Assembly (NCBI GenBank): GCA_016213945.1
Contig: JACQZF010000040.1
Span: forward strand, 1 to 64,000
DNA from: Nitrospirota bacterium
Lineage (GTDB): Bacteria > Nitrospirota > Thermodesulfovibrionia > UBA6902
Reading direction: 5' to 3'
DNA: 64,000 nt
Within the stretch, counting starts at the first letter, position 1, and every line of letters begins with the position of its first letter. Below are positions 1 to 64,000 of the stretch, piece by piece. The translations under genes were made by a program, and so were the position numbers. The notes beneath the pieces were generated by a model. The model saw only the letters and a list, made by a program, of their open reading frames with translations. It was not told the origin of the DNA and ran no database searches.

Positions 1-86
1 ACAGAAAAACGCTTTCCATGTGCCCACATAGTTATCGTCGCTCTTTCCTCCGGAGATAACACAATCTGCGCTGCTATTCTACTCAT
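1..86 (-). CDS. IS630-like transposase, N-terminal fragment cut by the window edge
   Basis: An open reading frame starts with ATG at 86 on the minus strand and runs off the left edge after 28 codons. It contains LSPEERATITMWAHGKR, which resembles the first helix of the helix-turn-helix domain at the N-terminus of IS630/Tc1-type transposases. The similarity is judged by eye from a short stretch, so the family call is tentative. I could not identify a terminal inverted repeat between here and the glycan export gene that ends at 239. A transposase beside a surface-glycan cluster is a common arrangement and fits past gene transfer. Confidence 0.5.
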   Translation of the reverse strand, partial: MSRIAAQIVLSPEERATITMWAHGKRFS

Positions 87-238
87 GCATTTACTATACA
101 TAATCTCCCGTTATATGTAAAGTTATTTAAGACGCACTACACTAGTCTTAAACAACAATTGACGGGACATTTTTTTCATATCTTGGCTATTGATACGGTC
201 TCTATCTAAAGATACTCTTATTCGTTTTAGCTGTATAT
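87..238. other. Intergenic stretch, no gene seen
   Basis: This AT-rich stretch lies between the transposase start and the end of the Wzt-like gene. It should hold the transposase promoter and possibly the insertion sequence end. I see no convincing terminator hairpin or open reading frame in it. Confidence 0.4.
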
Positions 239-1588
239 TTATACGCTGACACGAGTCATTTCTGTAAGAGTTAAGGTTGGATTTAGATTAACAACAGATG
301 AAGGAAATATCGCGCTGTCATAACTGACTTCGAAAATATAAGAATTATGCCGGCTGTCACACTGCATATCGTTTTTTTCAGCAATGCCTGCAGTAAGCAG
401 ATATGCCCCGTTTGTAATCCACATGGTCAAGTTAATCAAACACTCTACAATGTCCCCTCTTTTTCGAGGGGGCATTTGCATTTTCATGGATTCAGTGGAA
501 ACCCCGAAAACATCGCCCCCCCTTTTGTCCCGAATGAGAAAACCAATTGAATACCAGTCCATGTCTTCGTGGAACAATCCTCTCAAAAAAAGAACATATT
601 CTTTCCCTGAACCCAACTGCGTAACTTTCTGCCCGTTCTTATCGAGAATCCCGTAATCAAGGATCTCTGCTTTGCCGTTTCCAAACTGCATCGCATCAGA
701 ATTATGAGGATCTCTTAATTTTTCCTTAGCCAGTTCAACCAATGCCTGTTTTTCGGATTCTTCCAGTTGAGGCCTTTTCGCCACTTTATCGTAAGTACTC
801 TCTTCCCCGCTTGCTGCTTCCTTAACAACTTTTTTCATTTCGCCATTGTCGCCGCCGAAAAGCATTTTGTAATAGCAGCCTGATACGTATTTGGGATCAC
901 CTTGCTCAACTATCTTTCCCTGATCCAAAAGGAATGCCCTGTCACAAAATGTATTAATAGAATTTGTATCATGAGAAACAAAGAGTATTGTCCCCCTGTT
1001 TCTCCGAAATTCCCTGAGCTTATCGAAACATTTTACCTGAAACTTCATATCTCCTACTGCCAGGGCCTCGTCAACGATCAGGATCTCCGGTTCAATGCAT
1101 ATTGCGGTACTGAAGGTAAGGCGCGCCTGCATCCCGGTTGAGTATGTTTTAAATGGTTGGTCAAGCACATCTTTCAACTCGCTGAAATCGATTATCCAAT
1201 CCATTTTATTGTCGATTTCATACCGAGTCATGCCAAGGCACAGTCCACCCATATAGATGTTCTCTCTGCCGGTATATTCAGGATGAAAGCCTGTACCCAG
1301 TTCAAGGATGGAAGAAATGATGCCGCTTGTATTTATTTCTCCGGCAGTTTTATCTAATGTCCCCGTCAGAATCTTCAATAGAGTACTCTTCCCCGCTCCG
1401 TTGCGCCCCATAATCCCGACCATTTCACCCCGCTTCAACTCGAAGGATATATCTCTCAGCGCCCAGAATTCCCTGTATCGAGGCTTGTGGGTAAGAATCT
1501 CCCAAAACATATCCGAAGGCTTCGAATATATCTTAAACATCTTGGAAAGGTTTGAGACCCTGATTGCGACGTCTTTCCCTGAGTTCAT
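239..1588 (-). CDS. wzt: Polysaccharide ABC transporter ATP-binding protein, Wzt type with C-terminal substrate domain
   Basis: This is the ATPase of a two-component exporter that moves undecaprenyl-linked glycan across the inner membrane. From the chosen start (449 residues) it has Walker A GRNGAGKST near 61-69, the signature YSTGMQ near 149 and Walker B ILIVDEALAVGD near 169-180. A further domain of about 145 residues at the C-terminus matches the place and size of the Wzt glycan-recognition domain. The frame is open upstream, but ATG at 1588 overlaps the permease stop as ATGA and gives the normal family N-terminus, so the extra 47 residues are rejected. The symbol is by family; the exported glycan is unknown. 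Confidence 0.92.
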   Translation of the reverse strand: MNSGKDVAIRVSNLSKMFKIYSKPSDMFWEILTHKPRYREFWALRDISFELKRGEMVGIMGRNGAGKSTLLKILTGTLDKTAGEINTSGIISSILELGTGFHPEYTGRENIYMGGLCLGMTRYEIDNKMDWIIDFSELKDVLDQPFKTYSTGMQARLTFSTAICIEPEILIVDEALAVGDMKFQVKCFDKLREFRRNRGTILFVSHDTNSINTFCDRAFLLDQGKIVEQGDPKYVSGCYYKMLFGGDNGEMKKVVKEAASGEESTYDKVAKRPQLEESEKQALVELAKEKLRDPHNSDAMQFGNGKAEILDYGILDKNGQKVTQLGSGKEYVLFLRGLFHEDMDWYSIGFLIRDKRGGDVFGVSTESMKMQMPPRKRGDIVECLINLTMWITNGAYLLTAGIAEKNDMQCDSRHNSYIFEVSYDSAIFPSSVVNLNPTLTLTEMTRVSV

Positions 1589-2421
1589 AACACATTCCCG
1601 AACATGATCTTTAGCTTTCTGAAAATCCTGTAGCCGGCATAAAATATTACCACGCTTGACGATATGAAAACCACCCAGGCCCAACGGTGTTCGACCCTGC
1701 CGAAATAGAGGACGTCCTGATAGCACCATATCATGTAACTGAACGGGTTGGCGTACAGCAGCAGCTTCAACTTCCCCGGCACCTGCGCGGGCAGATAAAA
1801 GATAGGGATCATGTATATGCCTGCAAAGTTGAATACCTGAATAACGTCCTTCAAGTCCCTGAAATATGTGCCTACTGATGAAAAAATAAAACAGACCCCC
1901 GCCATAGCGAGAAATTGAAAGAATATCAGAACGGGAAGTAGCGCGTAGCTAAATGGCAGGTAGTGGTGCGTTACCAAAACATATATTACCAATATCGCCA
2001 TCATGAGCAGCATGGTCACAAGCGAAGCCAGAACACCTTTAACAGGAAGTATCTCAATAGGGAAAACTACTTGTTTCACGAGATTTGCATTTACCAGAAT
2101 AACGGTCACTCCTTTTGACATTGACTCCTGAAAGCACATCCAGGGAATGAGCCCTGACAGCAGATAAGTAGTATAATCCAGTTGCGAAGGCAAATTGCCT
2201 CCGATTTTCATTTTGAATACATACGCAAAAATAAATACAAAAACAGCCATGATAAACAGCGGGTGGCCGATGGCCCAGAATGTGCCCAATATCTGCCCCA
2301 TGTATCTCTCGGATATTTCCCTCTTAGCCATTTCTAAGGTCAACTGACGATTGCGGGTCAAAAGCAACAGCAACTCGCGGAAATCCAAAAAATGGTTTTT
2401 TGGATTTATATAATTACTCAT
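1585..2421 (-). CDS. wzm: Polysaccharide ABC transporter permease, Wzm type (ABC-2)
   Basis: This is the membrane half of the glycan exporter, 278 residues with about six hydrophobic segments, the usual length for Wzm/TagG-type ABC-2 permeases. The segment LLTRNRQLTLEMAKREISERYMGQ before the first membrane helix (quoted in part: REISERYMGQILGTFWA) is typical of the family. It is translationally coupled to the ATPase gene by a four-base ATGA overlap. It lies 15 bp after the aminotransferase gene in one minus-strand operon, suggesting that the sugar made by the two upstream enzymes is part of the exported chain. Confidence 0.93.
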   Translation of the reverse strand: MSNYINPKNHFLDFRELLLLLTRNRQLTLEMAKREISERYMGQILGTFWAIGHPLFIMAVFVFIFAYVFKMKIGGNLPSQLDYTTYLLSGLIPWMCFQESMSKGVTVILVNANLVKQVVFPIEILPVKGVLASLVTMLLMMAILVIYVLVTHHYLPFSYALLPVLIFFQFLAMAGVCFIFSSVGTYFRDLKDVIQVFNFAGIYMIPIFYLPAQVPGKLKLLLYANPFSYMIWCYQDVLYFGRVEHRWAWVVFISSSVVIFYAGYRIFRKLKIMFGNVL

Positions 2422-2436
2422 TAAGAGAAATACTCC

Positions 2437-3585
2437 TTACGACAACTCTTTCACATATTCAACAACATACGCCGTGTCCTCCGCACTCTGGAGCGGCTCC
2501 ACGGGCAGGCTGAATACGCTGGCGCTTGCCAACTCCGCATTTACAAGATTCCCGAAAGTCTTGCTCCTGCCGTTTCCGAATACTTTCATCTTATGTAAAG
2601 GGTAAGGGTAGTAGATCATGGTGGATATGCCTTTGTCTTTCAATTGCTTCTGAACTTCATCCCTGCTGCCGTTTGAGATCCTTACAGTGTACTGATGCCA
2701 TGCGTGATTTGCATCCGGCAGGGATTTTGGAAGGGTTAAGCCGTTAATGCCTTTCAGGCTGCTGTTATAATGCCCGGCAACTTTGCCTCTTCTTTCGTTG
2801 AATTCATCAATGTATTTAAACTTAGCCAATACTACCGCAGCCTGAAGGGTATCAAGCCTGCCATTGTAGCCTACGTGGTCCACATTATATTTATCCTTGC
2901 CCCCGTGTTTAAGCAGCATTCTTATGATCTCTGCTACGAGGTCGTCATTTGTAGACATGATGCCTCCGTCGCCGAAGCCGCCGAGATTCTTTGAGGGGAA
3001 AAAACTGAATGCGCCTGCATTGCCGATGGAGCCAAGCTTCCTGCCCTTCCATGAGCCGCCAAAGGCCTGGGCTACGTCTTCAACGATAAATAAATTGAAC
3101 TCCTGGGCAAGCTGCATGATCTCATTCATATCGCATGACAGTCCGTAAAGATGGACCGGAAGGATGCCGACGACTTTTCCTTTTTGAGAGGAGGCCAGAT
3201 ATTCTCTGATCTTGCGGGCGTCAATATTGTAAGTTTCAGGGTCAATGTCTATGAAGACAGGAGTTGCGCCTGCCCTTAATATCGCGTCTCCTGTTGCCGT
3301 AAATGTAAACGGCGTCGTTATAATCTCATCAGCTTCGTCAAAGAACTCCCGGTCTTTCAGCTTTATTGCGAGGGCGCGCAGTGACATTACCAGCGCCTCT
3401 GTTCCGGACGAAGCGCCGATGCAGTGTTTCACACCCAGGTAAGCCGCTATTTTGTCCTCAAGCTCCTTTACCTCCGGGCCGAGTATCCATTTCTGATGAT
3501 CGAGGCACGTTCTTAGTGCGGCGTCAATGTCACTTTTCATGTATTCGTATTCAAGCTTCAGGTCAAGCATCGGGATCTGCTTCAT
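2437..3585 (-). CDS. DegT/DnrJ/EryC1/StrS-family sugar aminotransferase (WbpE/WlbC-like)
   Basis: This PLP-dependent enzyme of 382 residues belongs to the family that transaminates nucleotide keto-sugars. The PLP-binding lysine is seen in FSFFPSKNLGGFGDGG, and an N-terminal GASSGTEAL phosphate-binding segment is present. Its ATG directly follows the stop of the upstream dehydrogenase/acetyltransferase, and the ribosome site GAGGAG lies inside the end of that gene, so the two are cotranslated. Together they match the WbpB-WbpE-WbpD steps that make a 2,3-diacetamido uronic acid on UDP. The exact sugar is inferred from this context and not proved by the sequence. Confidence 0.9.
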   Translation of the reverse strand: MKQIPMLDLKLEYEYMKSDIDAALRTCLDHQKWILGPEVKELEDKIAAYLGVKHCIGASSGTEALVMSLRALAIKLKDREFFDEADEIITTPFTFTATGDAILRAGATPVFIDIDPETYNIDARKIREYLASSQKGKVVGILPVHLYGLSCDMNEIMQLAQEFNLFIVEDVAQAFGGSWKGRKLGSIGNAGAFSFFPSKNLGGFGDGGIMSTNDDLVAEIIRMLLKHGGKDKYNVDHVGYNGRLDTLQAAVVLAKFKYIDEFNERRGKVAGHYNSSLKGINGLTLPKSLPDANHAWHQYTVRISNGSRDEVQKQLKDKGISTMIYYPYPLHKMKVFGNGRSKTFGNLVNAELASASVFSLPVEPLQSAEDTAYVVEYVKELS

Positions 3586-5166
3586 TTATTTAGTCTCCTC
3601 TTTTATGATTGTCAGTTTGTCATTTGCCAGTTCATATTCATTCTTGCAATATCCGCAAACAGCATGACTGCTGTTGAATTTCAACGTCGTGCCGCATCTG
3701 CACGCCCAGCCGATTTGTTTGGCAGGCACTCCTGCAACAACGGCGTAGTCCGGGATGTCTGATTTAACAACCGCGCCTGCGCCAATCATCGCATACTTGC
3801 CGATGGTTGAGCCGCATACGATTGTCGCGTTGGCGCCTATTGTCGCCCCCGTTCTTACCCGTGTTTGAAGGAACTCACGCTTTCTCTCTATAAAAGCCCT
3901 TGGGTTATATACATTGGTAAATACACATGAAGGGCCGCAAAAGACGCCGTCTTCAAGAATGACGCCTTTATAAACCGACACGTTATTCTGTATCTTGCAC
4001 CTGCTGCCGATCTCACTGTCAGGGCCTATTACGACATTTTGCCCGATTATGCAGTTGTCTCCGATCTTAGAGCCTTTAAGTATATGGGAAAAATGCCATA
4101 TCTTTGAGCCTGCTCCTATTTGAACGCCGTTATCAATAAGTGCGGTTTCGTGCGCATAGTATGAAGGAGAATGGGAAGGAGCAGGCGAGGCGTGCGTGCT
4201 GCCTATTACACTTTCCGATGATTCAAGTATCTTTAACACGCGCAATCCTTCCGCGCCGTCTGTAAGCGGTCTTTTCTTTTGTACGGAGCATTCGGCAAAA
4301 TGGCCCAGCTCCAGTTTCAGCGGCTCACCGGCTTCTATGGGGACTACCTGATAATCAGCCTTTTGCGCAATAGGTATTTTCCCGTCTTTCCATTCTATGG
4401 TGTGAGGATAAAGAAACAGTTTTTCCTTGCTTACATCGTCAAAGACAACCATTGCCTTTGAACCGACCACAATTAATTTCTGTTCCTTGAAGGGATGAAG
4501 CCAACTGACAAAGATATGCCCTTTTACGCCGTTTTTGAATTCGAGGGTTGTTAATGTCGTGTCGAAAATTCCTTTGTTGAGATAATCGCCTCCGACAGAC
4601 GACACCCCGACTGGTTCTTCTCCAATGAGCATAAGTATTACCGATATGTCATGGGGGGCAAAGCTCCAGAGTATGTTTTCTTCTGTCCGGAGCTTTCCGA
4701 TGTTAAGACGGTTGGAATAAATATACTGGATCCTGCCAAGCTCGCCGGTTGCAATAAGCTCTTTAAGCTTTTTAACCGCAGGATGGTACTGGAGGATATG
4801 TCCCACCATTAAAACCCTTTTTTCTTTTTCAGCCATCTCCACGAGCTCCTGACCTTCTTTAACAGTCAGGGCCAGAGGTTTTTCCACAAAGACGTCTTTA
4901 CCGGCAAGCAGGGACCTTTTTACAATGTTGTAATGCGTGACCGCAGGCGATGAGATGGCAACAGCGGTTATTTCAGGATTATTCAAAACGTCATCAATAG
5001 AGGTTGTGAAGTTAATGTCCGGATACTGCTCTCTTCTTTGCGCTATTGTGGATTCGCTTGAATCACATGCTGTATGAAGAACACCGAGCTCATAAAGATT
5101 GCGAAGAATATTTTTTCCCCAGTAGCCGAGTCCGATGTTGGCTATGAATTTCTTTTGAGTCTTCAT
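3586..5166 (-). CDS. Fused Gfo/Idh/MocA dehydrogenase and hexapeptide acetyltransferase (WbpB-WbpD-like) with zinc-ribbon tail
   Basis: The first ~325 residues form an NAD-dependent Gfo/Idh/MocA oxidoreductase: IGLGYWGKN at 11-19 is the dinucleotide loop and EKPLAL at 95-100 the family lysine motif. From about 335 a left-handed beta-helix N-acetyltransferase follows, with repeated hexapeptides such as IGDNCIIGQNVVIG. The C-terminus has CRCG and CGYC pairs, suggesting a small zinc ribbon. In the WbpB/E/D pathway the dehydrogenase, aminotransferase and acetyltransferase are usually three proteins; here two are joined and the third is next door. ATG at 5166 is preferred over GTG at 5169 because AGGAG then lies 5 bases upstream. 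Functions are from family resemblance. Confidence 0.9.
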   Translation of the reverse strand: MKTQKKFIANIGLGYWGKNILRNLYELGVLHTACDSSESTIAQRREQYPDINFTTSIDDVLNNPEITAVAISSPAVTHYNIVKRSLLAGKDVFVEKPLALTVKEGQELVEMAEKEKRVLMVGHILQYHPAVKKLKELIATGELGRIQYIYSNRLNIGKLRTEENILWSFAPHDISVILMLIGEEPVGVSSVGGDYLNKGIFDTTLTTLEFKNGVKGHIFVSWLHPFKEQKLIVVGSKAMVVFDDVSKEKLFLYPHTIEWKDGKIPIAQKADYQVVPIEAGEPLKLELGHFAECSVQKKRPLTDGAEGLRVLKILESSESVIGSTHASPAPSHSPSYYAHETALIDNGVQIGAGSKIWHFSHILKGSKIGDNCIIGQNVVIGPDSEIGSRCKIQNNVSVYKGVILEDGVFCGPSCVFTNVYNPRAFIERKREFLQTRVRTGATIGANATIVCGSTIGKYAMIGAGAVVKSDIPDYAVVAGVPAKQIGWACRCGTTLKFNSSHAVCGYCKNEYELANDKLTIIKEETK

Positions 5167-5267
5167 CACTTCTCCTTATTGAAAAATTTTATTAAAATTT
5201 CTATGCAGGACCTTTAGAAAGCACGGCTCCGCCCTTTCAGTTACAATTCTGCAACCTATGGGTGGTA

Positions 5268-5324
5268 TGTAGCGACGGACCGCGGTCCGCCCAAATGAAA
5301 GACACGGCAGCGCCGTGTCTCACT
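5268..5324. repeat. GTAG...CTAC double palindrome (repeat family C, copy 1)
   Basis: The element begins GTAGCGAC and ends CACTAC. It holds two hairpins: CGGACC-GCGGTCCG at the left and AGACACGGC-AGC-GCCGTGTCT (9 bp stem) at the right. It lies between the regulator gene and the glycan operon and may act as a transcription barrier, although there is no T-tract. It shares its end design with the elements near 37030, 45081 and 60873. Confidence 0.6.
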
Positions 5325-5329
5325 ACAAT

Positions 5330-5917
5330 TTACAGCGAATAAATCTTCCGGGTATCAATCCCGAGATTATTTATCTCTTCCCTTCCTCTTTCATTGAAGG
5401 ACGCAAGCAGTATTGCATCATAATTTAATCCGGGAACGTCTGTATAAGAATAAATATGATAACCGAAAAATCCTTTTTCTTCTTTTTTGCCGTCAACCAC
5501 GCCAACAAGGTTCAGGGGCAGGCCGCGCAGGGACAAATATGATAATTCCGCAATCTCCCCGTCGCCCCATATCAGGACGTTCTTTATCCCGGCCTCAATC
5601 ATCTGCTCATAGATACTGTCGATCCGATGCCGCGCATCTTTGAAATAGTTGATGGAAGATTGCATGTAATGGTACGTCAAATCAACTCTGTGTGCAAAGC
5701 CTTTTGGAGTCAGCGCGTATTTCACCCGGTTCATAGGGCCTTTGGAAATTTTTATATGACCCTTTCTTGCCAGTCTTTTTATGTATGCATTGACAAGCCC
5801 GAGCGCGATGTTGAGACTGCTTGAAAGGGTACGCTGAGTGACGAGTGACTCGGTGTTTATTTCATTAAGAATTCTCAGGGTTATGTTATCATGCTTATTG
5901 CTGCCGGGTTTGTTCAT
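5330..5917 (-). CDS. Winged-helix transcriptional regulator with C-terminal nucleotide-binding-like domain
   Basis: The 195-residue protein starts with a MarR-like winged helix-turn-helix of about 75 residues (TQRTLSSSLNIALGLVNAYI is the likely recognition region). A linker follows, then a C-terminal domain with NVLIWGDGEIAEL, which looks like the first strand and glycine loop of a Rossmann-type or PglD-like fold, and later VGVVDG. Such proteins are often found beside surface-polysaccharide genes; the ligand is unknown. The start codon lies inside a palindrome that is a likely self-operator. The downstream glycan operon is on the same strand, separated by a hairpin repeat. Confidence 0.8.
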   Translation of the reverse strand: MNKPGSNKHDNITLRILNEINTESLVTQRTLSSSLNIALGLVNAYIKRLARKGHIKISKGPMNRVKYALTPKGFAHRVDLTYHYMQSSINYFKDARHRIDSIYEQMIEAGIKNVLIWGDGEIAELSYLSLRGLPLNLVGVVDGKKEEKGFFGYHIYSYTDVPGLNYDAILLASFNERGREEINNLGIDTRKIYSL

Positions 5918-5938
5918 GACATGAACAAGATACTTGTT
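5912..5938. promoter_or_regulatory. Two overlapping palindromes over the regulator start codon, probable operator
   Basis: GTTCATG-A-CATGAAC (5912-5926) is a perfect 7 bp inverted repeat and includes the regulator ATG. It shares three bases with AACAAG-ATA-CTTGTT (5924-5938), a second perfect inverted repeat that covers the -10 region. The position fits autoregulation by the winged-helix protein encoded next to it. Confidence 0.6.
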
Positions 5939-5956
5939 TTGCTTTCATTTTGTCAA
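5927..5956 (-). promoter_or_regulatory. Probable sigma-70-type promoter of the winged-helix regulator
   Basis: On the minus strand TTGACA (5951-5956) is followed after 18 bases by TATCTT (5927-5932). The -10 element lies in the palindromic operator. Confidence 0.5.
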
Positions 5957-6045
5957 GGGAAGGCGCGCTCCAGTTCCAGCTTGCTTTAAAACTTTAAACC
6001 GTGTCATAATTGCATTCATTTAAAATTATCCAGACGGCAACGACC

Positions 6046-7014
6046 ATGAAGAAAACTTTCTTTTTGACATCAATATCCTCAATCCTGATCGTAACTTTAT
6101 TCATTTCTCAGAGTTCTTACGGGTCTGTTTTACTTGATAGAATTGTCGCGGTCGTTAATGACGAAGTCATAACGTGGAGCGAGCTCAGAAACGCTATAGC
6201 GCTCGATGGAAAAACGTTGCTGGAGAAAGTGCCTGAAGGTCAAAGGGAAGAGGCAATGAGGGGGCTTGAGAAGGAGTTCCTGAGCAATTTAATTGATATG
6301 AAATTACAGGTGCAGGAAGCAAGAAGGAACGGACTTGATGTAGGCGGACCCGAAATAACTAATGCTATCGACGAAATTAAAAAGAAATATAGTCTGACAG
6401 AGGAAACCCTCATGAGATCATTAGAGGCAGAGGGTATGACTCCTGGGGATTACAAGGCGAGACTCGGGGAGCAGATACTTCTGTCGAAGGTTGTCCATTT
6501 TGAAGTGAAGGCCAATATTGTTATCAGCGACAGGGAAATCGAGGAATATTATAATGCAAATAAAGGTGCCTTTGAGGGGAGGGAAAAATTCAGAATCAGG
6601 CAGATATTTTTCGCCTCCGCCAGGGACGATTCCCGGAAAACAGCCGTTGGGGCCAGGGCTTATGAGGTTATGCAGAGGATCAACAATGGAGAGGATTTTT
6701 CAAAATTAGCAGGTGAATATTCCGAAGACCCGAGCAAACAGTTCGGAGGGGATTTAGGATATATAACTAAGGGCAGTGTTTTGAAAGAGGTGGAAGATAT
6801 GGCGGCTGCTTTAAAAACAGGCGAGGTCAGCAAACCTTTCTGGAGTTCAGCAGGCCTTCATATTATCAAGCTTGAGGACAGTATTAAAGGCGAAGGACCT
6901 GACAAGGTCAAAGACAGGATAAAAGAGATTCTCTTTGAAAAAGCCTTTGATACAAAATACCGTGAATGGAAAGCCGGGCTGAAAGAAAAAGCGTATATTG
7001 AGATAAAATTATAA
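6046..7014 (+). CDS. SurA-like periplasmic peptidyl-prolyl isomerase/chaperone
   Basis: The protein (322 residues) starts with a signal peptide (MKKTFFLTSISSILIV...), then the SurA N-terminal hallmark LDRIVAVVNDEVITWSEL, an alpha-helical chaperone region, and one parvulin (PpiC) domain at roughly 175-290 containing IRQIFF, GGDLGYI and GLHIIKL. E. coli SurA has two parvulin domains, so this is the shorter single-domain form. It should help fold outer-membrane proteins in the periplasm. ATG at 6046 is chosen because it gives a clean signal peptide; an in-frame TTG at 6010 would add 12 residues before it. guaB follows 53 bp later. Confidence 0.88.
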   Translation: MKKTFFLTSISSILIVTLFISQSSYGSVLLDRIVAVVNDEVITWSELRNAIALDGKTLLEKVPEGQREEAMRGLEKEFLSNLIDMKLQVQEARRNGLDVGGPEITNAIDEIKKKYSLTEETLMRSLEAEGMTPGDYKARLGEQILLSKVVHFEVKANIVISDREIEEYYNANKGAFEGREKFRIRQIFFASARDDSRKTAVGARAYEVMQRINNGEDFSKLAGEYSEDPSKQFGGDLGYITKGSVLKEVEDMAAALKTGEVSKPFWSSAGLHIIKLEDSIKGEGPDKVKDRIKEILFEKAFDTKYREWKAGLKEKAYIEIKL

Positions 7015-7060
7015 GTGAGAACTACGAAATAATAAGTGAGAAGCAAGAAAAATTTAAGGA
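7013..7060. repeat. Short direct repeat AATAAGTGAGAA-type intergenic spacer
   Basis: The SurA-guaB gap holds two close copies of (A)TAAGTGAGAA (near 7012 and 7032). It belongs to the low-complexity spacer sequences found in several gaps of this window. Confidence 0.4.
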
Positions 7061-7064
7061 GTGA

Positions 7065-9352
<2,288 letters not shown>

Positions 9353-9369
<17 letters not shown>

Positions 9370-9925
9370 GGACAAAATCGTGGACATTTAAAATACAATA
9401 GACCGGATAATCTAACTGTTCTATATTCTGTCTTCCATTTAGTTCGCAACGGTCTACAAGTATAATTACTGCATCAATAATTAAATTATTTTCTTTTGCA
9501 GTATTTATTGCTTTGATTGTGGATGCGCCGGTAGTCACAACGTCATCTACTATAATGACGTGATCTCCCGCTGTTACATCTCCTTCTATTGGTAATTTAA
9601 GACCATGCTCTTTTGGTTCTTTTCTTATCACAAATGCATTGATTGGTTCTTTTGCAATTTGGGAATGCATAGCAACCGCGTAAGCTATCGGGTCAGCTCC
9701 CAATGTAAGGCCGCCAATTGCATTTGGATGCAGACCAAGTTCTTTGATTTTCTCAAAAATGATTTTTCCTACAATATACATACCTTCAGGGGATTGAGTT
9801 GTTTTCTTCATATTGAAGTAAAAATTACTAACAGCCCCGGATGAAAGTTTGAATTTCGGTATATTGCTATATTGGAAAGACCGTTCCCGAATTATTTGAA
9901 TGAGACGCTCCTTCGAGTTATCCAT
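9353..9925 (-). CDS. pyrE: Orotate phosphoribosyltransferase
   Basis: The enzyme joins orotate to PRPP to make OMP in pyrimidine synthesis. The PRPP-binding motif VIIVDDVVTTGAST is intact, and the N-terminal FKLSSGAVSNFYFNM matches the family segment (S)G..S.(Y/F). With ATG at 9925 it has 190 residues, the usual size. The upstream in-frame extension is hydrophobic and unlike the family. The best promoter puts transcription start about three bases before this ATG, so the message may be leaderless. A perfect 9 bp inverted repeat covers the -35 element and may be an operator. Confidence 0.93.
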
Positions 9926-9934
9926 TGCGGAAAA

Positions 9935-9964
9935 ACTATAACAAATAATAAAAGCTTTTATCAA
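9935..9964 (-). promoter_or_regulatory. pyrE promoter, predicted to give a leaderless transcript
   Basis: On the minus strand TTGATA (9959-9964) is separated by 18 bases from TATAGT (9935-9940). The expected start of transcription is only about three bases before the pyrE ATG. Confidence 0.55.
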
Positions 9965-9975
9965 TAATAAAAGCT
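9953..9975. promoter_or_regulatory. Inverted repeat over the pyrE -35 element, possible operator
   Basis: AGCTTTTAT-CAATA-ATAAAAGCT is a perfect 9 bp inverted repeat with a 5-base centre. It overlaps the -35 hexamer of the pyrE promoter, the typical position for a repressor site. Confidence 0.5.
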
Positions 9976-10022
9976 GCTTGCTGTTAATTTGAGATAGCAA
10001 TTTTAAAGTGATATCATAGTTA

Positions 10023-10160
10023 ATGCGCCGCAAGTTCAACGGAGAGACAGGCAGACCGCAGCGCAAGAGTCCAGGCGAGCAGCTTGTCGCAAAGCCGTGG
10101 AAGGACGACGAGCTTAAAGGGATTAAAAGGGACGCCCTTCTTCAGGCAGAATCAGCATGA
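10023..10160 (+). CDS. Small basic 45-residue protein coupled to the histidine kinase gene
   Basis: An ATG at 10023 opens a 45-codon frame whose TGA overlaps the kinase ATG as ATGA (10157-10160). The predicted peptide is hydrophilic and basic: it begins MRRKFNGETGRPQRK and continues with ...EQLVAKPWKDDELKG. It has no signal peptide or membrane segment and I recognise no family. The coupling and the same strand suggest that it is translated with the kinase and could be an accessory protein of this two-component system, or simply a translation-coupling leader. No strong ribosome site precedes it. Confidence 0.45.
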   Translation: MRRKFNGETGRPQRKSPGEQLVAKPWKDDELKGIKRDALLQAESA

Positions 10161-11113
10161 GAGAAACCGGAAAGCAGAAGATCGGATGGACAGGCGAGCA
10201 CAAAGCCGTTTTAAGGCTCACTGTCTTTGCAGCCCTTGCAATATTTATTGTCGAGGCGATTGCGATGAGCGTAATCGAGCAGCTTCCTATTTCAAAATGG
10301 AGCGAGGTGCTTTGTGATTCCCTCCTGCTGGTCTTTTTGATTTCACCGATACTTTTCTTTTTCTTCTTCCGTCCCTTATTCATTCAGATCAGGGAACGAA
10401 TGCGCACCGAAGAAGCGCTGAAGGAATCGGAGGGGAATCTCCATCATATCTCTTCACGGCTTATGACGATTCAGGAAGAGGAAAGGATACGCATCTCCAG
10501 AGAGCTTCATGACGCATTAGGGCAGGATCTGACGCTCCTGAAGATCCGTTTAAGTTTAATGGAAAAGGAATTGCTGAAAGATCAGACTTCGCTCAGGGAG
10601 GAGTGCGAAAACATCCGTCAGTCTATCGAGCAGGTCATTGAAAATGTCCGCCGCATCTCAAAAGATTTAAGTCCGATGATGCTTGAGGATTGCGGGCTTT
10701 CTGCAGCCATGCGCCATATGGCCAACGAGTTTAGCAGGCATTATAATATCAATGTCTCTCTTGAAATTGACGATATCGACCATTTTTTTTCACAGGATAT
10801 GCGGATAGCGATTTACAGGGTTTTTCAGGAGGCGCTTACAAATATTGGCAAACACTCGCAAGCCACTTCTGTCTCTGCTTCTCTCCGGGAAAAAAACGGC
10901 AGATTTTATTTCTCGCTTGAGGACAACGGCAAAGGCTTCGATCCGGCGCCGGCAGAGGCCGATACGTCAAAGGGCCTCGGCATGGCAATTATGAAAGAGC
11001 GCGTGCGTATGCTGGGCGGAAAACTCGATTTGCATAGCCGGGAAGGCGGAGGCACGCGTATCAGCTTTTCTGTGCCTGTAGGGAAAGAGGATATCTTTGG
11101 TGGGTCTTTATAA
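10157..11113 (+). CDS. Membrane sensor histidine kinase, NarX/DegS type (HisKA_3)
   Basis: The 318-residue protein has two membrane helices (about 17-40 and 52-75) with almost no periplasmic loop. The phosphoacceptor box RISRELHDALGQDL follows with His118, then a HATPase_c domain with DNGKGFDP and GLGMAIMKERV. This is the histidine kinase class that pairs with NarL/LuxR-type regulators, and such a regulator is encoded immediately downstream with an overlapping start. The short sensor part suggests sensing within the membrane or through a partner protein. The signal is unknown. Confidence 0.92.
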   Translation: MRETGKQKIGWTGEHKAVLRLTVFAALAIFIVEAIAMSVIEQLPISKWSEVLCDSLLLVFLISPILFFFFFRPLFIQIRERMRTEEALKESEGNLHHISSRLMTIQEEERIRISRELHDALGQDLTLLKIRLSLMEKELLKDQTSLREECENIRQSIEQVIENVRRISKDLSPMMLEDCGLSAAMRHMANEFSRHYNINVSLEIDDIDHFFSQDMRIAIYRVFQEALTNIGKHSQATSVSASLREKNGRFYFSLEDNGKGFDPAPAEADTSKGLGMAIMKERVRMLGGKLDLHSREGGGTRISFSVPVGKEDIFGGSL

Positions 11114-11750
11114 AATTATTATTGCTGACGATCACAGCCTGCTCCGTGAGGGGTTAAAGAGGATTCTTGCGGAAAGGGATGATCTGGAGATAATCGGGGA
11201 GGCAGGAGACGGCCTCGAACTCCTCACCCTTCTGAAAAAAATGACTCCCCATTTTGTTATCCTCGATATATCCATGCCGAATCTCAGGGGGCTTGAAGCA
11301 ATCCATGAAATCAAAGGGGTACACCCCGGAGTTAAAATATTAGTATTGACGATGCACAAGGATGCGGAGTATCTCTATCAGGCCATGTCCGCGGGCGCAG
11401 AAGGCTACCTGCTGAAAGAGGACGCTGACAGTGAACTTTTTTCAGCTATCGATAGTATCAGATATGGAAAAACCTATGTCTCGCCCCGCCTGTCTCATGC
11501 AATGACAGAGGATTATTCAAAGCTGTACGGGCGAAAACCAAAATCCTCTCTTGAATCCGGTCAACTGACGACCCGTGAAAAAGAGGTATTGAAGCTGATC
11601 GCCGAGGGGAAATCGAGCAAAGACACTTCACAGCTCCTCTTTATCAGCGTCCGCACTGTTGAACACCACCGCGCCAATATCATGAGCAAATTGAACCTGA
11701 AGAGAACCGCAGACCTCGTGAGATACGCCATTCAAAAAGGCTACATTTGA
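11100..11750 (+). CDS. NarL/FixJ-type response regulator (receiver plus LuxR HTH)
   Basis: A receiver domain occupies about residues 1-120: acidic pair in IIIADDHSLLREGL, phosphoacceptor Asp in VILDISMPN and the conserved Lys in YLLKEDA. A LuxR-type helix-turn-helix follows (LTTREKEVLKLIAEGKSSKD...VEHHRANIMSKL). It overlaps the end of the cognate kinase gene. GTG at 11100 is preferred because AGAGG lies 9 bases upstream; TTG at 11097 is an alternative. The target genes are not evident. The nearby multicopper oxidase operon has a sigma-54 promoter and is more likely controlled by the NtrC-type regulator. Confidence 0.93.
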   Translation: MGLYKIIIADDHSLLREGLKRILAERDDLEIIGEAGDGLELLTLLKKMTPHFVILDISMPNLRGLEAIHEIKGVHPGVKILVLTMHKDAEYLYQAMSAGAEGYLLKEDADSELFSAIDSIRYGKTYVSPRLSHAMTEDYSKLYGRKPKSSLESGQLTTREKEVLKLIAEGKSSKDTSQLLFISVRTVEHHRANIMSKLNLKRTADLVRYAIQKGYI

Positions 11751-11751
11751 T

Positions 11752-11955
11752 TTGACATTCCACCTTTCTCTTGCAACAGTGAATTTATCAATATGGGTAT
11801 TTCCACCTATTCTCTCGATATTGCCGGTGTATTATCTTATTAATAGTATCGTTCGGCGTAAAATAGCTTTGGAACAAATTTCGGGGGCTTTTGCAGGAAT
11901 AATAAAAGACGGTAAAAATGCCGAAAAGTTATGTAGAAAAAATGGCCGGAGCTGA
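11752..11955 (+). CDS. Doubtful small membrane protein
   Basis: A TTG-started frame of 67 codons follows the response regulator by one base. It has one hydrophobic segment (LSIWVFPPILSILPVYYLIN) and a short polar tail. It could be a real single-span protein, or a decayed N-terminal membrane part of the PAS kinase that starts 34 bp later in another frame. I see no ribosome site for it, so this is a weak call. Confidence 0.25.
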   Translation: MTFHLSLATVNLSIWVFPPILSILPVYYLINSIVRRKIALEQISGAFAGIIKDGKNAEKLCRKNGRS

Positions 11956-11988
11956 CAGCGGCACTGAAAATAAGATTGTTCACCAATT

Positions 11989-14166
11989 ATGAAAGCAATC
12001 AAAAATAAAGCAAAGAAAGCAGCCGGTCTCCATCAAAGACCGCCGCAAGAGATGCTGAAGAAGAATGGCGACGGGAAAAACTCAGCAGTGATCGGCATCA
12101 GCGAGCGGAGAGAGATTGAAAAGAAGCTTATAGAGTCAGAGAAGAAATACAGGAGCCTGATCGCTAATTCTCTCGTCGGGGTATTTACTACGACACTGAA
12201 AGGTGAGATTATTTATGTAAATGATGCCATGTTGAGGATGTTTGAATATGACAACCTCGAAGAATTGCTTAAGAGCAGCGTTCCGTCCAGGTATAAAAAT
12301 TCTGGGGACCGGGAGGTTTTCATTGAGGCCATCAAGGAAAACGGCAGGGTTGATTCTTACGAACTTGAGCTTCTCACCAGGACAGGCAAGATTAAAAACG
12401 TGCTGATAAGCGCAACTCTTGACGGGGATATCCTGTCCGGGATGCTTATGGACATCACAGAGCGCAAGAAGATGGAAGAGACGTTACAAAAGTCAAAAGA
12501 AGAGCTGGAACTCAGGGTCCGGGAGAGGACCGCTGAACTTCTCCGGGCCAACGAAACGATAAGCGCAAGCAACGACCTGCTGCAACTGTTCACGCGGTCC
12601 TTTTCAAGAAATGATTATCTGGACTCTGTGGTAGACCTTGTAAGAGTATGGAGCAGATGCAGGTGTGTGGGCGTGAGAATATTAGATGAAAACGGAAATA
12701 TCCCTTATGAGTCATATGTTGGTTTCAGTAAAAAATTTTGGGAGCAGGAAAACTTTCTTTCGGTTAATTCAGACCGGTGCGCCTGCACAAGGGTGATGAC
12801 CGGAAAATTTGAGCGTTGCGATGCCCCCTTTGTTACTACAGCCGGGTCTTTCTTCTGCAACAACTCGCGTGAGCTTATGCGCTCACCGGAGGGAAGCGGA
12901 AAGAAGTGTTTCAGGGGCGTATGCGCTCAAAATGGTTTTGCGTCAATAGCCGTTGTCCCCCTCCGTTATCAAAACAAGGTGCTTGGGGCATTTCATCTTG
13001 CCGATAAAAAAGAAGGAAAGGTGTCCCGTAAGAATATAGAGTTCATTGAGGCGATAGCTCCCATTATCGGAGAAGTTATTCACAGATTCAGCATAGAAGA
13101 AGACCGCACGCGCCTTATGGCCGCAGCCCAATCCGCGCCTGACGCAATCATAATTACCGATGTCAAAGGGAAGATCCAGTATGCGAATCCTGCCCTTGAA
13201 CGCATAACCGGTTATTCGCTGGAAGAAGCTGCCGGGCATGATTTGCATATCCTTGACAGCGGCAGGCATGACGAAGCTTTTTATCAGGTCATCAGGGAAT
13301 CGATGAAACAGGGGAAGATCTGGAACGGCCTGCTCATAAGTAAAAAGAAAGACGGCACGCTTTATCATGAAGATTGCACCATCTCGCCGACTAAAGATGC
13401 CTCTGGAAAGATCATAAACTACGTCTCTGTGAGGCGTGATATAACCGATAAACTCAGGCTTGAGTCCATTGCGGAGGCTGTGAATGCCATGAATAATATC
13501 GGCTACATTTTTTCGGGAATCAGGCACGAAATAGGTAATCCCATCAATTCAATAAAAATGGCGCTGACAGTACTTCAGTCAAACCTGAACAATTATTCAA
13601 AAGAAGCTGTCCTTAGTTATATTCAACGCATACAGGAGGAGTTGTCACGGGTTGAATATCTGCTGAAAAACCTGAAGACTTTCAATATGTATGAAATCCC
13701 TGCATTACAGGACATGAGGATGACGGATTTTTTAGGGAAATTTCTCTCTCTGTTTAAAAACGACTATGAGAGAAAGGGTATCGCCATAACATGCTCTGTT
13801 GATCCGGATGCGGAGCTTTGCCATGCGGACCCGCGAGCTCTCCAGCAGGTGCTTTTAAATATTTCTACAAATGCAATTGACGCCTGTGAAGGGAGACCAA
13901 ACCCGAAAATTTCCATCACTGTTTCAAAAATTTCAGGTATGATACGGCTCAGGTTCTCCGACAGCGGCTGCGGCATAACCGGGGAGCATCTTGGAAATTT
14001 ATTCAAACCCTTTTACACTACCAAATCAAACGGTACAGGGCTCGGCCTGGTTATCGCTAAAAAAATGCTTGCGAAAATGAATTCCTCCATAGAGGTGAAG
14101 AGCCGTATAAATGAAGGCACTGAAGTTGACATATTTGTCCCTGAGGTCCTGAGTGAACAGCAATAG
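11989..14166 (+). CDS. Soluble PAS-GAF-PAS sensor histidine kinase
   Basis: This 725-residue kinase has no membrane segment. PAS-1 lies at about 45-160, followed by a coiled-coil linker (KEELELRVRERTAELL). Next comes a GAF-like domain (about 195-365) with many cysteines, including SDRCACTRVM, then PAS-2 (about 375-490). The phosphoacceptor box is IRHEIGNPINS (His513), and the ATPase domain shows NISTNAIDAC, DSGCGITG and GTGLGLVIAKKM. The cysteines could bind a metal or cofactor. The downstream NtrC-type regulator starts within its last codons, so the two form a pair. PAS-1 resembles the second PAS domain of the protein at 20481-21344. Confidence 0.93.
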   Translation: MKAIKNKAKKAAGLHQRPPQEMLKKNGDGKNSAVIGISERREIEKKLIESEKKYRSLIANSLVGVFTTTLKGEIIYVNDAMLRMFEYDNLEELLKSSVPSRYKNSGDREVFIEAIKENGRVDSYELELLTRTGKIKNVLISATLDGDILSGMLMDITERKKMEETLQKSKEELELRVRERTAELLRANETISASNDLLQLFTRSFSRNDYLDSVVDLVRVWSRCRCVGVRILDENGNIPYESYVGFSKKFWEQENFLSVNSDRCACTRVMTGKFERCDAPFVTTAGSFFCNNSRELMRSPEGSGKKCFRGVCAQNGFASIAVVPLRYQNKVLGAFHLADKKEGKVSRKNIEFIEAIAPIIGEVIHRFSIEEDRTRLMAAAQSAPDAIIITDVKGKIQYANPALERITGYSLEEAAGHDLHILDSGRHDEAFYQVIRESMKQGKIWNGLLISKKKDGTLYHEDCTISPTKDASGKIINYVSVRRDITDKLRLESIAEAVNAMNNIGYIFSGIRHEIGNPINSIKMALTVLQSNLNNYSKEAVLSYIQRIQEELSRVEYLLKNLKTFNMYEIPALQDMRMTDFLGKFLSLFKNDYERKGIAITCSVDPDAELCHADPRALQQVLLNISTNAIDACEGRPNPKISITVSKISGMIRLRFSDSGCGITGEHLGNLFKPFYTTKSNGTGLGLVIAKKMLAKMNSSIEVKSRINEGTEVDIFVPEVLSEQQ

Positions 14167-15505
14167 AGACAGAAGAGTCCTGCTGATAATTGATGACGAC
14201 AGGCTGTTATGCGATGCCATCAAAGACCACCTGAATAAGGACAACCTGAAGGTCCTTGCCGCGCATTCAATCGCGGACGGGACCGCCGCCTGCTCGCAGA
14301 ACAAGGTTGATATTGTCATGCTCGATCAGAACCTGCCCGATGGCGAGGGACACACGCTTTGCCCTTCAATCCTGAAATACAACGATCAGACGAAGATAAT
14401 ATTTATCACAGCCTATCCGAGCTTCGAGAACGCGGTCAGGGCCATTAAGGCGGGCGCATATGACTATCTTTCCAAACCCTTTGAGATGGAGGAGCTGTAC
14501 CTTGCCGTAAAACAGGCCTTAAAGACCCTCAGCCTTGAGAAGACCGCTCACATTGAAAGCTACAGAAAAGTTAAAGACAGCGAAGAGGCAGTCCTTGTGG
14601 GCACGAGCAGGGAGTTTATGGAAACTATAAAAGCAGTCAGTCTTGCCGCTTCAACGGACGCCCCGGTCTTAATTACCGGGGAAACCGGCACAGGCAAAAA
14701 TGTTGCGGCCAAGGCCATTCACTATAAAAGCCTTGCAAAGGAAGATGCGTTTATAAGTATCAATTGCGCCGCACTTCCGGAGAATCTCATCGAAGCGGAG
14801 CTCTTTGGCTACGAAAAAGGCGCATTCACCGGCGCTACCGCTTCCAAGCGGGGGATATTTGAAATGGCTGAAGGCGGAACACTTTTACTCGATGAAATAG
14901 GAGAAATGCCCTTACACCTCCAGTCAAAGTTCCTCAGCGTTCTGGAAGATAAAAAAATAAGAAGGCTTGGCGGAGACCTTATCCGGCCAGTAAATTTCCG
15001 CGTTATAGCCGCCACATCCGCAGACCTTGAAAACGTTATGGGCTCGAAATTCAGGAGCGACCTCTACTACCGTTTAAGCGTCATCAGGATACACATTCCC
15101 CCTTTGAGAGAAAGGCGGCAGGATATCCCCGAAATTTGCAGCTATCTCCTGAAGAAGATCGAGCACTGCAGGGAGATCAGGATAGAAGATGCCGAAATGG
15201 AGAAGCTCATGAATTATAAATGGCCCGGAAACGTGCGCGAGTTGAGAAACATTCTTGAAAGGGCCTGTCTCCTTCAGAGTGGCCCCATCATCACTCCTTC
15301 CGAGCTTCTGGGTGAAGCCGGTCTTAAACCTGACTGTCATGAAGAACTCCCGGAAGACCCCATCCTGCCGCTGGAGGAGGTGGAGAAACAGCATATCCAT
15401 TCCACACTCAAAAAACTTTCATTCAATATTTCTAAAACCTCAGCAACCCTGCAAATATCTCTTTCCACACTAAAGAGGAAGATCAAAGAATACGGTCTAA
15501 GATAA
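14153..15505 (+). CDS. NtrC-family sigma-54 response regulator
   Basis: The 450-residue activator has a receiver domain (phospho-Asp in VMLDQNLPDG), a central AAA+ domain with Walker A GETGTGKN, the sigma-54 contact loop GAFTGA and Walker B GTLLLDEIG, and a C-terminal Fis-type helix-turn-helix (ISKTSATLQISLSTLKRKI). It starts with GTG inside the PAS kinase gene. A -24/-12 promoter with upstream GTTCAAAATGGACC repeats follows directly after its stop, so the simplest reading is that it activates the receiver/multicopper oxidase genes. A second copy of this promoter architecture is at 42576-42681. Confidence 0.96.
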   Translation: MNSNRDRRVLLIIDDDRLLCDAIKDHLNKDNLKVLAAHSIADGTAACSQNKVDIVMLDQNLPDGEGHTLCPSILKYNDQTKIIFITAYPSFENAVRAIKAGAYDYLSKPFEMEELYLAVKQALKTLSLEKTAHIESYRKVKDSEEAVLVGTSREFMETIKAVSLAASTDAPVLITGETGTGKNVAAKAIHYKSLAKEDAFISINCAALPENLIEAELFGYEKGAFTGATASKRGIFEMAEGGTLLLDEIGEMPLHLQSKFLSVLEDKKIRRLGGDLIRPVNFRVIAATSADLENVMGSKFRSDLYYRLSVIRIHIPPLRERRQDIPEICSYLLKKIEHCREIRIEDAEMEKLMNYKWPGNVRELRNILERACLLQSGPIITPSELLGEAGLKPDCHEELPEDPILPLEEVEKQHIHSTLKKLSFNISKTSATLQISLSTLKRKIKEYGLR

Positions 15506-15513
15506 AATTGATA

Positions 15514-15556
15514 GTTCAAAATGGACCTGACCGTTCAAAATGGACCGTCCAATTTT
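15514..15556. promoter_or_regulatory. Tandem enhancer-like operator GTTCAAAATGGACC x2
   Basis: GTTCAAAATGGACC occurs at 15514-15527 and again at 15533-15546. The second copy runs into GTCCAATTTT, forming an imperfect dyad AAAATGGAC-C-GTCCAATTTT. The copies lie about 100 and 80 bp upstream of the -24 element, the usual distance for NtrC-type activator sites. A near-identical site, GTTCAAAATGAACCGTCCAA, occurs at 42576. Confidence 0.7.
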
Positions 15557-15613
15557 AGCGTCCCCCAATACTCCTGATAGTCCACTCTGTTGATTTTACT
15601 CGCCAATTAGAAG

Positions 15614-15628
15614 TGGCATTGTCCTTGC
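15614..15628 (+). promoter_or_regulatory. Sigma-54 (-24/-12) promoter of the receiver/multicopper oxidase genes
   Basis: TGGCATTGTCCTTGC has the GG and GC dinucleotides at the required spacing (GG-N10-GC). The predicted transcription start is near 15640, only about two bases before the ATG of the receiver gene. Confidence 0.78.
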
Positions 15629-15641
15629 GATAAGAAATTTA

Positions 15642-16085
15642 ATGAAAACGTTGCTGCTTGTTGATGATGAGAAATTAACTTTGTCCAGTTTATCCGAGGC
15701 GCTGACGCTTTACGATAATAATTTTAACATCATCACGGCGGAAAACGGCGAGCAGGCGGAAAAAATTCTCGAATCCGGCCACATAGACCTTTTGATAACA
15801 GATTTACATATGCCGGTAAAAAACGGCTTTGAGCTTTTAATTTTCATGCTGGAAGAACACCTTGACATACCGGTGATAGTAATGACTGCTTCGCTTAATG
15901 ATGAGACTGACGGAATACTAAAAAAGCTGAACGTCAAAAATTACATCTCAAAGCCCTTCAGATTGGAAGCCCTTACTGAAATGATAGACAGCCTGCTACA
16001 CAACGGGGCGCGAAACAAAAAGATATCCGGCATTTCAGCCGGATACAAAAAACTAAACGGCATATTGCCGGATGAACTGCGGTGA
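15642..16085 (+). CDS. Single-domain response regulator (CheY-like receiver)
   Basis: The 147-residue protein is almost only a receiver domain: LLLVDDEK acidic pair at the N-terminus, phospho-Asp in LLITDLHMP and Lys in YISKPF. No output domain follows, only about 30 basic residues. It lies between the NtrC-type regulator and the small secreted protein/multicopper oxidase pair, behind a sigma-54 promoter. It may feed back on the PAS kinase or act as a phosphate sink; this is inference. Its message should have almost no 5' leader, given the promoter position. Confidence 0.9.
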   Translation: MKTLLLVDDEKLTLSSLSEALTLYDNNFNIITAENGEQAEKILESGHIDLLITDLHMPVKNGFELLIFMLEEHLDIPVIVMTASLNDETDGILKKLNVKNYISKPFRLEALTEMIDSLLHNGARNKKISGISAGYKKLNGILPDELR

Positions 16086-16102
16086 AAAAGGAGGGGAATA
16101 AT

Positions 16103-16171
16103 GTGAAAAAAACCCAACAAGAACCTTGCGTTAAACAAAAACAAAAAAGAAAGGAGAGACGACATGAATAA
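16103..16171 (+). CDS. Possible 22-residue lysine-rich leader peptide
   Basis: A GTG at 16103 has a strong ribosome site, AAGGAGG, 8 bases upstream. It opens 22 codons starting MKKTQQEPCVKQKQKR and its stop TAA overlaps the beginning of the next gene. The peptide is highly basic with one cysteine. It may be a translation-coupling leader for the small secreted protein; its size makes the call weak. Confidence 0.3.
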   Translation: MKKTQQEPCVKQKQKRKERRHE

Positions 16172-16466
16172 GATCAAATTCTTAATTTTAATGGGCCTGC
16201 TACTGGCAGCTACTGCCTTTTACCTGGGAGCTGACCAGGGACATGCGCAGCCGCAACCAGCCGCGGAAGAACCGTTAAGTGATTTCCTGGCCGGGGCCAA
16301 GGGAAAAGTGAAGCCCTCGGAGATTAAAGCAGTGGCTGCTCGCATGGCAGCAGCAAAAGCTGCAAAGACCCGGACCGCTGCAGAAGGGCAGAACAACCAT
16401 AATCAGCCTTCCGCTCCCGCCCCTGACGCGGCAACCGTTAACAGTACAGGAGGGGAGACAAAATGA
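16164..16466 (+). CDS. Small secreted protein of unknown function, coupled to the multicopper oxidase
   Basis: The 100-residue product has a signal peptide (MNKIKFLILMGLLLAATAF...GHAQ) and a mature part rich in Ala, Lys, Pro and Gln, including KPSEIKAVAARMAAAKAAK. It has no cysteine or clear metal motif and looks unstructured or helical. An AAGGAGAG ribosome site lies upstream, and its TGA overlaps the oxidase ATG as ATGA (16463-16466), so the two are translated together. It could be a chaperone, anchor or copper-delivery partner, but the sequence gives no direct proof. I do not recognise a family. Confidence 0.75.
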   Translation: MNKIKFLILMGLLLAATAFYLGADQGHAQPQPAAEEPLSDFLAGAKGKVKPSEIKAVAARMAAAKAAKTRTAAEGQNNHNQPSAPAPDAATVNSTGGETK

Positions 16467-19400
16467 ATAAGCAAAATATCATGACCTGGATAAGAGTTAC
16501 ATTGGCTGTAGCTTTACTTGTTTGCGGAATTGAGTATGACCGCGCCTTTGCTATCGGGCCCGGCGACACACCGGATTACTTTGCTACACCTAACTGGGCC
16601 AATAGTCCGCCCTTGAGGAAATTTGTCGACACCCTGCCGGGTCTTGGCCCCACGAATGCAAACAACCTCGGACAGTACATCCCGGTTGCTGCACCGGACA
16701 CCATCACTTACCCCGGCTCTGACTACTACGCGATCGAGCTGAGAGAGTACTCCGAGCAGATGCATTCCGACATGCCACCGACCAGACTGCGTGGTTATGT
16801 GCAGGTCAACAACGGCACGGACGCCGGCGGACAGAACACCATTGCGCCTGCGACGATCCATTATTTAGGGCCGCTGATCATTGCCCAGAAGGACCGGCCG
16901 ATCCGCATTAAGTTCACCAATAAACTTCCTGTTGGCAGTGCGGGCGACCTCTTCGTTCCTGTTGACACAACTATCATGGGCTCGGGGGAATTTGAGATCG
17001 ATTATGATCCTGAAACTCTTGAACCCATTCCCATGACTTCCGGCACTTTCAAACAGAACCGCGCCACGCTCCATCTCCACGGCGGACGCACTCCGTGGAT
17101 AAGCGACGGTACCCCCCACCAGTGGATCACCCCGGCGGGAGAGGTCACTGAATATCCCAAGGGCGTCAGTGTGCAGAACGTCCCCGACATGCCGGATCCC
17201 GGCGATGGATCACAGACATTTTACTGGACCAACCAGCAAAGTTCGAGGCTGATGTTTTACCACGACCACGCCTGGGGGATCACGCGCCTCAACGTTTATG
17301 TAGGCGAGGCCGCGGGATATCTTATCACGGATCCTGCAGAGCAAGCACTGGTCAACTCCGGGCTCATCCCTGCGGACCAGATCCCACTGGTTATTCAGGA
17401 AAAGACCTTTGTGGATCCTGCTACCATAATAAATACAGACCCGACATGGGCCTGGGGATCACAACCCTGGGATGGTACCACCGGCGCCCCAATGACACCG
17501 GTTAAAGGCGACCTCTGGTATCCCCATGTCTACATGCCGGCACAGAACCCCTTTGATATGAGCGGTATAAACGCAATGGGCCGGTGGCACTATGGCCCAT
17601 GGTTTTGGCCGCCGACTCCATTATGTTATTCTGCAGGCGGGACCGATCCTTTAGCGGTGAAACCGTATTGCATTGATTATGCACCGGTCGCAAATCCCTA
17701 TTACGATCCTGCCTGCGATCCGGATGTAACAGGCTGGTGCCAGCCGCCGCAGATGCCCGGCACACCTAATCCATCATGGGGCGCGGAAGCGTTTCTGGAC
17801 ACCCCGGTGGTCAATGGAACTGCTTATCCAACTGTTACAGTAGACCCAAAGGCCTACCGCTTACGGATACTGAACGCCGGCAATGACCGGTTCCTCAACC
17901 TGCAGATGTATCAGGCCAGCACTATCATAGGCAGCATCACCGTTGACAATCCGGGCAGTGGTTATACGGGTGTTATTGGAGTTGCCATCACTGGCGGTGG
18001 CGGCAGGGGAGCCACTGCAGAAGCGACCACAGACCCGGATACTGGCGCCATTACAGACATCACATTGACAAGTGTAGGGAGTGGATATACATCACTTCCG
18101 ACAGTTATTATCACAGGCTCCGGCACAGGCGCTACAGCAACGGCTGTCCTGTATACGGCCCCAACAGAAGTCGGGATGGTTCCTGCGGCACTGACCCCGG
18201 GTTTCCCGACAAGCTGGCCGACAGACGGCAGGGAAGGTGGCGTGCCTGATCCGGCCACTTCCGGCCCGGCGTTTATTCAGATCGGGACAGAAAGCGGCTT
18301 CCTGCCTGCGCCAGTGCTGCTGGAAAACCAGCCGGTTGCATGGAACCTCGATCCGACTATGTTCAATGTTGGAAATGTGCTCCAGCAGGCTGATGGCGGC
18401 GGTACGTTGCTCATAGGTCCGGCTGAACGGGTGGACGTCATCGTAGACTTTTCCCAATATGCAGGCAAGACCCTGATCCTTTATAACGATGCCCCTACGG
18501 CGTTCCCGGCGCTCGATCCGCACTACGACTACTACACGGGCGCACCGGACCGCACTGACATGGGCGGAGCTCCGGCGGTACTGCCGGGTCTTGGTCCCAA
18601 TGTCCGGACGATCATGCAAATCAAGGTAACGGGAAGCGGCGGCGCCGCACCTGTCAACGATTATAATGCTGCTACCCTTACGAATTTGCAGAATGCTTTC
18701 AAGTCAACCGGAAGCGTGGCAACAGGCGACTATGTTCCGGGTGTCTTCGCGGCATCACAGGAACCTATCATTGTGGGGCAGAGAGCCTATGGCCTGGGTG
18801 CTGGCGGCAGTTCTGCTTACAGCACAACGTTCCCAAATACATGGCCCTACTGGGGCGTATCGAGGATATCAGATAACTACCTGAGCTTCAATACGGTTGA
18901 CGGCAACCCGGCTACGATCCTTATGAAGCCCAAAGCCATTCAGGACGAGATGGGCGAGACCTTCGATGCCTATGGACGGATGAGCGCCAAGCTTGGACTC
19001 GAAGTGCCGTTTACTAACGGCCAGAACCAGAACTTTAATGTCCAAAATTATGTTGATCCGGCCACAGAGATATTAAACGAAAACGAAGTCCAGATATGGA
19101 AGATCACGCACAATGGCGTGGACACGCATCCTATCCACTTCCACATGTTCGACGTGCAGTTGATCAACCGGGTTGGCTGGGACGGGTTTATCAGACTGCC
19201 CGATCCCAATGAGTTAGGCTGGAAAGACACTATCAGGATAGCCCCGCTGGAGGACACGATCGTTGCGTTGAGGCCGGCCACTCCAAAGGTCCCCTTTGGT
19301 CAGCCGGACAGTATTCGCCCTCTGAACCCTGAGGCGCCCCTTGGTTCCATGATGGGGTTCTCTCAGATAGACCCGCTTACGGGAGCCCGCACAGCGCCAC

Positions 19401-20419
19401 CAACCACTAATCAGTTTTATGACTTCGGCTGGGAATACGTGTGGCACTGCCACCTCCTGAGCCACGAAGAGAACGACATGATGCGCTCGATTGTCTTCAA
19501 TGTTGCGCGTGAGCTGCCGGCTGTGCCGGTACTGGCCGCTGCCTTGACAGAAGCCAATCAGGTCAATCTAACATGGACGGATGCCACGCCTCCAAACAAT
19601 CCCTTGACATTAGGCAACCCGGCCAATGAAATCGGTTTCAGGATTGAGCGTTGCACAGGGGCAGGCTGCATTGATTTTGCCCCCCTAATATCAGCCCTTG
19701 CCAATGCGACAGGCTATCTTGATACTACTGTAGCGCCTGTCACGACGTACAGGTATTACATCACTGCTTACAACGTGGCCGGTGATTCGCTACCCTCGAA
19801 CATTGTAACGGTCGTAGTGCCTGCGCTGGCGCTTCCCAACGCGCCTTCGGGACTGGTTGCCACGGCGTCTCCACTCAGTTCGAACCCCCCGACAGTGACT
19901 TTGAGATGGACTGACAATTCCGGCATAGAGTCCGGTTTCTTTATCCAGAGGGCAACGAATACTTCCTTCACTAATGGACTGACGACCTTCACGGTTGGAG
20001 GAAACGTGATAGCATTTACCGACACAACGGTTGCACCACGGACGAGATATTACTACAGGGTAAGAGCCTACAATGCGGCTGGCAACTCCGCATATTCCAA
20101 CACTGTACAAGTCACTTCGTCTCGCTGGATTCCGGCTACTCCGACGAACCTGATGTTTGTCAGCTCAACTAATAGCTCCATCACCATTTCCTGGACGGAC
20201 AATGCCTCAAACGAGCAGGGGTTCACCATACAAAGGGCGCCTAATGTTCGCAACAGGCCGGGAGCTTGGGCCACGATAGCAACAGTCGGGATCAACACAA
20301 CGACCTATACGGACAACGGTTTGACAAGCAATACAAGATACTGGTACCGCATCCGGGCATTTAATGCCGACGGCAACAGTGCATATTCCAACACGACTTC
20401 CGGCAGCACTCTGCCATAA
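16463..20419 (+). CDS. Exported multicopper oxidase (CotA/bilirubin oxidase-like) with three fibronectin III domains
   Basis: The 1318-residue protein has a signal peptide and all four multicopper oxidase copper-binding motifs: HLHGG near residue 203, FYHDHAWGITRLNVY near 265, THPIHFHMF near 888 and WHCHLLSHEENDMM near 993. These should form the T1 copper and the T2/T3 cluster that reduces oxygen to water. A glycine-rich beta-repeat insert (about 491-567, with NPGSGYTG and VGSGYTSLP) interrupts the cupredoxin core. From about 1015 three fibronectin type III domains follow, suggesting attachment to the surface or a polymer. The substrate (metal ion, phenol or other) cannot be read from the sequence; Mn(II) is one possibility. 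It ends at a strong terminator. Confidence 0.93.
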   Translation: MNKQNIMTWIRVTLAVALLVCGIEYDRAFAIGPGDTPDYFATPNWANSPPLRKFVDTLPGLGPTNANNLGQYIPVAAPDTITYPGSDYYAIELREYSEQMHSDMPPTRLRGYVQVNNGTDAGGQNTIAPATIHYLGPLIIAQKDRPIRIKFTNKLPVGSAGDLFVPVDTTIMGSGEFEIDYDPETLEPIPMTSGTFKQNRATLHLHGGRTPWISDGTPHQWITPAGEVTEYPKGVSVQNVPDMPDPGDGSQTFYWTNQQSSRLMFYHDHAWGITRLNVYVGEAAGYLITDPAEQALVNSGLIPADQIPLVIQEKTFVDPATIINTDPTWAWGSQPWDGTTGAPMTPVKGDLWYPHVYMPAQNPFDMSGINAMGRWHYGPWFWPPTPLCYSAGGTDPLAVKPYCIDYAPVANPYYDPACDPDVTGWCQPPQMPGTPNPSWGAEAFLDTPVVNGTAYPTVTVDPKAYRLRILNAGNDRFLNLQMYQASTIIGSITVDNPGSGYTGVIGVAITGGGGRGATAEATTDPDTGAITDITLTSVGSGYTSLPTVIITGSGTGATATAVLYTAPTEVGMVPAALTPGFPTSWPTDGREGGVPDPATSGPAFIQIGTESGFLPAPVLLENQPVAWNLDPTMFNVGNVLQQADGGGTLLIGPAERVDVIVDFSQYAGKTLILYNDAPTAFPALDPHYDYYTGAPDRTDMGGAPAVLPGLGPNVRTIMQIKVTGSGGAAPVNDYNAATLTNLQNAFKSTGSVATGDYVPGVFAASQEPIIVGQRAYGLGAGGSSAYSTTFPNTWPYWGVSRISDNYLSFNTVDGNPATILMKPKAIQDEMGETFDAYGRMSAKLGLEVPFTNGQNQNFNVQNYVDPATEILNENEVQIWKITHNGVDTHPIHFHMFDVQLINRVGWDGFIRLPDPNELGWKDTIRIAPLEDTIVALRPATPKVPFGQPDSIRPLNPEAPLGSMMGFSQIDPLTGARTAPPTTNQFYDFGWEYVWHCHLLSHEENDMMRSIVFNVARELPAVPVLAAALTEANQVNLTWTDATPPNNPLTLGNPANEIGFRIERCTGAGCIDFAPLISALANATGYLDTTVAPVTTYRYYITAYNVAGDSLPSNIVTVVVPALALPNAPSGLVATASPLSSNPPTVTLRWTDNSGIESGFFIQRATNTSFTNGLTTFTVGGNVIAFTDTTVAPRTRYYYRVRAYNAAGNSAYSNTVQVTSSRWIPATPTNLMFVSSTNSSITISWTDNASNEQGFTIQRAPNVRNRPGAWATIATVGINTTTYTDNGLTSNTRYWYRIRAFNADGNSAYSNTTSGSTLP

Positions 20420-20440
20420 GTCAGTATATGCTGTTACTCA

Positions 20441-20473
20441 GGGGAGGGAGAAATCCCTCCCCGAAATTTTTTT
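20441..20473 (+). terminator. Intrinsic terminator after the multicopper oxidase gene
   Basis: GGGGAGGGA-GAAA-TCCCTCCCC forms a 9 bp GC-rich stem followed within a few bases by TTTTTTT. It also separates this operon from the convergent PAS gene. Confidence 0.88.
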
Positions 20474-20480
20474 CACCTGG

Positions 20481-21344
20481 TCAACGGTATTTTCCTAATT
20501 CTTCCTTCAGCCTTGCGATCTCTTTTTTCAACTCCACCATCTTCATTTCCCTGCCGACCGCCATGTCATAAAAGTCTTGAAGCTCTTTCAATCTCTCCTG
20601 GAGCGAATGTTCAAGTTCAATCCGGTCGGTGATATCCATCAGCACCCCTGAGATTATGTCTCTGTCCAGCGCCGCATCCACTAATACAATTTTGGTGCTG
20701 CCGGTTTTTGTGATCAGCCTGGTTTCAAATCCCTGCACCCGTCCATTTTGCCTCAGATGTTCAATAAAGACAGTCCTGTCGTCCGGGTTTTTATACCGTA
20801 AAAACACTTTCTCCCGCAGCAACTCTTCAGTGGAATTAAATTCAAACATCTTTGTCAGCGCCTCATTTACATAAAGGATATCGCCTCCGGAATTTGTTTT
20901 GAATATCCCAACGAGGGCTGTATCGACAAGGGCGCGGTATTTTTTTTCCGATTCTTCAAGGGCCTCAACTGCTTTCCTGAATTCTGTTATGTCGTGCAAT
21001 ATTTCTATCCCGGCGATTATATTTCCTGTGGAATCCCTTAACGGCGAAGCAATGATTTCAAAGTGTCTCATTTCCCCATTTACGGGTGCGCTTCTTTTCA
21101 CGGAGTGGATGCTGCCGTCACTAAACGCCTTAAGAACCGGACAGTCTTCGCAGGCACAGTCCTTTTTTTTATAAGCACTGTAACAATACTCGCCGGCGTG
21201 ATCTCCGGTCAGATTTTTGTGAATGCTGTTCTGGTACAGTATCCTTAAAGAAGCGTCCTGAATACTGATCCCGTTCCCAATGGCCCCGAGCACAGCCTCA
21301 AGGCTTTCAAACAGCTTTTTAATGTCTTCGACGGTATTTATCAT
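20481..21344 (-). CDS. Tandem PAS-domain protein without output domain
   Basis: From ATG at 21344 the protein has 287 residues. PAS-1 carries a cysteine cluster (CYSAYKKKDCACEDCPVL) that could hold a metal or cofactor. PAS-2 contains GIFKTNSGGDILYVNEAL and is followed by a coiled coil (LQERLKELQDFYDMAV...). No kinase, cyclase or DNA-binding domain follows. PAS-2 closely resembles PAS-1 of the kinase at 11989-14166 (shared YVN.A...MFE, RYKN..DR.VFIE and NGRV). This suggests a duplicated sensory module that may interact with that kinase. A TTG 75 bases upstream is a less likely start. Confidence 0.8.
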   Translation of the reverse strand: MINTVEDIKKLFESLEAVLGAIGNGISIQDASLRILYQNSIHKNLTGDHAGEYCYSAYKKKDCACEDCPVLKAFSDGSIHSVKRSAPVNGEMRHFEIIASPLRDSTGNIIAGIEILHDITEFRKAVEALEESEKKYRALVDTALVGIFKTNSGGDILYVNEALTKMFEFNSTEELLREKVFLRYKNPDDRTVFIEHLRQNGRVQGFETRLITKTGSTKIVLVDAALDRDIISGVLMDITDRIELEHSLQERLKELQDFYDMAVGREMKMVELKKEIARLKEELGKYR

Positions 21345-21460
21345 CAGCGCTTTATAGAATAGCACAGTGTTTTTTTCAGACGCAATGAAATTTTGCTGTC
21401 TGTGAGTTTTAATATGCAATATTGGCTCAAGTTTTTTTCATGAAACCGTCTAATTTGTTT

Positions 21461-22357
21461 TTAATGCCGGTTGAACATCCGGTAGGCTATACTTGCTGAG
21501 GCCTCTTTGAAATAGCGCAGGCGCGTGGTAAACAAACACCCCTGACGATAAGAAATTTTCGCATCTTCTATCTCCGCGCCCAGCAGATTTATCTCCGGGG
21601 TCCCCCGCAATTCAAACGCCATCTGGTATGTCTCATTCTGATGCAAATCTATTCCCATTACTGAGGCCCCGATGGTATCCACCGCTAATATATTTTCACC
21701 GGCTATAACAACTCCGGAGTAAAGAGGGGTGCTCTGCACTTCGTCAAACTCATTGCCCCATACACCGTCGATCAGGCAGAAATGACTCGGCACTATCTGG
21801 TTCATATCAAGAATTGCCCTGCGAATAAACGGATGATACATGAGCTTCTGTTTCCTCGTGGGGACAAGCCCGAATATGTTTTTCATGCAAAGGGTGACAC
21901 CGGCAAGGGAGTGCGTTTTCATTTTGGCTAAGTTGATTATGTATTCGTGTTCAAATACGCCGGCATTAAACGGCATTTCACTCGTGTGGTATGGTTTCGG
22001 CACGGGCTTCCAGACAATTTTTGCTGTGCGTATGTCTTCAAGCCGGACGTTGGGGAATTCTTTTGCCAGCTCGCGGTAACCGAGCTCATCGAATGCCTTG
22101 ACCGTATCACTGCATGACTCGCCAATAGTTATACGCGGGCAATCGTGGAGTCTTTCAATAACGGCCCTGACCAATCCGATATCTGTTGTCATGCCGTCTT
22201 TGGAGGGACAGCCCCCTGTCAGGTTGGGTTTAATATAAACACTTTTCCCTCTTACATGAAACCCCAATGCGTCGAGCGCTTCACAGGCCCCTTTGTATGG
22301 GTCATTAGTCCGGGCGAGGTAGACATCAGTCTTTTTCATTTTAACCCTGTTCAGCAT
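21461..22357 (-). CDS. DUF362-family protein
   Basis: The 298-residue protein matches the DUF362 family: VYIKPNLTGGCPSKDGMTTD near the N-terminus, then IINLAKMKTHSLAGVTLCMKN and the later AGENILAVDTIGA. The conserved KxH and KN(I)FG residues are present. DUF362 proteins are often linked to iron-sulfur proteins, but this copy lacks the C-terminal 4Fe-4S ferredoxin domain seen in some members. The biochemical role of the family is not settled, and I do not infer one. It is divergent from the lipoprotein gene to its right. Confidence 0.82.
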   Translation of the reverse strand: MLNRVKMKKTDVYLARTNDPYKGACEALDALGFHVRGKSVYIKPNLTGGCPSKDGMTTDIGLVRAVIERLHDCPRITIGESCSDTVKAFDELGYRELAKEFPNVRLEDIRTAKIVWKPVPKPYHTSEMPFNAGVFEHEYIINLAKMKTHSLAGVTLCMKNIFGLVPTRKQKLMYHPFIRRAILDMNQIVPSHFCLIDGVWGNEFDEVQSTPLYSGVVIAGENILAVDTIGASVMGIDLHQNETYQMAFELRGTPEINLLGAEIEDAKISYRQGCLFTTRLRYFKEASASIAYRMFNRH

Positions 22358-22431
22358 TATTTGAGATGATTATATTTTAAAACTTGTCACGCAAAATTGC
22401 CCGGACCTTTGCTCATTAAGTGATTTCCCTA

Positions 22432-22460
22432 TGGATGAAATAGCGTTTATTGGTTATAAT
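22432..22460 (+). promoter_or_regulatory. Possible promoter of the lipoprotein operon
   Basis: A perfect TATAAT (22455-22460) lies 17 bases after a weak -35, TGGATG (22432-22437). It is about 50 bp upstream of the lipoprotein start. Confidence 0.45.
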
Positions 22461-22512
22461 TGTGCACCTTAGCTATTAAGAGGGAATGCCTCATTTAACA
22501 GGAGAAAAACCT

Positions 22513-23178
22513 ATGACCAAGCTTGTAAAAAATCTTGCCTTGCCGCTTATCATTGCCGTGTTCATTTTCTCAGGCTGTGCAACTGTTCCAAAGGAAGTTG
22601 TTGAGCTTTCATATACCATCGGACAGGACATCGAAGCCGTGCACTCATCCTACAGAGAATTGGTCCATACATATTTTGAGGGCCTGAGAAACAAAACCGA
22701 AGACTTTCTCTATACCAAATGGAACCCTGCTTACATCAGGGACTTTGTTAAAAACGGAGGACTGATGGAACGTGTCCACGGGACAGATCCAAATCAGGTC
22801 CTTGAAGATGTTCAGTTATGGGCCGAGGTGGCTGTTGAGGAAATCGAGGGCAAAAGGAAAGAGATGCTGGACCCGATAGACCGGCAGGAAAAAGAACTTC
22901 TCGCCTATGTTGATGAAGCCTTCTCCAAAATAATGCGGGCCAACTCCGCAATAACAGCCCACTTAAACAGTATTCGTAAGGTTGAGGCTGTTCAGGATGA
23001 AGTCCTTCAAACTTTAAAAGTAAAAGATCTGAAGGATGAAATTAACCGGAGACTCGCCGCTGCGTCCAATGAGGCTGAAAATGCTATCGGGGCATTATCC
23101 AAAGCGGAAGGCATAATTGAAAGGACCGATAAACTTAAATCGGAAATAAAAGGGGCATTAAAAGGAGACGGCAAATGA
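22513..23178 (+). CDS. Lipoprotein of unknown function, helical
   Basis: With ATG at 22513 (AGGAG 8 bases upstream) the 221-residue protein has a lipoprotein signal ending in the lipobox FSGC. The mature part is charged and mostly helical, with long stretches suited to coiled coil (for example EEIEGKRKEMLDPIDRQEKE). I do not recognise a family. It overlaps the next small gene as ATGA at 23175, so the two products probably work together, one on a membrane and the other soluble. Confidence 0.75.
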   Translation: MTKLVKNLALPLIIAVFIFSGCATVPKEVVELSYTIGQDIEAVHSSYRELVHTYFEGLRNKTEDFLYTKWNPAYIRDFVKNGGLMERVHGTDPNQVLEDVQLWAEVAVEEIEGKRKEMLDPIDRQEKELLAYVDEAFSKIMRANSAITAHLNSIRKVEAVQDEVLQTLKVKDLKDEINRRLAAASNEAENAIGALSKAEGIIERTDKLKSEIKGALKGDGK

Positions 23179-23474
23179 GCGACAGGGAAGCTAAAAAAGC
23201 TGAGTTGAAAAAAAGATCGCAGGAATCAAAACAGAAAACCGATGCCTTGCTGTCTGAAGAAATTCAGGCGTTACAGCAGGCAGCATCCTCCGACCTTCAG
23301 CGGTTACGTCCAAAGGTCTCCGATTCTGAAACATATGAGAAGTTGATCAAAGCCGTAAATGAAGCCTCTGCAAAAAATGAAGGCATTGCGGAGCTGAAAA
23401 ACCGGATAGAAAAACTCGGCGAGGTTGCCGTCAAAGTCGGCAAGGAAGTTGTGACGCTGTTAAAAAGTTTCTGA
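23175..23474 (+). CDS. Small charged coiled-coil protein
   Basis: The 99-residue product is very rich in Lys, Glu, Gln and Ala and has no signal peptide or membrane segment; the whole chain could form a coiled coil (SQESKQKTDALLSEEIQALQ). It is translationally coupled to the lipoprotein by an ATGA overlap. No family is recognised. A cytosolic product paired with an exported lipoprotein is odd, unless one of them acts as a regulator. Confidence 0.65.
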   Translation: MSDREAKKAELKKRSQESKQKTDALLSEEIQALQQAASSDLQRLRPKVSDSETYEKLIKAVNEASAKNEGIAELKNRIEKLGEVAVKVGKEVVTLLKSF

Positions 23475-23500
23475 GGGTTTGCTCACAAATGAGCATCCTC
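23473..23500. terminator. Hairpin between convergent genes, possible terminator without T-tract
   Basis: GAGG...TGCTCA-CAAA-TGAGCA-T-CCTC forms a two-part stem exactly between the small coiled-coil gene and the convergent ychF gene. There is no T-run, so terminator activity is uncertain. Confidence 0.35.
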
Positions 23501-24608
23501 ACACATTAAACTTGAAGTTAATAATATCCCCGTCGCGGACCGGATAGGTCTTGCCCTCAAGCCTGAAGAGCCCCTTCTCCTTTGCCTTGACCATGTCTTC
23601 TCCGGAAGAGACGTAGTCCTCGTAGCTGACGACCTCGGCGCGGATGAAACCGCGTTCTATGTCCGAATGGATCTTGCCCGCCGCCTGTTGCGCACTGGTT
23701 CCCTTTTTTATCGTCCAGGCCCTGACCTCGTCCTTACCGACAGTGAAAAATGAGATCAGGCCGAGCGCGGCATATGAGATCCTGCAAAGCATGTTCATGG
23801 CGGGTTCGGCAATTCCCAGGTCTTCAAGGAATACCTTTGCCTCCTCGGGAGGGAGCTGGGCGATCTCCATCTCTATCTTTCCGCAGAGTGATAAGACCGG
23901 GGGCACTGAGCTTTGCCCCGCGCTTTTGAAATATGCCTCTATTTCATTCTGGAAATTTTTAATCTTGTCTGAATTGATGTCTCTCTCGCCGATGTTAAGC
24001 GCAATGATCTCAGGCATGGTTGAAAGGAACTGGTAGGGGAGCATGAGCCTCTTTTCCTCTTCGTTGAATTCAAGGTTTCTCAGCGATACCTCTTCCTCAA
24101 GGGCTTTTTTGCATTTCAGCAAAAGATGTTTGTCTGCCTCGTCCTGCTTCTTGCCCTTTTTCGCCTGCTCTTCAATCTTCTGAAGCCGCTTTTCAACAAG
24201 CTCAAGGTCTCCTAAAATCAACTCGGCCTCAAACGACTTCACATCCCGCACAGTGTCAACGCTTCCCATCGGATGAATGATCGATTCATCCTCAAAGGCC
24301 CTGACAACATGCACGACCGCGTCAGCGTCTTTCAGTAAATTAAAGACCTTCGCGTTGTGTGATACATCGCCCTTTGTGATACCTGCGTAATCCACATACT
24401 CAACTGTTGCGTAAGTGGTCTTCTTCGGATCAAAAACAGCCGTCAACCTCTCAATCCTGACGTCAGGGACTTTGACCATCCCTATTTGCGGCTCAAGTTC
24501 AGGGGTGATTACCGTAGGGTATGTAGTTACCGGCAGGTTCAAACCCGTGAGGGCGTTGAAAACGGTCGTCTTGCCTGAATTTGAAAAACCTGTGATCGTT
24601 AATTTCAT
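23499..24608 (-). CDS. ychF: YchF-type P-loop ATPase/GTPase with TGS domain
   Basis: The 369-residue protein has the YchF layout: G domain, inserted helical coiled coil (about 140-200) and a C-terminal TGS domain ending KTYPVRDGDIINFKFNV. The P-loop reads GFSNSGKTT instead of the usual G(L/F)PNVGKST, a divergent variant, and the switch region includes VEYVDYAGITKGD. YchF proteins prefer ATP over GTP and associate with ribosomes and redox stress responses; that is family knowledge. It stands alone on the minus strand before hemL, with a dispersed repeat in the gap. Confidence 0.88.
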   Translation of the reverse strand: MKLTITGFSNSGKTTVFNALTGLNLPVTTYPTVITPELEPQIGMVKVPDVRIERLTAVFDPKKTTYATVEYVDYAGITKGDVSHNAKVFNLLKDADAVVHVVRAFEDESIIHPMGSVDTVRDVKSFEAELILGDLELVEKRLQKIEEQAKKGKKQDEADKHLLLKCKKALEEEVSLRNLEFNEEEKRLMLPYQFLSTMPEIIALNIGERDINSDKIKNFQNEIEAYFKSAGQSSVPPVLSLCGKIEMEIAQLPPEEAKVFLEDLGIAEPAMNMLCRISYAALGLISFFTVGKDEVRAWTIKKGTSAQQAAGKIHSDIERGFIRAEVVSYEDYVSSGEDMVKAKEKGLFRLEGKTYPVRDGDIINFKFNV

Positions 24609-24676
24609 GGTGTTAAAGATTAATTAAAAGAATTCCTCGATGCTCTGCATCGGGGTTTTAAGCTCCGTGTTTTGCT

Positions 24677-24745
24677 TGTCATTCCCGCAAGCGAAGCGCC
24701 TCGGGAATCCTCCTCGAAGAAAGATTCCGGGCAAGCCGGAATGAC
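24677..24745. repeat. Dispersed repeat family A, copy 1 (TGTCATTCCCGC...GGAATGAC)
   Basis: Inverted ends TGTCATTCC / GGAATGAC(G) flank two short palindromic parts. Other copies are at 28832, 33058 and 48893, with a diverged one at 40559. Confidence 0.7.
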
Positions 24746-24764
24746 GGTTTAGATGTGGATGAAA

Positions 24765-26060
24765 TTACCTTATCTCCTTGAATGATTCGTATGCCGCGCG
24801 GGCGGTCTTGTTTATGTCCGCTTTTGAATGCGCGAGCGACATGAAGCCGGCCTCAAACTGTGAAGGGGCCAAATTGATCCCGCGTTCAAGCATCTTCCTG
24901 AAGAATTGCGCAAACTTCTGCGCGTCCGCTTTTTTTGCGGTTGCGTAATCAACAACTTCCGTATCAGTGAAGTAGGTGCAGAACATTGATCCCGCCCTGT
25001 AGAACTTCGTCTTTATCCCGGCGCGTTTCGCGGCGTCTCTCAATGCCTCTTCGAGCGCAGCCGACTTTGTCATAAGTTGTTTGTATATATCAGGCTTCGA
25101 GATGATCTTAAGTGTTTCAATGCCCGCTGTCATTGCGAGCGGGTTTCCCGAAAGTGTGCCGGCCTGATAAACAGGGCCGTCCGGAGAAACCATCCTCATA
25201 ATGTCTTCTCTTCCGCCGTAAGCGCCGACAGGCAGTCCGCCGCCGATAACTTTGCCCAGGCACGTCATGTCGGGTTTGATCTTGAATGCCTTTTGCGCTC
25301 CTCCGTAAGAGACCCTGAAGCCGGTCATGACCTCATCGAATATCAAGATAACTCCGTATTTTTTGGTCAGCCTTCTCAGCCCTTCAAGGAAACCCGGTTT
25401 CGGAAGCACGCAGCCGATATTTCCGACGACAGGTTCAATAATAACGCAGGCGATGCTCTTTGCGCTTTGCTCTAAAACCTTCTTGACCGCCTTCAGGTCA
25501 TTGTATGGAACAGTAAGCGTGTTTTTAGCATAATCTTGGGGGACACCGGGACTGTCAGGCACTCCGAATGTCGCTGCGCCTGAGCCTGCCTTTACAAGCA
25601 GCCCGTCAGCGTGGCCGTGATAACAGCCCTCAAATTTTATCACCTTGTCCCTTCCCGTGAAGCCGCGGGCGACCCTGATCGCGCTCATTGTCGCCTCTGT
25701 GCCTGAGTTGACCATCCGCACGATTCCCATGGAGGGATACGCCTTGCGGATCATCCCGGCAAGCTCTGTCTCAAGCGGTGTAGGCGCGCCGTAGCTCGTG
25801 CCTCTTTCACAGGCTTTCTGCAAGGCCTTGATGACCGTCGGGTGTGAATGACCTAAAATCATCGGCCCCCATGAAAGGACATAATCTATAAATTCGTTCC
25901 CGTCCACGTCGTAGATCTTTGAGCCTTTCGCAGACTGTATAAATAATGGGACCCCGCCGACAGCCTTGAAGGCCCTGACAGGGCTGTTCACCCCGCCCGG
26001 GATGATGCGTTTTGCCTTTTCAAATAATGCCTTTGATTTTTTCTGGTTTAGTTTTAACAT
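24765..26060 (-). CDS. hemL: Glutamate-1-semialdehyde 2,1-aminomutase
   Basis: This PLP enzyme converts glutamate-1-semialdehyde to 5-aminolevulinate in the C5 haem/tetrapyrrole pathway. At 431 residues it has the family length. The catalytic lysine lies in [45 protein letters not shown] and [11 protein letters not shown] are also typical. A good ribosome site, CAGGAG, lies 7 bases upstream of the ATG. Its presence fits the haem proteins (octahaem cytochrome) and the B12-dependent reductase encoded later in the window. Confidence 0.97.
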
Positions 26061-26097
26061 GGCCGACTCCTGTGAATTAAGAATTTTAGTAAGGTTT

Positions 26098-26127
26098 ATT
26101 TAACAATAATTAACGGAAATATGTCAA
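26098..26127 (-). promoter_or_regulatory. Possible hemL promoter
   Basis: On the minus strand TTGACA (26122-26127) is followed after 18 bases by TTAAAT (26098-26103), about 40 bp before the hemL ATG. The -10 element is weak. Confidence 0.4.
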
Positions 26128-26161
26128 AGAATCCGTTACAGACGTTACCGTTACGCTTTAA

Positions 26162-26190
26162 TTGACAAAATTTTTATGATTTGAAATAAT
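26162..26190 (+). promoter_or_regulatory. Possible promoter of the GlnQ-like gene
   Basis: TTGACA (26162-26167) is followed after 17 bases by AATAAT (26185-26190), about 60 bp before the coding start. Confidence 0.45.
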
Positions 26191-26252
26191 ACATTTGCAT
26201 CAGCGCGCAACTACTTTTAAACCCCACGACCCTGAGGAGCGGTTTAAACACA

Positions 26253-27011
26253 TTGATTAAGTTTATTAACGCCAATAAATGGTTTAATAATCATCACGTC
26301 TTAAAAAATATCACCCTCGAAATCGCCAAAGGAGAAGTTATTGTGATCTGCGGCCCGAGCGGCGCCGGCAAGAGCACCCTTTTAAGGACCATCAATAAAC
26401 TTGAGCCTATCGACGACGGTGAGATCATTGTTGACGGCAAGTATCTCTCCGATCCAAGGACAAACCTGACGGGACTAAGGGCTGAAGTCGGTATGGTTTT
26501 TCAGCATTTCAATCTCTATCCGCATAAGACTGCGTTAAAAAATATAACCCTTGCCCCGCGCAAGGTGAGGGGTCTTAGCAAAAAACAGGCTTCGGAAAGG
26601 GCGTTTAAACTCCTTGAGAGGGTGGGCCTCTCACACAGGCGTGATGCGTTTCCTTCGCAATTATCAGGCGGCGAACAGCAGCGCGTGGCCATTGCAAGGA
26701 GCCTTGCGATGGAACCGCAGGTCATGCTTTTTGATGAACCGACCTCCGCGCTTGACCCTGAACTTATAAATGAAGTGCTTGATGTCATGATCTCGCTTGC
26801 AAAAGAGGGAATGACCATGGTCGTTGTGACCCATGAAATAGGTTTTGCCCAAAAGGTTGCTGACCGGGTCGTTTTCATGGACAACGGCGAGATACTTGAA
26901 GTGGGCAGTCCTCCCGATATTTTTGTGAACCCGCAGCATCAACGCACAAAGGAATTTATGAGCAAGGTCTTTCATATCCCGATTTTTTCCGAGGCGCAGG
27001 AAGAGGATTGA
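26253..27011 (+). CDS. Amino-acid ABC transporter ATP-binding protein, GlnQ-like, without partner genes
   Basis: The 252-residue protein has Walker [10 protein letters not shown], signature LSGGEQQRV and Walker [14 protein letters not shown], followed by the H-loop VVTHE. It is closest by eye to GlnQ/HisP-type polar amino-acid importers ([16 protein letters not shown]). It starts with TTG; GAGGAG lies 13 bases upstream, a long spacing. No permease or substrate-binding protein gene lies nearby, so it must work with proteins encoded elsewhere, or it is an orphan remnant of a transport operon. Confidence 0.88.
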
Positions 27012-27024
27012 TAAGGGGAGAAAG

Positions 27025-27100
27025 TGGTGGGCAGTCGCAGAATCGAACTGCGGACACAGGGATTTTCAGTCCCTTGCTCTACCGACTGAGCTAACTGCCC
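27025..27100 (-). tRNA. tRNA-Phe (anticodon GAA), CCA encoded
   Basis: On the minus strand the sequence starts GGGCAGTTAGCTCAG and ends ACTGCCC-A-CCA. A full cloverleaf can be drawn: a 7 bp acceptor stem, anticodon stem AGGGA/TCCCT around loop CTGAAAA (anticodon at 27065-27067) and T-arm GTTCGATTC. The 3' CCA is encoded. Confidence 0.97.
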
Positions 27101-27109
27101 GTGCTGAAA

Positions 27110-27139
27110 ATCATAACCCATATTTTTTTTAATTGTCAA
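27110..27139 (-). promoter_or_regulatory. tRNA-Phe promoter
   Basis: On the minus strand TTGACA (27134-27139) is followed after 18 bases by TATGAT (27110-27115). Transcription would begin within a few bases of the tRNA 5' end. Confidence 0.65.
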
Positions 27140-27233
27140 CTTAATGAACTTAAAGACCTTGGTGCGTCACGTGTTACATATCACGGTTTACGCTTTATAT
27201 GAACCGGAGTTTTTGAATCTATGAAAACGCCAC

Positions 27234-28775
27234 ATGACTAAAAAGACAGATATTATAATGTCCGCACTCTCCGGGCTCCTGCTGGTCTTTTCATTTCCCC
27301 CGTTTGATTTTTATCCTCTTGCGTGGTTCGCCCTTGTCCCGCTCTTTATCGCCCTGCAGGGGAAAAATGCCAAAAGTTCATTTCTGACCGGGATGCTGAC
27401 AGGGTTTGTTTATTTTATGGGGACCATCTACTGGGTGTTTCATTCCATGTATTTTTATGGTTATATTGCGGCGCCTTTAAGCGTCCTGATACTCATTGTT
27501 CTCTGTCTTTATCTTGCAACCTATGTCGGGGTATTCTCCACGCTGTTCAACTTCGTTTATAAGAATTCCAGGCTCCCCTCTTTGTTTATAGCCCCTGTTT
27601 TATGGGTAACGCTTGAGTTTGTGCGCACATATGCCCTGACAGGTTTTCCATGGTCCATGCTCGGATATTCCCAATATAAATTCCTGCCTCTCATTCAGGT
27701 TGCGGACATTACGGGAGTCTATGGAATTTCTTTTTTAGTAGCCGCAACAAACGGCGCGATTTATGACATGGCCTTCTATCTGCCGGAGAGAAGAAAGGAG
27801 CAGCCGCTATTTGCGCGGTGGCCCCTCACTTTAAGTTTGATAATAATTACTGTAATCATTGCGGCATCAATATCGTACGGCTTCGGAAAGTTGAAGGAGA
27901 ATGATCAAGGACAAAAAATAAAGGTGAGCGTAGTGCAGGGGAATATTGAGCAGGACAAAAAATGGGATTTGAGATTTCAAAGAGACGTCATTGAGATCTA
28001 CAAGAGACTCACAAAAAAAACTTCGGCGGATTCCCCGGACCTGATTGTATGGCCGGAAACAGCCGTGCCGTTTGTATTTGGCTATGATAAAAACCTGACG
28101 GAAGATGTCACCACGTTTCAGAAAGAGCTGAAAACCTACTTGCTGTTTGGAAGCGTCCTTCCCAAAAATATTCAGCCCGGCAAAACCGAGCTGTCAAACA
28201 GCGCTGTCCTGCTGTCGCCTGAAGGTAAAGTTTTTTCCGTCTATGACAAAATCCATCTTGTGCCCTATGGTGAATATGTGCCGCTGAGAAAGCTCTTCCC
28301 TTTCATTGAAAAGATAACTGTCGCCATCGGGGATTTTCTTTCCGGGAAAGAGGCCTCCGTCATGCAACTGTCTTTTGCGAAGATCGGCAATCTGATATGT
28401 TATGAAATCATCTTCCCGGGGCTGGTCAGGCAGTTTGTCTACAATGGAGCGAATGTTCTTGTGACCATAACAAACGACGGGTGGTTTGGCAAAACTTCCG
28501 CCCCTTACCAGCATTTTTCAATGGCAGTATTACGGGCGGTTGAAAACAGGGTGCCCGTTGTAAGGGCGGCGAATACCGGCATCTCAGGCTTTATTGACAG
28601 CAGGGGAAGGATAATCAGCAAAAGCGATATCTTTATTGAAGCAGCGCTGACAGAAACAATCTCGCCTGGAAACCGGAAAAGTTTCTATACGCAAAACGGC
28701 GACTTTTTCGCATACCTGTGCATAATTTGTTCGGCATTATTAATAATGAAAGCGGCGGCTTCCCGGAAGCCATAA
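27234..28775 (+). CDS. lnt: Apolipoprotein N-acyltransferase
   Basis: The inner-membrane enzyme adds the third acyl chain to lipoproteins. The 513-residue protein has about six N-terminal membrane helices and a periplasmic nitrilase-like domain from about 225. The catalytic triad appears as Glu in VWPETAVPF, Lys in KIHLVPYGEY and Cys in LICYEIIFPG, and the TNDGWFG motif is intact. A last membrane helix closes the chain. Its presence points to a Gram-negative envelope. A seven-codon mini-frame (27221-27241) overlaps the start and there is no strong ribosome site. Confidence 0.95.
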   Translation: MTKKTDIIMSALSGLLLVFSFPPFDFYPLAWFALVPLFIALQGKNAKSSFLTGMLTGFVYFMGTIYWVFHSMYFYGYIAAPLSVLILIVLCLYLATYVGVFSTLFNFVYKNSRLPSLFIAPVLWVTLEFVRTYALTGFPWSMLGYSQYKFLPLIQVADITGVYGISFLVAATNGAIYDMAFYLPERRKEQPLFARWPLTLSLIIITVIIAASISYGFGKLKENDQGQKIKVSVVQGNIEQDKKWDLRFQRDVIEIYKRLTKKTSADSPDLIVWPETAVPFVFGYDKNLTEDVTTFQKELKTYLLFGSVLPKNIQPGKTELSNSAVLLSPEGKVFSVYDKIHLVPYGEYVPLRKLFPFIEKITVAIGDFLSGKEASVMQLSFAKIGNLICYEIIFPGLVRQFVYNGANVLVTITNDGWFGKTSAPYQHFSMAVLRAVENRVPVVRAANTGISGFIDSRGRIISKSDIFIEAALTETISPGNRKSFYTQNGDFFAYLCIICSALLIMKAAASRKP

Positions 28776-28831
28776 TTCACATGATGAACTCTGTTCCAAT
28801 GGTGCAGAAAATTGATAAATATATGCAAGCC

Positions 28832-28899
28832 GTCATTCCCGCAAGCGAAGCGCGTCGGGAATTTTTCTTAAAAGCAGATTCCGGACAAGCCGGAATGAC
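28832..28899. repeat. Dispersed repeat family A, copy 2
   Basis: GTCATTCCCGCAAGCGAAGCG...GATTCCGGACAAGC-CGGAATGAC lies between the convergent lnt and rtcA genes. It is nearly the same as copy 1 at 24677. Confidence 0.72.
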
Positions 28900-28919
28900 A
28901 TTTTAGTTCAATCAAACAT

Positions 28920-29945
28920 CTATGCGTTCAAGTTAACTTTCCCTGGTGAGTTTATTTCATCCTCTATCTGATATCTGGTCCCCAGGAATTTTTCAATCAC
29001 CCAGAGATTTGTGATCAGATGCTGTGTTATGCGAGAGGTTGTAAAAGTTGAAGCCTCGCGCGCGAGGCTGAGGTAGATAACTATCTGATCGGCAAGATTG
29101 GAGTCAAGACACGCCGGGGTATTGTTGGAATCTTTAAAAGCCTCAGCAGCTTCCCTGCCGACATCTTCTGCGCGTTTACCTCTTGCGCCGAGGGCAGAAA
29201 CTCCTGCAAGGCCGTTTTCATATACGCCCTTTAAAAAAACAAATGTCCCCTGCCCGTAAGAAGGGGCTTCAAGAACTTTAATATTTGCAGTGAGAGGAGA
29301 GAGGTTTTGTATCGCGGAATTTCTCTGCCTCTCCGCAATATGAAGGGGGAGGTTTGAAACAGCGGAATACCCGTCAACTGAGAGTAATTCACCTCTTGAA
29401 ACTGCGCTCAGGTCTTTTAGCTTTTCAAGCGGGAAAATTTTGAAACTGACCTCGCCGCCGCCTTTTGGATAAAAGCCGTATTTATTTATTGATGGTCCCA
29501 CATTTATGCCGATCCTTTTCAGCATGGCAAGAAATACTTCAGCTATGTAGTGGTAAGGAGGGCTCATAGGCACATGCGTTCCACCTTTGATTGTTACGGT
29601 TGAAGGGCTTTCCGCAAAGAGGAGAGGAGGAAGAATGGTTTGAAAGACAAGGGAAGTTGAGCCGGCAGTTTTGATATCAAAGAGGTAATTGCCCGGTTTA
29701 ATCTTTCCCGGAATAAAGACAAGCTCCGTTGAACCAACCTCATTCCCCCTGACCTCAGCACTGCAAACTTCAGAAACAGCGTTGACACAGGTAAGATGCT
29801 GTGGCATCAACCCCGTCTTCTTTCTCAGTTTTCTGATATTGAAGAGTTTGAGTTTATGGCCGGTGACGCAGCTCAGCCCCAGGGCAGTCCTTAAAATCTG
29901 CCCGCCGCCTTCGCCATAACTGCCGTCAATCTCAATGGTTTTCAT
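28920..29945 (-). CDS. rtcA: RNA 3'-terminal phosphate cyclase
   Basis: This enzyme makes 2',3'-cyclic phosphate RNA ends using ATP. The 341-residue protein starts IDGSYGEGGGQILRTALGLS, the family hallmark, and near the C-terminus LADQIVIYLSLA is followed by TQHLITN, which holds the histidine expected to be adenylated. The length agrees with bacterial RtcA. There is no rtcB or rtcR next to it, unlike the classic rtcBA operon under sigma-54 control, so its regulation here is different. It is divergent from the ROK kinase gene. Confidence 0.95.
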   Translation of the reverse strand: MKTIEIDGSYGEGGGQILRTALGLSCVTGHKLKLFNIRKLRKKTGLMPQHLTCVNAVSEVCSAEVRGNEVGSTELVFIPGKIKPGNYLFDIKTAGSTSLVFQTILPPLLFAESPSTVTIKGGTHVPMSPPYHYIAEVFLAMLKRIGINVGPSINKYGFYPKGGGEVSFKIFPLEKLKDLSAVSRGELLSVDGYSAVSNLPLHIAERQRNSAIQNLSPLTANIKVLEAPSYGQGTFVFLKGVYENGLAGVSALGARGKRAEDVGREAAEAFKDSNNTPACLDSNLADQIVIYLSLAREASTFTTSRITQHLITNLWVIEKFLGTRYQIEDEINSPGKVNLNA

Positions 29946-30027
29946 GTATAAAAAATTTAACCCGCACTGTCTCCTTTACACGGTCTTTTTACTTATGATA
30001 ACATTAGGATTGCCTGATAATTATTTA

Positions 30028-30056
30028 TTTACAAACTATCTGGAATATTATATAAC
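30028..30056 (+). promoter_or_regulatory. Promoter of the ROK kinase gene
   Basis: TTTACA (30028-30033), 17 bases, TATAAC (30051-30056); a GGAG ribosome site then precedes the ATG at 30106. Confidence 0.6.
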
Positions 30057-30105
30057 CATATTGAAAATACACAGCACATATTATTTCTATTGGAGAAGTT
30101 AAACT

Positions 30106-31095
30106 ATGAAGCTTGCAATCGGCCTGGACATTGGCGGAACAAACACTAAAACCATTCTTGTAACTGAAGACGGCAGGGTGCTTGCCAGCCAACAGACCCC
30201 TACCATTCCTGCATCAGCAGCAACCTCTAATAACATTGAGGAATTGTTAGTCAAGGACTTGAAGGATTTTTTAAGTAAAGAAACCTCGATATCCAATGAC
30301 GATATTGCCGGTATAGGCATAGGAGTTGCCGGTCTTATAGACAGAAATAACGGCCTGGTGCTGAAATCCCCCAACATCTCCGCAATTAACGGGCTTCCTA
30401 TCGGAGAGCTTTTTGAAAGGGCCTTTTCACTTCCAGTTATTGTTGAAAACGATGCCAATGCTAATGCCTATGGTGAGAAATGGGCCGGCACGGGCAAGGA
30501 CATAAATAACTTCATTGTCCTTACCCTTGGCACGGGATTGGGGGGAGGTCATATCTATAAAGGAGAGCTGTACGAAGGCCCGTTTGAAATCGGGCATATG
30601 ATCATTGAGCCAAACGGACGTGCCTGCCCCTGCGGCAGCTACGGGTGTCTTGAGTCTTACGCGTCCGGCAGGGCCATTATAGACAGGGCGATTACTTCCA
30701 TTGAGAGCGGCACCAAAAGTTCGTTGTCTGATTGCTGCGAAGGCAACTATTATAAGATTACTCCTGAACTTGTTTTTCAAAAGGCCCTTGACGGCGACAG
30801 CCTGAGCAGGGAGATCTTCAGGGAAGTGGGATATTATCTCGGCACCGGAATATCGAACATGATAAATATATTCAACCTTGAGGCTGTAATCATCGGCGGC
30901 GGGCTTATAGGTGCCTGGGATTTATTTATCGGGGAGCTGACAAAAGAGGCTTTCAAACGCAGCTTTAAACCTTTTGCGTCGCCTATAAAAATTCTGAAAA
31001 GCACTTTGGGAAAAGATGCCGGTTCTCTCGGGGCTGCAGGGCTTCTCTTTAAGAAACTGTCTGCGTCTCAGAAAGCGTTAAGCCAATCTGTTTGA
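30106..31095 (+). CDS. ROK-family sugar kinase (glucokinase-like)
   Basis: The 329-residue protein has the ATP phosphate loop GLDIGGTNTKTILV at the N-terminus, the catalytic Asp in ENDANANAYGE, the glycine-rich TLGTGLGGGH, and the ROK zinc site with CPCGSYGCLE. These features identify a ROK kinase that phosphorylates glucose or a related sugar in the cytosol. ROK repressors carry an N-terminal helix-turn-helix, which is absent here. Substrate specificity cannot be fixed; glucokinase is the most common role. Confidence 0.93.
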   Translation: MKLAIGLDIGGTNTKTILVTEDGRVLASQQTPTIPASAATSNNIEELLVKDLKDFLSKETSISNDDIAGIGIGVAGLIDRNNGLVLKSPNISAINGLPIGELFERAFSLPVIVENDANANAYGEKWAGTGKDINNFIVLTLGTGLGGGHIYKGELYEGPFEIGHMIIEPNGRACPCGSYGCLESYASGRAIIDRAITSIESGTKSSLSDCCEGNYYKITPELVFQKALDGDSLSREIFREVGYYLGTGISNMINIFNLEAVIIGGGLIGAWDLFIGELTKEAFKRSFKPFASPIKILKSTLGKDAGSLGAAGLLFKKLSASQKALSQSV

Positions 31096-31112
31096 TCCAA
31101 AAATTATGCAAT

Positions 31113-31229
31113 TAACCACAGAGAACACCGAGGTATTTGAAATTAGAAACAGGAAGTTAGAAACTGAAAATAAAAATATTTTCAGTTTTCATTTGCTTTT
31201 TATTTTTCCTTTTGTGCCTTCTGTGGTTT
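31113..31229. repeat. Dispersed repeat family B, copy 1 (AACCACAGA...TCTGTGGTT), with a perfect inner hairpin
   Basis: The outer arms AACCACAGA and TCTGTGGTT are inverted repeats. Between them AAACTGAAAATA-AAAA-TATTTTCAGTTT (31161-31188) forms a perfect 12 bp stem. The element fills the gap between the ROK gene and lepA and could affect transcription or RNA stability. Confidence 0.65.
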
Positions 31230-31244
31230 ATCAAAGGTAACACC

Positions 31245-33035
31245 ATGTCCGGAAGCAACATTAGAAATTTTTCCATTATCGCCCACATAGACCACGGTAA
31301 ATCCACGCTCGCCGACCGCATACTTGAGATCACCGGAGCGCTCACGCAAAGGGAAATGTCCAAGCAGGTGCTGGATTCAATGGACCTCGAGCAGGAGCGG
31401 GGGATAACCATCAAGGCCCATGCCGTGAGGTTGAATTATACAGCGTCTGATGGTAGAGACTATATACTCAACCTTATTGATACGCCGGGGCACGTGGACT
31501 TTTCTTATGAGGTCTCGCGCAGTCTGGCTTCGTGCGAGGGCGCCATTCTCGTAGTTGACGCTTCGCAGGGAGTTGAGGCGCAGACGCTCGCAAACACCTA
31601 TCTGGCGATGGACCACAACCTTGAGATAATCCCGATAATAAACAAGATCGATCTGCCAAGCGCCGAGCCTGAAAGGGTGAAGGCACAGATCGAGGAAGCC
31701 GTAGGCATAGACTGTTCGGACGTCATACTGACTTCAGCAAAGGAAGGCACCGGCGTGAGGGATGTGCTTGAATCGATCGTTAAAAAAGTGCCGCCGCCCA
31801 CCGGCAGTAAAGACAGCCCTCTCAAGGCGCTTATCTTTGACTCATGGTTTGACAACTACCAGGGAGTGATCGTGCTCGTCAGGCTTTTTGACGGCGAGGT
31901 GAAGAAGGGTTCAAAGATATTGCTCATGGCCGTACAGAATACTTACGAGGTGCTGGAGGTCGGCATATTCACCCCTCACAAAAAAACAGTCGATTCCCTG
32001 CAGGCAGGCGAAGTCGGTTATATCATTGCGAGCATCAGGAATGTGGCTGAGACAAAAGTCGGCGACACTATTACCGATGCAGACAACCCGACTCCCGAAC
32101 CATGCCCGGGGTATAAAGATATAAAACCCATGGTGTTCAGCGGTCTCTATCCGACTGAAGCCAACCAGTACGCAGACCTGAAAGACGCGCTCGAAAAGCT
32201 GAGGCTTAACGATGCGTCCTTCAGCTTTGAGCCGGAGACATCTTCCGCGCTCGGCTTCGGTTTCCGCTGCGGCTTTTTGGGCCTGCTGCACATGGAGATA
32301 ATAAAGGAGCGTCTTGAAAGAGAGTTCAAGCTTGAACTCGTCAACACGGCGCCTACAGTTATTTATAAAGTTGTAAAAAAACCAGAGGACATCGTATTTA
32401 TCGACAGCCCGGCAAAGCTACCTGAAAGCTATGAATGGATTGAAGAGCCCTTTGTCAAAACCGTGATCTTCGTGCCTCAAAAATATATCGGCTCCATTCT
32501 CGAACTCTGCCAGGAAAGGCGCGGGGTGCAGAAGGATTTTCATTATATTGGCAAGGACCGGATAGTGGTCACTTACGAGATGCCGCTAAATGAAATTTTA
32601 TGGGACTTTTATGATAAACTAAAATCGCTTTCAAGCGGTTACGCCTCAATGGACTATGAATTCGTCGGCTACAGGGAATCTCAGCTTATTAAGCTCGACC
32701 TGCTTTTAAACGGGGAACCTGTTGACGCCCTTTCAATGATAGTCCACAAAGACAAGGCATACAGCAAGGGAAGACAGGTTGCTGAAAAACTGCGTGAAGA
32801 GATCCCAAGGCAGATGTTTGAAGTCGTTATTCAGGCCACAATAGGGAGCAAGATCATTGCGCGTGAAACTATCAAGGCTATGAGGAAAAACGTCCTTGCC
32901 AAATGCTACGGCGGCGACATAACCAGAAAAAGAAAACTGCTGGAAAAACAGAAAGAGGGCAAAAAGAGGATGAAGCAGGTGGGCAGGGTCGAGGTGCCGC
33001 AGGAGGCGTTTTTAGCAGTGCTGAAAGTGAAGTGA
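31245..33035 (+). CDS. lepA: Elongation factor 4 (back-translocating ribosomal GTPase)
   Basis: The GTPase domain has AHIDHGKST (G1), the GITIK switch I, DTPGHVDF (G3) and NKIDLPSA (G4). The EF-G-like domains and the LepA-specific C-terminal domain ([20 protein letters not shown]) complete a full-length protein of 596 residues. The start is taken as ATG at 31245 because [14 protein letters not shown] is the family N-terminus; an extension from 31212 is unlikely. It is followed by lepB, the common lepA-lepB order, with a family A repeat in between. Confidence 0.98.
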
Positions 33036-33057
33036 AAGTTATGTCTTTATTTTTGTC

Positions 33058-33116
33058 GTCATTCCCGCTTGTCGGGAATCTTTTTTCAAGGACGATTCCG
33101 AACAAGTCGGAATGAC
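33058..33116. repeat. Dispersed repeat family A, copy 3
   Basis: GTCATTCCCGCTTGTCGGGAATC and GATTCCGAACAAGTC-GGAATGAC form the two halves, between lepA and lepB. Confidence 0.72.
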
Positions 33117-33136
33117 GGAAAGCGAGAGAATATATT

Positions 33137-33844
33137 TTGGCTAAAAGAAAATCAAAATTCCGTGAATACGTAGAGGCAATCTCTATCGCCATAATCCTGG
33201 CGCTTTTTATAAGGGCTTTTGTGGTGCAGGCGTTTAAAATCCCGTCGGGTTCCATGATTCCCACACTCCTTGTAGGCGATCACATACTGGTAAATAAATT
33301 TACTTACGGTATAAAGCTTCCGTTAACCAATACAAGATTTCTGATGTTAAACTCGCCGAAAAGAGGCGATGTCGTTGTCTTCTCGTTTCCGCTGAATAAG
33401 GAAAAGCCGGAATGCACGAGTGTTGTCAAAAACATCTCTTCAAGGCTTGAGGCCGCATGGCAGAGGGGAAATATTGCTTACCTGTTTCAGGACGAGTGCA
33501 GGGATTTCATAAAAAGGGTTGTCGGCGTCGGCGGTGACAAGATCGAGATAAAGAACAAAAAGCTGTACGTAAACGGTGTCTTGCAAAATGAGCCTTTTAT
33601 AGTCCATTATGACAGCAACTCTGAAACTGCACAACGGGATAATTTCGGGCCTTTTGTTGTCCCCCGCAATGCCATCTTTGCTATGGGAGATAACAGGGAC
33701 CAAAGCTATGACAGCCGTTTCTGGGGGGTTGTTCCCATGGATGATATAAAGGGCAAGGCGTTTATAATGTACTGGTCGTGGGACAACGACGGCGGCATGT
33801 TAAATAAAGTCCGCTGGGGCAGGATCGGCAAGCTGCTTCATTAA
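33137..33844 (+). CDS. lepB: Signal peptidase I
   Basis: This membrane serine protease removes signal peptides from exported proteins. The 235-residue protein has one N-terminal membrane helix (AISIAIILALFIRAFVVQAF). The catalytic Ser39 lies in PSGSMIPTL, the catalytic Lys in KRVVGVGGDKIEI, and box E is GDNRDQSYDSRFWG. The start is TTG at 33137 with a GCGAGAG-like weak ribosome site. It is part of the lepA-lepB-rib-nusB run of genes on the plus strand. Confidence 0.95.
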   Translation: MAKRKSKFREYVEAISIAIILALFIRAFVVQAFKIPSGSMIPTLLVGDHILVNKFTYGIKLPLTNTRFLMLNSPKRGDVVVFSFPLNKEKPECTSVVKNISSRLEAAWQRGNIAYLFQDECRDFIKRVVGVGGDKIEIKNKKLYVNGVLQNEPFIVHYDSNSETAQRDNFGPFVVPRNAIFAMGDNRDQSYDSRFWGVVPMDDIKGKAFIMYWSWDNDGGMLNKVRWGRIGKLLH

Positions 33845-33856
33845 AGATGATGATAA

Positions 33857-33946
33857 GGGGCAAAGGCACAGAGGCACAAAGGAGCCAAGAGGAAGAGAAA
33901 TTATTAACTCTGTGCCTCTGTATCTCTGTGCCTTTGCTCCTTTTTT
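33857..33946. repeat. Dispersed repeat family B, copy 2 (GGCACAGAGGCACA...)
   Basis: GGGGCAAAGGCACAGAGGC is inversely repeated by CTCTGTGCCTTTGCTCC, followed by TTTTTT. The hairpin stands just before the riboflavin synthase ATG and could act as a terminator or attenuator in the operon. Confidence 0.65.
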
Positions 33947-33950
33947 GATT

Positions 33951-34583
33951 ATGTTTACTGGACTTGTTGAGACAATGGGAACAATTTCTTCTGTTGAAAA
34001 AACAGGAAACGGCATCAGGCTGTCCCTGAAGCCTTCTGCTGATTTTGAAGTACAGCTTGGCGACAGCGTATCCGTAAACGGAGTTTGCCTTACTGTTACG
34101 AAATCCGGAAAGGATAGTTCCTTTGACGTATCGCCTGAGACCCTGAAGAGCACGAACCTTGGCGAACTGAAAATTAGCGACAAGGTCAATCTTGAACGCG
34201 CGTTGAGATTATCCGACCGTCTCGGCGGCCATATTGTAACCGGACACGTGGACGGTGTCGGGACAATAAAAGGAAGAAAGACCTCCGGAGAATATACATT
34301 TTATACCTTTGAGGCGCCAGCGGAAGTTTTGAGATATATTGTCAAGAAAGGCTCCATAACAGTTGACGGTATAAGCCTGACAGTGGTTGAACTGAACGAC
34401 AGGTCTTTCAGCGTCGCCATCATACCTCACACCCTTAAGGTCACAAACCTCGGAGAAAAAGGTATCGGGGGCATAGTGAACCTTGAGGCGGACATTATAG
34501 GGAAATATGTTGAAAAATTTCTCGGCAGAAAAGATAATGACAACGCACTAATGGACCTTCTGAAAGAGGAAGGGTTTGCATAA
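33951..34583 (+). CDS. ribE: Riboflavin synthase, alpha chain
   Basis: The enzyme dismutates two 6,7-dimethyl-8-ribityllumazine molecules into riboflavin. Two homologous lumazine-binding repeats are visible: MFTGLVETMG at the start and GHIVTGHVDGVG opening the second, with VNGVCLTV and VDGISLTV as the paired motifs. Starting at ATG 33951 gives 210 residues, the usual size. The gene precedes ribBA and ribH in an apparent operon. The upstream 100 bp is a repeat and I see no FMN riboswitch. Confidence 0.97.
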   Translation: MFTGLVETMGTISSVEKTGNGIRLSLKPSADFEVQLGDSVSVNGVCLTVTKSGKDSSFDVSPETLKSTNLGELKISDKVNLERALRLSDRLGGHIVTGHVDGVGTIKGRKTSGEYTFYTFEAPAEVLRYIVKKGSITVDGISLTVVELNDRSFSVAIIPHTLKVTNLGEKGIGGIVNLEADIIGKYVEKFLGRKDNDNALMDLLKEEGFA

Positions 34584-34627
34584 CAAAGGCTGTCAGCTTA
34601 CAGCTAATAGCTTTTTGAGGAGAACAT

Positions 34628-35845
34628 ATGAAAGGTAAATATAAATTCAACACAATTGAAGAAGCAATTGACGATATAAAAAATGGAAGGATGATCATTC
34701 TTGTTGACGATGAGGACCGGGAAAACGAGGGCGACCTCACCATTGCCGCTGAGAAAGTCACGCCGGAGGCGATAAACTTCATGGCCAAGTATGGCAGAGG
34801 GCTTATCTGCCTTTCCATGACTACCGAGAAAGTTGAAGCCCTTAAACTGCCGATGATGGCTGACATGAATACCTCCAGGTTCGGCACTGCATTCACTGTC
34901 TCCATTGAGGCGAGGAAGGGCGTTACAACAGGCATCTCGGCTCATGACAGGGCCAAGACCATCAAGACAGCGATAAATCCGAAATGCAAGCCTGAAGACC
35001 TTGCGATACCAGGGCATATATTTCCCTTGCGGGCGCAGCCGGGCGGAGTGCTCCAGCGTGCAGGACAGACTGAAGGCTCCGTGGACCTTGCGCGTTTAGC
35101 CGGGCTTAATCCCTCAGGCGTCATTTGCGAGATAATGAACGACGACGGCACAATGTCACGGGTGCCGCAGCTCGCAAAGTTCGCCCGCAAACACGGCTTG
35201 AAAATGGTCACTATCAAAGACCTTATCCAATACAGGATGCGCAATGAATGCCTTGTGACAAGGCTCGCTACGACGACAATACCCACTGCGCACGGCGGAG
35301 ATTTTACAGCCATCGCATACGGGAACATGGTTGATGAAACTGTAAATATAGCGATGATAAAAGGCGACATAAAACCTGATGAAGATATCCTTGTCAGGGT
35401 GCATTCGGAATGTCTTACGGGCGACGTCTTCGGGTCCAAGAGATGCGACTGCGGAGACCAGTTGCACAAGGCAATGGCGAAGATAAAAAAAGAGGGCAAA
35501 GGAGTAATCCTCTATATGAGACAGGAAGGCAGGGGCATAGGGCTTGCCAACAAGCTGAAAGCGTATGCTTTGCAGGACAAAGGATTTGACACGGTTGAGG
35601 CAAACGTGAAGCTTGGCTTCAAACCGGATTTAAGGGATTACGGCATTGGCGCGCAGATACTCGTCAACCTCGGCGTGCGCAAGATGAAATTGATGACAAA
35701 CAATCCCAAAAAACTTATCGGCCTTGAGGGATACGGTCTGCGCATTATTGAAAGGGTTCCCATTGAGGCGGCGCCGCATGAAAAAAATATAAAATACCTT
35801 TCCGTAAAAAAGAAAAAACTCGGACATATGCTGGAGAATGTTTAA
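34628..35845 (+). CDS. ribBA: Bifunctional 3,4-dihydroxy-2-butanone 4-phosphate synthase/GTP cyclohydrolase II
   Basis: The N-terminal half (1-205) is DHBP synthase with the metal loop [11 protein letters not shown] and AGHIFPLRA-like segment [13 protein letters not shown]. The C-terminal half is GTP cyclohydrolase II with zinc cysteines in [17 protein letters not shown] and the RQEGRGIGL motif. Together they supply both precursors of lumazine for riboflavin. It lies between ribE and ribH. Both halves have their key residues, so both activities are expected. Confidence 0.98.
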
Positions 35846-35848
35846 AGC

Positions 35849-35926
35849 CCGTAACGCGTAATGCGTGATGGGTAATGAGTAAAATAAAAAAAGAACAACA
35901 CATAACGCATTACGGATCACGGTAGC
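35849..35926. repeat. Low-complexity inverted repeat between ribBA and ribH
   Basis: GTAACGCGTAATGCGTGAT on the left and ATAACGCATTACGGATCACGG on the right are imperfect inverted repeats around an A-rich centre. It can form a hairpin in the rib operon mRNA. Confidence 0.55.
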
Positions 35927-35939
35927 AAAAGGAGGGACT

Positions 35940-36401
35940 ATGAAAAGATTTGAAGGTGAGCTGCAGGCAGAGGGTCTTAAATTTGCAATAATCGTAAGCC
36001 GCTTTAATGAATTCATCACCGGCAAGCTCCTTGACGGCGCTGTGGACGGGCTGATAAGGCACGGCGCATTGGAAAAGAACATTGATATTGTAAAAGTCCC
36101 CGGCTCTTTTGAACTGCCGCTCGTGGCGAAGAAGGTTGCCCAAAAGAAGTCATACGATGCAGTTATATGTCTTGGAACAATTATCCGTGGGGCGACCCCG
36201 CATTTTGATTATGTTGCTGCTGAAGCCTCCAAGGGAATTGCAACTGCCTCAATGGAAACAGGGGTCCCGATCGCATTCGGCGTATTGACGACCGATACTA
36301 TTGAACAGGCTGTTGAGCGCGCAGGGACCAAGAGCGGCAACAAAGGCTGGGACGCTGCAATGGTTGCAATTGAAATGGCGCAGCTGCTGAAAAAGTTATG
36401 A
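35940..36401 (+). CDS. ribH: 6,7-dimethyl-8-ribityllumazine synthase
   Basis: The enzyme condenses the ribBA-derived butanone phosphate with the pyrimidine intermediate to form lumazine. The 153-residue protein has the family segments [37 protein letters not shown] and [15 protein letters not shown], including the active-site histidine in TPHFDY. An AAAGGAGGGAC ribosome site precedes the ATG. It belongs to the ribE-ribBA-ribH-nusB group, a widespread gene order. Confidence 0.98.
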
Positions 36402-36490
36402 AATCAGAAGTAAGAATACAGATGACAGAACACAAACAAAAAGATCGCTTATTTCGTCTTCTGACTTCTGGCTTCTGTCCTCTGTCCACT
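36401..36490. repeat. Low-complexity inverted repeat between ribH and nusB
   Basis: GAAATCAGAAGTAAGA...CAGATGACAGAA on the left is mirrored by TCTTCTGACTTCTGGCTTCTGTC on the right. It is of the same style as the sequence found inside nrdJ near 37570-37610. Confidence 0.55.
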
Positions 36491-36495
36491 GCCTT

Positions 36496-36906
36496 ATGAA
36501 ACGCCGACGATCCAGAGAGTACGCTTTGCAAATCCTTTTTCAGCTTGACCTCACAGGCGGAGAATTCAATGAAGACGTGTGGAAGGAGTTCTGGGAAAGC
36601 ATTAAAGAAGACGATGATGTAAAGAACTTCACACGTGACATAGTTGTAAGCACCCGGAAAAATCTTGCTGAAATAGATGCAACCATAAAAAGAGCCGCGG
36701 AACACTGGTCCCTCGAAAGAATGGCTGTCATCGACAGGAATATCCTCCGGGCCGCCACATATGAACTCCTTTACAGGAAGGATATCCCCCCTTCAGTAGT
36801 GATGAACGAAGCACTTGAAATAGCCAAAAAATACTCGACGGAAGAATCCTCGCCTTTTATAAACGGGATATTGGACAAGATCGCACGCCAGAAAATCAAA
36901 GGATAA
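36496..36906 (+). CDS. nusB: Transcription antitermination protein NusB
   Basis: NusB binds boxA RNA with NusE and prevents premature termination in rRNA operons. The 136-residue all-helical protein begins RRRSREYALQILFQLD and has AVIDRNILRAATYELLY and VVMNEALEIAKKYSTEESSPFINGILD (partly conserved family segments), matching the usual length. Its position after ribH is a common arrangement. No other antitermination gene is nearby. Confidence 0.96.
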   Translation: MKRRRSREYALQILFQLDLTGGEFNEDVWKEFWESIKEDDDVKNFTRDIVVSTRKNLAEIDATIKRAAEHWSLERMAVIDRNILRAATYELLYRKDIPPSVVMNEALEIAKKYSTEESSPFINGILDKIARQKIKG

Positions 36907-37020
36907 AGGAAGTTTCTAAGACCCACATTGTCTAACCTTAGTTATTCATAAACTTTTTTTCTTATGTTCGTATGACGTTTTATAAATATTCTCTGCCATC
37001 TACTCTATCTTCTCATTGCT

Positions 37021-37052
37021 ATAGCCTGGCGAGGCAGCGCCTCGCGTCCCTA
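37021..37052. repeat. Palindromic repeat family C, copy 2
   Basis: GCGAGGC-AGC-GCCTCGC forms a 7 bp stem inside flanks ATAGCCTG and GTCCCTAC. It lies just after the nrdJ stop on the minus strand and may act as its terminator. Confidence 0.55.
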
Positions 37053-37062
37053 CATCTTCTTC

Positions 37063-39348
37063 CTAACTGCATTTCGTAAATCCGCAGTCTCTGCACACGG
37101 CGCAGCCGCCTTCGTGTTCTACGGCCCCGCCGCAGTCGGGACACGCGCCGCAGAGCATGATATTTTCTTTGCTCTCTTTTTGCTCTTTGTGATGCGAGCC
37201 GTTGCCGTTTTTCTTGGAGCCGCGTTCAGCGTATCTTTCGATGGCCTTTGATATGGCGTCGGAGCAGGATGATATTTTCCCGCCGTTGGCCCATGCCGGG
37301 CTATGGCAACTGATACCCTTAAGATTTTTGACAAGCTCTTCGGGTTCGATGTTGCTCCTGAGAGCGAGACTTACAAGCCTTCCGATCGCCTCTGCCTGGC
37401 TCGATGCACAGCCGCCTGCCTTACCCATCTGCGTGAAGAGTTCAAAGAGGTTTCCCTCCTCATCTTCATTGATGGTGACATACAGGTTTCCGCAGCCGGT
37501 CTTCATGAGCCTTGTTGTGCCCTTGATGACTTCGGGCCTTTTCTTTGGGGTTATTTTAAGCTCTGTATTTGACTCTCTGTGTTCTGTGTTCTGTTTTCTG
37601 TTTTCTGATGTGGTCTTCCCGGTTGAGAGCACCTGCTCTTCCCGTGAACCATCCCTGTAGACTGTGACGCCTTTACAGCCGAGGCCGTAGGCGAGGAAAT
37701 ATGCGTCTTCCACTTCTTTCGGGGTTGCGTTGTGCGAGAAGTTGACGGTCTTTGAGACCGCGTTATCAACGTGTTTTTGAAAGGCCGCCTGCATCCTGAT
37801 GTGGTCCAGCGGGGATATATCGTGCGCCGTGATAAAAAACTTTTTCACATCATCGGGGACCTCTGTTATCCCTTGAAGGCTTCCATTCTCGGCGATCATG
37901 TCAATAAGCTCCCTGCTCCAGAAGCCGCGCTCTTTTGCGATCTTTTCAAATATGGGATTGACCTCATAGAGCTTTGTGCCTTCAAGGACGTTACGCACAA
38001 ACGCTACAGCAAACAGCGGCTCGATGCCACTTGAACATCCCGCGATTATCGAGAGCGTCCCGGTTGGCGCGATGGTCGTTGTTGTGGCGTTCCTCAAAGG
38101 AGTTTTGTCCCTGTAAATGCTGACCTCAAAATTAGGGAAGGTCCCCCTTTCATCGGCCAAAAATGACGACTGTTTTTTGCTTTCGGTCTGGATGAATTTC
38201 ATCACCTCGGTCGCGAGCTTTGAGGCTTCTTCCGAATTGTAGGGAATGCCAAGCTGTATCAGCATGTCAGCCCAGCCCATTACGCCGAGACCTATTTTGC
38301 GGTTTGCCTTTGTTGATTCTTCGATCTTCTTCAGCGGATATCTGTTGATGACAATGACGTTATCAAGGAAATGCACGGAGCGGTGCACGGTCTCCCTCAG
38401 GGTGTCCCAGTCCACTCCAGCGGCGCGGGACGCGTCATGTCTTATGTGTTTTGCAAGATTGATCGAGCCGAGATTGCAGGACTCGTACGGAAGAAGGGGC
38501 TGCTCGCCGCAGGGGTTGGTGCTTTCGATCTGTCCGACCGAGGGGGTAGGATTATACTGGTTCATCCTGTCTATAAAAACAACGCCCGGCTCCCCGTTTT
38601 TCCACGCGTGCTGTACTATCAGGTTGAAAACCTCTCTCGCCTTGAGCCTGCGCACGGATTGTTTGGTGTGGGGATTTATCAAATCGTACTCTTCATCTTT
38701 TTCAAGGGCCTTCATGAAGGTGTCCGTTATGCCGACTGAGAGATTAAAATTGTTAAGCCTGGAATTGTTTTCTTTGGCGGAAACAAATTCAAGAATATCA
38801 GGATGGTCCACGCGGAGGATGCCCATGTTCGCGCCCCTTCTTGTGCCGCCCTGTTTTATGGCCTCGGTTGCTGAATCAAAGACCGTCATGAATGAAAGGG
38901 GGCCGGAAGAGATCCCCTTTGTCGAGCCTACAATGTCGCCCTTGGGTCTGAGATTGGAGAATGAAAAGCCTGTGCCGCCGCCTGACTTGTGGATCAATGC
39001 CGCGTTTTTTACAGCCTCAAAAATGGATTCCATAGAGTCTTCAACCGGAAGCACAAAACATGCGGACAACTGTCCAAGCCGTCTTCCCGCGTTCATGAGA
39101 GTGGGGCTGTTTGGGAGGAATTTTGATGCCGTCATCAGACTATAAAATTCATTTTCTATATTTTTGACTTCGGCCTCGGATTTCGCGTAGTTCAGCTCTA
39201 CCGAGGCAACGGTCTTTGCGACCCTCCTGAACATGTCCTCGGGGGCTTCAACGGTCTGCCCTTCCTCGTCTTTCCTCAGATATCTCTTTTCCAGGACCTT
39301 TAATGCGCTCGGTGTTAACTCAAGATGTGTAGTAGCCAGTTCCGCCAT
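37063..39348 (-). CDS. nrdJ: Adenosylcobalamin-dependent (class II) ribonucleotide reductase
   Basis: The 761-residue enzyme reduces ribonucleotides to deoxyribonucleotides with a B12-derived radical, independent of oxygen. The catalytic core shows LPNSPTLMNAG, LSACFVLPVEDS, GGGTGFSFSNLRP, NPCGEQPLLPYESCNLGS and APTGTLSIIAG. Near the C-terminus KRPEVIKGTT and CGNLYVTINEDE introduce the regulatory/zinc part, ending with a four-cysteine ribbon (CGACPDCGG...CAVCRDCG). Between core and tail, codons for TTSENRKQNTEHRESNTEL are low-complexity and look like an in-frame insertion of an intergenic repeat. An NrdR-like palindrome lies about 105 bp upstream. Confidence 0.96.
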   Translation of the reverse strand: MAELATTHLELTPSALKVLEKRYLRKDEEGQTVEAPEDMFRRVAKTVASVELNYAKSEAEVKNIENEFYSLMTASKFLPNSPTLMNAGRRLGQLSACFVLPVEDSMESIFEAVKNAALIHKSGGGTGFSFSNLRPKGDIVGSTKGISSGPLSFMTVFDSATEAIKQGGTRRGANMGILRVDHPDILEFVSAKENNSRLNNFNLSVGITDTFMKALEKDEEYDLINPHTKQSVRRLKAREVFNLIVQHAWKNGEPGVVFIDRMNQYNPTPSVGQIESTNPCGEQPLLPYESCNLGSINLAKHIRHDASRAAGVDWDTLRETVHRSVHFLDNVIVINRYPLKKIEESTKANRKIGLGVMGWADMLIQLGIPYNSEEASKLATEVMKFIQTESKKQSSFLADERGTFPNFEVSIYRDKTPLRNATTTTIAPTGTLSIIAGCSSGIEPLFAVAFVRNVLEGTKLYEVNPIFEKIAKERGFWSRELIDMIAENGSLQGITEVPDDVKKFFITAHDISPLDHIRMQAAFQKHVDNAVSKTVNFSHNATPKEVEDAYFLAYGLGCKGVTVYRDGSREEQVLSTGKTTSENRKQNTEHRESNTELKITPKKRPEVIKGTTRLMKTGCGNLYVTINEDEEGNLFELFTQMGKAGGCASSQAEAIGRLVSLALRSNIEPEELVKNLKGISCHSPAWANGGKISSCSDAISKAIERYAERGSKKNGNGSHHKEQKESKENIMLCGACPDCGGAVEHEGGCAVCRDCGFTKCS
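37566..37612. repeat. Low-complexity repeat inside nrdJ
   Basis: TCTCTGTGTTCTGTGTTC and TGTTTTCTGTTTTCTGA are repeated units of T-T-C-T-G-T type, of the same style as the ribH-nusB spacer. They keep the nrdJ frame open. Confidence 0.55.
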
Positions 39349-39452
39349 AATTCCTCCGTTTTTGTTTAAAAGGCCATATATTTAATAACGATTTTTCAAA
39401 AACTATCCAGCTTAATTTTACCCTCTATTTAGAGGTGCACTGCAATTAAACC

Positions 39453-39464
39453 ACAATATATTGT
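39453..39464. promoter_or_regulatory. NrdR-box-like palindrome upstream of nrdJ
   Basis: ACAATATATTGT is a perfect 12 bp palindrome and resembles the centre of NrdR boxes, which control ribonucleotide reductase genes. Only one clear copy is seen, whereas NrdR usually uses two. Confidence 0.45.
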
Positions 39465-39554
39465 ATAAGTCAAGCGGAAAATGAATATTTTAAAACTCTT
39501 TGATTTTAATGAGGTTTTGCTGTGCAAAGCAGGTTGATGAAATGTGGATTAAAA

Positions 39555-40526
39555 TTAAAAATACTGAACAATATATTTGGCCGCCAAAAACAAAATCGCA
39601 AGACCCAGTGTCATCTTTATAAATTTCTGAGGCACAAACTTCTGGAACCTCGCGCCCAGGTACACGCCTGCAAAACCGCCCGCGCCGAAGAGAGAGCCCA
39701 GCAGCCAGTCAGGCGACGTGGCAAGCCCTTCTCTTACAGGCATGATGCTGTAAAAGGTCACTCCAGCAATGGACGTTAAAAAGGTCCCCATCAGCGCGGC
39801 CCCGGCGACTGTGTAAACAGGCAGGTGAAAAACCGCCACGCAAAACGGCGCAATGATCGCCCCGCCGCCGATCCCGTAAGTGCCGCCGATAACGCCCACA
39901 AAAAATGCAAGGACAAACATTGCCGGCGTGCTGAATGAAAACCTCTCTCCCCAGAATTCATATTCCACTTTTAAAAGCGAGAAAGAGATGGTCCTTACAA
40001 CCGCATCCTTCGGCAGTCCTGATGCGAGACGCGCGTTCTGCTGCTTTTTGATTTCTTCCGCCCGCTGTTTAAATTTATCTTCCAGCGCCGTGCTCCTGCT
40101 TTTCCCTGCCGCGGCCTTGCCGGTTACTTCATGAAAAAGACGGCTCCCGATATACAGCAAAACACACCCGACAAAGAGCTTGAACGTCCGTGGATCAGGC
40201 AGATAAAGGACCCGGAGATAATAACCTATAAACACACCCGGCAAGGTCCCAACGATAACAATCCAGGTCAGGGGCCATGCCATGCGGCCTTCTTTTAAAT
40301 AGCGGTATACTCCGCTTGGTATGGCGACAATGTTGAAGACAAAGTTGGTTGCGCTCACCGAAGGGGTTGTATATTTAAGAACACTCATCTGAAAAGGCAA
40401 AAGCAGAAACGCGCCCGACACGCCTCCCATTGATGTGAAAAAAGACACAACAAGCGCAACGAGCGGCGGGATGAATATTGAGGTCTTGACCCCTGATACA
40501 GGAAAAACTATCTGAAAGATATCCAT
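39555..40526 (-). CDS. TauE/SafE-family membrane permease
   Basis: The 323-residue protein has about eight membrane helices in two halves. Each half contains a family-like glycine-rich segment: FFTSMGGVSGAFLLLP at the start and GVIGGTYGIGGGAIIAPF in the second half. A charged loop of about 60 residues lies between them (KFKQRAEEIKKQQN). Members export sulfite, sulfoacetate or other small anions, or take up organic anions; the substrate here is unknown. It is not clearly in an operon: nrdJ lies about 200 bp downstream and a diverged family A repeat lies upstream. Confidence 0.88.
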   Translation of the reverse strand: MDIFQIVFPVSGVKTSIFIPPLVALVVSFFTSMGGVSGAFLLLPFQMSVLKYTTPSVSATNFVFNIVAIPSGVYRYLKEGRMAWPLTWIVIVGTLPGVFIGYYLRVLYLPDPRTFKLFVGCVLLYIGSRLFHEVTGKAAAGKSRSTALEDKFKQRAEEIKKQQNARLASGLPKDAVVRTISFSLLKVEYEFWGERFSFSTPAMFVLAFFVGVIGGTYGIGGGAIIAPFCVAVFHLPVYTVAGAALMGTFLTSIAGVTFYSIMPVREGLATSPDWLLGSLFGAGGFAGVYLGARFQKFVPQKFIKMTLGLAILFLAAKYIVQYF

Positions 40527-40558
40527 AGTTCTTTTATGAAAAACTAAAACAAGATTGC

Positions 40559-40662
40559 TGTCATTCCCCCGTGCCTAAAGCACCTACTGTTGGCAGTCAG
40601 TAAGCGGGAATCCAGGCAGTTAAAAAAACTGGATGCCCGATAAAAAACTTCGGGCATGACGG
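40559..40662. repeat. Diverged repeat family A copy (TGTCATTCC...GGGCATGACGG)
   Basis: It begins like family A and ends GGGCATGACGG, but the centre differs (CAGTTAAAAAAACTG hairpin and GCCCGATAAAAAACTTCGGGC hairpin). It is probably a related or composite element. Confidence 0.45.
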
Positions 40663-40706
40663 TCAATTTATATCTTTTTATTTGTGATGACATTGAATAT
40701 CTCACC

Positions 40707-41177
40707 TCAGTATCTCAGCGTCGCCTTAATCCGTTTTGGATTGAGAAGCAGATCGAGCCCTGAATTTATGCTTGTAACGTGCACGTCACCTGCCATCAGT
40801 ATGTCAACCGCACAGCCTTCTCCTTCGGTGACTGCCACCCCGATCCTTGCGACCCGCAGCATTTTCCTGTCGTTGTTGCCGTTACCGAACGCGATAACAG
40901 AAGATGAGCCGAGCTTTTCCACATATTCTTCTTTCTGGAGATCGTGGTACTCTCCTTCAAGTATGTGCACCTTACAGGGGAGTCCCTTTAACTCCGACAA
41001 CGCCGTGCCAAACGTATCGGATGTCAGTACATGTATTTCCAGGAATTCTGATATCTTTAGGAAACGCTCTTTGACTCCGGGAATAAGTGCCCCGTTGAAC
41101 GATAAAGTCCCGGTGAAATCCGTGACAAGATGCTGGAGCCTGACAGCGCCGAAATTAGGTATGTCAATTTCAAGCAT
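40707..41177 (-). CDS. Soluble P-type-ATPase-like HAD phosphatase
   Basis: The 156-residue protein is a stand-alone HAD domain. Its nucleophile motif is DFTGTL, as in the P-type ATPase phosphorylation motif DKTGT and unlike the DxDGT of most HAD phosphatases. The C-terminal GNGNNDRKMLRVARIGVAV matches the GDGxNDxxxLxxAxxGIAM hinge motif of those pumps. It has no membrane segment, so it corresponds to the free P domain known as the soluble P-type ATPase family. Substrate unknown. ATG at 41177, after GGGGGA, is preferred over GTG at 41189. Confidence 0.82.
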   Translation of the reverse strand: MLEIDIPNFGAVRLQHLVTDFTGTLSFNGALIPGVKERFLKISEFLEIHVLTSDTFGTALSELKGLPCKVHILEGEYHDLQKEEYVEKLGSSSVIAFGNGNNDRKMLRVARIGVAVTEGEGCAVDILMAGDVHVTSINSGLDLLLNPKRIKATLRY

Positions 41178-41281
41178 AATTTCCCCCACTGAAAAATTTT
41201 GAATAAATAATATCAGGAAGCAGCGTGAATATGCAAAACAGATTAAGCCGGAGAGATAAATATCCGTTATAATAATCAGGA

Positions 41282-42547
41282 ATGAAAAAAACTTTTGTCC
41301 TTGACACGAACGTATTAATCCACGACCCGGAAGCCATCCTTCAATTTGCAGACAATGATATCATATTGCCGATTACTGTCATCGAGGAATTAGATAAATT
41401 AAAGAGAGGCAACGGCGAAATCCCGTACTCCGCGCGGCAGGCGTTGAGGCTGATAGATTCTTTCAGGGAGCAGGGCAATTTATCAGCCGGGGTCAAAACG
41501 CCAAGCGGCGGCTCGCTTCGTGTAATGATCGAAGAGAGCATGCACCTGTCCAGGTCTTCAAACGACAACAGGATTATTTCCGCAGCCGTCTCTCTTGCAA
41601 ACGTCGATAACGCGCCCCATCCGGTAATACTCGTATCAAAAGACACGTCTGTCAGGATCAAGGCGGACGCGCTCGGACTTGTCACGCAGGATTATCTTAA
41701 AGACAAAACCACAGTGTTCCAGAGATACGGGAGTATTATCGATGGAGAGGAAGTTACAAACGGCATCAAATCAGTACGGTATTTGAAATCCGGGGACAAG
41801 ATATTCAGGGTCTACGGCGAAAACAAAATGGAACCTGTCAGGAGACAGCGCTCTGTCATGAACATCTCCCCGAAAAATATAGAGCAGGAATGCGCAATCG
41901 ACGCCCTCCTGTCGCCCCAGATAAGCGTGATAGCCCTTACCGGAAGGGCGGGTACCGGTAAGACGCTGCTTGCTATCGCCGCCGGTTTATATTTCTGCAC
42001 AAAACCTGTACACAAAGGCGCGCCGGAGTATTCAAGGAGATACGAGCAGGTCATGGTCGCAAGGCCAATCGTCCCGCTTGGCAATGACCTGGGTTTTCTG
42101 CCCGGAGACGTGACAGAAAAACTCCACCCGTGGATGCAGCCGATATACGACAATCTGGACTTCATTGTCGGCACGCCAAACGAGCACGGCGATGACAAAG
42201 AAAGCGATTACCGGAGCGCGGACTACCTGATTGAATCCGGGATCGTCCACATCGAACCCCTTACCTACATCAGGGGCAGAAGCCTGCCGAGGCGTTTCCT
42301 CATTATTGACGAGGCGCAGAACCTGAGGCCCCTTGACGTCAAGACCATTATAACAAGATGCGGGGAGGGGACAAAGGTTGTTTTTACCGGCGATCTGGAG
42401 CAGATCGATTCCCCCTTTCTTGACGCCGCGTCTAACGGCCTGGCCCACTTGATAAATAAATTTATCCAGGAAGAAAATTTCTGCTATCTGAACCTAAAGC
42501 AAAGCGCGCGCTCTGTCCTCGCAGAACGCGCGGCAGAGTTGTTGTGA
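41282..42547 (+). CDS. PIN-PhoH fusion protein (PhoH2/YlaK type)
   Basis: The N-terminal ~150 residues form a PIN RNase domain with acidic residues in FVLDTNVLIHD, EELDKLK and the later SNDNRI. The C-terminal part is a PhoH ATPase with Walker A GRAGTGKT near 222 and Walker B FLIIDEAQNL. PhoH2 proteins act as ATP-driven RNA helicases/RNases and in some bacteria behave as toxins; here no antitoxin gene is evident. The 421-residue length is normal for the fusion. A sigma-54-type promoter region follows directly after its stop. Confidence 0.93.
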   Translation: MKKTFVLDTNVLIHDPEAILQFADNDIILPITVIEELDKLKRGNGEIPYSARQALRLIDSFREQGNLSAGVKTPSGGSLRVMIEESMHLSRSSNDNRIISAAVSLANVDNAPHPVILVSKDTSVRIKADALGLVTQDYLKDKTTVFQRYGSIIDGEEVTNGIKSVRYLKSGDKIFRVYGENKMEPVRRQRSVMNISPKNIEQECAIDALLSPQISVIALTGRAGTGKTLLAIAAGLYFCTKPVHKGAPEYSRRYEQVMVARPIVPLGNDLGFLPGDVTEKLHPWMQPIYDNLDFIVGTPNEHGDDKESDYRSADYLIESGIVHIEPLTYIRGRSLPRRFLIIDEAQNLRPLDVKTIITRCGEGTKVVFTGDLEQIDSPFLDAASNGLAHLINKFIQEENFCYLNLKQSARSVLAERAAELL

Positions 42548-42575
42548 GCGCCTTCAATTCCTTTCAGTGGATATA

Positions 42576-42595
42576 GTTCAAAATGAACCGTCCAA
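42576..42595. promoter_or_regulatory. Enhancer-like operator GTTCAAAATGAACCGTCCAA
   Basis: GTTCA-AAA-TGAAC is a perfect inverted repeat (42576-42588) and continues CCGTCCAA, the same as the site at 15533 except for one base (A for G). It lies 92 bp upstream of the -24 element. Confidence 0.7.
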
Positions 42596-42666
42596 AATAA
42601 GCAAGTTATAGCCCTGTTAAAAACCTCAGATTTCTCAATTCCGTAAATCCACCTATTTTTAAAAAG

Positions 42667-42681
42667 TGGCATCTCACTTGC
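42667..42681 (+). promoter_or_regulatory. Second sigma-54 (-24/-12) promoter
   Basis: TGGCATCTCACTTGC has GG-N10-GC spacing and shares the flanking AAGTGGCAT with the promoter at 15614. The predicted start of transcription is near 42693. Confidence 0.75.
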
Positions 42682-42692
42682 GAATAGGACAG

Positions 42693-42879
42693 GCAGGGAA
42701 AATCTTCAGGCTTGCTATGCGTCGATTTTCACTCCCGTATTAAACGGGCTATAGCAGATAAAAAGGAGGTGGCAGGCGCAAAAACTGACCTCGGATGTCA
42801 ATAGTGGACACCAAACCTTTTAGGCCGCTACTACTGAAACACTTGCAAGGGTCGCCCGAAAGGGCGGCCCGCCTTTTTT
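42693..42879 (+). ncRNA. Candidate structured small RNA under sigma-54 control
   Basis: No coding frame with a credible start fits between the sigma-54 promoter and the intrinsic terminator at 42849-42879. The predicted ~187-nt transcript contains a two-part hairpin (GCTAT...CCCGT-ATTAA-ACGGG...ATAGC, 42714-42756). Next is an exposed Shine-Dalgarno-like AAAAGGAGGT (42761-42770) that can pair through GAGGT with ACCTC about 17 bases later, then the hairpin TGTC-AATAGTG-GACA near 42796. It does not match any riboswitch I can recall. The ends are predicted from promoter and terminator. Part of it (CTGACCTCGGATGTCAATAG) could be an insertion sequence end instead. Confidence 0.55.
42849..42879 (+). 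terminator. Intrinsic terminator of the candidate small RNA
   Basis: GGGTCGCCC-GAAA-GGGCGGCCC is a 9 bp stem with one G-U pair, closed by a GAAA tetraloop and followed by GCCTTTTTT. Confidence 0.88.
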
Positions 42880-42942
42880 AGAATTTTGCTACAAAAAAAG
42901 AAGAGCGGGAGAAAGACAGAGTAAATTTGCTATCATTAAACA

Positions 42943-43485
42943 ATGAGTCACATTTGTCCTTCATGGCTGTCATTTGTTCTCTATAATCCTGTAAGAAAAT
43001 ATTTTACCGACAGAGAAAAGATTCTTGATGAATCGGGGATCGAAGCGGGTTCGGTGGTGCTTGAGATCGGGCCGGGTAACGGTTTTCTGACAGAGGCAAT
43101 TGCTGGACGCGCCCAACGAGTCGTCTCTGTTGAATTACAGCCCGGCATGGTGAGAAAGCTGAATAAGAGGGTAATGAGTTTTGGCGGCAAGGTTGAGCTT
43201 GTTACTGCCGATATAGCTTTACACCGCGCTGGAGATTCATTTGCGGATGTGTGCCTTCTGTATTACTGTTTCCACGAAATAAAAAACCAGGATGCCGCTG
43301 TAATAAATATCAGCAGGGCTGTTAAATCCGGCGGAGTCCTTGCTATCTTTGAACCGGTTGTCGAGGTGAATAAAGTAAAGATGGAAAGGACTGTCGGGAT
43401 GTTCGAGAGTGCCGGTTTCAAGAGGGAATCGGAGCACAAAACGTTATTCACCAGGTTTGCAAGATTGAAGAAGCTGCCGGTTTAA
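42943..43485 (+). CDS. Class I SAM-dependent methyltransferase
   Basis: The 180-residue protein has the SAM-binding motif I VVLEIGPGNGFLTEAI, motif II acidic residue in VVSVELQPGM and motif III-like VCLLYYCFHEIKNQD. It resembles small UbiE/rRNA-type methyltransferases but has no further domain to fix the substrate. It starts 63 bp after the small RNA terminator. The PilZ gene follows after 42 bp on the same strand. Confidence 0.85.
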   Translation: MSHICPSWLSFVLYNPVRKYFTDREKILDESGIEAGSVVLEIGPGNGFLTEAIAGRAQRVVSVELQPGMVRKLNKRVMSFGGKVELVTADIALHRAGDSFADVCLLYYCFHEIKNQDAAVINISRAVKSGGVLAIFEPVVEVNKVKMERTVGMFESAGFKRESEHKTLFTRFARLKKLPV

Positions 43486-43527
43486 TTCCGCCTAAAGATT
43501 TCATGTCTTCCTGCCGTATATATTAAT

Positions 43528-44079
43528 ATGCAAGAAGAAAAGCCGGAAAAAAAACCTTCACTTAATGGGGATATTATTGATTTAACAATGGAAAAGCTCC
43601 ATTCGCAGGACATATCTCCGCGTGAGGAAGAATCAAAGGAACAGGAAGAGGTTGATAATACAGGTGATGATGACCTCGCGGACAGAAGAAAATTCCCGCG
43701 CGCTGTCTTTACTTATCCGGTCGAATTCAAGCTGTTTTCCCAAAGCGCCGAACACGTGTCGTACACAGGTTATTTAAAAGATATTTCCTTAAGCGGCGCA
43801 TGCCTGCAGTTTGAAGATAAATACGGAAGGCTCAGTCTGAAAGAGCTTAATAAAGCAAAAATCAAGATCTCTTTCAGCATTCCTCACGGAGGCAAGGCAA
43901 GTATTTTGGCCCTGATCCGCTGGATAAGGAAAATTGATCCGCGTACCTTTTCCATCAAGATGGGGATCGAGTTCCAGGACGTTGAGAATTGGCAGATGGA
44001 GTCTATCGAGAAGTTAATCGGAATGAGAAACAAGGACCACAACATGATGTGGAATCTCTGGGAGCAGTACGAAAAATAA
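43528..44079 (+). CDS. PilZ-domain protein
   Basis: An acidic, probably disordered N-terminus of about 55 residues is followed by a PilZ domain with the cyclic-di-GMP-binding motifs RRKFPR and DISLSGA (RxxxR and (D/N)xSxxG). The C-terminal WQMESIEKLIGMRNKD tail is helical. The protein should bind c-di-GMP and affect motility, pili or surface behaviour. It ends 14 bp before a MinD/FlhG-like ATPase gene, an arrangement that suggests a role in polar placement of a surface machine; this is inference. Confidence 0.88.
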   Translation: MQEEKPEKKPSLNGDIIDLTMEKLHSQDISPREEESKEQEEVDNTGDDDLADRRKFPRAVFTYPVEFKLFSQSAEHVSYTGYLKDISLSGACLQFEDKYGRLSLKELNKAKIKISFSIPHGGKASILALIRWIRKIDPRTFSIKMGIEFQDVENWQMESIEKLIGMRNKDHNMMWNLWEQYEK

Positions 44080-44093
44080 TCGGGGGATATTAT

Positions 44094-45047
44094 ATGGATG
44101 AAATAAAAAATAAATTTTGGGCCGTAGGCGGAGGCAAGGGAGGAGTTGGAAAGAGCATCGTCAGCCTGCTGCTTGGGACCTCACTGGCAAGGCTGGGCAA
44201 CAAGGTCATGCTTGTAGATGCAGACCTCGGCGGCAGTAATCTGCACACCCTCGTCGGCATACGGTATCCAAAACACACGTTAGCGGATTTCATCAATAAG
44301 AGAGTGGAGACGATTGATGAAGTGGTAATGGAAACGCCTGTGGAAAACCTGAAAATAATCTGTGGCGCTGACGATATACTGGGAATGGCCAATCCTAAAT
44401 ATACGCAGAAGACAAGGCTCTTCAATCACTTAAAGAGGCTCGATGCGGACCTGATCCTGCTGGACCTCGGCGCAGGTACGTCTTTTACGACAGTGGATTT
44501 TTTCCTTTACGCCCCGAACAAAATAGTTGTGCTTACCCCCCAGATAACTTCAATACAAAATGCATATGGCTTTATTAAGGCAAGCCTTTACCGTCAATTG
44601 AACGAGACCTTCGGCAAAGACGAGAATGCTGCGGAGCTCATTAAACGTGCGGGCAATTCAGTTCAGGGCGAGGCAATTGACTCCATATCCAAGCTCTACG
44701 ATTCATTTAATGCGCTGGGAGAAGAGTACCAGCAGAAAATGCTCCAGTGTATTGACAACATAAAAATAAAATTAATTGTAAACATGGTAAAGGATGCAAA
44801 AGAAAGAAATGTCGGCAATATCGTCAAGTCGGTCGCAAAAAATTATCTCGCTCTTAATCTGGAAGATCTCGGAGTTGTGCAATACGACAACGTACTGGGC
44901 TCATCAATAAACAATATGGCGGAATTTCTGACAAAGAGGCGCGACAGTCTTGCAAGCGTTAATTTTTATGAAATGGCCAGCAATATTATAAAGAATTATT
45001 TGAAACCAGCTACCGCTTGTCCCCCCGTGTCTTCAGTCAACAGGTAA
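44094..45047 (+). CDS. MinD/FlhG-like P-loop ATPase
   Basis: The deviant Walker A GGGKGGVGKS near the start, switch motif VDADLGGSNLH and later LLDLGAGTSF identify the MinD/ParA family; the arrangement of the C-terminal half is closest to FlhG/FleN-type or MinD-like 'MotR' proteins. ATG at 44094 gives 317 residues and follows a GGGGGAT ribosome site; the upstream frame is out of the PilZ gene and is rejected. No flagellar gene lies in the window, so pilus or other polar structures are equally possible. A strong terminator follows. Confidence 0.9.
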   Translation: MDEIKNKFWAVGGGKGGVGKSIVSLLLGTSLARLGNKVMLVDADLGGSNLHTLVGIRYPKHTLADFINKRVETIDEVVMETPVENLKIICGADDILGMANPKYTQKTRLFNHLKRLDADLILLDLGAGTSFTTVDFFLYAPNKIVVLTPQITSIQNAYGFIKASLYRQLNETFGKDENAAELIKRAGNSVQGEAIDSISKLYDSFNALGEEYQQKMLQCIDNIKIKLIVNMVKDAKERNVGNIVKSVAKNYLALNLEDLGVVQYDNVLGSSINNMAEFLTKRRDSLASVNFYEMASNIIKNYLKPATACPPVSSVNR

Positions 45048-45080
45048 AGAACCTGAGAAAATAAATCTCGTTCTTATCAT

Positions 45081-45117
45081 GTAGAGACGCCCCGCCGGGG
45101 CGTCTCTACATTTTTTT
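45081..45117. terminator. Strong palindromic terminator; also repeat family C, copy 3
   Basis: GTAGAGACGCCCC and GGGGCGTCTCTAC pair around a CG(C) centre with a 13 bp stem, followed by A and TTTTTTT. It ends the PilZ/MinD unit. The GTAG...CTAC ends match the other family C elements. Confidence 0.85.
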
Positions 45118-45140
45118 ATAAATGTTAAAATACCGCAACA

Positions 45141-46505
45141 ATGCACCTCAAGCCATCGAAAATATTTTTCTCCGGAATCGCAGGCAGCGGAGTGTCTGCC
45201 ATAGCCTGTTTCATGGCTGACAAGGGGCATATCATTACAGGCTCTGACAGGGCCTTTGATATGGACCCTCTGCATCCTCTGAAAAAAACTTTCCAATCAA
45301 GAGGGATCACCATTGTGCCACAGGACGGAAACGGGATAGATGCTACATTCGATTTTGCGGTCTTCAGCACAGCAGTGGAACCTGACAAGCCTGAAGTCAT
45401 AAAGGCCATGTCGCTCGGCGTTCCGGTAAAGACCCGCCCTGAATATCTTGCGGAGATTACCGCCGCATTCAGTACAATCGCCGTTTCAGGCACAAGCGGG
45501 AAATCAACCACGTCGGGGATGCTTACGTTTCTGATGCAGAGAATTGGTCTTCAACCTAACTTCATCGGCGGCGGGAGGGTGAAGCAGTTTAAATCTTTCT
45601 CTAATCCCGGCAATTCGCTCACGGGGAATTCAAACTATCTCGTCATCGAGGCGTGTGAATCAGACGGCACTATCGTAAATTACAGGCCTCAGCACTCCAT
45701 TATCTTAAACCTCGCCCTCGACCATCACGCAGTCAATGAGACCGCAAAGATGTTTGAGGTTCTCGTGAAAAATACAAAGGACAAGATTATCCTCAGCGCT
45801 GATGACACGAACCTCGCTGGGACAGCTGATAATACTATGATCACCTTTTCCATCCATAGCCCATCTGATTTCAGGGCAGAAGGAATATGCTACAAACCGT
45901 TCAGCACGGAATTCTCTGTGCATGGGACAGGATTTCATCTTTCGCTCCCCGGAGAATATAATCTCTACAACGCGCTGTCTTGTATTGCCTTACTTTGTGG
46001 AATAGGCGTATCGCTAAATGCAATAGCGGAGATACTGCATGAGTTTCAGGGGATTGAGAGAAGATTTGACGTTCATCTGAACGACGGTGAAAGGATTGTC
46101 ATTGACGATTACGCCCACAATCCGCATAAGATCTCGTCCATGATGAAGACCGTAAGGCAACTGAAAGAGAATATCTGCTACATATTCCAGCCGCACGGGT
46201 TTGGCCCCACGAGGCTCATGAAGAATGAATACATAGAAGCCTTCATACAAAACCTGCGCGACCAGGACCATCTCATACTCCTGCCGATTTACTACGCCGG
46301 AGGCACAGCAGGCAAAGACATATCAAGCCGCGACCTCGCGGAGGGGATAAGCGCTGTTGGAAAGTCTGTAGAAGTTGTCGAACATAGGGAGGATATTTTA
46401 AAGAGGTCTCATGAATACAAGGCTTATATCATCTTCGGCGCGCGAGATGAAACCCTTTCGGATTTTGCAAAGCAATTAACAGACGTTCTTTCCGCATCAA
46501 AATAA
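45141..46505 (+). CDS. Mur ligase family protein, MurC/Mpl-like
   Basis: The 454-residue protein has the three-domain Mur layout: FFSGIAGSGVSAIACFMADKG (Rossmann-like, MurC type), the central ATPase with P-loop GTSGKSTT, and a C-terminal domain with DDYAHNPHKISSMM. MurC and Mpl normally read GTHGKTTT, so the P-loop is a variant. It may be a MurC/Mpl paralogue that joins an amino acid or peptide to UDP-MurNAc, or have a different substrate. No other mur genes are nearby, but an L,D-transpeptidase is convergent next to it. Confidence 0.85.
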   Translation: MHLKPSKIFFSGIAGSGVSAIACFMADKGHIITGSDRAFDMDPLHPLKKTFQSRGITIVPQDGNGIDATFDFAVFSTAVEPDKPEVIKAMSLGVPVKTRPEYLAEITAAFSTIAVSGTSGKSTTSGMLTFLMQRIGLQPNFIGGGRVKQFKSFSNPGNSLTGNSNYLVIEACESDGTIVNYRPQHSIILNLALDHHAVNETAKMFEVLVKNTKDKIILSADDTNLAGTADNTMITFSIHSPSDFRAEGICYKPFSTEFSVHGTGFHLSLPGEYNLYNALSCIALLCGIGVSLNAIAEILHEFQGIERRFDVHLNDGERIVIDDYAHNPHKISSMMKTVRQLKENICYIFQPHGFGPTRLMKNEYIEAFIQNLRDQDHLILLPIYYAGGTAGKDISSRDLAEGISAVGKSVEVVEHREDILKRSHEYKAYIIFGARDETLSDFAKQLTDVLSASK

Positions 46506-46642
46506 ACTAACCCGCATTATTCATAAACTGGAGCAAGCTTGGTAAGAAGACATATTGCGCTATACTAACAAAGTAACGGGTAGCGAATAACAAGTTAGAA
46601 TCTTCAACCTTCCGTCACTCGTAACTAATTACATATCACTGT

Positions 46643-47812
46643 TTAGTCTTTGAACCTGTCACGTTGGTATACGTCATCCCGGAATTGCAGGACATTGTCT
46701 TCATTCACCCATGCTGTCAAATACAGTATATTTATATTTATCGGTTCCGGTATCTTAACTTTCACTTCCTTGCCCCTGTCGATTGTTGCGAGAATACGTT
46801 CTCGTGTCCATAAGGGGTCGTCCCGCAGCAGGTACTCCGCAAGTTCGAAAGGTTTTTCAATGCGGATACAGCCGTGGCTGAACGCACGGCTGCTTTTTTC
46901 AAATAACACCTTAGCGGGAGTATCGTGGAGGTAAACATTGAACCTGTTTGGAAATACAAACTTGATTTTTCCAAGAGGGTTCTTCTCCCCAGGGACCTGC
47001 ACGAACTGATATTGGAAATTTTCAGCCGTGATGCCCGTCCAATTGATGGTGGGAATATCCATCTCTTTATTGTCTCTGGAAACTTTAATGCCTTCCTTAT
47101 TCAGATAATCAGGATCTTTTTTAATCTTCGGCAATATCTCCCTGACTGCGATGCTCCGAGGAACATACCATGAAGGATTAAATACAATGTGCGTCATCTG
47201 TTCACTGAATACAGGAGTGTGCCAGTATGGCTTGCCGGCAATGACCTTCATGCTCATCAGCGTATCGCTGTTCTCAACAGCCTCAAGTTCAAAGGCCGCG
47301 ATATTGACGGCTATATAACGTTGCCCCATATCCTTTGACATCGACATCAGTCTTTTCATGTTGATCTCGATCTGGGAGATCCTTTCCCCGGCAGGAACAT
47401 TGAGATGTTTAACGGTATCAGGGCCGACAACCCCGTCTGTTTTTAATCCGTGCCGCTTTTGAAATCGGACAACCGCATAATAAAGTCCCTCATCAAAGAG
47501 ATACTCTTCTTTGGTCTCCGGACTGACGAAATCCCCGGTGACGGCAAGCCGTTTCCTAAGCTCGACAACCCTCTCGCTCCTGTCGCCCTTTTTCAAAGAT
47601 GTTCCCATTGGAACAGACGGCCAGCCTCCGTGCGCGGCTATTTCCCTGTACTGGATGAGGGCCTTCTGCAATTTTATATATTCATTGTTGGGAGAGTCGG
47701 CGTTTATTTTTTCAGTAGTCTGTTGAGCACCGGCGATACTTATAAATATAGAAAGGGGAAAGATAAGGAACAGGATGATCGCATTAAAAGAAGACTTGCT
47801 TTTTATTTTCAT
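46643..47812 (-). CDS. L,D-transpeptidase with peptidoglycan-binding domain (YcbB-like)
   Basis: From ATG at 47812 the 389-residue protein has a signal peptide (FNAIILFLIFPLSIFISIAGA), a peptidoglycan-binding domain (YYAVVRFQKRHGLKTDGVVG) and a YkuD catalytic domain whose active cysteine is in SHGCIRIEKP. FNPSWYVPRSIAVREILPKI is typical of the large YcbB group. These enzymes make 3-3 cross-links in the cell wall or attach proteins to it. Upstream TTG at 47821 is a less likely start. Confidence 0.92.
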   Translation of the reverse strand: MKIKSKSSFNAIILFLIFPLSIFISIAGAQQTTEKINADSPNNEYIKLQKALIQYREIAAHGGWPSVPMGTSLKKGDRSERVVELRKRLAVTGDFVSPETKEEYLFDEGLYYAVVRFQKRHGLKTDGVVGPDTVKHLNVPAGERISQIEINMKRLMSMSKDMGQRYIAVNIAAFELEAVENSDTLMSMKVIAGKPYWHTPVFSEQMTHIVFNPSWYVPRSIAVREILPKIKKDPDYLNKEGIKVSRDNKEMDIPTINWTGITAENFQYQFVQVPGEKNPLGKIKFVFPNRFNVYLHDTPAKVLFEKSSRAFSHGCIRIEKPFELAEYLLRDDPLWTRERILATIDRGKEVKVKIPEPININILYLTAWVNEDNVLQFRDDVYQRDRFKD

Positions 47813-47856
47813 AATAAACAACCTTCTTTCGTATTTAAGTTAAAAGAAACTATTAG

Positions 47857-47940
47857 AACCACTGAGTCACTGAGACACAGATAAAAACATATAATGAAAA
47901 CTATTTTTATCTTCCTCCGTGTCTCCGTGTCTCTGTGGTT
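47857..47940. repeat. Dispersed repeat family B, copy 3
   Basis: GAACCACTGAGTCACTGAGACACAG on the left (first 20 bases GAACCACTGAGTCACTGAGA) is the imperfect inverse of CCGTGTCTCCGTGTCTC-TGTGGTT on the right. Confidence 0.6.
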
Positions 47941-48739
47941 ATTTTTTAAAAATTGTTTTGAAAAACTCCTGCATGTCAGCCCACGACTTTTTATCGGCCT
48001 CGGCATTGTATGCGACCTTCATCTTAAACTTCTGTTCAATTGATGTGGATTCGGGATTGGAGAAACCGTGTTCGGCGACCGGATACGTAATGAGTTTGTA
48101 ATCGACGTTTGCCTTTTTCATCTCCTGCTCGAATTCGGTGACATAAAGTACAGGCACATACCAGTCCTTCTCGCCCTGGCACACTAAGATCTTTGCCTTC
48201 ACAACTCCAGGCTGGGCCGGATTGTTTGTTGACAGGCCTCCATAAAAAGTCACCACACCTTTGAGATCAACACCCGCGCGTGCCATCTCAAGCGCAATGT
48301 TCCCGCCGAAGCTGTAGCCGATGACCGCGATTTTATCAGGGTCCACGGTCTCCTGCTGTTTTAACAGATTCATTGCCGCCAGGAAACGCGCCTTCCTGAC
48401 CTCAGGTTTTTCAGTGACGGACTTTGCGTATTTAGCTGCTTCTTCCTGTGTGGCTGCCTGTTTGCCGTCTCCGTACATGTCAACGGCAAGGGCTGTATAG
48501 CCAATCTCCGCGAGCTTCTTCGCCCTGTCACGGACGAAATCGCCGGGCCCCCACCATTCATGAACAACGAGTATGCCGGGCCTCTTCCCTTTGATTTTGT
48601 TATCAACGGCAAGAAATCCCTTCAATGTCACGTTGTCCGATTTATATTCAACCGGCCCGCTGCGCATCTCGCTTTTCTGCGCGCATGCCAGGACCATCCC
48701 GCACAATAGTATTAAAATGTATTTGGTCAGATGTTTCAT
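47939..48739 (-). CDS. Dienelactone hydrolase-family lipoprotein with serine nucleophile
   Basis: The 266-residue protein has a lipoprotein signal ending LACA and an alpha/beta hydrolase fold. The nucleophile elbow reads GYSFGG, with Ser where classical dienelactone hydrolases have Cys. The acid lies probably in QGEKDWYVP and the histidine in VAEHGFSNP, so a catalytic triad is complete. It is likely a periplasmic or outer-membrane-facing esterase; the substrate is unknown. A family B repeat overlaps its 3' end. Confidence 0.88.
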   Translation of the reverse strand: MKHLTKYILILLCGMVLACAQKSEMRSGPVEYKSDNVTLKGFLAVDNKIKGKRPGILVVHEWWGPGDFVRDRAKKLAEIGYTALAVDMYGDGKQAATQEEAAKYAKSVTEKPEVRKARFLAAMNLLKQQETVDPDKIAVIGYSFGGNIALEMARAGVDLKGVVTFYGGLSTNNPAQPGVVKAKILVCQGEKDWYVPVLYVTEFEQEMKKANVDYKLITYPVAEHGFSNPESTSIEQKFKMKVAYNAEADKKSWADMQEFFKTIFKK

Positions 48740-48892
48740 CTCTTCCTCCAGTATGGATTTTTTATGAGATTAAATTATACATTGATTGAGCAGGTTTTGA
48801 AATAATTCCGTCAAACTCCGTATAATAGAGAACTTATTAATTAGTCTTCCTGTAAATCTCAGGAAGTCCGATAAAAGAATATTGCTTTTTAT

Positions 48893-48982
48893 TGTCATTC
48901 CCGCTTGTCGGGAATCCTTATTTTAAGTTTTGACTGATTCTCAGAGACGAGAAAGAAAGATTCCGGACAAGCCGGAATGACA
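48893..48982. repeat. Dispersed repeat family A, copy 4, running into the dapL leader
   Basis: TGTCATTCCCGCTTGTCGG...GATTCCGGACAAGCC-GGAATGACA. The right end contains an in-frame ATG (48977) that could be mistaken for the dapL start. Confidence 0.72.
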
Positions 48983-49000
48983 GAAGCCAGGAGGAATAAA

Positions 49001-50176
49001 TTGCATAAAAAAATTTCCATTGACCTTGCCAAGAGGGTAAAGGGCCTGCCGCCTTACCTCTTTGCGGCGATAGACAAGATGAAGCAGGAGGCCCTGAAAA
49101 AGGGCATTGACGTGATAGATCTAAGCATCGGCGACCCTGACATCCCGACCCCGAAACACATTGTGCAAAGGATGAAGAAGGCCGTTGAAAATCCAGCGCA
49201 CCACCGTTATCCGTCCTATGAAGGAATGCTTTCTTTCAGGCAGGCGGTGGCGGACTGGTACAAGAGAAGATTCAACGTGAAGCTTGATCCGAAGACCGAG
49301 GTCCTTTCGCTCATCGGCTCAAAAGAGGGCATCGGGCACATACCTCTCGCGTTTATAAATCCAGGTGATGTTGTGCTTGTGCCGTCTCCAGGATATCCTG
49401 TCTATCCCGTTGCCACACTCTTTGCAGACGGAAAGAGCCACATCATGCCGCTGATTGAGAAGAACAAATATCTTCCTGACCTGAAGGCGATTCCTAACGA
49501 TGTCCTGAAAAAGGCAAAGCTCATGTTTATCAATTATCCCAATAATCCTACGTCTGCTGTTGCGGACAGGAATTTTTATAAAAGCGTTATCGAGTTTGCA
49601 GCCAAGAACAATATTCTTGTATGCCATGATGCCGCGTACTCTGAGGTTTATTATGACGGTAAAAAACCCATGAGCTTTCTTCAAATCCCAGGGGCCAAAG
49701 ACGTGGGCATAGAGTTTCACTCGCTTTCAAAGACATACAACATGACGGGATGGAGGATCGGCTTTGCAGCAGGAAACGCAAACGCGTTAGCGGGGCTTGG
49801 AAAGATAAAGACGAACCTCGACTCCGGTATCTTTCAGGCAGTGCAGGAGGCCGGCATTGAGGCGCTGAATACCGGCGAGCCGGTCCTTGAAAAAATAAGG
49901 GACACTTACCAGGAAAGAAGAGACATCCTGTACAACGGCCTAAAAAATTTAGGCCTGAAAGTCCAGAAGCCGCGCGCGACTTTTTACCTCTGGGCAAAGG
50001 TGCCGAAGGGTTTCAATTCATCCGGCTTTGTCGCGCATCTCCTTGAAAACGCCGGCGTGCTTGGCACTCCCGGAAACGGTTTTGGCGCGCCGGGAGAAGG
50101 CTACATCCGCTTCGCCCTGACAGTTCCGGCAAAGAGAATGAAGGAAGCGGTGCAGAGGATAGGGAAGGCAATTTAA
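49001..50176 (+). CDS. dapL: LL-diaminopimelate aminotransferase
   Basis: This class I/II PLP enzyme converts tetrahydrodipicolinate directly to LL-diaminopimelate for lysine and peptidoglycan. The PLP lysine lies in [44 protein letters not shown] and NYPNNPTSA are family segments. TTG at 49001 is chosen because AGGAGG lies 6 bases upstream; the ATG at 48977 falls inside a repeat and has no ribosome site. With this start the protein has 391 residues. Close aminotransferases share the fold, so DapL rather than aspartate aminotransferase is likely but not certain. Confidence 0.88.
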
Positions 50177-50178
50177 GT

Positions 50179-50910
50179 TCAGTCATTATCCTCTTCATCT
50201 TCATCCTTCTCCCTCGCCGTGCGCCTGGCATCGTCTTCATTGCCGCTTGGATGACAGGCCGCGCAATTTTGATAACTGTACAGGCCTTCTTTCTGATGCT
50301 TCCGCTGGATCTTTGACGGCGAATGTTCATGGCAGCCGTAGCATGTATATTCTTTGTAGTTCCCGCCCTGGTGACATGTCTTACAGTCTGAGTTATGGTT
50401 TCTGTCAAAGCGGAAGTAATCGTGAGCGACCTTTGCAGCGCGCCAGTTGCCCGTTGTATCATGGCACTGCCCGCAGTTTTGACCATGCCGCTGGTGCGGC
50501 GTGTCTGAAGGTTTATGGTGGCAGCTCAAACAATTGCCAATGTTCCTGACCGGCAGTAATGTATGAGAAAATTTCGGGGCGGCATCTGTCTTTTTCCCCG
50601 TATGTTCACTGTGGCAGGACGAACATGACCCGTTTGAAAAAAGCTGATGAAAGTGCGCCTTCCCCGGTTTAGAGTTCACATTGACCGCGGCCCCTGATAC
50701 CAGAAATTTACCTATGGTGGAAAGCTTGTGGCACGATACACACTTTTCTCCCATGCTGCCTGTTATAAGGACATGACATTTCAGGCAATCATTGTCCAAA
50801 TGCCGGTGGCCTTTTAAAAGGTTACCGGGGCTGAGCATCTGCCTGGGGAATATTGACAGCAGAAGGACAGTCAGTATCAGTGTTATTACAATGAAAGTTG
50901 TTTTTATCAT
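50179..50910 (-). CDS. Octahaem c-type cytochrome, membrane-anchored
   Basis: Eight CxxCH haem sites are seen in 243 residues: CLKCH, CVSCH, CSSCH, CLSCH, CGQCH, CKTCH, CYGCH and CAACH. Several more histidines (for example HFHQLF, HTLLP, HKPSD) can be distal ligands, as in bis-His multihaem proteins. An N-terminal signal anchor (FIVITLILTVLLLSIF) holds it in the inner membrane with the haems in the periplasm. The last ~20 residues are very acidic. The membrane protein gene directly upstream is a likely quinol-linked partner. Confidence 0.93.
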   Translation of the reverse strand: MIKTTFIVITLILTVLLLSIFPRQMLSPGNLLKGHRHLDNDCLKCHVLITGSMGEKCVSCHKLSTIGKFLVSGAAVNVNSKPGKAHFHQLFSNGSCSSCHSEHTGKKTDAAPKFSHTLLPVRNIGNCLSCHHKPSDTPHQRHGQNCGQCHDTTGNWRAAKVAHDYFRFDRNHNSDCKTCHQGGNYKEYTCYGCHEHSPSKIQRKHQKEGLYSYQNCAACHPSGNEDDARRTAREKDEDEEDND

Positions 50911-50913
50911 AAA

Positions 50914-51486
50914 TCACCTCCATAAAAAAATAATTGTTACAATGTGTATGCATGTAAAGATCGCAAAGACGATCGTTATCGGCCTGTGCACGGTCCTCCA
51001 TTTAGTCATGCCCTTTACGGTCAAGGACTCCGGGAACAATTCCTTTTCAACTTCTTCCGCTTTCATACCGTTCTTTAACAGCAGGTCTTTCTTAGCGGCC
51101 AGTGTCTCTCTCGATTCCTTTAAAAGGTATTTGCCGGCCAGGCCGCTTATAACCGCGACAAGCATTGCGGTCAGGGCCGCCCATGCCAGAAGGGCGTTAA
51201 AATGAATTCCACCGTGCACGAGGACCATGAGGGCCCCTGTCCACGCCAGGTACTCATGAAGCCTCAGGAAGAGGGCGGGTGGACCGTGCGTGATAATTTT
51301 TTTCTTCCTCGCTGAATAGGCGAAAGAGATTGCAATAAGAAAAGTGCCGGGGATGCCAAGGTACCTCCCGATCCAGAGCAGGCCGGATCCATGCAGCATG
51401 AAGTCTGTTATCAGGGTCATGAGTATGAGCAGGATGAACTTGAGCAGGAAGGGCTGAACGTTTTTGAAAAATAATGAGTGTTTCAT
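50914..51486 (-). CDS. Membrane protein, probable b-type cytochrome partner of the octahaem cytochrome
   Basis: The ~190-residue protein has five likely membrane helices. Histidines lie within or at the ends of helices (LRLHEYLAWTG, LVHGGIHF, WRTVHRP and CIHIVTI), as in ferric-reductase-like or b561-like haem proteins. It stops 3 bp before the cytochrome start, so the two are an operon and could pass electrons from quinol to periplasmic haems. ATG at 51486 has AAGGAGG 12 bases upstream; TTG at 51495 has it too close, so the start is uncertain. The haem b assignment is inferred. Confidence 0.7.
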   Translation of the reverse strand: MKHSLFFKNVQPFLLKFILLILMTLITDFMLHGSGLLWIGRYLGIPGTFLIAISFAYSARKKKIITHGPPALFLRLHEYLAWTGALMVLVHGGIHFNALLAWAALTAMLVAVISGLAGKYLLKESRETLAAKKDLLLKNGMKAEEVEKELFPESLTVKGMTKWRTVHRPITIVFAIFTCIHIVTIIFLWR

Positions 51487-51622
51487 GACCGGCAACCGCC
51501 TCCTTCCATAAAATTAAAATTGAACTTTCGTCCAATCTTTGATTTCACTTTATCAGACGGCTGATTAAAGGAAGATTAAAGAAAAACGCGGAGAAAATAG
51601 TTTGTGATAAAATACCGGGGAT

Positions 51623-52084
51623 ATGCCCACAGCGTACATTGGCATCGGATCCAATCTCGGCGACAGGGAAGACAATTGCGGAAGGGCGATAAGGCTCCTC
51701 GAAGCAAACAACATCAAAGTTATAAAAAGCTCTTCCATGATAGAGACAGAGCCGTGGGGCGTCGAAGATCAGCCGATGTTCATCAACATGGCTGTTGAAA
51801 TTGAGACCGTGCTCGGGCCTGAAGAGTTATTGTCCGTTCTGAAAAAGATAGAGGTCGAGACCGGCAGACGCCCAGAAAAACGCTGGGGCCCCCGTGTCAT
51901 TGACCTCGATATCCTGCTCTATGACGATCTGATCATGAAGACATCTGAACTGGAAATACCTCATCCTCATATCAGCGAAAGGGAATTTGTTTTGAGACCA
52001 CTTGCAGAGATCGTGCCGGAGAAATTGCATCCGGTTTTGAAGAAGAGTATTAGAGAGTTGCTGTCGGAATTGAGCGGAAAGTAG
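51623..52084 (+). CDS. folK: 2-amino-4-hydroxy-6-hydroxymethyldihydropteridine pyrophosphokinase
   Basis: HPPK transfers pyrophosphate from ATP to the pterin precursor in folate synthesis. The 153-residue protein has YIGIGSNLGDRE, the central TEPWGVEDQPMFINMAVEI and RWGPRVIDLDILLYDD with the metal-binding Asp pair, and HPHISEREFVLRPLAEI. The length is the family norm. The gene is alone on the plus strand, divergent from the cytochrome operon and convergent with the restriction operon. Confidence 0.97.
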   Translation: MPTAYIGIGSNLGDREDNCGRAIRLLEANNIKVIKSSSMIETEPWGVEDQPMFINMAVEIETVLGPEELLSVLKKIEVETGRRPEKRWGPRVIDLDILLYDDLIMKTSELEIPHPHISEREFVLRPLAEIVPEKLHPVLKKSIRELLSELSGK

Positions 52085-52114
52085 AGAGATTGATGATACA
52101 TCATACACTACTAT

Positions 52115-52774
52115 TCACATTTCTCCATTCTCAAGAAAACTGTAATACCCTTTATGGTTAAAGATTATATGATCGAGCAGGCGGATACCGAGGGTTTCGC
52201 CTGCGGACTTCAGTTGTTTGGTAATATCCGTGTCTTCTTTACTTGGAGTTAACCCACCGGATGGATGATTATGAGCAACGATGATTGCTGACGCCCGGTC
52301 TGTAATTGGCTCTGCAAATACTTCGCGTGGATGCGCCTGTGTTTTATTAACCAGCCCGACAGATACGACACGGCTTGCGATCACTTCATTAGCGCCATTT
52401 ATTGAAATGCTTATAAAATGTTCCTGCTTGCGGTCGGCATAATGCTGGATCAATGGAAGCACGTCAGCAGGGAAAGAGATTCTTAATCCTTCAGGACGAA
52501 TGCGGCGGCGGGCAAATTCAAGGGCCGCAGCAATAAGAGTTGCCTTTGCCAATCCTACGCCTTCAATCTTTTGTAATTCTTCGATATCCAGCTTTGCATT
52601 ATTACCATCCAGGGCTTTAAGTATCCGGTCCGCAACTTTCATAACATCATGGCCCTTTGTTCCGCTGCCCAGAAGTATGGCCATCAGTTCAAGGTCGGAT
52701 AAAGCTTCCGCGCCTTTTTGACGGAGTTTTTCGCGAGGACGGTCCGGTTCGGGAATGTCTCTCAGCTTTTTCAT
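52115..52774 (-). CDS. radC: RadC-family JAMM-domain protein, last gene of the restriction operon
   Basis: The 219-residue protein has an N-terminal helix-hairpin-helix part (LQKIEGVGLAKATLIAAAL) and the C-terminal MPN/JAMM domain with the zinc motif HNHPSGGLTPSKED (HxHPSGxxxPSxxD). Despite the name, a DNA-repair role of RadC is disputed; the domain resembles metal-dependent proteases. Its ATG overlaps the hsdS stop as ATGA (52771-52774), so it is translated with the restriction-modification genes, which suggests a role connected to defence or mobile DNA. Confidence 0.93.
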   Translation of the reverse strand: MKKLRDIPEPDRPREKLRQKGAEALSDLELMAILLGSGTKGHDVMKVADRILKALDGNNAKLDIEELQKIEGVGLAKATLIAAALEFARRRIRPEGLRISFPADVLPLIQHYADRKQEHFISISINGANEVIASRVVSVGLVNKTQAHPREVFAEPITDRASAIIVAHNHPSGGLTPSKEDTDITKQLKSAGETLGIRLLDHIIFNHKGYYSFLENGEM

Positions 52775-54123
52775 TGTTTGTTTCCTTTAGACCGAACATT
52801 CTTCTTTTCGTTCTTCTCCCGTTCCGCCTTAATCTTCTCCAGCAGCACTGACGCGGGCTCATCATTCGGGTCCTGCGGGACAAGTTCACCGCGAAAGGCC
52901 TTGGCAAGGATGGACTGGGTGAGCTTGTCAACGTAGGCATTGGCCTTGATATAGCGGGCCTCGATCTGGTCAGCCAGAGCAAACAACGCCTCCACCCGGC
53001 GGACGATTTCTTTTTGTTCAGGGAGAGGGGGAACTGGAAGCGTCACATCAGAAATCTTAGAGATACTTAGCGTATGTAAACCAGCTGTTGATGTTGCCTT
53101 TTCTATGAGTTGTGCGCGACCCTCCGGTGCCATCATTTGCAGCAAAACATAGATAGGGATTACACCTTTTCCGGATCTGAACTTTATCAGGTGATTTTGG
53201 TGTACACATCTTGCAATTGAGCCATCCCAAAGGGCCACGCGACCAATCTGATCGAGGCTTCCATTTCCTTCTACAAAAAGGATATCCTCTTTGACCAATC
53301 GTGCGCGTTCGAACTCTTGCTCCGTAACTCCAATTTTAAATACCTCACCGAGTTCCAGCCTGTTTTGATAAACGTTTGCCACGCGAAGATAGGGAGTTTG
53401 CAAGCTAAGCTTATTGCGCTTCGAGTTTTTCGTAATCCCCCCAGTTACACTTCCGACCTCAGACAAATCATGAACAACCCATTCTTTGTCATGGCTATTT
53501 TTCTCCCTCCAATCCGCCGTCAATCTTCCCGAACAGGCGGCGGCGAGGACGGATTGGCGAAAACGTTTGAGGATTACCGGTATCTTCGCCAGCCGCTTTT
53601 GGCAGGCGTCCACTTTGTCTAACAGCATCTCCAACTTCGCCACAAGGCGGCGCTGCTCGTTGAGCGGCGCCAAGCGGAAAGGCAATGACTCAATGTCTAT
53701 GGCACTGACATTAACGACACCTAGTCCTTTGGCCTTTTCCATAAGTTGTTGCTCAATAGTCTTGAGATACTCCCACATAAAACGCCAATCAAGAAAATCT
53801 ATTGAGAACGGAACCATTTTGCCTGTGCGCTGATTCTGAAGAGCAGGCTTGTCTATGTCATAAACGCAGAGTTTACCTACAGAGCCAGACATACCGATGA
53901 GCACGTCATTTTTGCGAAGAATGAAATCCGGTTTGAGCTTTAGCCACTTTGCATCGAGATAGACACAATGTTCCAAAGACACCCTATTACCGTCAAGATT
54001 GCTTTGCCTTATTACGGGCACACCAGTTTGCTGAAAGTCCTTGCTTGGGAATGCATACCCATTTTGTACTTTTATTACGTCATCAAGAAGGCAGACAGCC
54101 CACCCCGTCGGCAACTCACTCAT
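52771..54123 (-). CDS. hsdS: Type I restriction-modification specificity subunit
   Basis: From ATG at 54123 the 450-residue protein has two target-recognition domains joined by conserved helices: LPTGWAVCLLDDVIKVQNG opens the first, LAPLNEQRRLVAKLEMLLDK closes it, and VPPLPEQKEIVRRVEALFAL closes the second. HsdS chooses the bipartite DNA target and holds two HsdM subunits. The ATG lies 8 bases inside the upstream nuclease gene, so the longer frame from 54189 is rejected. Target sequence cannot be read from the protein. Confidence 0.95.
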   Translation of the reverse strand: MSELPTGWAVCLLDDVIKVQNGYAFPSKDFQQTGVPVIRQSNLDGNRVSLEHCVYLDAKWLKLKPDFILRKNDVLIGMSGSVGKLCVYDIDKPALQNQRTGKMVPFSIDFLDWRFMWEYLKTIEQQLMEKAKGLGVVNVSAIDIESLPFRLAPLNEQRRLVAKLEMLLDKVDACQKRLAKIPVILKRFRQSVLAAACSGRLTADWREKNSHDKEWVVHDLSEVGSVTGGITKNSKRNKLSLQTPYLRVANVYQNRLELGEVFKIGVTEQEFERARLVKEDILFVEGNGSLDQIGRVALWDGSIARCVHQNHLIKFRSGKGVIPIYVLLQMMAPEGRAQLIEKATSTAGLHTLSISKISDVTLPVPPLPEQKEIVRRVEALFALADQIEARYIKANAYVDKLTQSILAKAFRGELVPQDPNDEPASVLLEKIKAEREKNEKKNVRSKGNKQ

Positions 54124-55162
54124 GCCCCGCTCCGAGTTCTTTGAGTATCTCTTGCTCGATTTCTTTGGCATCAGGCAATTTGCCCGCAAGCCCTTCCGGC
54201 AGTTCTTTTGTCAAGCTGTATTCCGCCACACCTACAGGCTTATTAATATTCCTCAAGGCGTATTCAACTTCCACTCTGTCGCGTTCAGCGCAAAGGATAA
54301 TTCCTATCGAGGGGTTTTCATCGGGTTCTTTAACCAGGTCGTCAAGGAGATTCAGATAAAAATTCATCTTGCCTGCGTATTCCGGCTGGAAACTGCCCGC
54401 CTTCAGTTCTATAGCCACAAGGCTTTTAAGTTTGCGGTGATAAAACAGCAGGTCGATAAAGTATTCCTTGTCATTAAGCTTTATGCGGTACTGATTGCCG
54501 ATGAAAGAAAAGCCGTATCCCAGTTCGAGAATGACATCCCGTATTCTGTTGACCATGCGCCTTTCCATTTCCCGCTCGACTACAGGCTTGCCGATGCCGA
54601 GGAAATCAAGCATATAGACATCTTTCATGGCTTCTTCAGCCTGTTGCGCGATATGTTCAGGCAGTGTCTCAATAAAATTATGCTGTTTATTACTCGCTAC
54701 CTGACGCTCATAAGCCTTAGCTTTTATCTGATTCAGAAGGATATTGCGGCTCCAGCCAAGTTTTGCAGACATTTGAAGATAATATGTCCGTTCCACGACA
54801 GACTTTGTTTTTGTCATTACAGTAATATTGTGTCCCCACGGAATTTCTCTAACAAGTTGTAAGAGATTTGGCTGATCTTTATATTCAACATACATCTGGC
54901 GCATAAACCAGAGATTTGGCGCAGAAAATCCCGAAGTTCCGGGGAACTCTTTTATCAAGTCACCGGACAGTTTCTGCACAACAGACTTACCCCATCCCTC
55001 CCTTTCCTGACGTTCAGCAATTGCTTTCCCAATATTCCAGTAAAGCCCGACCATCTCTTTATTAGCAGAATAATATGCTCGGGTGCGCGTCTGTTGGATT
55101 GTATGCTTTATGCTGGTTAGAAATTCAGCATAAGAAGAATTACTGATTTTGTTTTCAGCCAT
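54116..55162 (-). CDS. DUF1016 (YhcG) PD-(D/E)xK nuclease-family protein within the hsd operon
   Basis: The N-terminal domain (YWNIGKAIAERQEREGWGK, GFSAPNLWFMRQMYVEY) is the DUF1016 winged-helix-like part. The C-terminal domain has the nuclease core EYFIDLLFYHRKLKSLVAIELKAG (core residues D, ExK seen in IDLLFYHR and IELKAG). Start ATG at 55162 lies 8 bases inside hsdM, and its end overlaps hsdS by 8 bases. DUF1016 genes occur repeatedly inside type I restriction operons and in transposition-like recombination, but their role there is not settled. Here the gene should be coexpressed with hsdM and hsdS. Confidence 0.92.
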   Translation of the reverse strand: MAENKISNSSYAEFLTSIKHTIQQTRTRAYYSANKEMVGLYWNIGKAIAERQEREGWGKSVVQKLSGDLIKEFPGTSGFSAPNLWFMRQMYVEYKDQPNLLQLVREIPWGHNITVMTKTKSVVERTYYLQMSAKLGWSRNILLNQIKAKAYERQVASNKQHNFIETLPEHIAQQAEEAMKDVYMLDFLGIGKPVVEREMERRMVNRIRDVILELGYGFSFIGNQYRIKLNDKEYFIDLLFYHRKLKSLVAIELKAGSFQPEYAGKMNFYLNLLDDLVKEPDENPSIGIILCAERDRVEVEYALRNINKPVGVAEYSLTKELPEGLAGKLPDAKEIEQEILKELGAGHE

Positions 55163-56573
55163 TGTTAGTCCCCCCATTATTTTCAATCAATTGTAACATT
55201 TCTTTTAAATCATCCACTACCGCCTCAAGCTCTGTAATCGCCTCACTGGCCAAGTCCTGCGGTTCAGGCAGTCCGTCGCTGTCTTCGAGAGAATCATCTT
55301 TGAGCCATGTGATATCGAGCTTGAAGTTTCGCTCTTTGATCTCATCGACATGAAACTTACGGAAGCGGCCTTCCTCCCCTAAGTCTTTCCGCTTGCTCTG
55401 ACCATTAGGGTCTTTGCCGTAACACTTTTCAAATTCCTCAAAATGCTTCGGACTTAACGGGCGGTCCTTCTTCGTAATGCCCGGCACATTGGAGCGGGCA
55501 TCGAAGATCCAGACGTCTTCGGTCTTCGCACCCTTCTGGAAAAAGATAACATTTGCCTTCACTCCCTGGCTGTAAGGCGTAAACGTGCCTCGCGGCAGGC
55601 GCAGGATGGTGTGAAGGTTGCAGTCCTGCATAAGGATTTCAAAAACTTCGCCTGCCTTATTTTCAAAGAGACAATTGTCAGGCAGAACAATCGCAGCCCT
55701 GCCGCCGGGTTTGAGAATATTCATCACATGCTGTACAAAGTTCAATTGCTTATTGCTCGTTTCGATAGTGAAGTCGTCCCGCTCCGGCGCCTGGTTCGCG
55801 CCTTTGGTGCCGAAGGGCGGATTGGTCAGTACGCAGTTATAAAGCTCTCCTCTGTTCGGCTCATAGATCGTATCGCCCAAATAAATCCTCGCCTCCAACC
55901 CATGCAGGAAAAGATTCATGAGCGCAAGCCTTCTTGGGCGCGGCACTAAATCCTGACCATAATAAGTCGCGGACTTTATCCGTTTTATATCTTTGCGGTC
56001 GAATGCGCCTTTAGTCTGCTCTATCAACCATTCGTAAGCGCAGACCAGAAAACCTCCTGTGCCGCAGGCAGGATCGCAGACCGTGAAATCACGGGCATCG
56101 CGCGGGTCGGGTTTCATGACCCGGACGATGGACTGGATCAGAACGCGAGGGGTGAAGTACTGTCCCGCACCCTTCTTTCCTTCACTCGCCGCTCTTTCGA
56201 GCAGACCTTCAAAGGCCGCACCCTTCACATCCACATTCATCTCAGACCATTCTTCCTCGTCAATCATATTGATGACCCGCTTCAGGTTCACCGGATTATT
56301 GAAGCGCGGCATTGACTGGGCAAAGATGTCGCCCAGGATTCCTTTTGCCTCGCGAAGCTTGCGAAGTATATCGGAATAATGATCAGTCAGGCGTGTCCCC
56401 GATAGTTCTTTAAGGCTTGTCCAGTCGCATCCTTTGGGCACTTCAATATCCCGCTCATCAGCCATCTTGAGAAAGAGCAGATAGGTTAGCTGTTCTATGT
56501 AATCGCCGTAGTCTATTCCGTCATGTCGCAATGTGTGACAGAATCCCCAGAGTTTGTTAACAATATCAGACAT
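55155..56573 (-). CDS. hsdM: Type I restriction-modification DNA methyltransferase subunit
   Basis: HsdM transfers methyl from SAM to adenine N6 in the target. The 472-residue protein has the N-terminal helical domain (LWGFCHTLRHDGIDYGDYIE), SAM motif CDPACGTGGFLVCAY and catalytic motif NPPFGTKG (NPPF). A ribosome site AAGGA lies 5 bases before the ATG, and the gene starts 11 bp after hsdR. Its stop overlaps the DUF1016 gene start. All catalytic parts are present, so modification activity is expected. Confidence 0.97.
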   Translation of the reverse strand: MSDIVNKLWGFCHTLRHDGIDYGDYIEQLTYLLFLKMADERDIEVPKGCDWTSLKELSGTRLTDHYSDILRKLREAKGILGDIFAQSMPRFNNPVNLKRVINMIDEEEWSEMNVDVKGAAFEGLLERAASEGKKGAGQYFTPRVLIQSIVRVMKPDPRDARDFTVCDPACGTGGFLVCAYEWLIEQTKGAFDRKDIKRIKSATYYGQDLVPRPRRLALMNLFLHGLEARIYLGDTIYEPNRGELYNCVLTNPPFGTKGANQAPERDDFTIETSNKQLNFVQHVMNILKPGGRAAIVLPDNCLFENKAGEVFEILMQDCNLHTILRLPRGTFTPYSQGVKANVIFFQKGAKTEDVWIFDARSNVPGITKKDRPLSPKHFEEFEKCYGKDPNGQSKRKDLGEEGRFRKFHVDEIKERNFKLDITWLKDDSLEDSDGLPEPQDLASEAITELEAVVDDLKEMLQLIENNGGTNNG

Positions 56574-56584
56574 TCAAATCCTTT

Positions 56585-59272
56585 CTAAGCTGCTATGGCC
56601 GCATTGATCTCAGTCAGCAGCAATGATAGTTCTTTATCAAAGACCCTTCTTGCCTTTCCCAACCCGCCGTTCCGTTCAAAGATCGGCGCATAATCCAGAT
56701 CGGTCTCTTCTATAGTGAGATTCTTCACCAGATGGTCGCGGATAAGACCAAGCCATTTCTGCTGCTCTTCATTAAAGCTCTTGCCGTCCGTAACCTTCTT
56801 CATAGCCCTGTCCACCCGCTCTTCTGCAGTCAGCATCGGTTCCTGCTCTTTGGCCGCATGTTTGACCATGGAGATAATATCCACGAGAGGCTTTTTGTAG
56901 ACGTACTTATGCGCCTTTTCGAGTTCGTCAGGCGGGAACTTGTTTTGTTTCAGCTTTTCGACCAATTCATTCAACACAGCGGTCTTCCATTCTTTAGGTT
57001 TCTCCATCAAGATTCGTATGGCTTCGATATGTTCCGGGTTTTCCTTTACGAACCGTGAGAAGGAAACCAGGTAATCCTCCGGCTTCTGATATTCAGAACC
57101 TCTGCGGATCATAACCTCTGAATTGACAGTATCCTTAACATCGTAACCGATAATGAAAGAGCGTTTCGGCCTGGGATAGTTCTGCAACAAGTCCTGAAAA
57201 TCCTTGTCCCGCAGGAGCTTCATCGTGTTCGTGAAATCCTTATTTATCTTGTTTGCCAGTTCGGATGCAAACCTGCCCATATCGCCATCAGGAATATATG
57301 TTGAAAACTTTTCTCTTGCCTCGCCGCCCATTTCTTTCTCGATACGGCGCAGGCGTTTGACGAGTACCTTGATATGGTAATTACGGTCAATGTTCTGATA
57401 AATATTTTCAATCACCTGCGGAAGGGACAGAGCCTCTTTCTGAAGGGATACATCAAAATCCGTGGTGTTCTTGAAATACTCGATCAGCGTCCCGTTGAAA
57501 CAGTCAAAAATCGTGAAGTGAGTTTTATTGATTCCAGGGCAAAGACGTGTTCCCCGTCCGAGCATCTGCACCCAGAGGATACGTGATTTGACGGGGCGTA
57601 GAAATACGATAAATTCGAGGCTCGGAATATCAACACCAGTGGTCAGCATATCAACCGAAACAACGACCTTAGGATTTGGACGGTTTCTGAATTCCCGGAT
57701 CTTCTGCAAAGGCCGGTCCACGCTCTTGCTGCCGGTGATCTTCTGGACGAAATCGTCTCCCTTTCCGAATACCTCACGGCATATCTTCACAAGCTGATCG
57801 GCATGTGAGGTGAATGGAAAGTCATTTACAGCAAAGATGAGCGTCTTGGGGAATCGGCCTGTTTCTTCTTCGTGCCTGCGCGCATAGTCAGCTATCTCAG
57901 TTATTATTTTAAGATTGCTCTCAGGCGAGGTGATCTTATGTTCAATATCTGCTGAACCGAACTCTCGTTCATCCTCAAGGGCGTCATAAATAATCTTGCC
58001 GGTACTTGTATCAACTATGCCGACCTGCTCGCCTTCTTTAAGGAAAGCTCCATTCATGCGAACGTTTGAGTTAATTCGTACAGCATCATAATCTACAAGG
58101 AACCCGTCAAGAATTGCCTGCTCCGTAGTATATCGATAGACAACATCCCTGAAATATGCAAGGGTATGAGATGCCGGGGTGGCAGTGAGACCGATCTTTA
58201 TGGAATCAAAATAATCCAGTACGTTACGCCAGATTGAAGTGTCTCGTGAGGTATAACCACGGTGACATTCATCGGCAATGATTACATCAAAGGCGTGAAT
58301 AGGGATGTCAATCTTTTCAGCATCGCTTTCATCATCAGGGTCGCCGCCATCCTGAGGAAAAGCGCTCTCCCAGCCGAACAGATTGACGCACATCCTCTGA
58401 ATCGTGGAAACGTAAACGAATGTATGAGCTGGTTTTGGGGCCGTCAGATAAGAACCGGGCAAAACTTTGGGATCAAACGGTTTGTCGTCATCGAAATCCT
58501 CTCGGTAAAATCGCTGGCTGAAGACTTCGTATTCCTGAATAAATTTATTCCCTTTCGGAGTATTGAATGCTGCAAAGGCGCTGACAGCCTGTGCAGCAAG
58601 CGCACGTCGGTCAACCAGAAAGAGGATGCGTTTCGCTGCTTTTGATTCGAGAAGGCGATAGATCTGAGCTACCGTCGCATATGTCTTGCCAGTACCGGTT
58701 GCCATTGCGATCAGCATGGTGCGTTTCCCCTGGATCATAGCAGTCTCAATGGAAGCAATGGCGTCTTTCTGATAATCACGCAGTCTCTCTATGTTGTTAG
58801 GAGTGGCTTGAAGCCATGCGGCGCTGCCAGCTTTATGATCATTGAATAATTCTGTGAGAGCATCAGCCGTATGAAAATTGGCAATCTGGCGGGAAAGGTT
58901 TTGCTCATTGCGGACATCTATGTGAAAAATCAGTGCACCATTTGTTGAATAAAGAAAAGGAACACGATAACCATTCCAATTACCCGGCCCTTTAAAAGAT
59001 CCCCTTGAGTATCGCTTTGCCTGCTCCAGTACATTCTGAGGGCCGACGGATACTTTTTTGGCTTCAAGAATTCCAAGCAGCTTTCCATTCACAAAAAAGG
59101 CGTAATCAGCAGGGCCATGTGCTGTCTGGTATTCTTCAACAGCATGGCGCTCAAGTGAGGAAGTATCTAATGTTTCATTATATCTGATGATAGTCCATGC
59201 GGGATTGAGGGCAGTAAGTTTCTTATTGATCCGGTCTCGTCGTGTTTGCCATTCTTTTTCGTGTTCTGTCAT
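56585..59272 (-). CDS. hsdR: Type I restriction endonuclease subunit (EcoEI type)
   Basis: The 895-residue motor subunit has the N-terminal nuclease with Asp56 in PADY and Glu70-x-Lys72 in LEAKK, then a superfamily 2 translocase with Walker A MATGTGKT near 190, DECH near 332, LTATPASH and the motif VI region MLGRGTRLCPG. All motifs are intact, so cleavage is expected if HsdM and HsdS assemble. It is the first gene in its operon with a good promoter. The EcoEI group is inferred from the domain order and length. Confidence 0.97.
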   Translation of the reverse strand: MTEHEKEWQTRRDRINKKLTALNPAWTIIRYNETLDTSSLERHAVEEYQTAHGPADYAFFVNGKLLGILEAKKVSVGPQNVLEQAKRYSRGSFKGPGNWNGYRVPFLYSTNGALIFHIDVRNEQNLSRQIANFHTADALTELFNDHKAGSAAWLQATPNNIERLRDYQKDAIASIETAMIQGKRTMLIAMATGTGKTYATVAQIYRLLESKAAKRILFLVDRRALAAQAVSAFAAFNTPKGNKFIQEYEVFSQRFYREDFDDDKPFDPKVLPGSYLTAPKPAHTFVYVSTIQRMCVNLFGWESAFPQDGGDPDDESDAEKIDIPIHAFDVIIADECHRGYTSRDTSIWRNVLDYFDSIKIGLTATPASHTLAYFRDVVYRYTTEQAILDGFLVDYDAVRINSNVRMNGAFLKEGEQVGIVDTSTGKIIYDALEDEREFGSADIEHKITSPESNLKIITEIADYARRHEEETGRFPKTLIFAVNDFPFTSHADQLVKICREVFGKGDDFVQKITGSKSVDRPLQKIREFRNRPNPKVVVSVDMLTTGVDIPSLEFIVFLRPVKSRILWVQMLGRGTRLCPGINKTHFTIFDCFNGTLIEYFKNTTDFDVSLQKEALSLPQVIENIYQNIDRNYHIKVLVKRLRRIEKEMGGEAREKFSTYIPDGDMGRFASELANKINKDFTNTMKLLRDKDFQDLLQNYPRPKRSFIIGYDVKDTVNSEVMIRRGSEYQKPEDYLVSFSRFVKENPEHIEAIRILMEKPKEWKTAVLNELVEKLKQNKFPPDELEKAHKYVYKKPLVDIISMVKHAAKEQEPMLTAEERVDRAMKKVTDGKSFNEEQQKWLGLIRDHLVKNLTIEETDLDYAPIFERNGGLGKARRVFDKELSLLLTEINAAIAA

Positions 59273-59321
59273 TTAAGAGCCTAACCAATTGAGTGTTATT
59301 CCCGAAATCTGGCAGGTATAT

Positions 59322-59349
59322 ATTATACGCAAAGCTACCTATAGGGCAA
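59322..59349 (-). promoter_or_regulatory. Promoter of the restriction operon
   Basis: On the minus strand TTGCCC (59344-59349) is followed after 16 bases by TATAAT (59322-59327), about 50 bp before the hsdR start. Confidence 0.6.
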
Positions 59350-59439
59350 GAATGCTCTTTCATTTGGACTCCTGCAGAAGGTCGTCATCTGCTTAGACAA
59401 CAATAAATAAACGATTATTTTTGAAGTTAGGGGAAAGCT

Positions 59440-60081
59440 TTATTTGCTTTTCCTTGCAATCTCCCCGAAGTTCCTGAGCAGCTGCAATCCGGCGGTCTGG
59501 CTTTTCTCCGGGTGAAATTGGACCGCGAAGATATTGTCCTTCCAGACTGAGGATGTGAATTCAATTCCATAGTCAGTAGTAGCTGCAATCACAGACGTGT
59601 CATCGGAAACAACGTAATAGGAGTGGACGAAGTAAAAATAACTTTTATCAGGAATTCCCCTGAACAGGGGATTGTCCTTTTGTATCTTTATCTCATTCCA
59701 GCCCATGTGAGGGACCTTGAGGGGTTGGGGGTCGGGGGTCGGGGGTTGGCCGAAATCGAATTTCACAACTTTGCCTCTTAAGACATCAAGTCCTTTGCAC
59801 CTGCCAAATTCCACTGATTCGCTGAAGAGCACCTGAAGTCCGAGGCATATTCCGAGGTAAGGCTTTCCGGCCCTGATCGCTTCAACAACAGCGCCTGTCA
59901 AATCGAGGTTTGTCAGCTCCCTCATGCAGTCTTTAAAGGCGCCTACACCGGGAAGGACAACTGCCGAGGCACTTTTAACAACATCCGGTTTGTTTGTCAC
60001 CGTGACGTCAACGCCTACTTTTTGAAATCCCTTTTCAACGCTTCGGAGATTTCCCATTCCGTAATCGATAATTGCGATCAT
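59440..60081 (-). CDS. hisH: Imidazole glycerol phosphate synthase glutaminase subunit
   Basis: HisH releases ammonia from glutamine for HisF in histidine synthesis. The 213-residue protein has IDYGMGNLRSVEKGF, the nucleophile Cys in YLGICLGLQ, and the His-Glu pair in FAVQFHPEKS. Between FDFGQ and KVPHMGWN, the residues PPTPDPQPL are unusual; they are encoded by a G-rich tandem repeat (59720-59750) that looks like an in-frame insertion. No hisF or other his gene is adjacent in the window, so the gene is outside a normal his operon here. Confidence 0.95.
   Translation of the reverse strand: MIAIIDYGMGNLRSVEKGFQKVGVDVTVTNKPDVVKSASAVVLPGVGAFKDCMRELTNLDLTGAVVEAIRAGKPYLGICLGLQVLFSESVEFGRCKGLDVLRGKVVKFDFGQPPTPDPQPLKVPHMGWNEIKIQKDNPLFRGIPDKSYFYFVHSYYVVSDDTSVIAATTDYGIEFTSSVWKDNIFAVQFHPEKSQTAGLQLLRNFGEIARKSK
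59720..59750. repeat. G-rich tandem repeat inside hisH
   Basis: GAGGGGTTGGGGGTCGGGGG followed by TCGGGGGTTGG. Four or more G-runs of at least four lie within about 30 bp, which also fits a G-quadruplex on the strand opposite to the coding one. Confidence 0.65.
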
Positions 60082-60150
60082 GATGGTATATTATGGATTT
60101 TCAAACAACAAAAAGGGAAGGGGTGTTATTAACCTAAAACGACAGTTCAT

Positions 60151-60282
60151 TTACCACGGAGGCACAGAGACACGGAGAAGACAAAGGGATTCCATAAAGT
60201 TTTGTATCACCGCACGGGTGAAGAATGAGTTCCGGCCTTTACTCTTAATTTTCAACTCTGTGTCTCTGTGTCTCCGTGGTAA
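60151..60282. repeat. Dispersed repeat family B, copy 4
   Basis: TTACCACGGAGGCACAGAGA and its right arm TCTCTGTGTCTCCGTGGTAA form long inverted ends around ~90 bp that differ from the other copies. Confidence 0.68.
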
Positions 60283-60287
60283 GCTGA

Positions 60288-60854
60288 TCAGGCATTCTTT
60301 TTCATCTTTGACTGCGCGATTATTTCAGAAAGTTCTTCATCATCTTCCGATATATCCGGTAAAACTAAATTCCCCTCCTGGTCCTTCTTCAAACTGGTGA
60401 TACCGGGATGCATCTTTTCGAGCTGTTTTAATTCTGAGGCCTGGCGTTTTACGGTCTTCAGAAGCCTCCTGTTTTCTTCCTCAAGGTCATATTTCGCGAC
60501 AGCCAGAAGCAAAGCGAGTTTGAGCTCGATGTCGTTCCAGGGCTTTGCGAAGAACCTGTAGATCTCTCCGTTATTTACCGCCTTCATTGCCGCGTCAATG
60601 CTTGCGTGCCCGGTGAGCATGATCCTGACTGTGTCAGGGAACAGCTCTTTCATCGCTGACAGAAACTCTGTTCCCGACATGCCGGGCATTCTCTCGTCCG
60701 AGATCACCACTTTTATCTTATGATTTTTCAGGATGTTGAGGCCTTCAAGCCCGCTGCCTGCGGTATGTATTTCATAAGAGTCATCAGTTAACACCCTCTT
60801 GAGCGCCGATATTACCCCCGGCTCGTCATCAACTATGAGTATCGAGTCATTCAT
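60288..60854 (-). CDS. Receiver-domain response regulator with helical tail
   Basis: From ATG at 60854 (GGAGG 5 bases upstream) the 188-residue protein has a receiver domain: SILIVDDEPGV acidic pair, phospho-Asp in VVISDERMPGMSG, Thr in RIMLTGHA and Lys in FFAKPWND. A coiled coil follows (EENRRLLKTVKRQASELKQL) and an acidic tail. There is no DNA-binding or enzyme domain. The receiver is strikingly similar to the one fused to the neighbouring PilB-type ATPase, so they probably arose by duplication. The KPWND motif is typical of RpfG/HD-GYP-like receivers. Confidence 0.9.
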   Translation of the reverse strand: MNDSILIVDDEPGVISALKRVLTDDSYEIHTAGSGLEGLNILKNHKIKVVISDERMPGMSGTEFLSAMKELFPDTVRIMLTGHASIDAAMKAVNNGEIYRFFAKPWNDIELKLALLLAVAKYDLEEENRRLLKTVKRQASELKQLEKMHPGITSLKKDQEGNLVLPDISEDDEELSEIIAQSKMKKNA

Positions 60855-60872
60855 TTTATCCTCCAAGTGTGA

Positions 60873-60900
60873 GTAGGGGCACGGCGCGCCGTGCCCCTAC
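60873..60900. repeat. Perfect 28 bp palindrome (repeat family C, copy 4)
   Basis: The left half GTAGGGGCACGGCG is followed without spacer by its exact complement CGCCGTGCCCCTAC. It lies between the fusion ATPase stop and the ribosome site of the next receiver gene on the same strand. Confidence 0.75.
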
Positions 60901-60914
60901 GATTACCAATTATT

Positions 60915-63353
60915 TCATTCACTTTCAGTACTTATAAATTTCGCCGATCCGCACTGGGGACAACTGTTCCAATCCTTATCAAGCGGTATCCTGCACTGTT
61001 TGCAGAAGTTCTGTTTGAAGCTCCCGCAGTAAGGGCAGAATACAAATTTGGCATCTATCATTTTCTGGCAATGTTCACACTGCCTCTCGTGCTTTGTCTG
61101 CGGCCCTATTACGCGCACCAGTTCCTCAAGCGTAGTTGCCCCGATACGCACCTTCTCAATTCCGTCTTCAATGAGGGTCCTCATACCGCTGATATGGGCC
61201 ATATTCATGAGCTCCGCCTCTTTGTAGTTGCCGCTGATAAGATGACGGAAGTCGTCATTCATTGTAAAAATTTCGAATATCCCTGTCCTTCCGAGATACC
61301 CGGTGTTATTGCATTTCTCGCACCCTTTGCCGTGAAATACCTTATCGCCAAGTAAATCATCCGGGACTTTCAGCAATTGCAGGAGTTCTTTCTCCGGGGT
61401 CTTTTCAGTTTTGCAATATTTACAAACGGTCCTCACAAGCCTCTGCGCCAGAATTCCCTCAAGCGCCGAGGCAATGAGATAGGGCTTTGTGCCCACATCG
61501 ATCAACCGTGTTATGGATGCAATCGAATTGTTTGTGTGCAGGGTGGATAAAACCATATGGCCGGTCAATGCGGCCTTGAAAGCCACGTCTGCTGTTTCAT
61601 GGTCCCTTATCTCGCCAACGAGTATTACGTCAGGGTCCTGTCTCAGGGTGGAACGCAGGACAGACGCAAAAGACAATCCTATCTTGTCGTGGACAAACAC
61701 CTGATTGGCGCCTTCAAGAAAATATTCCACCGGGTCTTCTATAGTCTCAAAATTTTTTGTGGTCTCGATCATCGCGTTCAATATCGAGTAAAGCATTGTA
61801 GTCTTCCCGCTTCCGGTCGGGCCCGTGGAAATAATTATGCCCTGCGGTTTTTTAAGTACGGTGTAAAGTTTCTTCAGGTCGTCGGGCAGCACCCCCAGTT
61901 CTTCCAGTTTCTTGATGGCTGCGCTTTTATCAAGTATCCTCATGACGACCTTTTCACCGTTTATCGTGGGCATTGTGGATACCCTGATGTCAACGAGCCT
62001 CGTGCCGGATTTAACGGTGATCCTGCCGTCCTGCGGCTTTCGTCTTTCGGAGATGTCCATTTTTGCAAGGATCTTTATCCTTGACACGGTTGCAAGATGC
62101 AGTTCAGGAGGTATCCTGATTTTCGTATGCAGCATCCCGTCAATCCTGTACCTGACTATGGTGTACTTTGTCTTTGGCTCTATGTGTATATCGCTTGCCC
62201 TGTAACGTATGGCCTCGGATATTATGGCGTTAACGATCCTTATTATCGGCGGCACTTCTGATGTGCCGATCAGTTCCTGCAGATTGATGTCAGGTTCATC
62301 ATCGCTGATGACAATATCAATCTCATCGAGGGGTTCAATTTCAGACACATCATCAAAGTTCTCCGCTAAATCAACATCCCTGTCCCCGTAAATTTTTCTC
62401 AGGTGGCTGATGATCCTGGAGCTGGCGGCAATTACAGGCACAACCTTAAGCCCTGTCATAAACGTGATATTGTCAATCTTGAATATGTCGGAAGGATCCG
62501 CCATTGCAACCCGTATCTGCTTGTTGTCGAGCGCTATGGACATCAGGCGGTTTCTCTCGCAAAAATCCCTCGGCAGGAACTTTACAACGTTAGGTATAAG
62601 GTTGATCTCTTCAAGATCGACATCCTCTATGTTTAAATGATGCTGCATCGCCTTTACAATCTTAGATTCGGTTGTTATGGCGAGGCGGACCAGCGTTTCG
62701 AATATAAACTCGTCCTGGCTTTTTTCTTTCAACGCCCTGTCGAGGTCTTCCTTTTTTATAACGCCTGCTTTGACGAGTATGGAGCCCAGGGCCCCGCGGT
62801 CCTCGTTAACTATGGCTGAGTAGTTTTTTATCTTGAGTTCCTGTTTCTTTGTGACTTCTTTGAGTTTTTTATTTTCCTGAATAAGCGCGTATTGCTGAAG
62901 AGCAAGGCTGACAGTCAGGCGGAGGTCTTCGTCATTCCACGGCTTGGTGATAAATTTATACACGGCCCCCTCATTAACAGCTCCCATAATTGACTGAATA
63001 TCGGCGTTGCCTGTCAGCATGATCCTTATCGTGCCGTGCCACTGCTGTTTTATGTTTTTCAGCAGTTGGGCCCCTGTCATACCGGGCATTTTATAGTCTG
63101 AAATAACGAGATGTATATTTTCCCTGCCCATTATCGCGAGCGCTTCTTCCGCGTTCCGGGCTGTATGAATTTCATAGTTCTCATCGAGGAAGACCCTCTT
63201 GAGAGCGTGAAGCACGCCGTCTTCGTCGTCAACAAACAAAAGGCTGTAATGCTCCTGTTTTTTTGCAGGCGCTTCTTCAACAGGCTCTTTTATTTGAACA
63301 GCCGCATTGTCTTCTTCTACTGTTGTCTTAAAAAGCCTGGCGTATTTAGACAT
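60915..63353 (-). CDS. Receiver-domain/GspE-PilB-type ATPase fusion with C-terminal zinc ribbons
   Basis: The 812-residue protein begins with a receiver domain (about 38-155): LLFVDDEDGV, phospho-Asp in VISDYKMPGM, KPWND. A MshEN/GspE N-terminal-like domain (about 185-345) follows, then a secretion ATPase core with Walker A GPTGSGKTT near 511, LRQDPDVILVGEIRD, and the zinc site CKYC...CEKCNNTGYLGRTGIFEI. The end carries four more CxxC pairs (CEHC, CPYC, CKQC, CPQC), that is two zinc ribbons. PilB/GspE ATPases drive pilus assembly or type II secretion; a fused receiver would place this under direct phospho-control. Domains are seen; the regulatory idea is inference. Confidence 0.93.
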   Translation of the reverse strand: MSKYARLFKTTVEEDNAAVQIKEPVEEAPAKKQEHYSLLFVDDEDGVLHALKRVFLDENYEIHTARNAEEALAIMGRENIHLVISDYKMPGMTGAQLLKNIKQQWHGTIRIMLTGNADIQSIMGAVNEGAVYKFITKPWNDEDLRLTVSLALQQYALIQENKKLKEVTKKQELKIKNYSAIVNEDRGALGSILVKAGVIKKEDLDRALKEKSQDEFIFETLVRLAITTESKIVKAMQHHLNIEDVDLEEINLIPNVVKFLPRDFCERNRLMSIALDNKQIRVAMADPSDIFKIDNITFMTGLKVVPVIAASSRIISHLRKIYGDRDVDLAENFDDVSEIEPLDEIDIVISDDEPDINLQELIGTSEVPPIIRIVNAIISEAIRYRASDIHIEPKTKYTIVRYRIDGMLHTKIRIPPELHLATVSRIKILAKMDISERRKPQDGRITVKSGTRLVDIRVSTMPTINGEKVVMRILDKSAAIKKLEELGVLPDDLKKLYTVLKKPQGIIISTGPTGSGKTTMLYSILNAMIETTKNFETIEDPVEYFLEGANQVFVHDKIGLSFASVLRSTLRQDPDVILVGEIRDHETADVAFKAALTGHMVLSTLHTNNSIASITRLIDVGTKPYLIASALEGILAQRLVRTVCKYCKTEKTPEKELLQLLKVPDDLLGDKVFHGKGCEKCNNTGYLGRTGIFEIFTMNDDFRHLISGNYKEAELMNMAHISGMRTLIEDGIEKVRIGATTLEELVRVIGPQTKHERQCEHCQKMIDAKFVFCPYCGSFKQNFCKQCRIPLDKDWNSCPQCGSAKFISTESE

Positions 63354-63375
63354 TTATCGCACCGATTTTTATAAA

Positions 63376-63446
63376 ATCTCCCCTAACCCCTCTTTGCCCA
63401 AGAGGGGAATAAGCCCCCCTTTGAGAAAGGAGGATGTAGGGGGATT
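63376..63446. repeat. C/G-rich dispersed inverted repeat (AATCCCCC-type)
   Basis: Mirrored elements CCCCTCTTTGCCCAAGAGGGG and CCCCCCTTTGAGAAAGGAGG stand in the gap before the kinase end (each quoted in ≤20 bases: CCCCTCTTTGCCCAAGAGGG). Such AT-CCCCC elements are frequent dispersed repeats; only one is in this window. Confidence 0.45.
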
Positions 63447-63473
63447 TTTTCAACAATTTTGTATGCCAAATGT

Positions 63474-64000
63474 TCATATCTGCTTCGCTCTTTCTGTCAC
63501 CGGTAAAGAAATAGTAAACGTTGCCCCTTTGCCGGGTTTACTCTCCACATCAATTGTTCCCCCGTATGAAGTGATAATTTCATACGTTACATTCAGTCCC
63601 ATGCCGGTCCCCTTTCCGACTTCTTTTGTTGTAAAGAACGGTTCGAAGATACGGTTCCTTAAGTCTTCAGGCATTCCCGGCCCGTTGTCTGAAAAACTTA
63701 CTCTGATATTGCCATTTGAATATCCGGTTGTGATTGTGAGTTTCAATCCCTTTGTGCCGGTCTGAAGGGCGTTGAGAATTATGTTGAAAAACGCCTGACA
63801 TAAATCAGCAGGATTACATGCAAACAGCGGGAATTCGTGATAGTTTCTGATAATCTCCGCATCGCCGGGTATCTCATGCACAAGCACATTGATAGTCCTG
63901 TCAATTTCCTTGTTGATATCGGCATCAGCCTCTTTTGCCTCGTCAATGTGGGAAAAGCCCTTCAGGTCGGACACAATCTTTTTTACCCTTTCAGCCCCCC
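63474..64000 (-). CDS. Histidine kinase, C-terminal part (cut by the window edge)
   Basis: The frame is open to the right edge. The visible part has the end of a dimerisation helix, then a HATPase_c domain: FFNIILNALQTG (N box), VSFSDNGPGMPEDL (G1), FEPFFTTKEVGKGTGMGLNVTYEIITS (F and G2 boxes, partly quoted) and GATFTISLP. The phosphoacceptor histidine lies outside the window or at the very edge. It is upstream of the receiver-ATPase fusion and the receiver gene on the same strand, so it is their probable kinase. Confidence 0.92.
   Translation of the reverse strand, partial: GAERVKKIVSDLKGFSHIDEAKEADADINKEIDRTINVLVHEIPGDAEIIRNYHEFPLFACNPADLCQAFFNIILNALQTGTKGLKLTITTGYSNGNIRVSFSDNGPGMPEDLRNRIFEPFFTTKEVGKGTGMGLNVTYEIITSYGGTIDVESKPGKGATFTISLPVTERAKQI

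Follow-up and report, generated by a model that had tools for sequence, protein, structure and literature searches.

Small RNAs whose transcription depends on sigma-54 and a bEBP are established, with Qrr1 of Vibrio (PMC10162802) and CrcZ/CrcY of Pseudomonas (PMC6296734) as the closest described systems. Deletions that leave a partial element and remove neighbouring DNA have been documented for IS629, a member of the IS3 family (PMC9330008). The locus considered here lies in the genome of a Nitrospirota bacterium (G000), within a 64,000-nt stretch of contig JACQZF010000040.1 that is referred to below as the window. From the letters of this stretch alone, a sigma-54-driven small regulatory RNA had been proposed, and a sigma-54-activated RNA had been thought to be new, a novelty that does not hold because Qrr1 and CrcZ/CrcY are already well known. 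The present analysis leads to a different reading, which is considered probable. The feature would be a genuine sigma-54 promoter of the multicopper oxidase (MCO) two-component regulon that has lost its own gene, and its RNA of ~187 nt is most likely a by-product without evolved function rather than a regulator. The coordinates of all features are collected in Table 1.

Table 1. Features of the candidate locus and of the MCO regulon reference in the window.
Feature	Position	Strand	Basis
Response regulator of the NtrC type with receiver, sigma-54 AAA+, and Fis HTH; presumed to activate the candidate promoter	14153..15505	+	Pfam
Tandem MCO-operon enhancer sites (15514-15527, 15533-15546), regulon reference	15514..15546	+	Sequence comparison
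MCO-operon sigma-54 promoter, TGGCATTGTCCTTGC	15614..15628	+	Sequence, core pattern
Stretch of 395 bp that G004, the closest relative, lacks; TGAG on either side (42545-42548, 42944-42947)	42549..42943		G004 comparison
Upstream activating sequence (enhancer) GTTCAAAATGAACC; palindrome GTTCA-AAA-TGAAC; putative binding target of the regulator at 14153-15505	42576..42589	+	Genome motif count, phylum layout
Sigma-54 promoter -24/-12, TGGCATCTCACTTGC	42667..42681	+	Sequence, genome-wide core enrichment, alignment with G004 MCO promoter
Predicted untranslated leader, orphan sequence	42693..42785	+	No homologue in collections searched
Shine-Dalgarno-like AAGGAGGT, no start codon at usable distance	42763..42770	+	Sequence, small-ORF list
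IS3-type insertion sequence terminus, outer end 42786, body would extend rightwards, transposase on - strand	42786..42830	-	Pattern, copies in relatives
Intrinsic terminator	42849..42879	+	9-bp stem 42849-42870 plus T-run

The -24/-12 promoter described in the sequence-only reading was confirmed, as TGGCATCTCACTTGC matches the consensus TGGCA..TTGC and keeps the GG-N10-GC spacing exactly. From its position, transcription is predicted to start at ~42693. Across the whole genome the core TGGCA-N5-Y-TTGC had 31 matches versus 8 with the pattern reversed as a control, which puts the share of core matches expected by chance at roughly one in four (about 26%); the candidate promoter stands above this chance level because the enhancer GTTCAAAATGAACC is present at 42576. 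Exact copies of GTTCAAAATGRACC occur three times in the 3.5 Mb genome, two at the MCO promoter and one at the candidate, while a fourth enhancer-like site with one mismatch (contig C97) was dismissed because it lies inside a coding gene. When the surrounding 396 bp were compared with the window, ATAGTTCAAAATGAACCGTCC at 42573 was found to resemble the tandem GTTCAAAATGGACC at 15514 and 15533. At the candidate, GTTCAAAATGAACC lies 91 bp from the -24 element, compared with 82 and 101 bp for the two sites of the MCO promoter. Identity to the MCO promoter of G004 is 70% from the enhancer to -24 (42576-42672). A dead or accidental promoter, with the terminator merely ending the phoH mRNA, is therefore very unlikely, since the enhancer distance is the usual one and the sequence resembles the G004 promoter; the expected share of chance core matches, the missing gene, and the single enhancer copy instead of the two at the MCO promoter are what can be said for it.

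In the window the MCO operon adjoins the NtrC-type regulator. Among 20 relatives searched, only G004 had a clear ortholog of this regulator (90%), and in that genome a tandem enhancer stands at the MCO promoter and another promoter of the regulon precedes a multihaem-cytochrome-like gene. Approximately 85,000 genomes were scanned for the enhancer followed after 60-90 bp by a -24/-12 element, and 19 stretches were returned. Six of the 19 (five Nitrospirae and one deltaproteobacterial) had the layout ahead of a CheY-like receiver gene, and in those that were checked an NtrC-type regulator came immediately before the layout; many of the others were chance-like, falling inside coding genes or in unrelated contexts. 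A looser enhancer plus -24/-12 pattern gave 17 matches in 396 genomes of the phylum versus none for the reversed pattern. The combination is thus conserved throughout the phylum and also outside it, usually with an orthologous regulator directly in front and a CheY-like gene following. Because of the shared enhancer, the phylum-wide layout, and the similarity to the G004 MCO promoter, the candidate promoter is very probably real and a member of the MCO two-component regulon, and the regulator would bind and activate it. The original suggestion that it shares a regulon with the multicopper oxidase was thus strengthened by GTTCAAAATGAACC, which in this genome is common only to the candidate and the MCO promoter.

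Several further observations concern the regulon. The G004 multihaem-cytochrome-like gene preceded by enhancer and sigma-54 promoter (contig C37, L092:1501-3014) is missing from the window genome and had weak MtrC/MtrF-like and c554-like Pfam matches. A conserved module of enhancer (TTCAAAATGRACC), sigma-54 promoter, and CheY-like gene was seen in the window (11989-20419), where a sensor kinase and the NtrC-type regulator come first, and in L095, L097, L098, L108, L110, L111, and L164, with Nitrospirae and at least one deltaproteobacterium as hosts. This module of regulator, enhancer, sigma-54 promoter, and CheY-like gene is apparently one of self-linked control. The CheY-like start codon follows only ~13-18 nt past the -12 element (window 15628-15642; L095, L098, L110, L164), so in several genomes the sigma-54 mRNA of this gene would have no leader or almost none.

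The promoter is not followed by a recognizable gene. No + strand ORF of more than 30 aa was detected in 42693-42879, and the + strand frames of 25, 28, and 30 aa were rejected as none has Shine-Dalgarno spacing and the 28-aa frame crosses the terminator. The earlier statement that the stretch holds no credible gene was therefore correct. At two promoters with the same enhancer layout (L092 and L165), leaders of 100-140 nt end in AAAAGGAG before an ATG. The Shine-Dalgarno-like motif of the candidate, AAGGAGGT, could be a chance occurrence. Against a lost gene is the finding that no start codon is present between AAGGAGGT and the boundary of the insertion sequence (IS), so the start of that gene would have lain at least 16 nt from the Shine-Dalgarno core, which is long. 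The leader (42690-42785) had no homologue in 396 phylum genomes, in plasmids, in phages, or, by exact 30-mer, in viral contigs. Matches in relatives and in the 396 phylum genomes were short and of the kind expected by chance; the best one, of 30 bp in L007, falls inside a permease gene. No genome that still has the lost gene turned up among the relatives and phylum genomes searched.

Immediately behind the leader lies an IS end, which agrees with an IS-end pattern at 30 of 30 positions and with two copies in G009 at 40 of 45. At least ten copies begin at the same base with unrelated left flanks. The motif TGA..TC.GATGTCAATAGTGGACACCAAA is found at the copy edges in G006, G007, G009, G011, G013, G016, G021, and G040, and because unrelated DNA stands immediately to its left, the element boundary is placed at 42786. 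The terminal repeat begins with 5'-TG and is sharply bounded against these flanks. Better-preserved copies encode a transposase C-terminus (YLSPAAYE...) on the inner side and opposite strand, and an ORF beside the IS end in one related copy (L008) matched Pfam rve_2 (E 6.7e-7); the window copy keeps the end only. The element is assigned to the IS3 family from the rve_2 match, the motif at the transposase C-terminus, and the 5'-TG with which the end begins. The same end apparently also occurs as a short solo fragment in G006 and G007 (L002:110-148, L004:1504-1529), and similar scars may be common in the genus. The window copy is the sole copy of this IS end in its genome, leaving no resident IS for the RNA to act on, and antisense control of such an element was rejected for this reason.

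The intrinsic terminator had also been identified correctly, its 9-bp stem and T-run folding at -21 kcal/mol (z -3.9). Several hairpins had been expected in the RNA, and hairpins are possible, but once the terminator is left out, folding is no stronger than in shuffled sequences (z = +0.19 for 42690-42833 and -1.12 for 42690-42785). Likewise, the Shine-Dalgarno-like motif and the ACCTC (42788-42792) said to hide it are both present and able to pair, but the hairpin is fortuitous because ACCTC sits inside the transposon end. A search of Rfam returned no family at the gathering score and a best E of ~1 at lax thresholds.

Comparison with G004 gave insight into the history of the locus. There, phoH abuts the methyltransferase gene, whose GTG start overlaps the TGA stop, and the TGAG that flanks the 395-bp stretch on each side in the window is present once. 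Either acquisition by the window genome or loss from G004 via the TGAG repeats would fit. A two-ended mobile element was rejected for the 395-bp stretch, as no terminal inverted repeats were seen by eye and the IS end is internal. Among the relatives compared, other members of the genus lack a methyltransferase at this locus. In the window, TGCTATCAT at 42929-42943, just upstream of the methyltransferase ATG, is an extended -10 look-alike, which would give a leaderless methyltransferase mRNA and possibly replace co-transcription with phoH. Elsewhere in the window (52771-59272), translated ORFs resemble by eye the specificity, methylase, and helicase-nuclease subunits of type I restriction-modification systems; a further ORF (54116-55186) lies among these.

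This gene order also bears on whether the RNA is a leader with an attenuator for the methyltransferase (42943), in which sigma-54 induction would raise readthrough into the methyltransferase, PilZ, and MinD-like genes. All elements are on the + strand, only 63 nt separate the terminator from the start codon, and the overlap with the phoH stop in G004 implies that the methyltransferase is naturally co-transcribed from upstream. We nevertheless regard an attenuator as quite improbable, since the terminator is strong, no alternative antiterminator stem is evident, Rfam gave no riboswitch or attenuator, and the layout is without conservation.

The preferred reading remains that of a promoter deprived of its gene. 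Once phosphorylated, the NtrC-type regulator (14153-15505) would occupy GTTCAAAATGAACC at 42576 and activate sigma-54 polymerase at 42667-42681, and the transcript would run from ~42693 through the leader ending in AAGGAGGT, across the 45 bp of the IS3-type end, and stop at 42849-42879. We infer that a gene originally stood behind the leader, as is the case for the leaders of 100-140 nt at L092 and L165. Its coding sequence would have been lost through an IS3 insertion and a subsequent deletion, which fused the leader to the terminator; the deletion endpoints in this model are guessed. With an active regulator the promoter would still fire, yielding a short untranslated RNA.

The predicted transcript is discrete, ~187 nt long, free of ORFs, and terminator-ended, which are attributes of a regulatory sRNA. 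A young, lineage-specific sigma-54 sRNA with a captured transposon end, induced together with the MCO operon and working through base pairing, would account for the promoter and terminator that delimit it and for the still good motif match of the promoter, and both sigma-54 sRNAs (PMC10162802, PMC6296734) and IS-derived sRNAs (PMC12594629) exist. Such an RNA is unlikely, however, as it lacks conservation in the 396 phylum genomes, is missing in the nearest relative, consists to a quarter of IS debris, and has a body that folds like shuffles. In a crude duplex scan of 63 translation-start regions of the window, its best match was weaker than that of many shuffled RNAs. It is quite doubtful that capture of the IS3 end between leader and terminator created a new regulatory RNA, which would then be a sigma-54 sRNA linked to redox or copper and confined to a single species.

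The small regulatory RNA of the sequence-only reading was thus not borne out, given the IS end inside it, a leader without homologue, and a body that folds like shuffles. Among the findings that this reading had itself named as speaking against it were absent conservation of sequence or stems and a match of 42770-42815 to an insertion sequence end. The locus is missing in G004 with no leader homologue in 396 genomes, and 42786-42830 is an IS3-type terminus.

What is new is a further sigma-54 regulon member together with the enhancer motif, and the apparent survival of a promoter beyond its own gene. The regulon thereby enlarged is conserved in Nitrospirae-type bacteria and seems not to have been described before, and the enhancer motif makes it searchable. 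The locus also advises caution, as a promoter and a terminator without an ORF are insufficient for an sRNA call when transposon debris lies between them. Were the RNA functional, it would represent an sRNA caught at birth.

Among known systems, Qrr1 and CrcZ/CrcY share with the candidate enhancer sites, a -24/-12 promoter, and a terminator around a short ORF-free stretch, together with an NtrC-type bEBP. They are conserved in families and have defined targets, whereas the candidate has no conserved sequence or structure and bears an IS scar. As in IS200 5'tnpA (PMC12594629), transposon sequence lies within a short RNA; in IS200, however, the IS itself is transcribed and processed, while the candidate includes only a 45-bp outer end, antisense to the transposase, behind a host promoter. 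Partial and adjacent deletion scars of the IS3 family (IS629/IEE type, PMC9330008) likewise show one element-end fragment beside a deletion, although here the event is inferred and only one end is left. The nearest counterparts are the MCO regulon promoters in Nitrospirae, with regulator, enhancer, sigma-54 promoter, and CheY-like gene. The candidate has the same enhancer motif, spacing, and -24/-12 element, but stands away from the regulator and without a gene.
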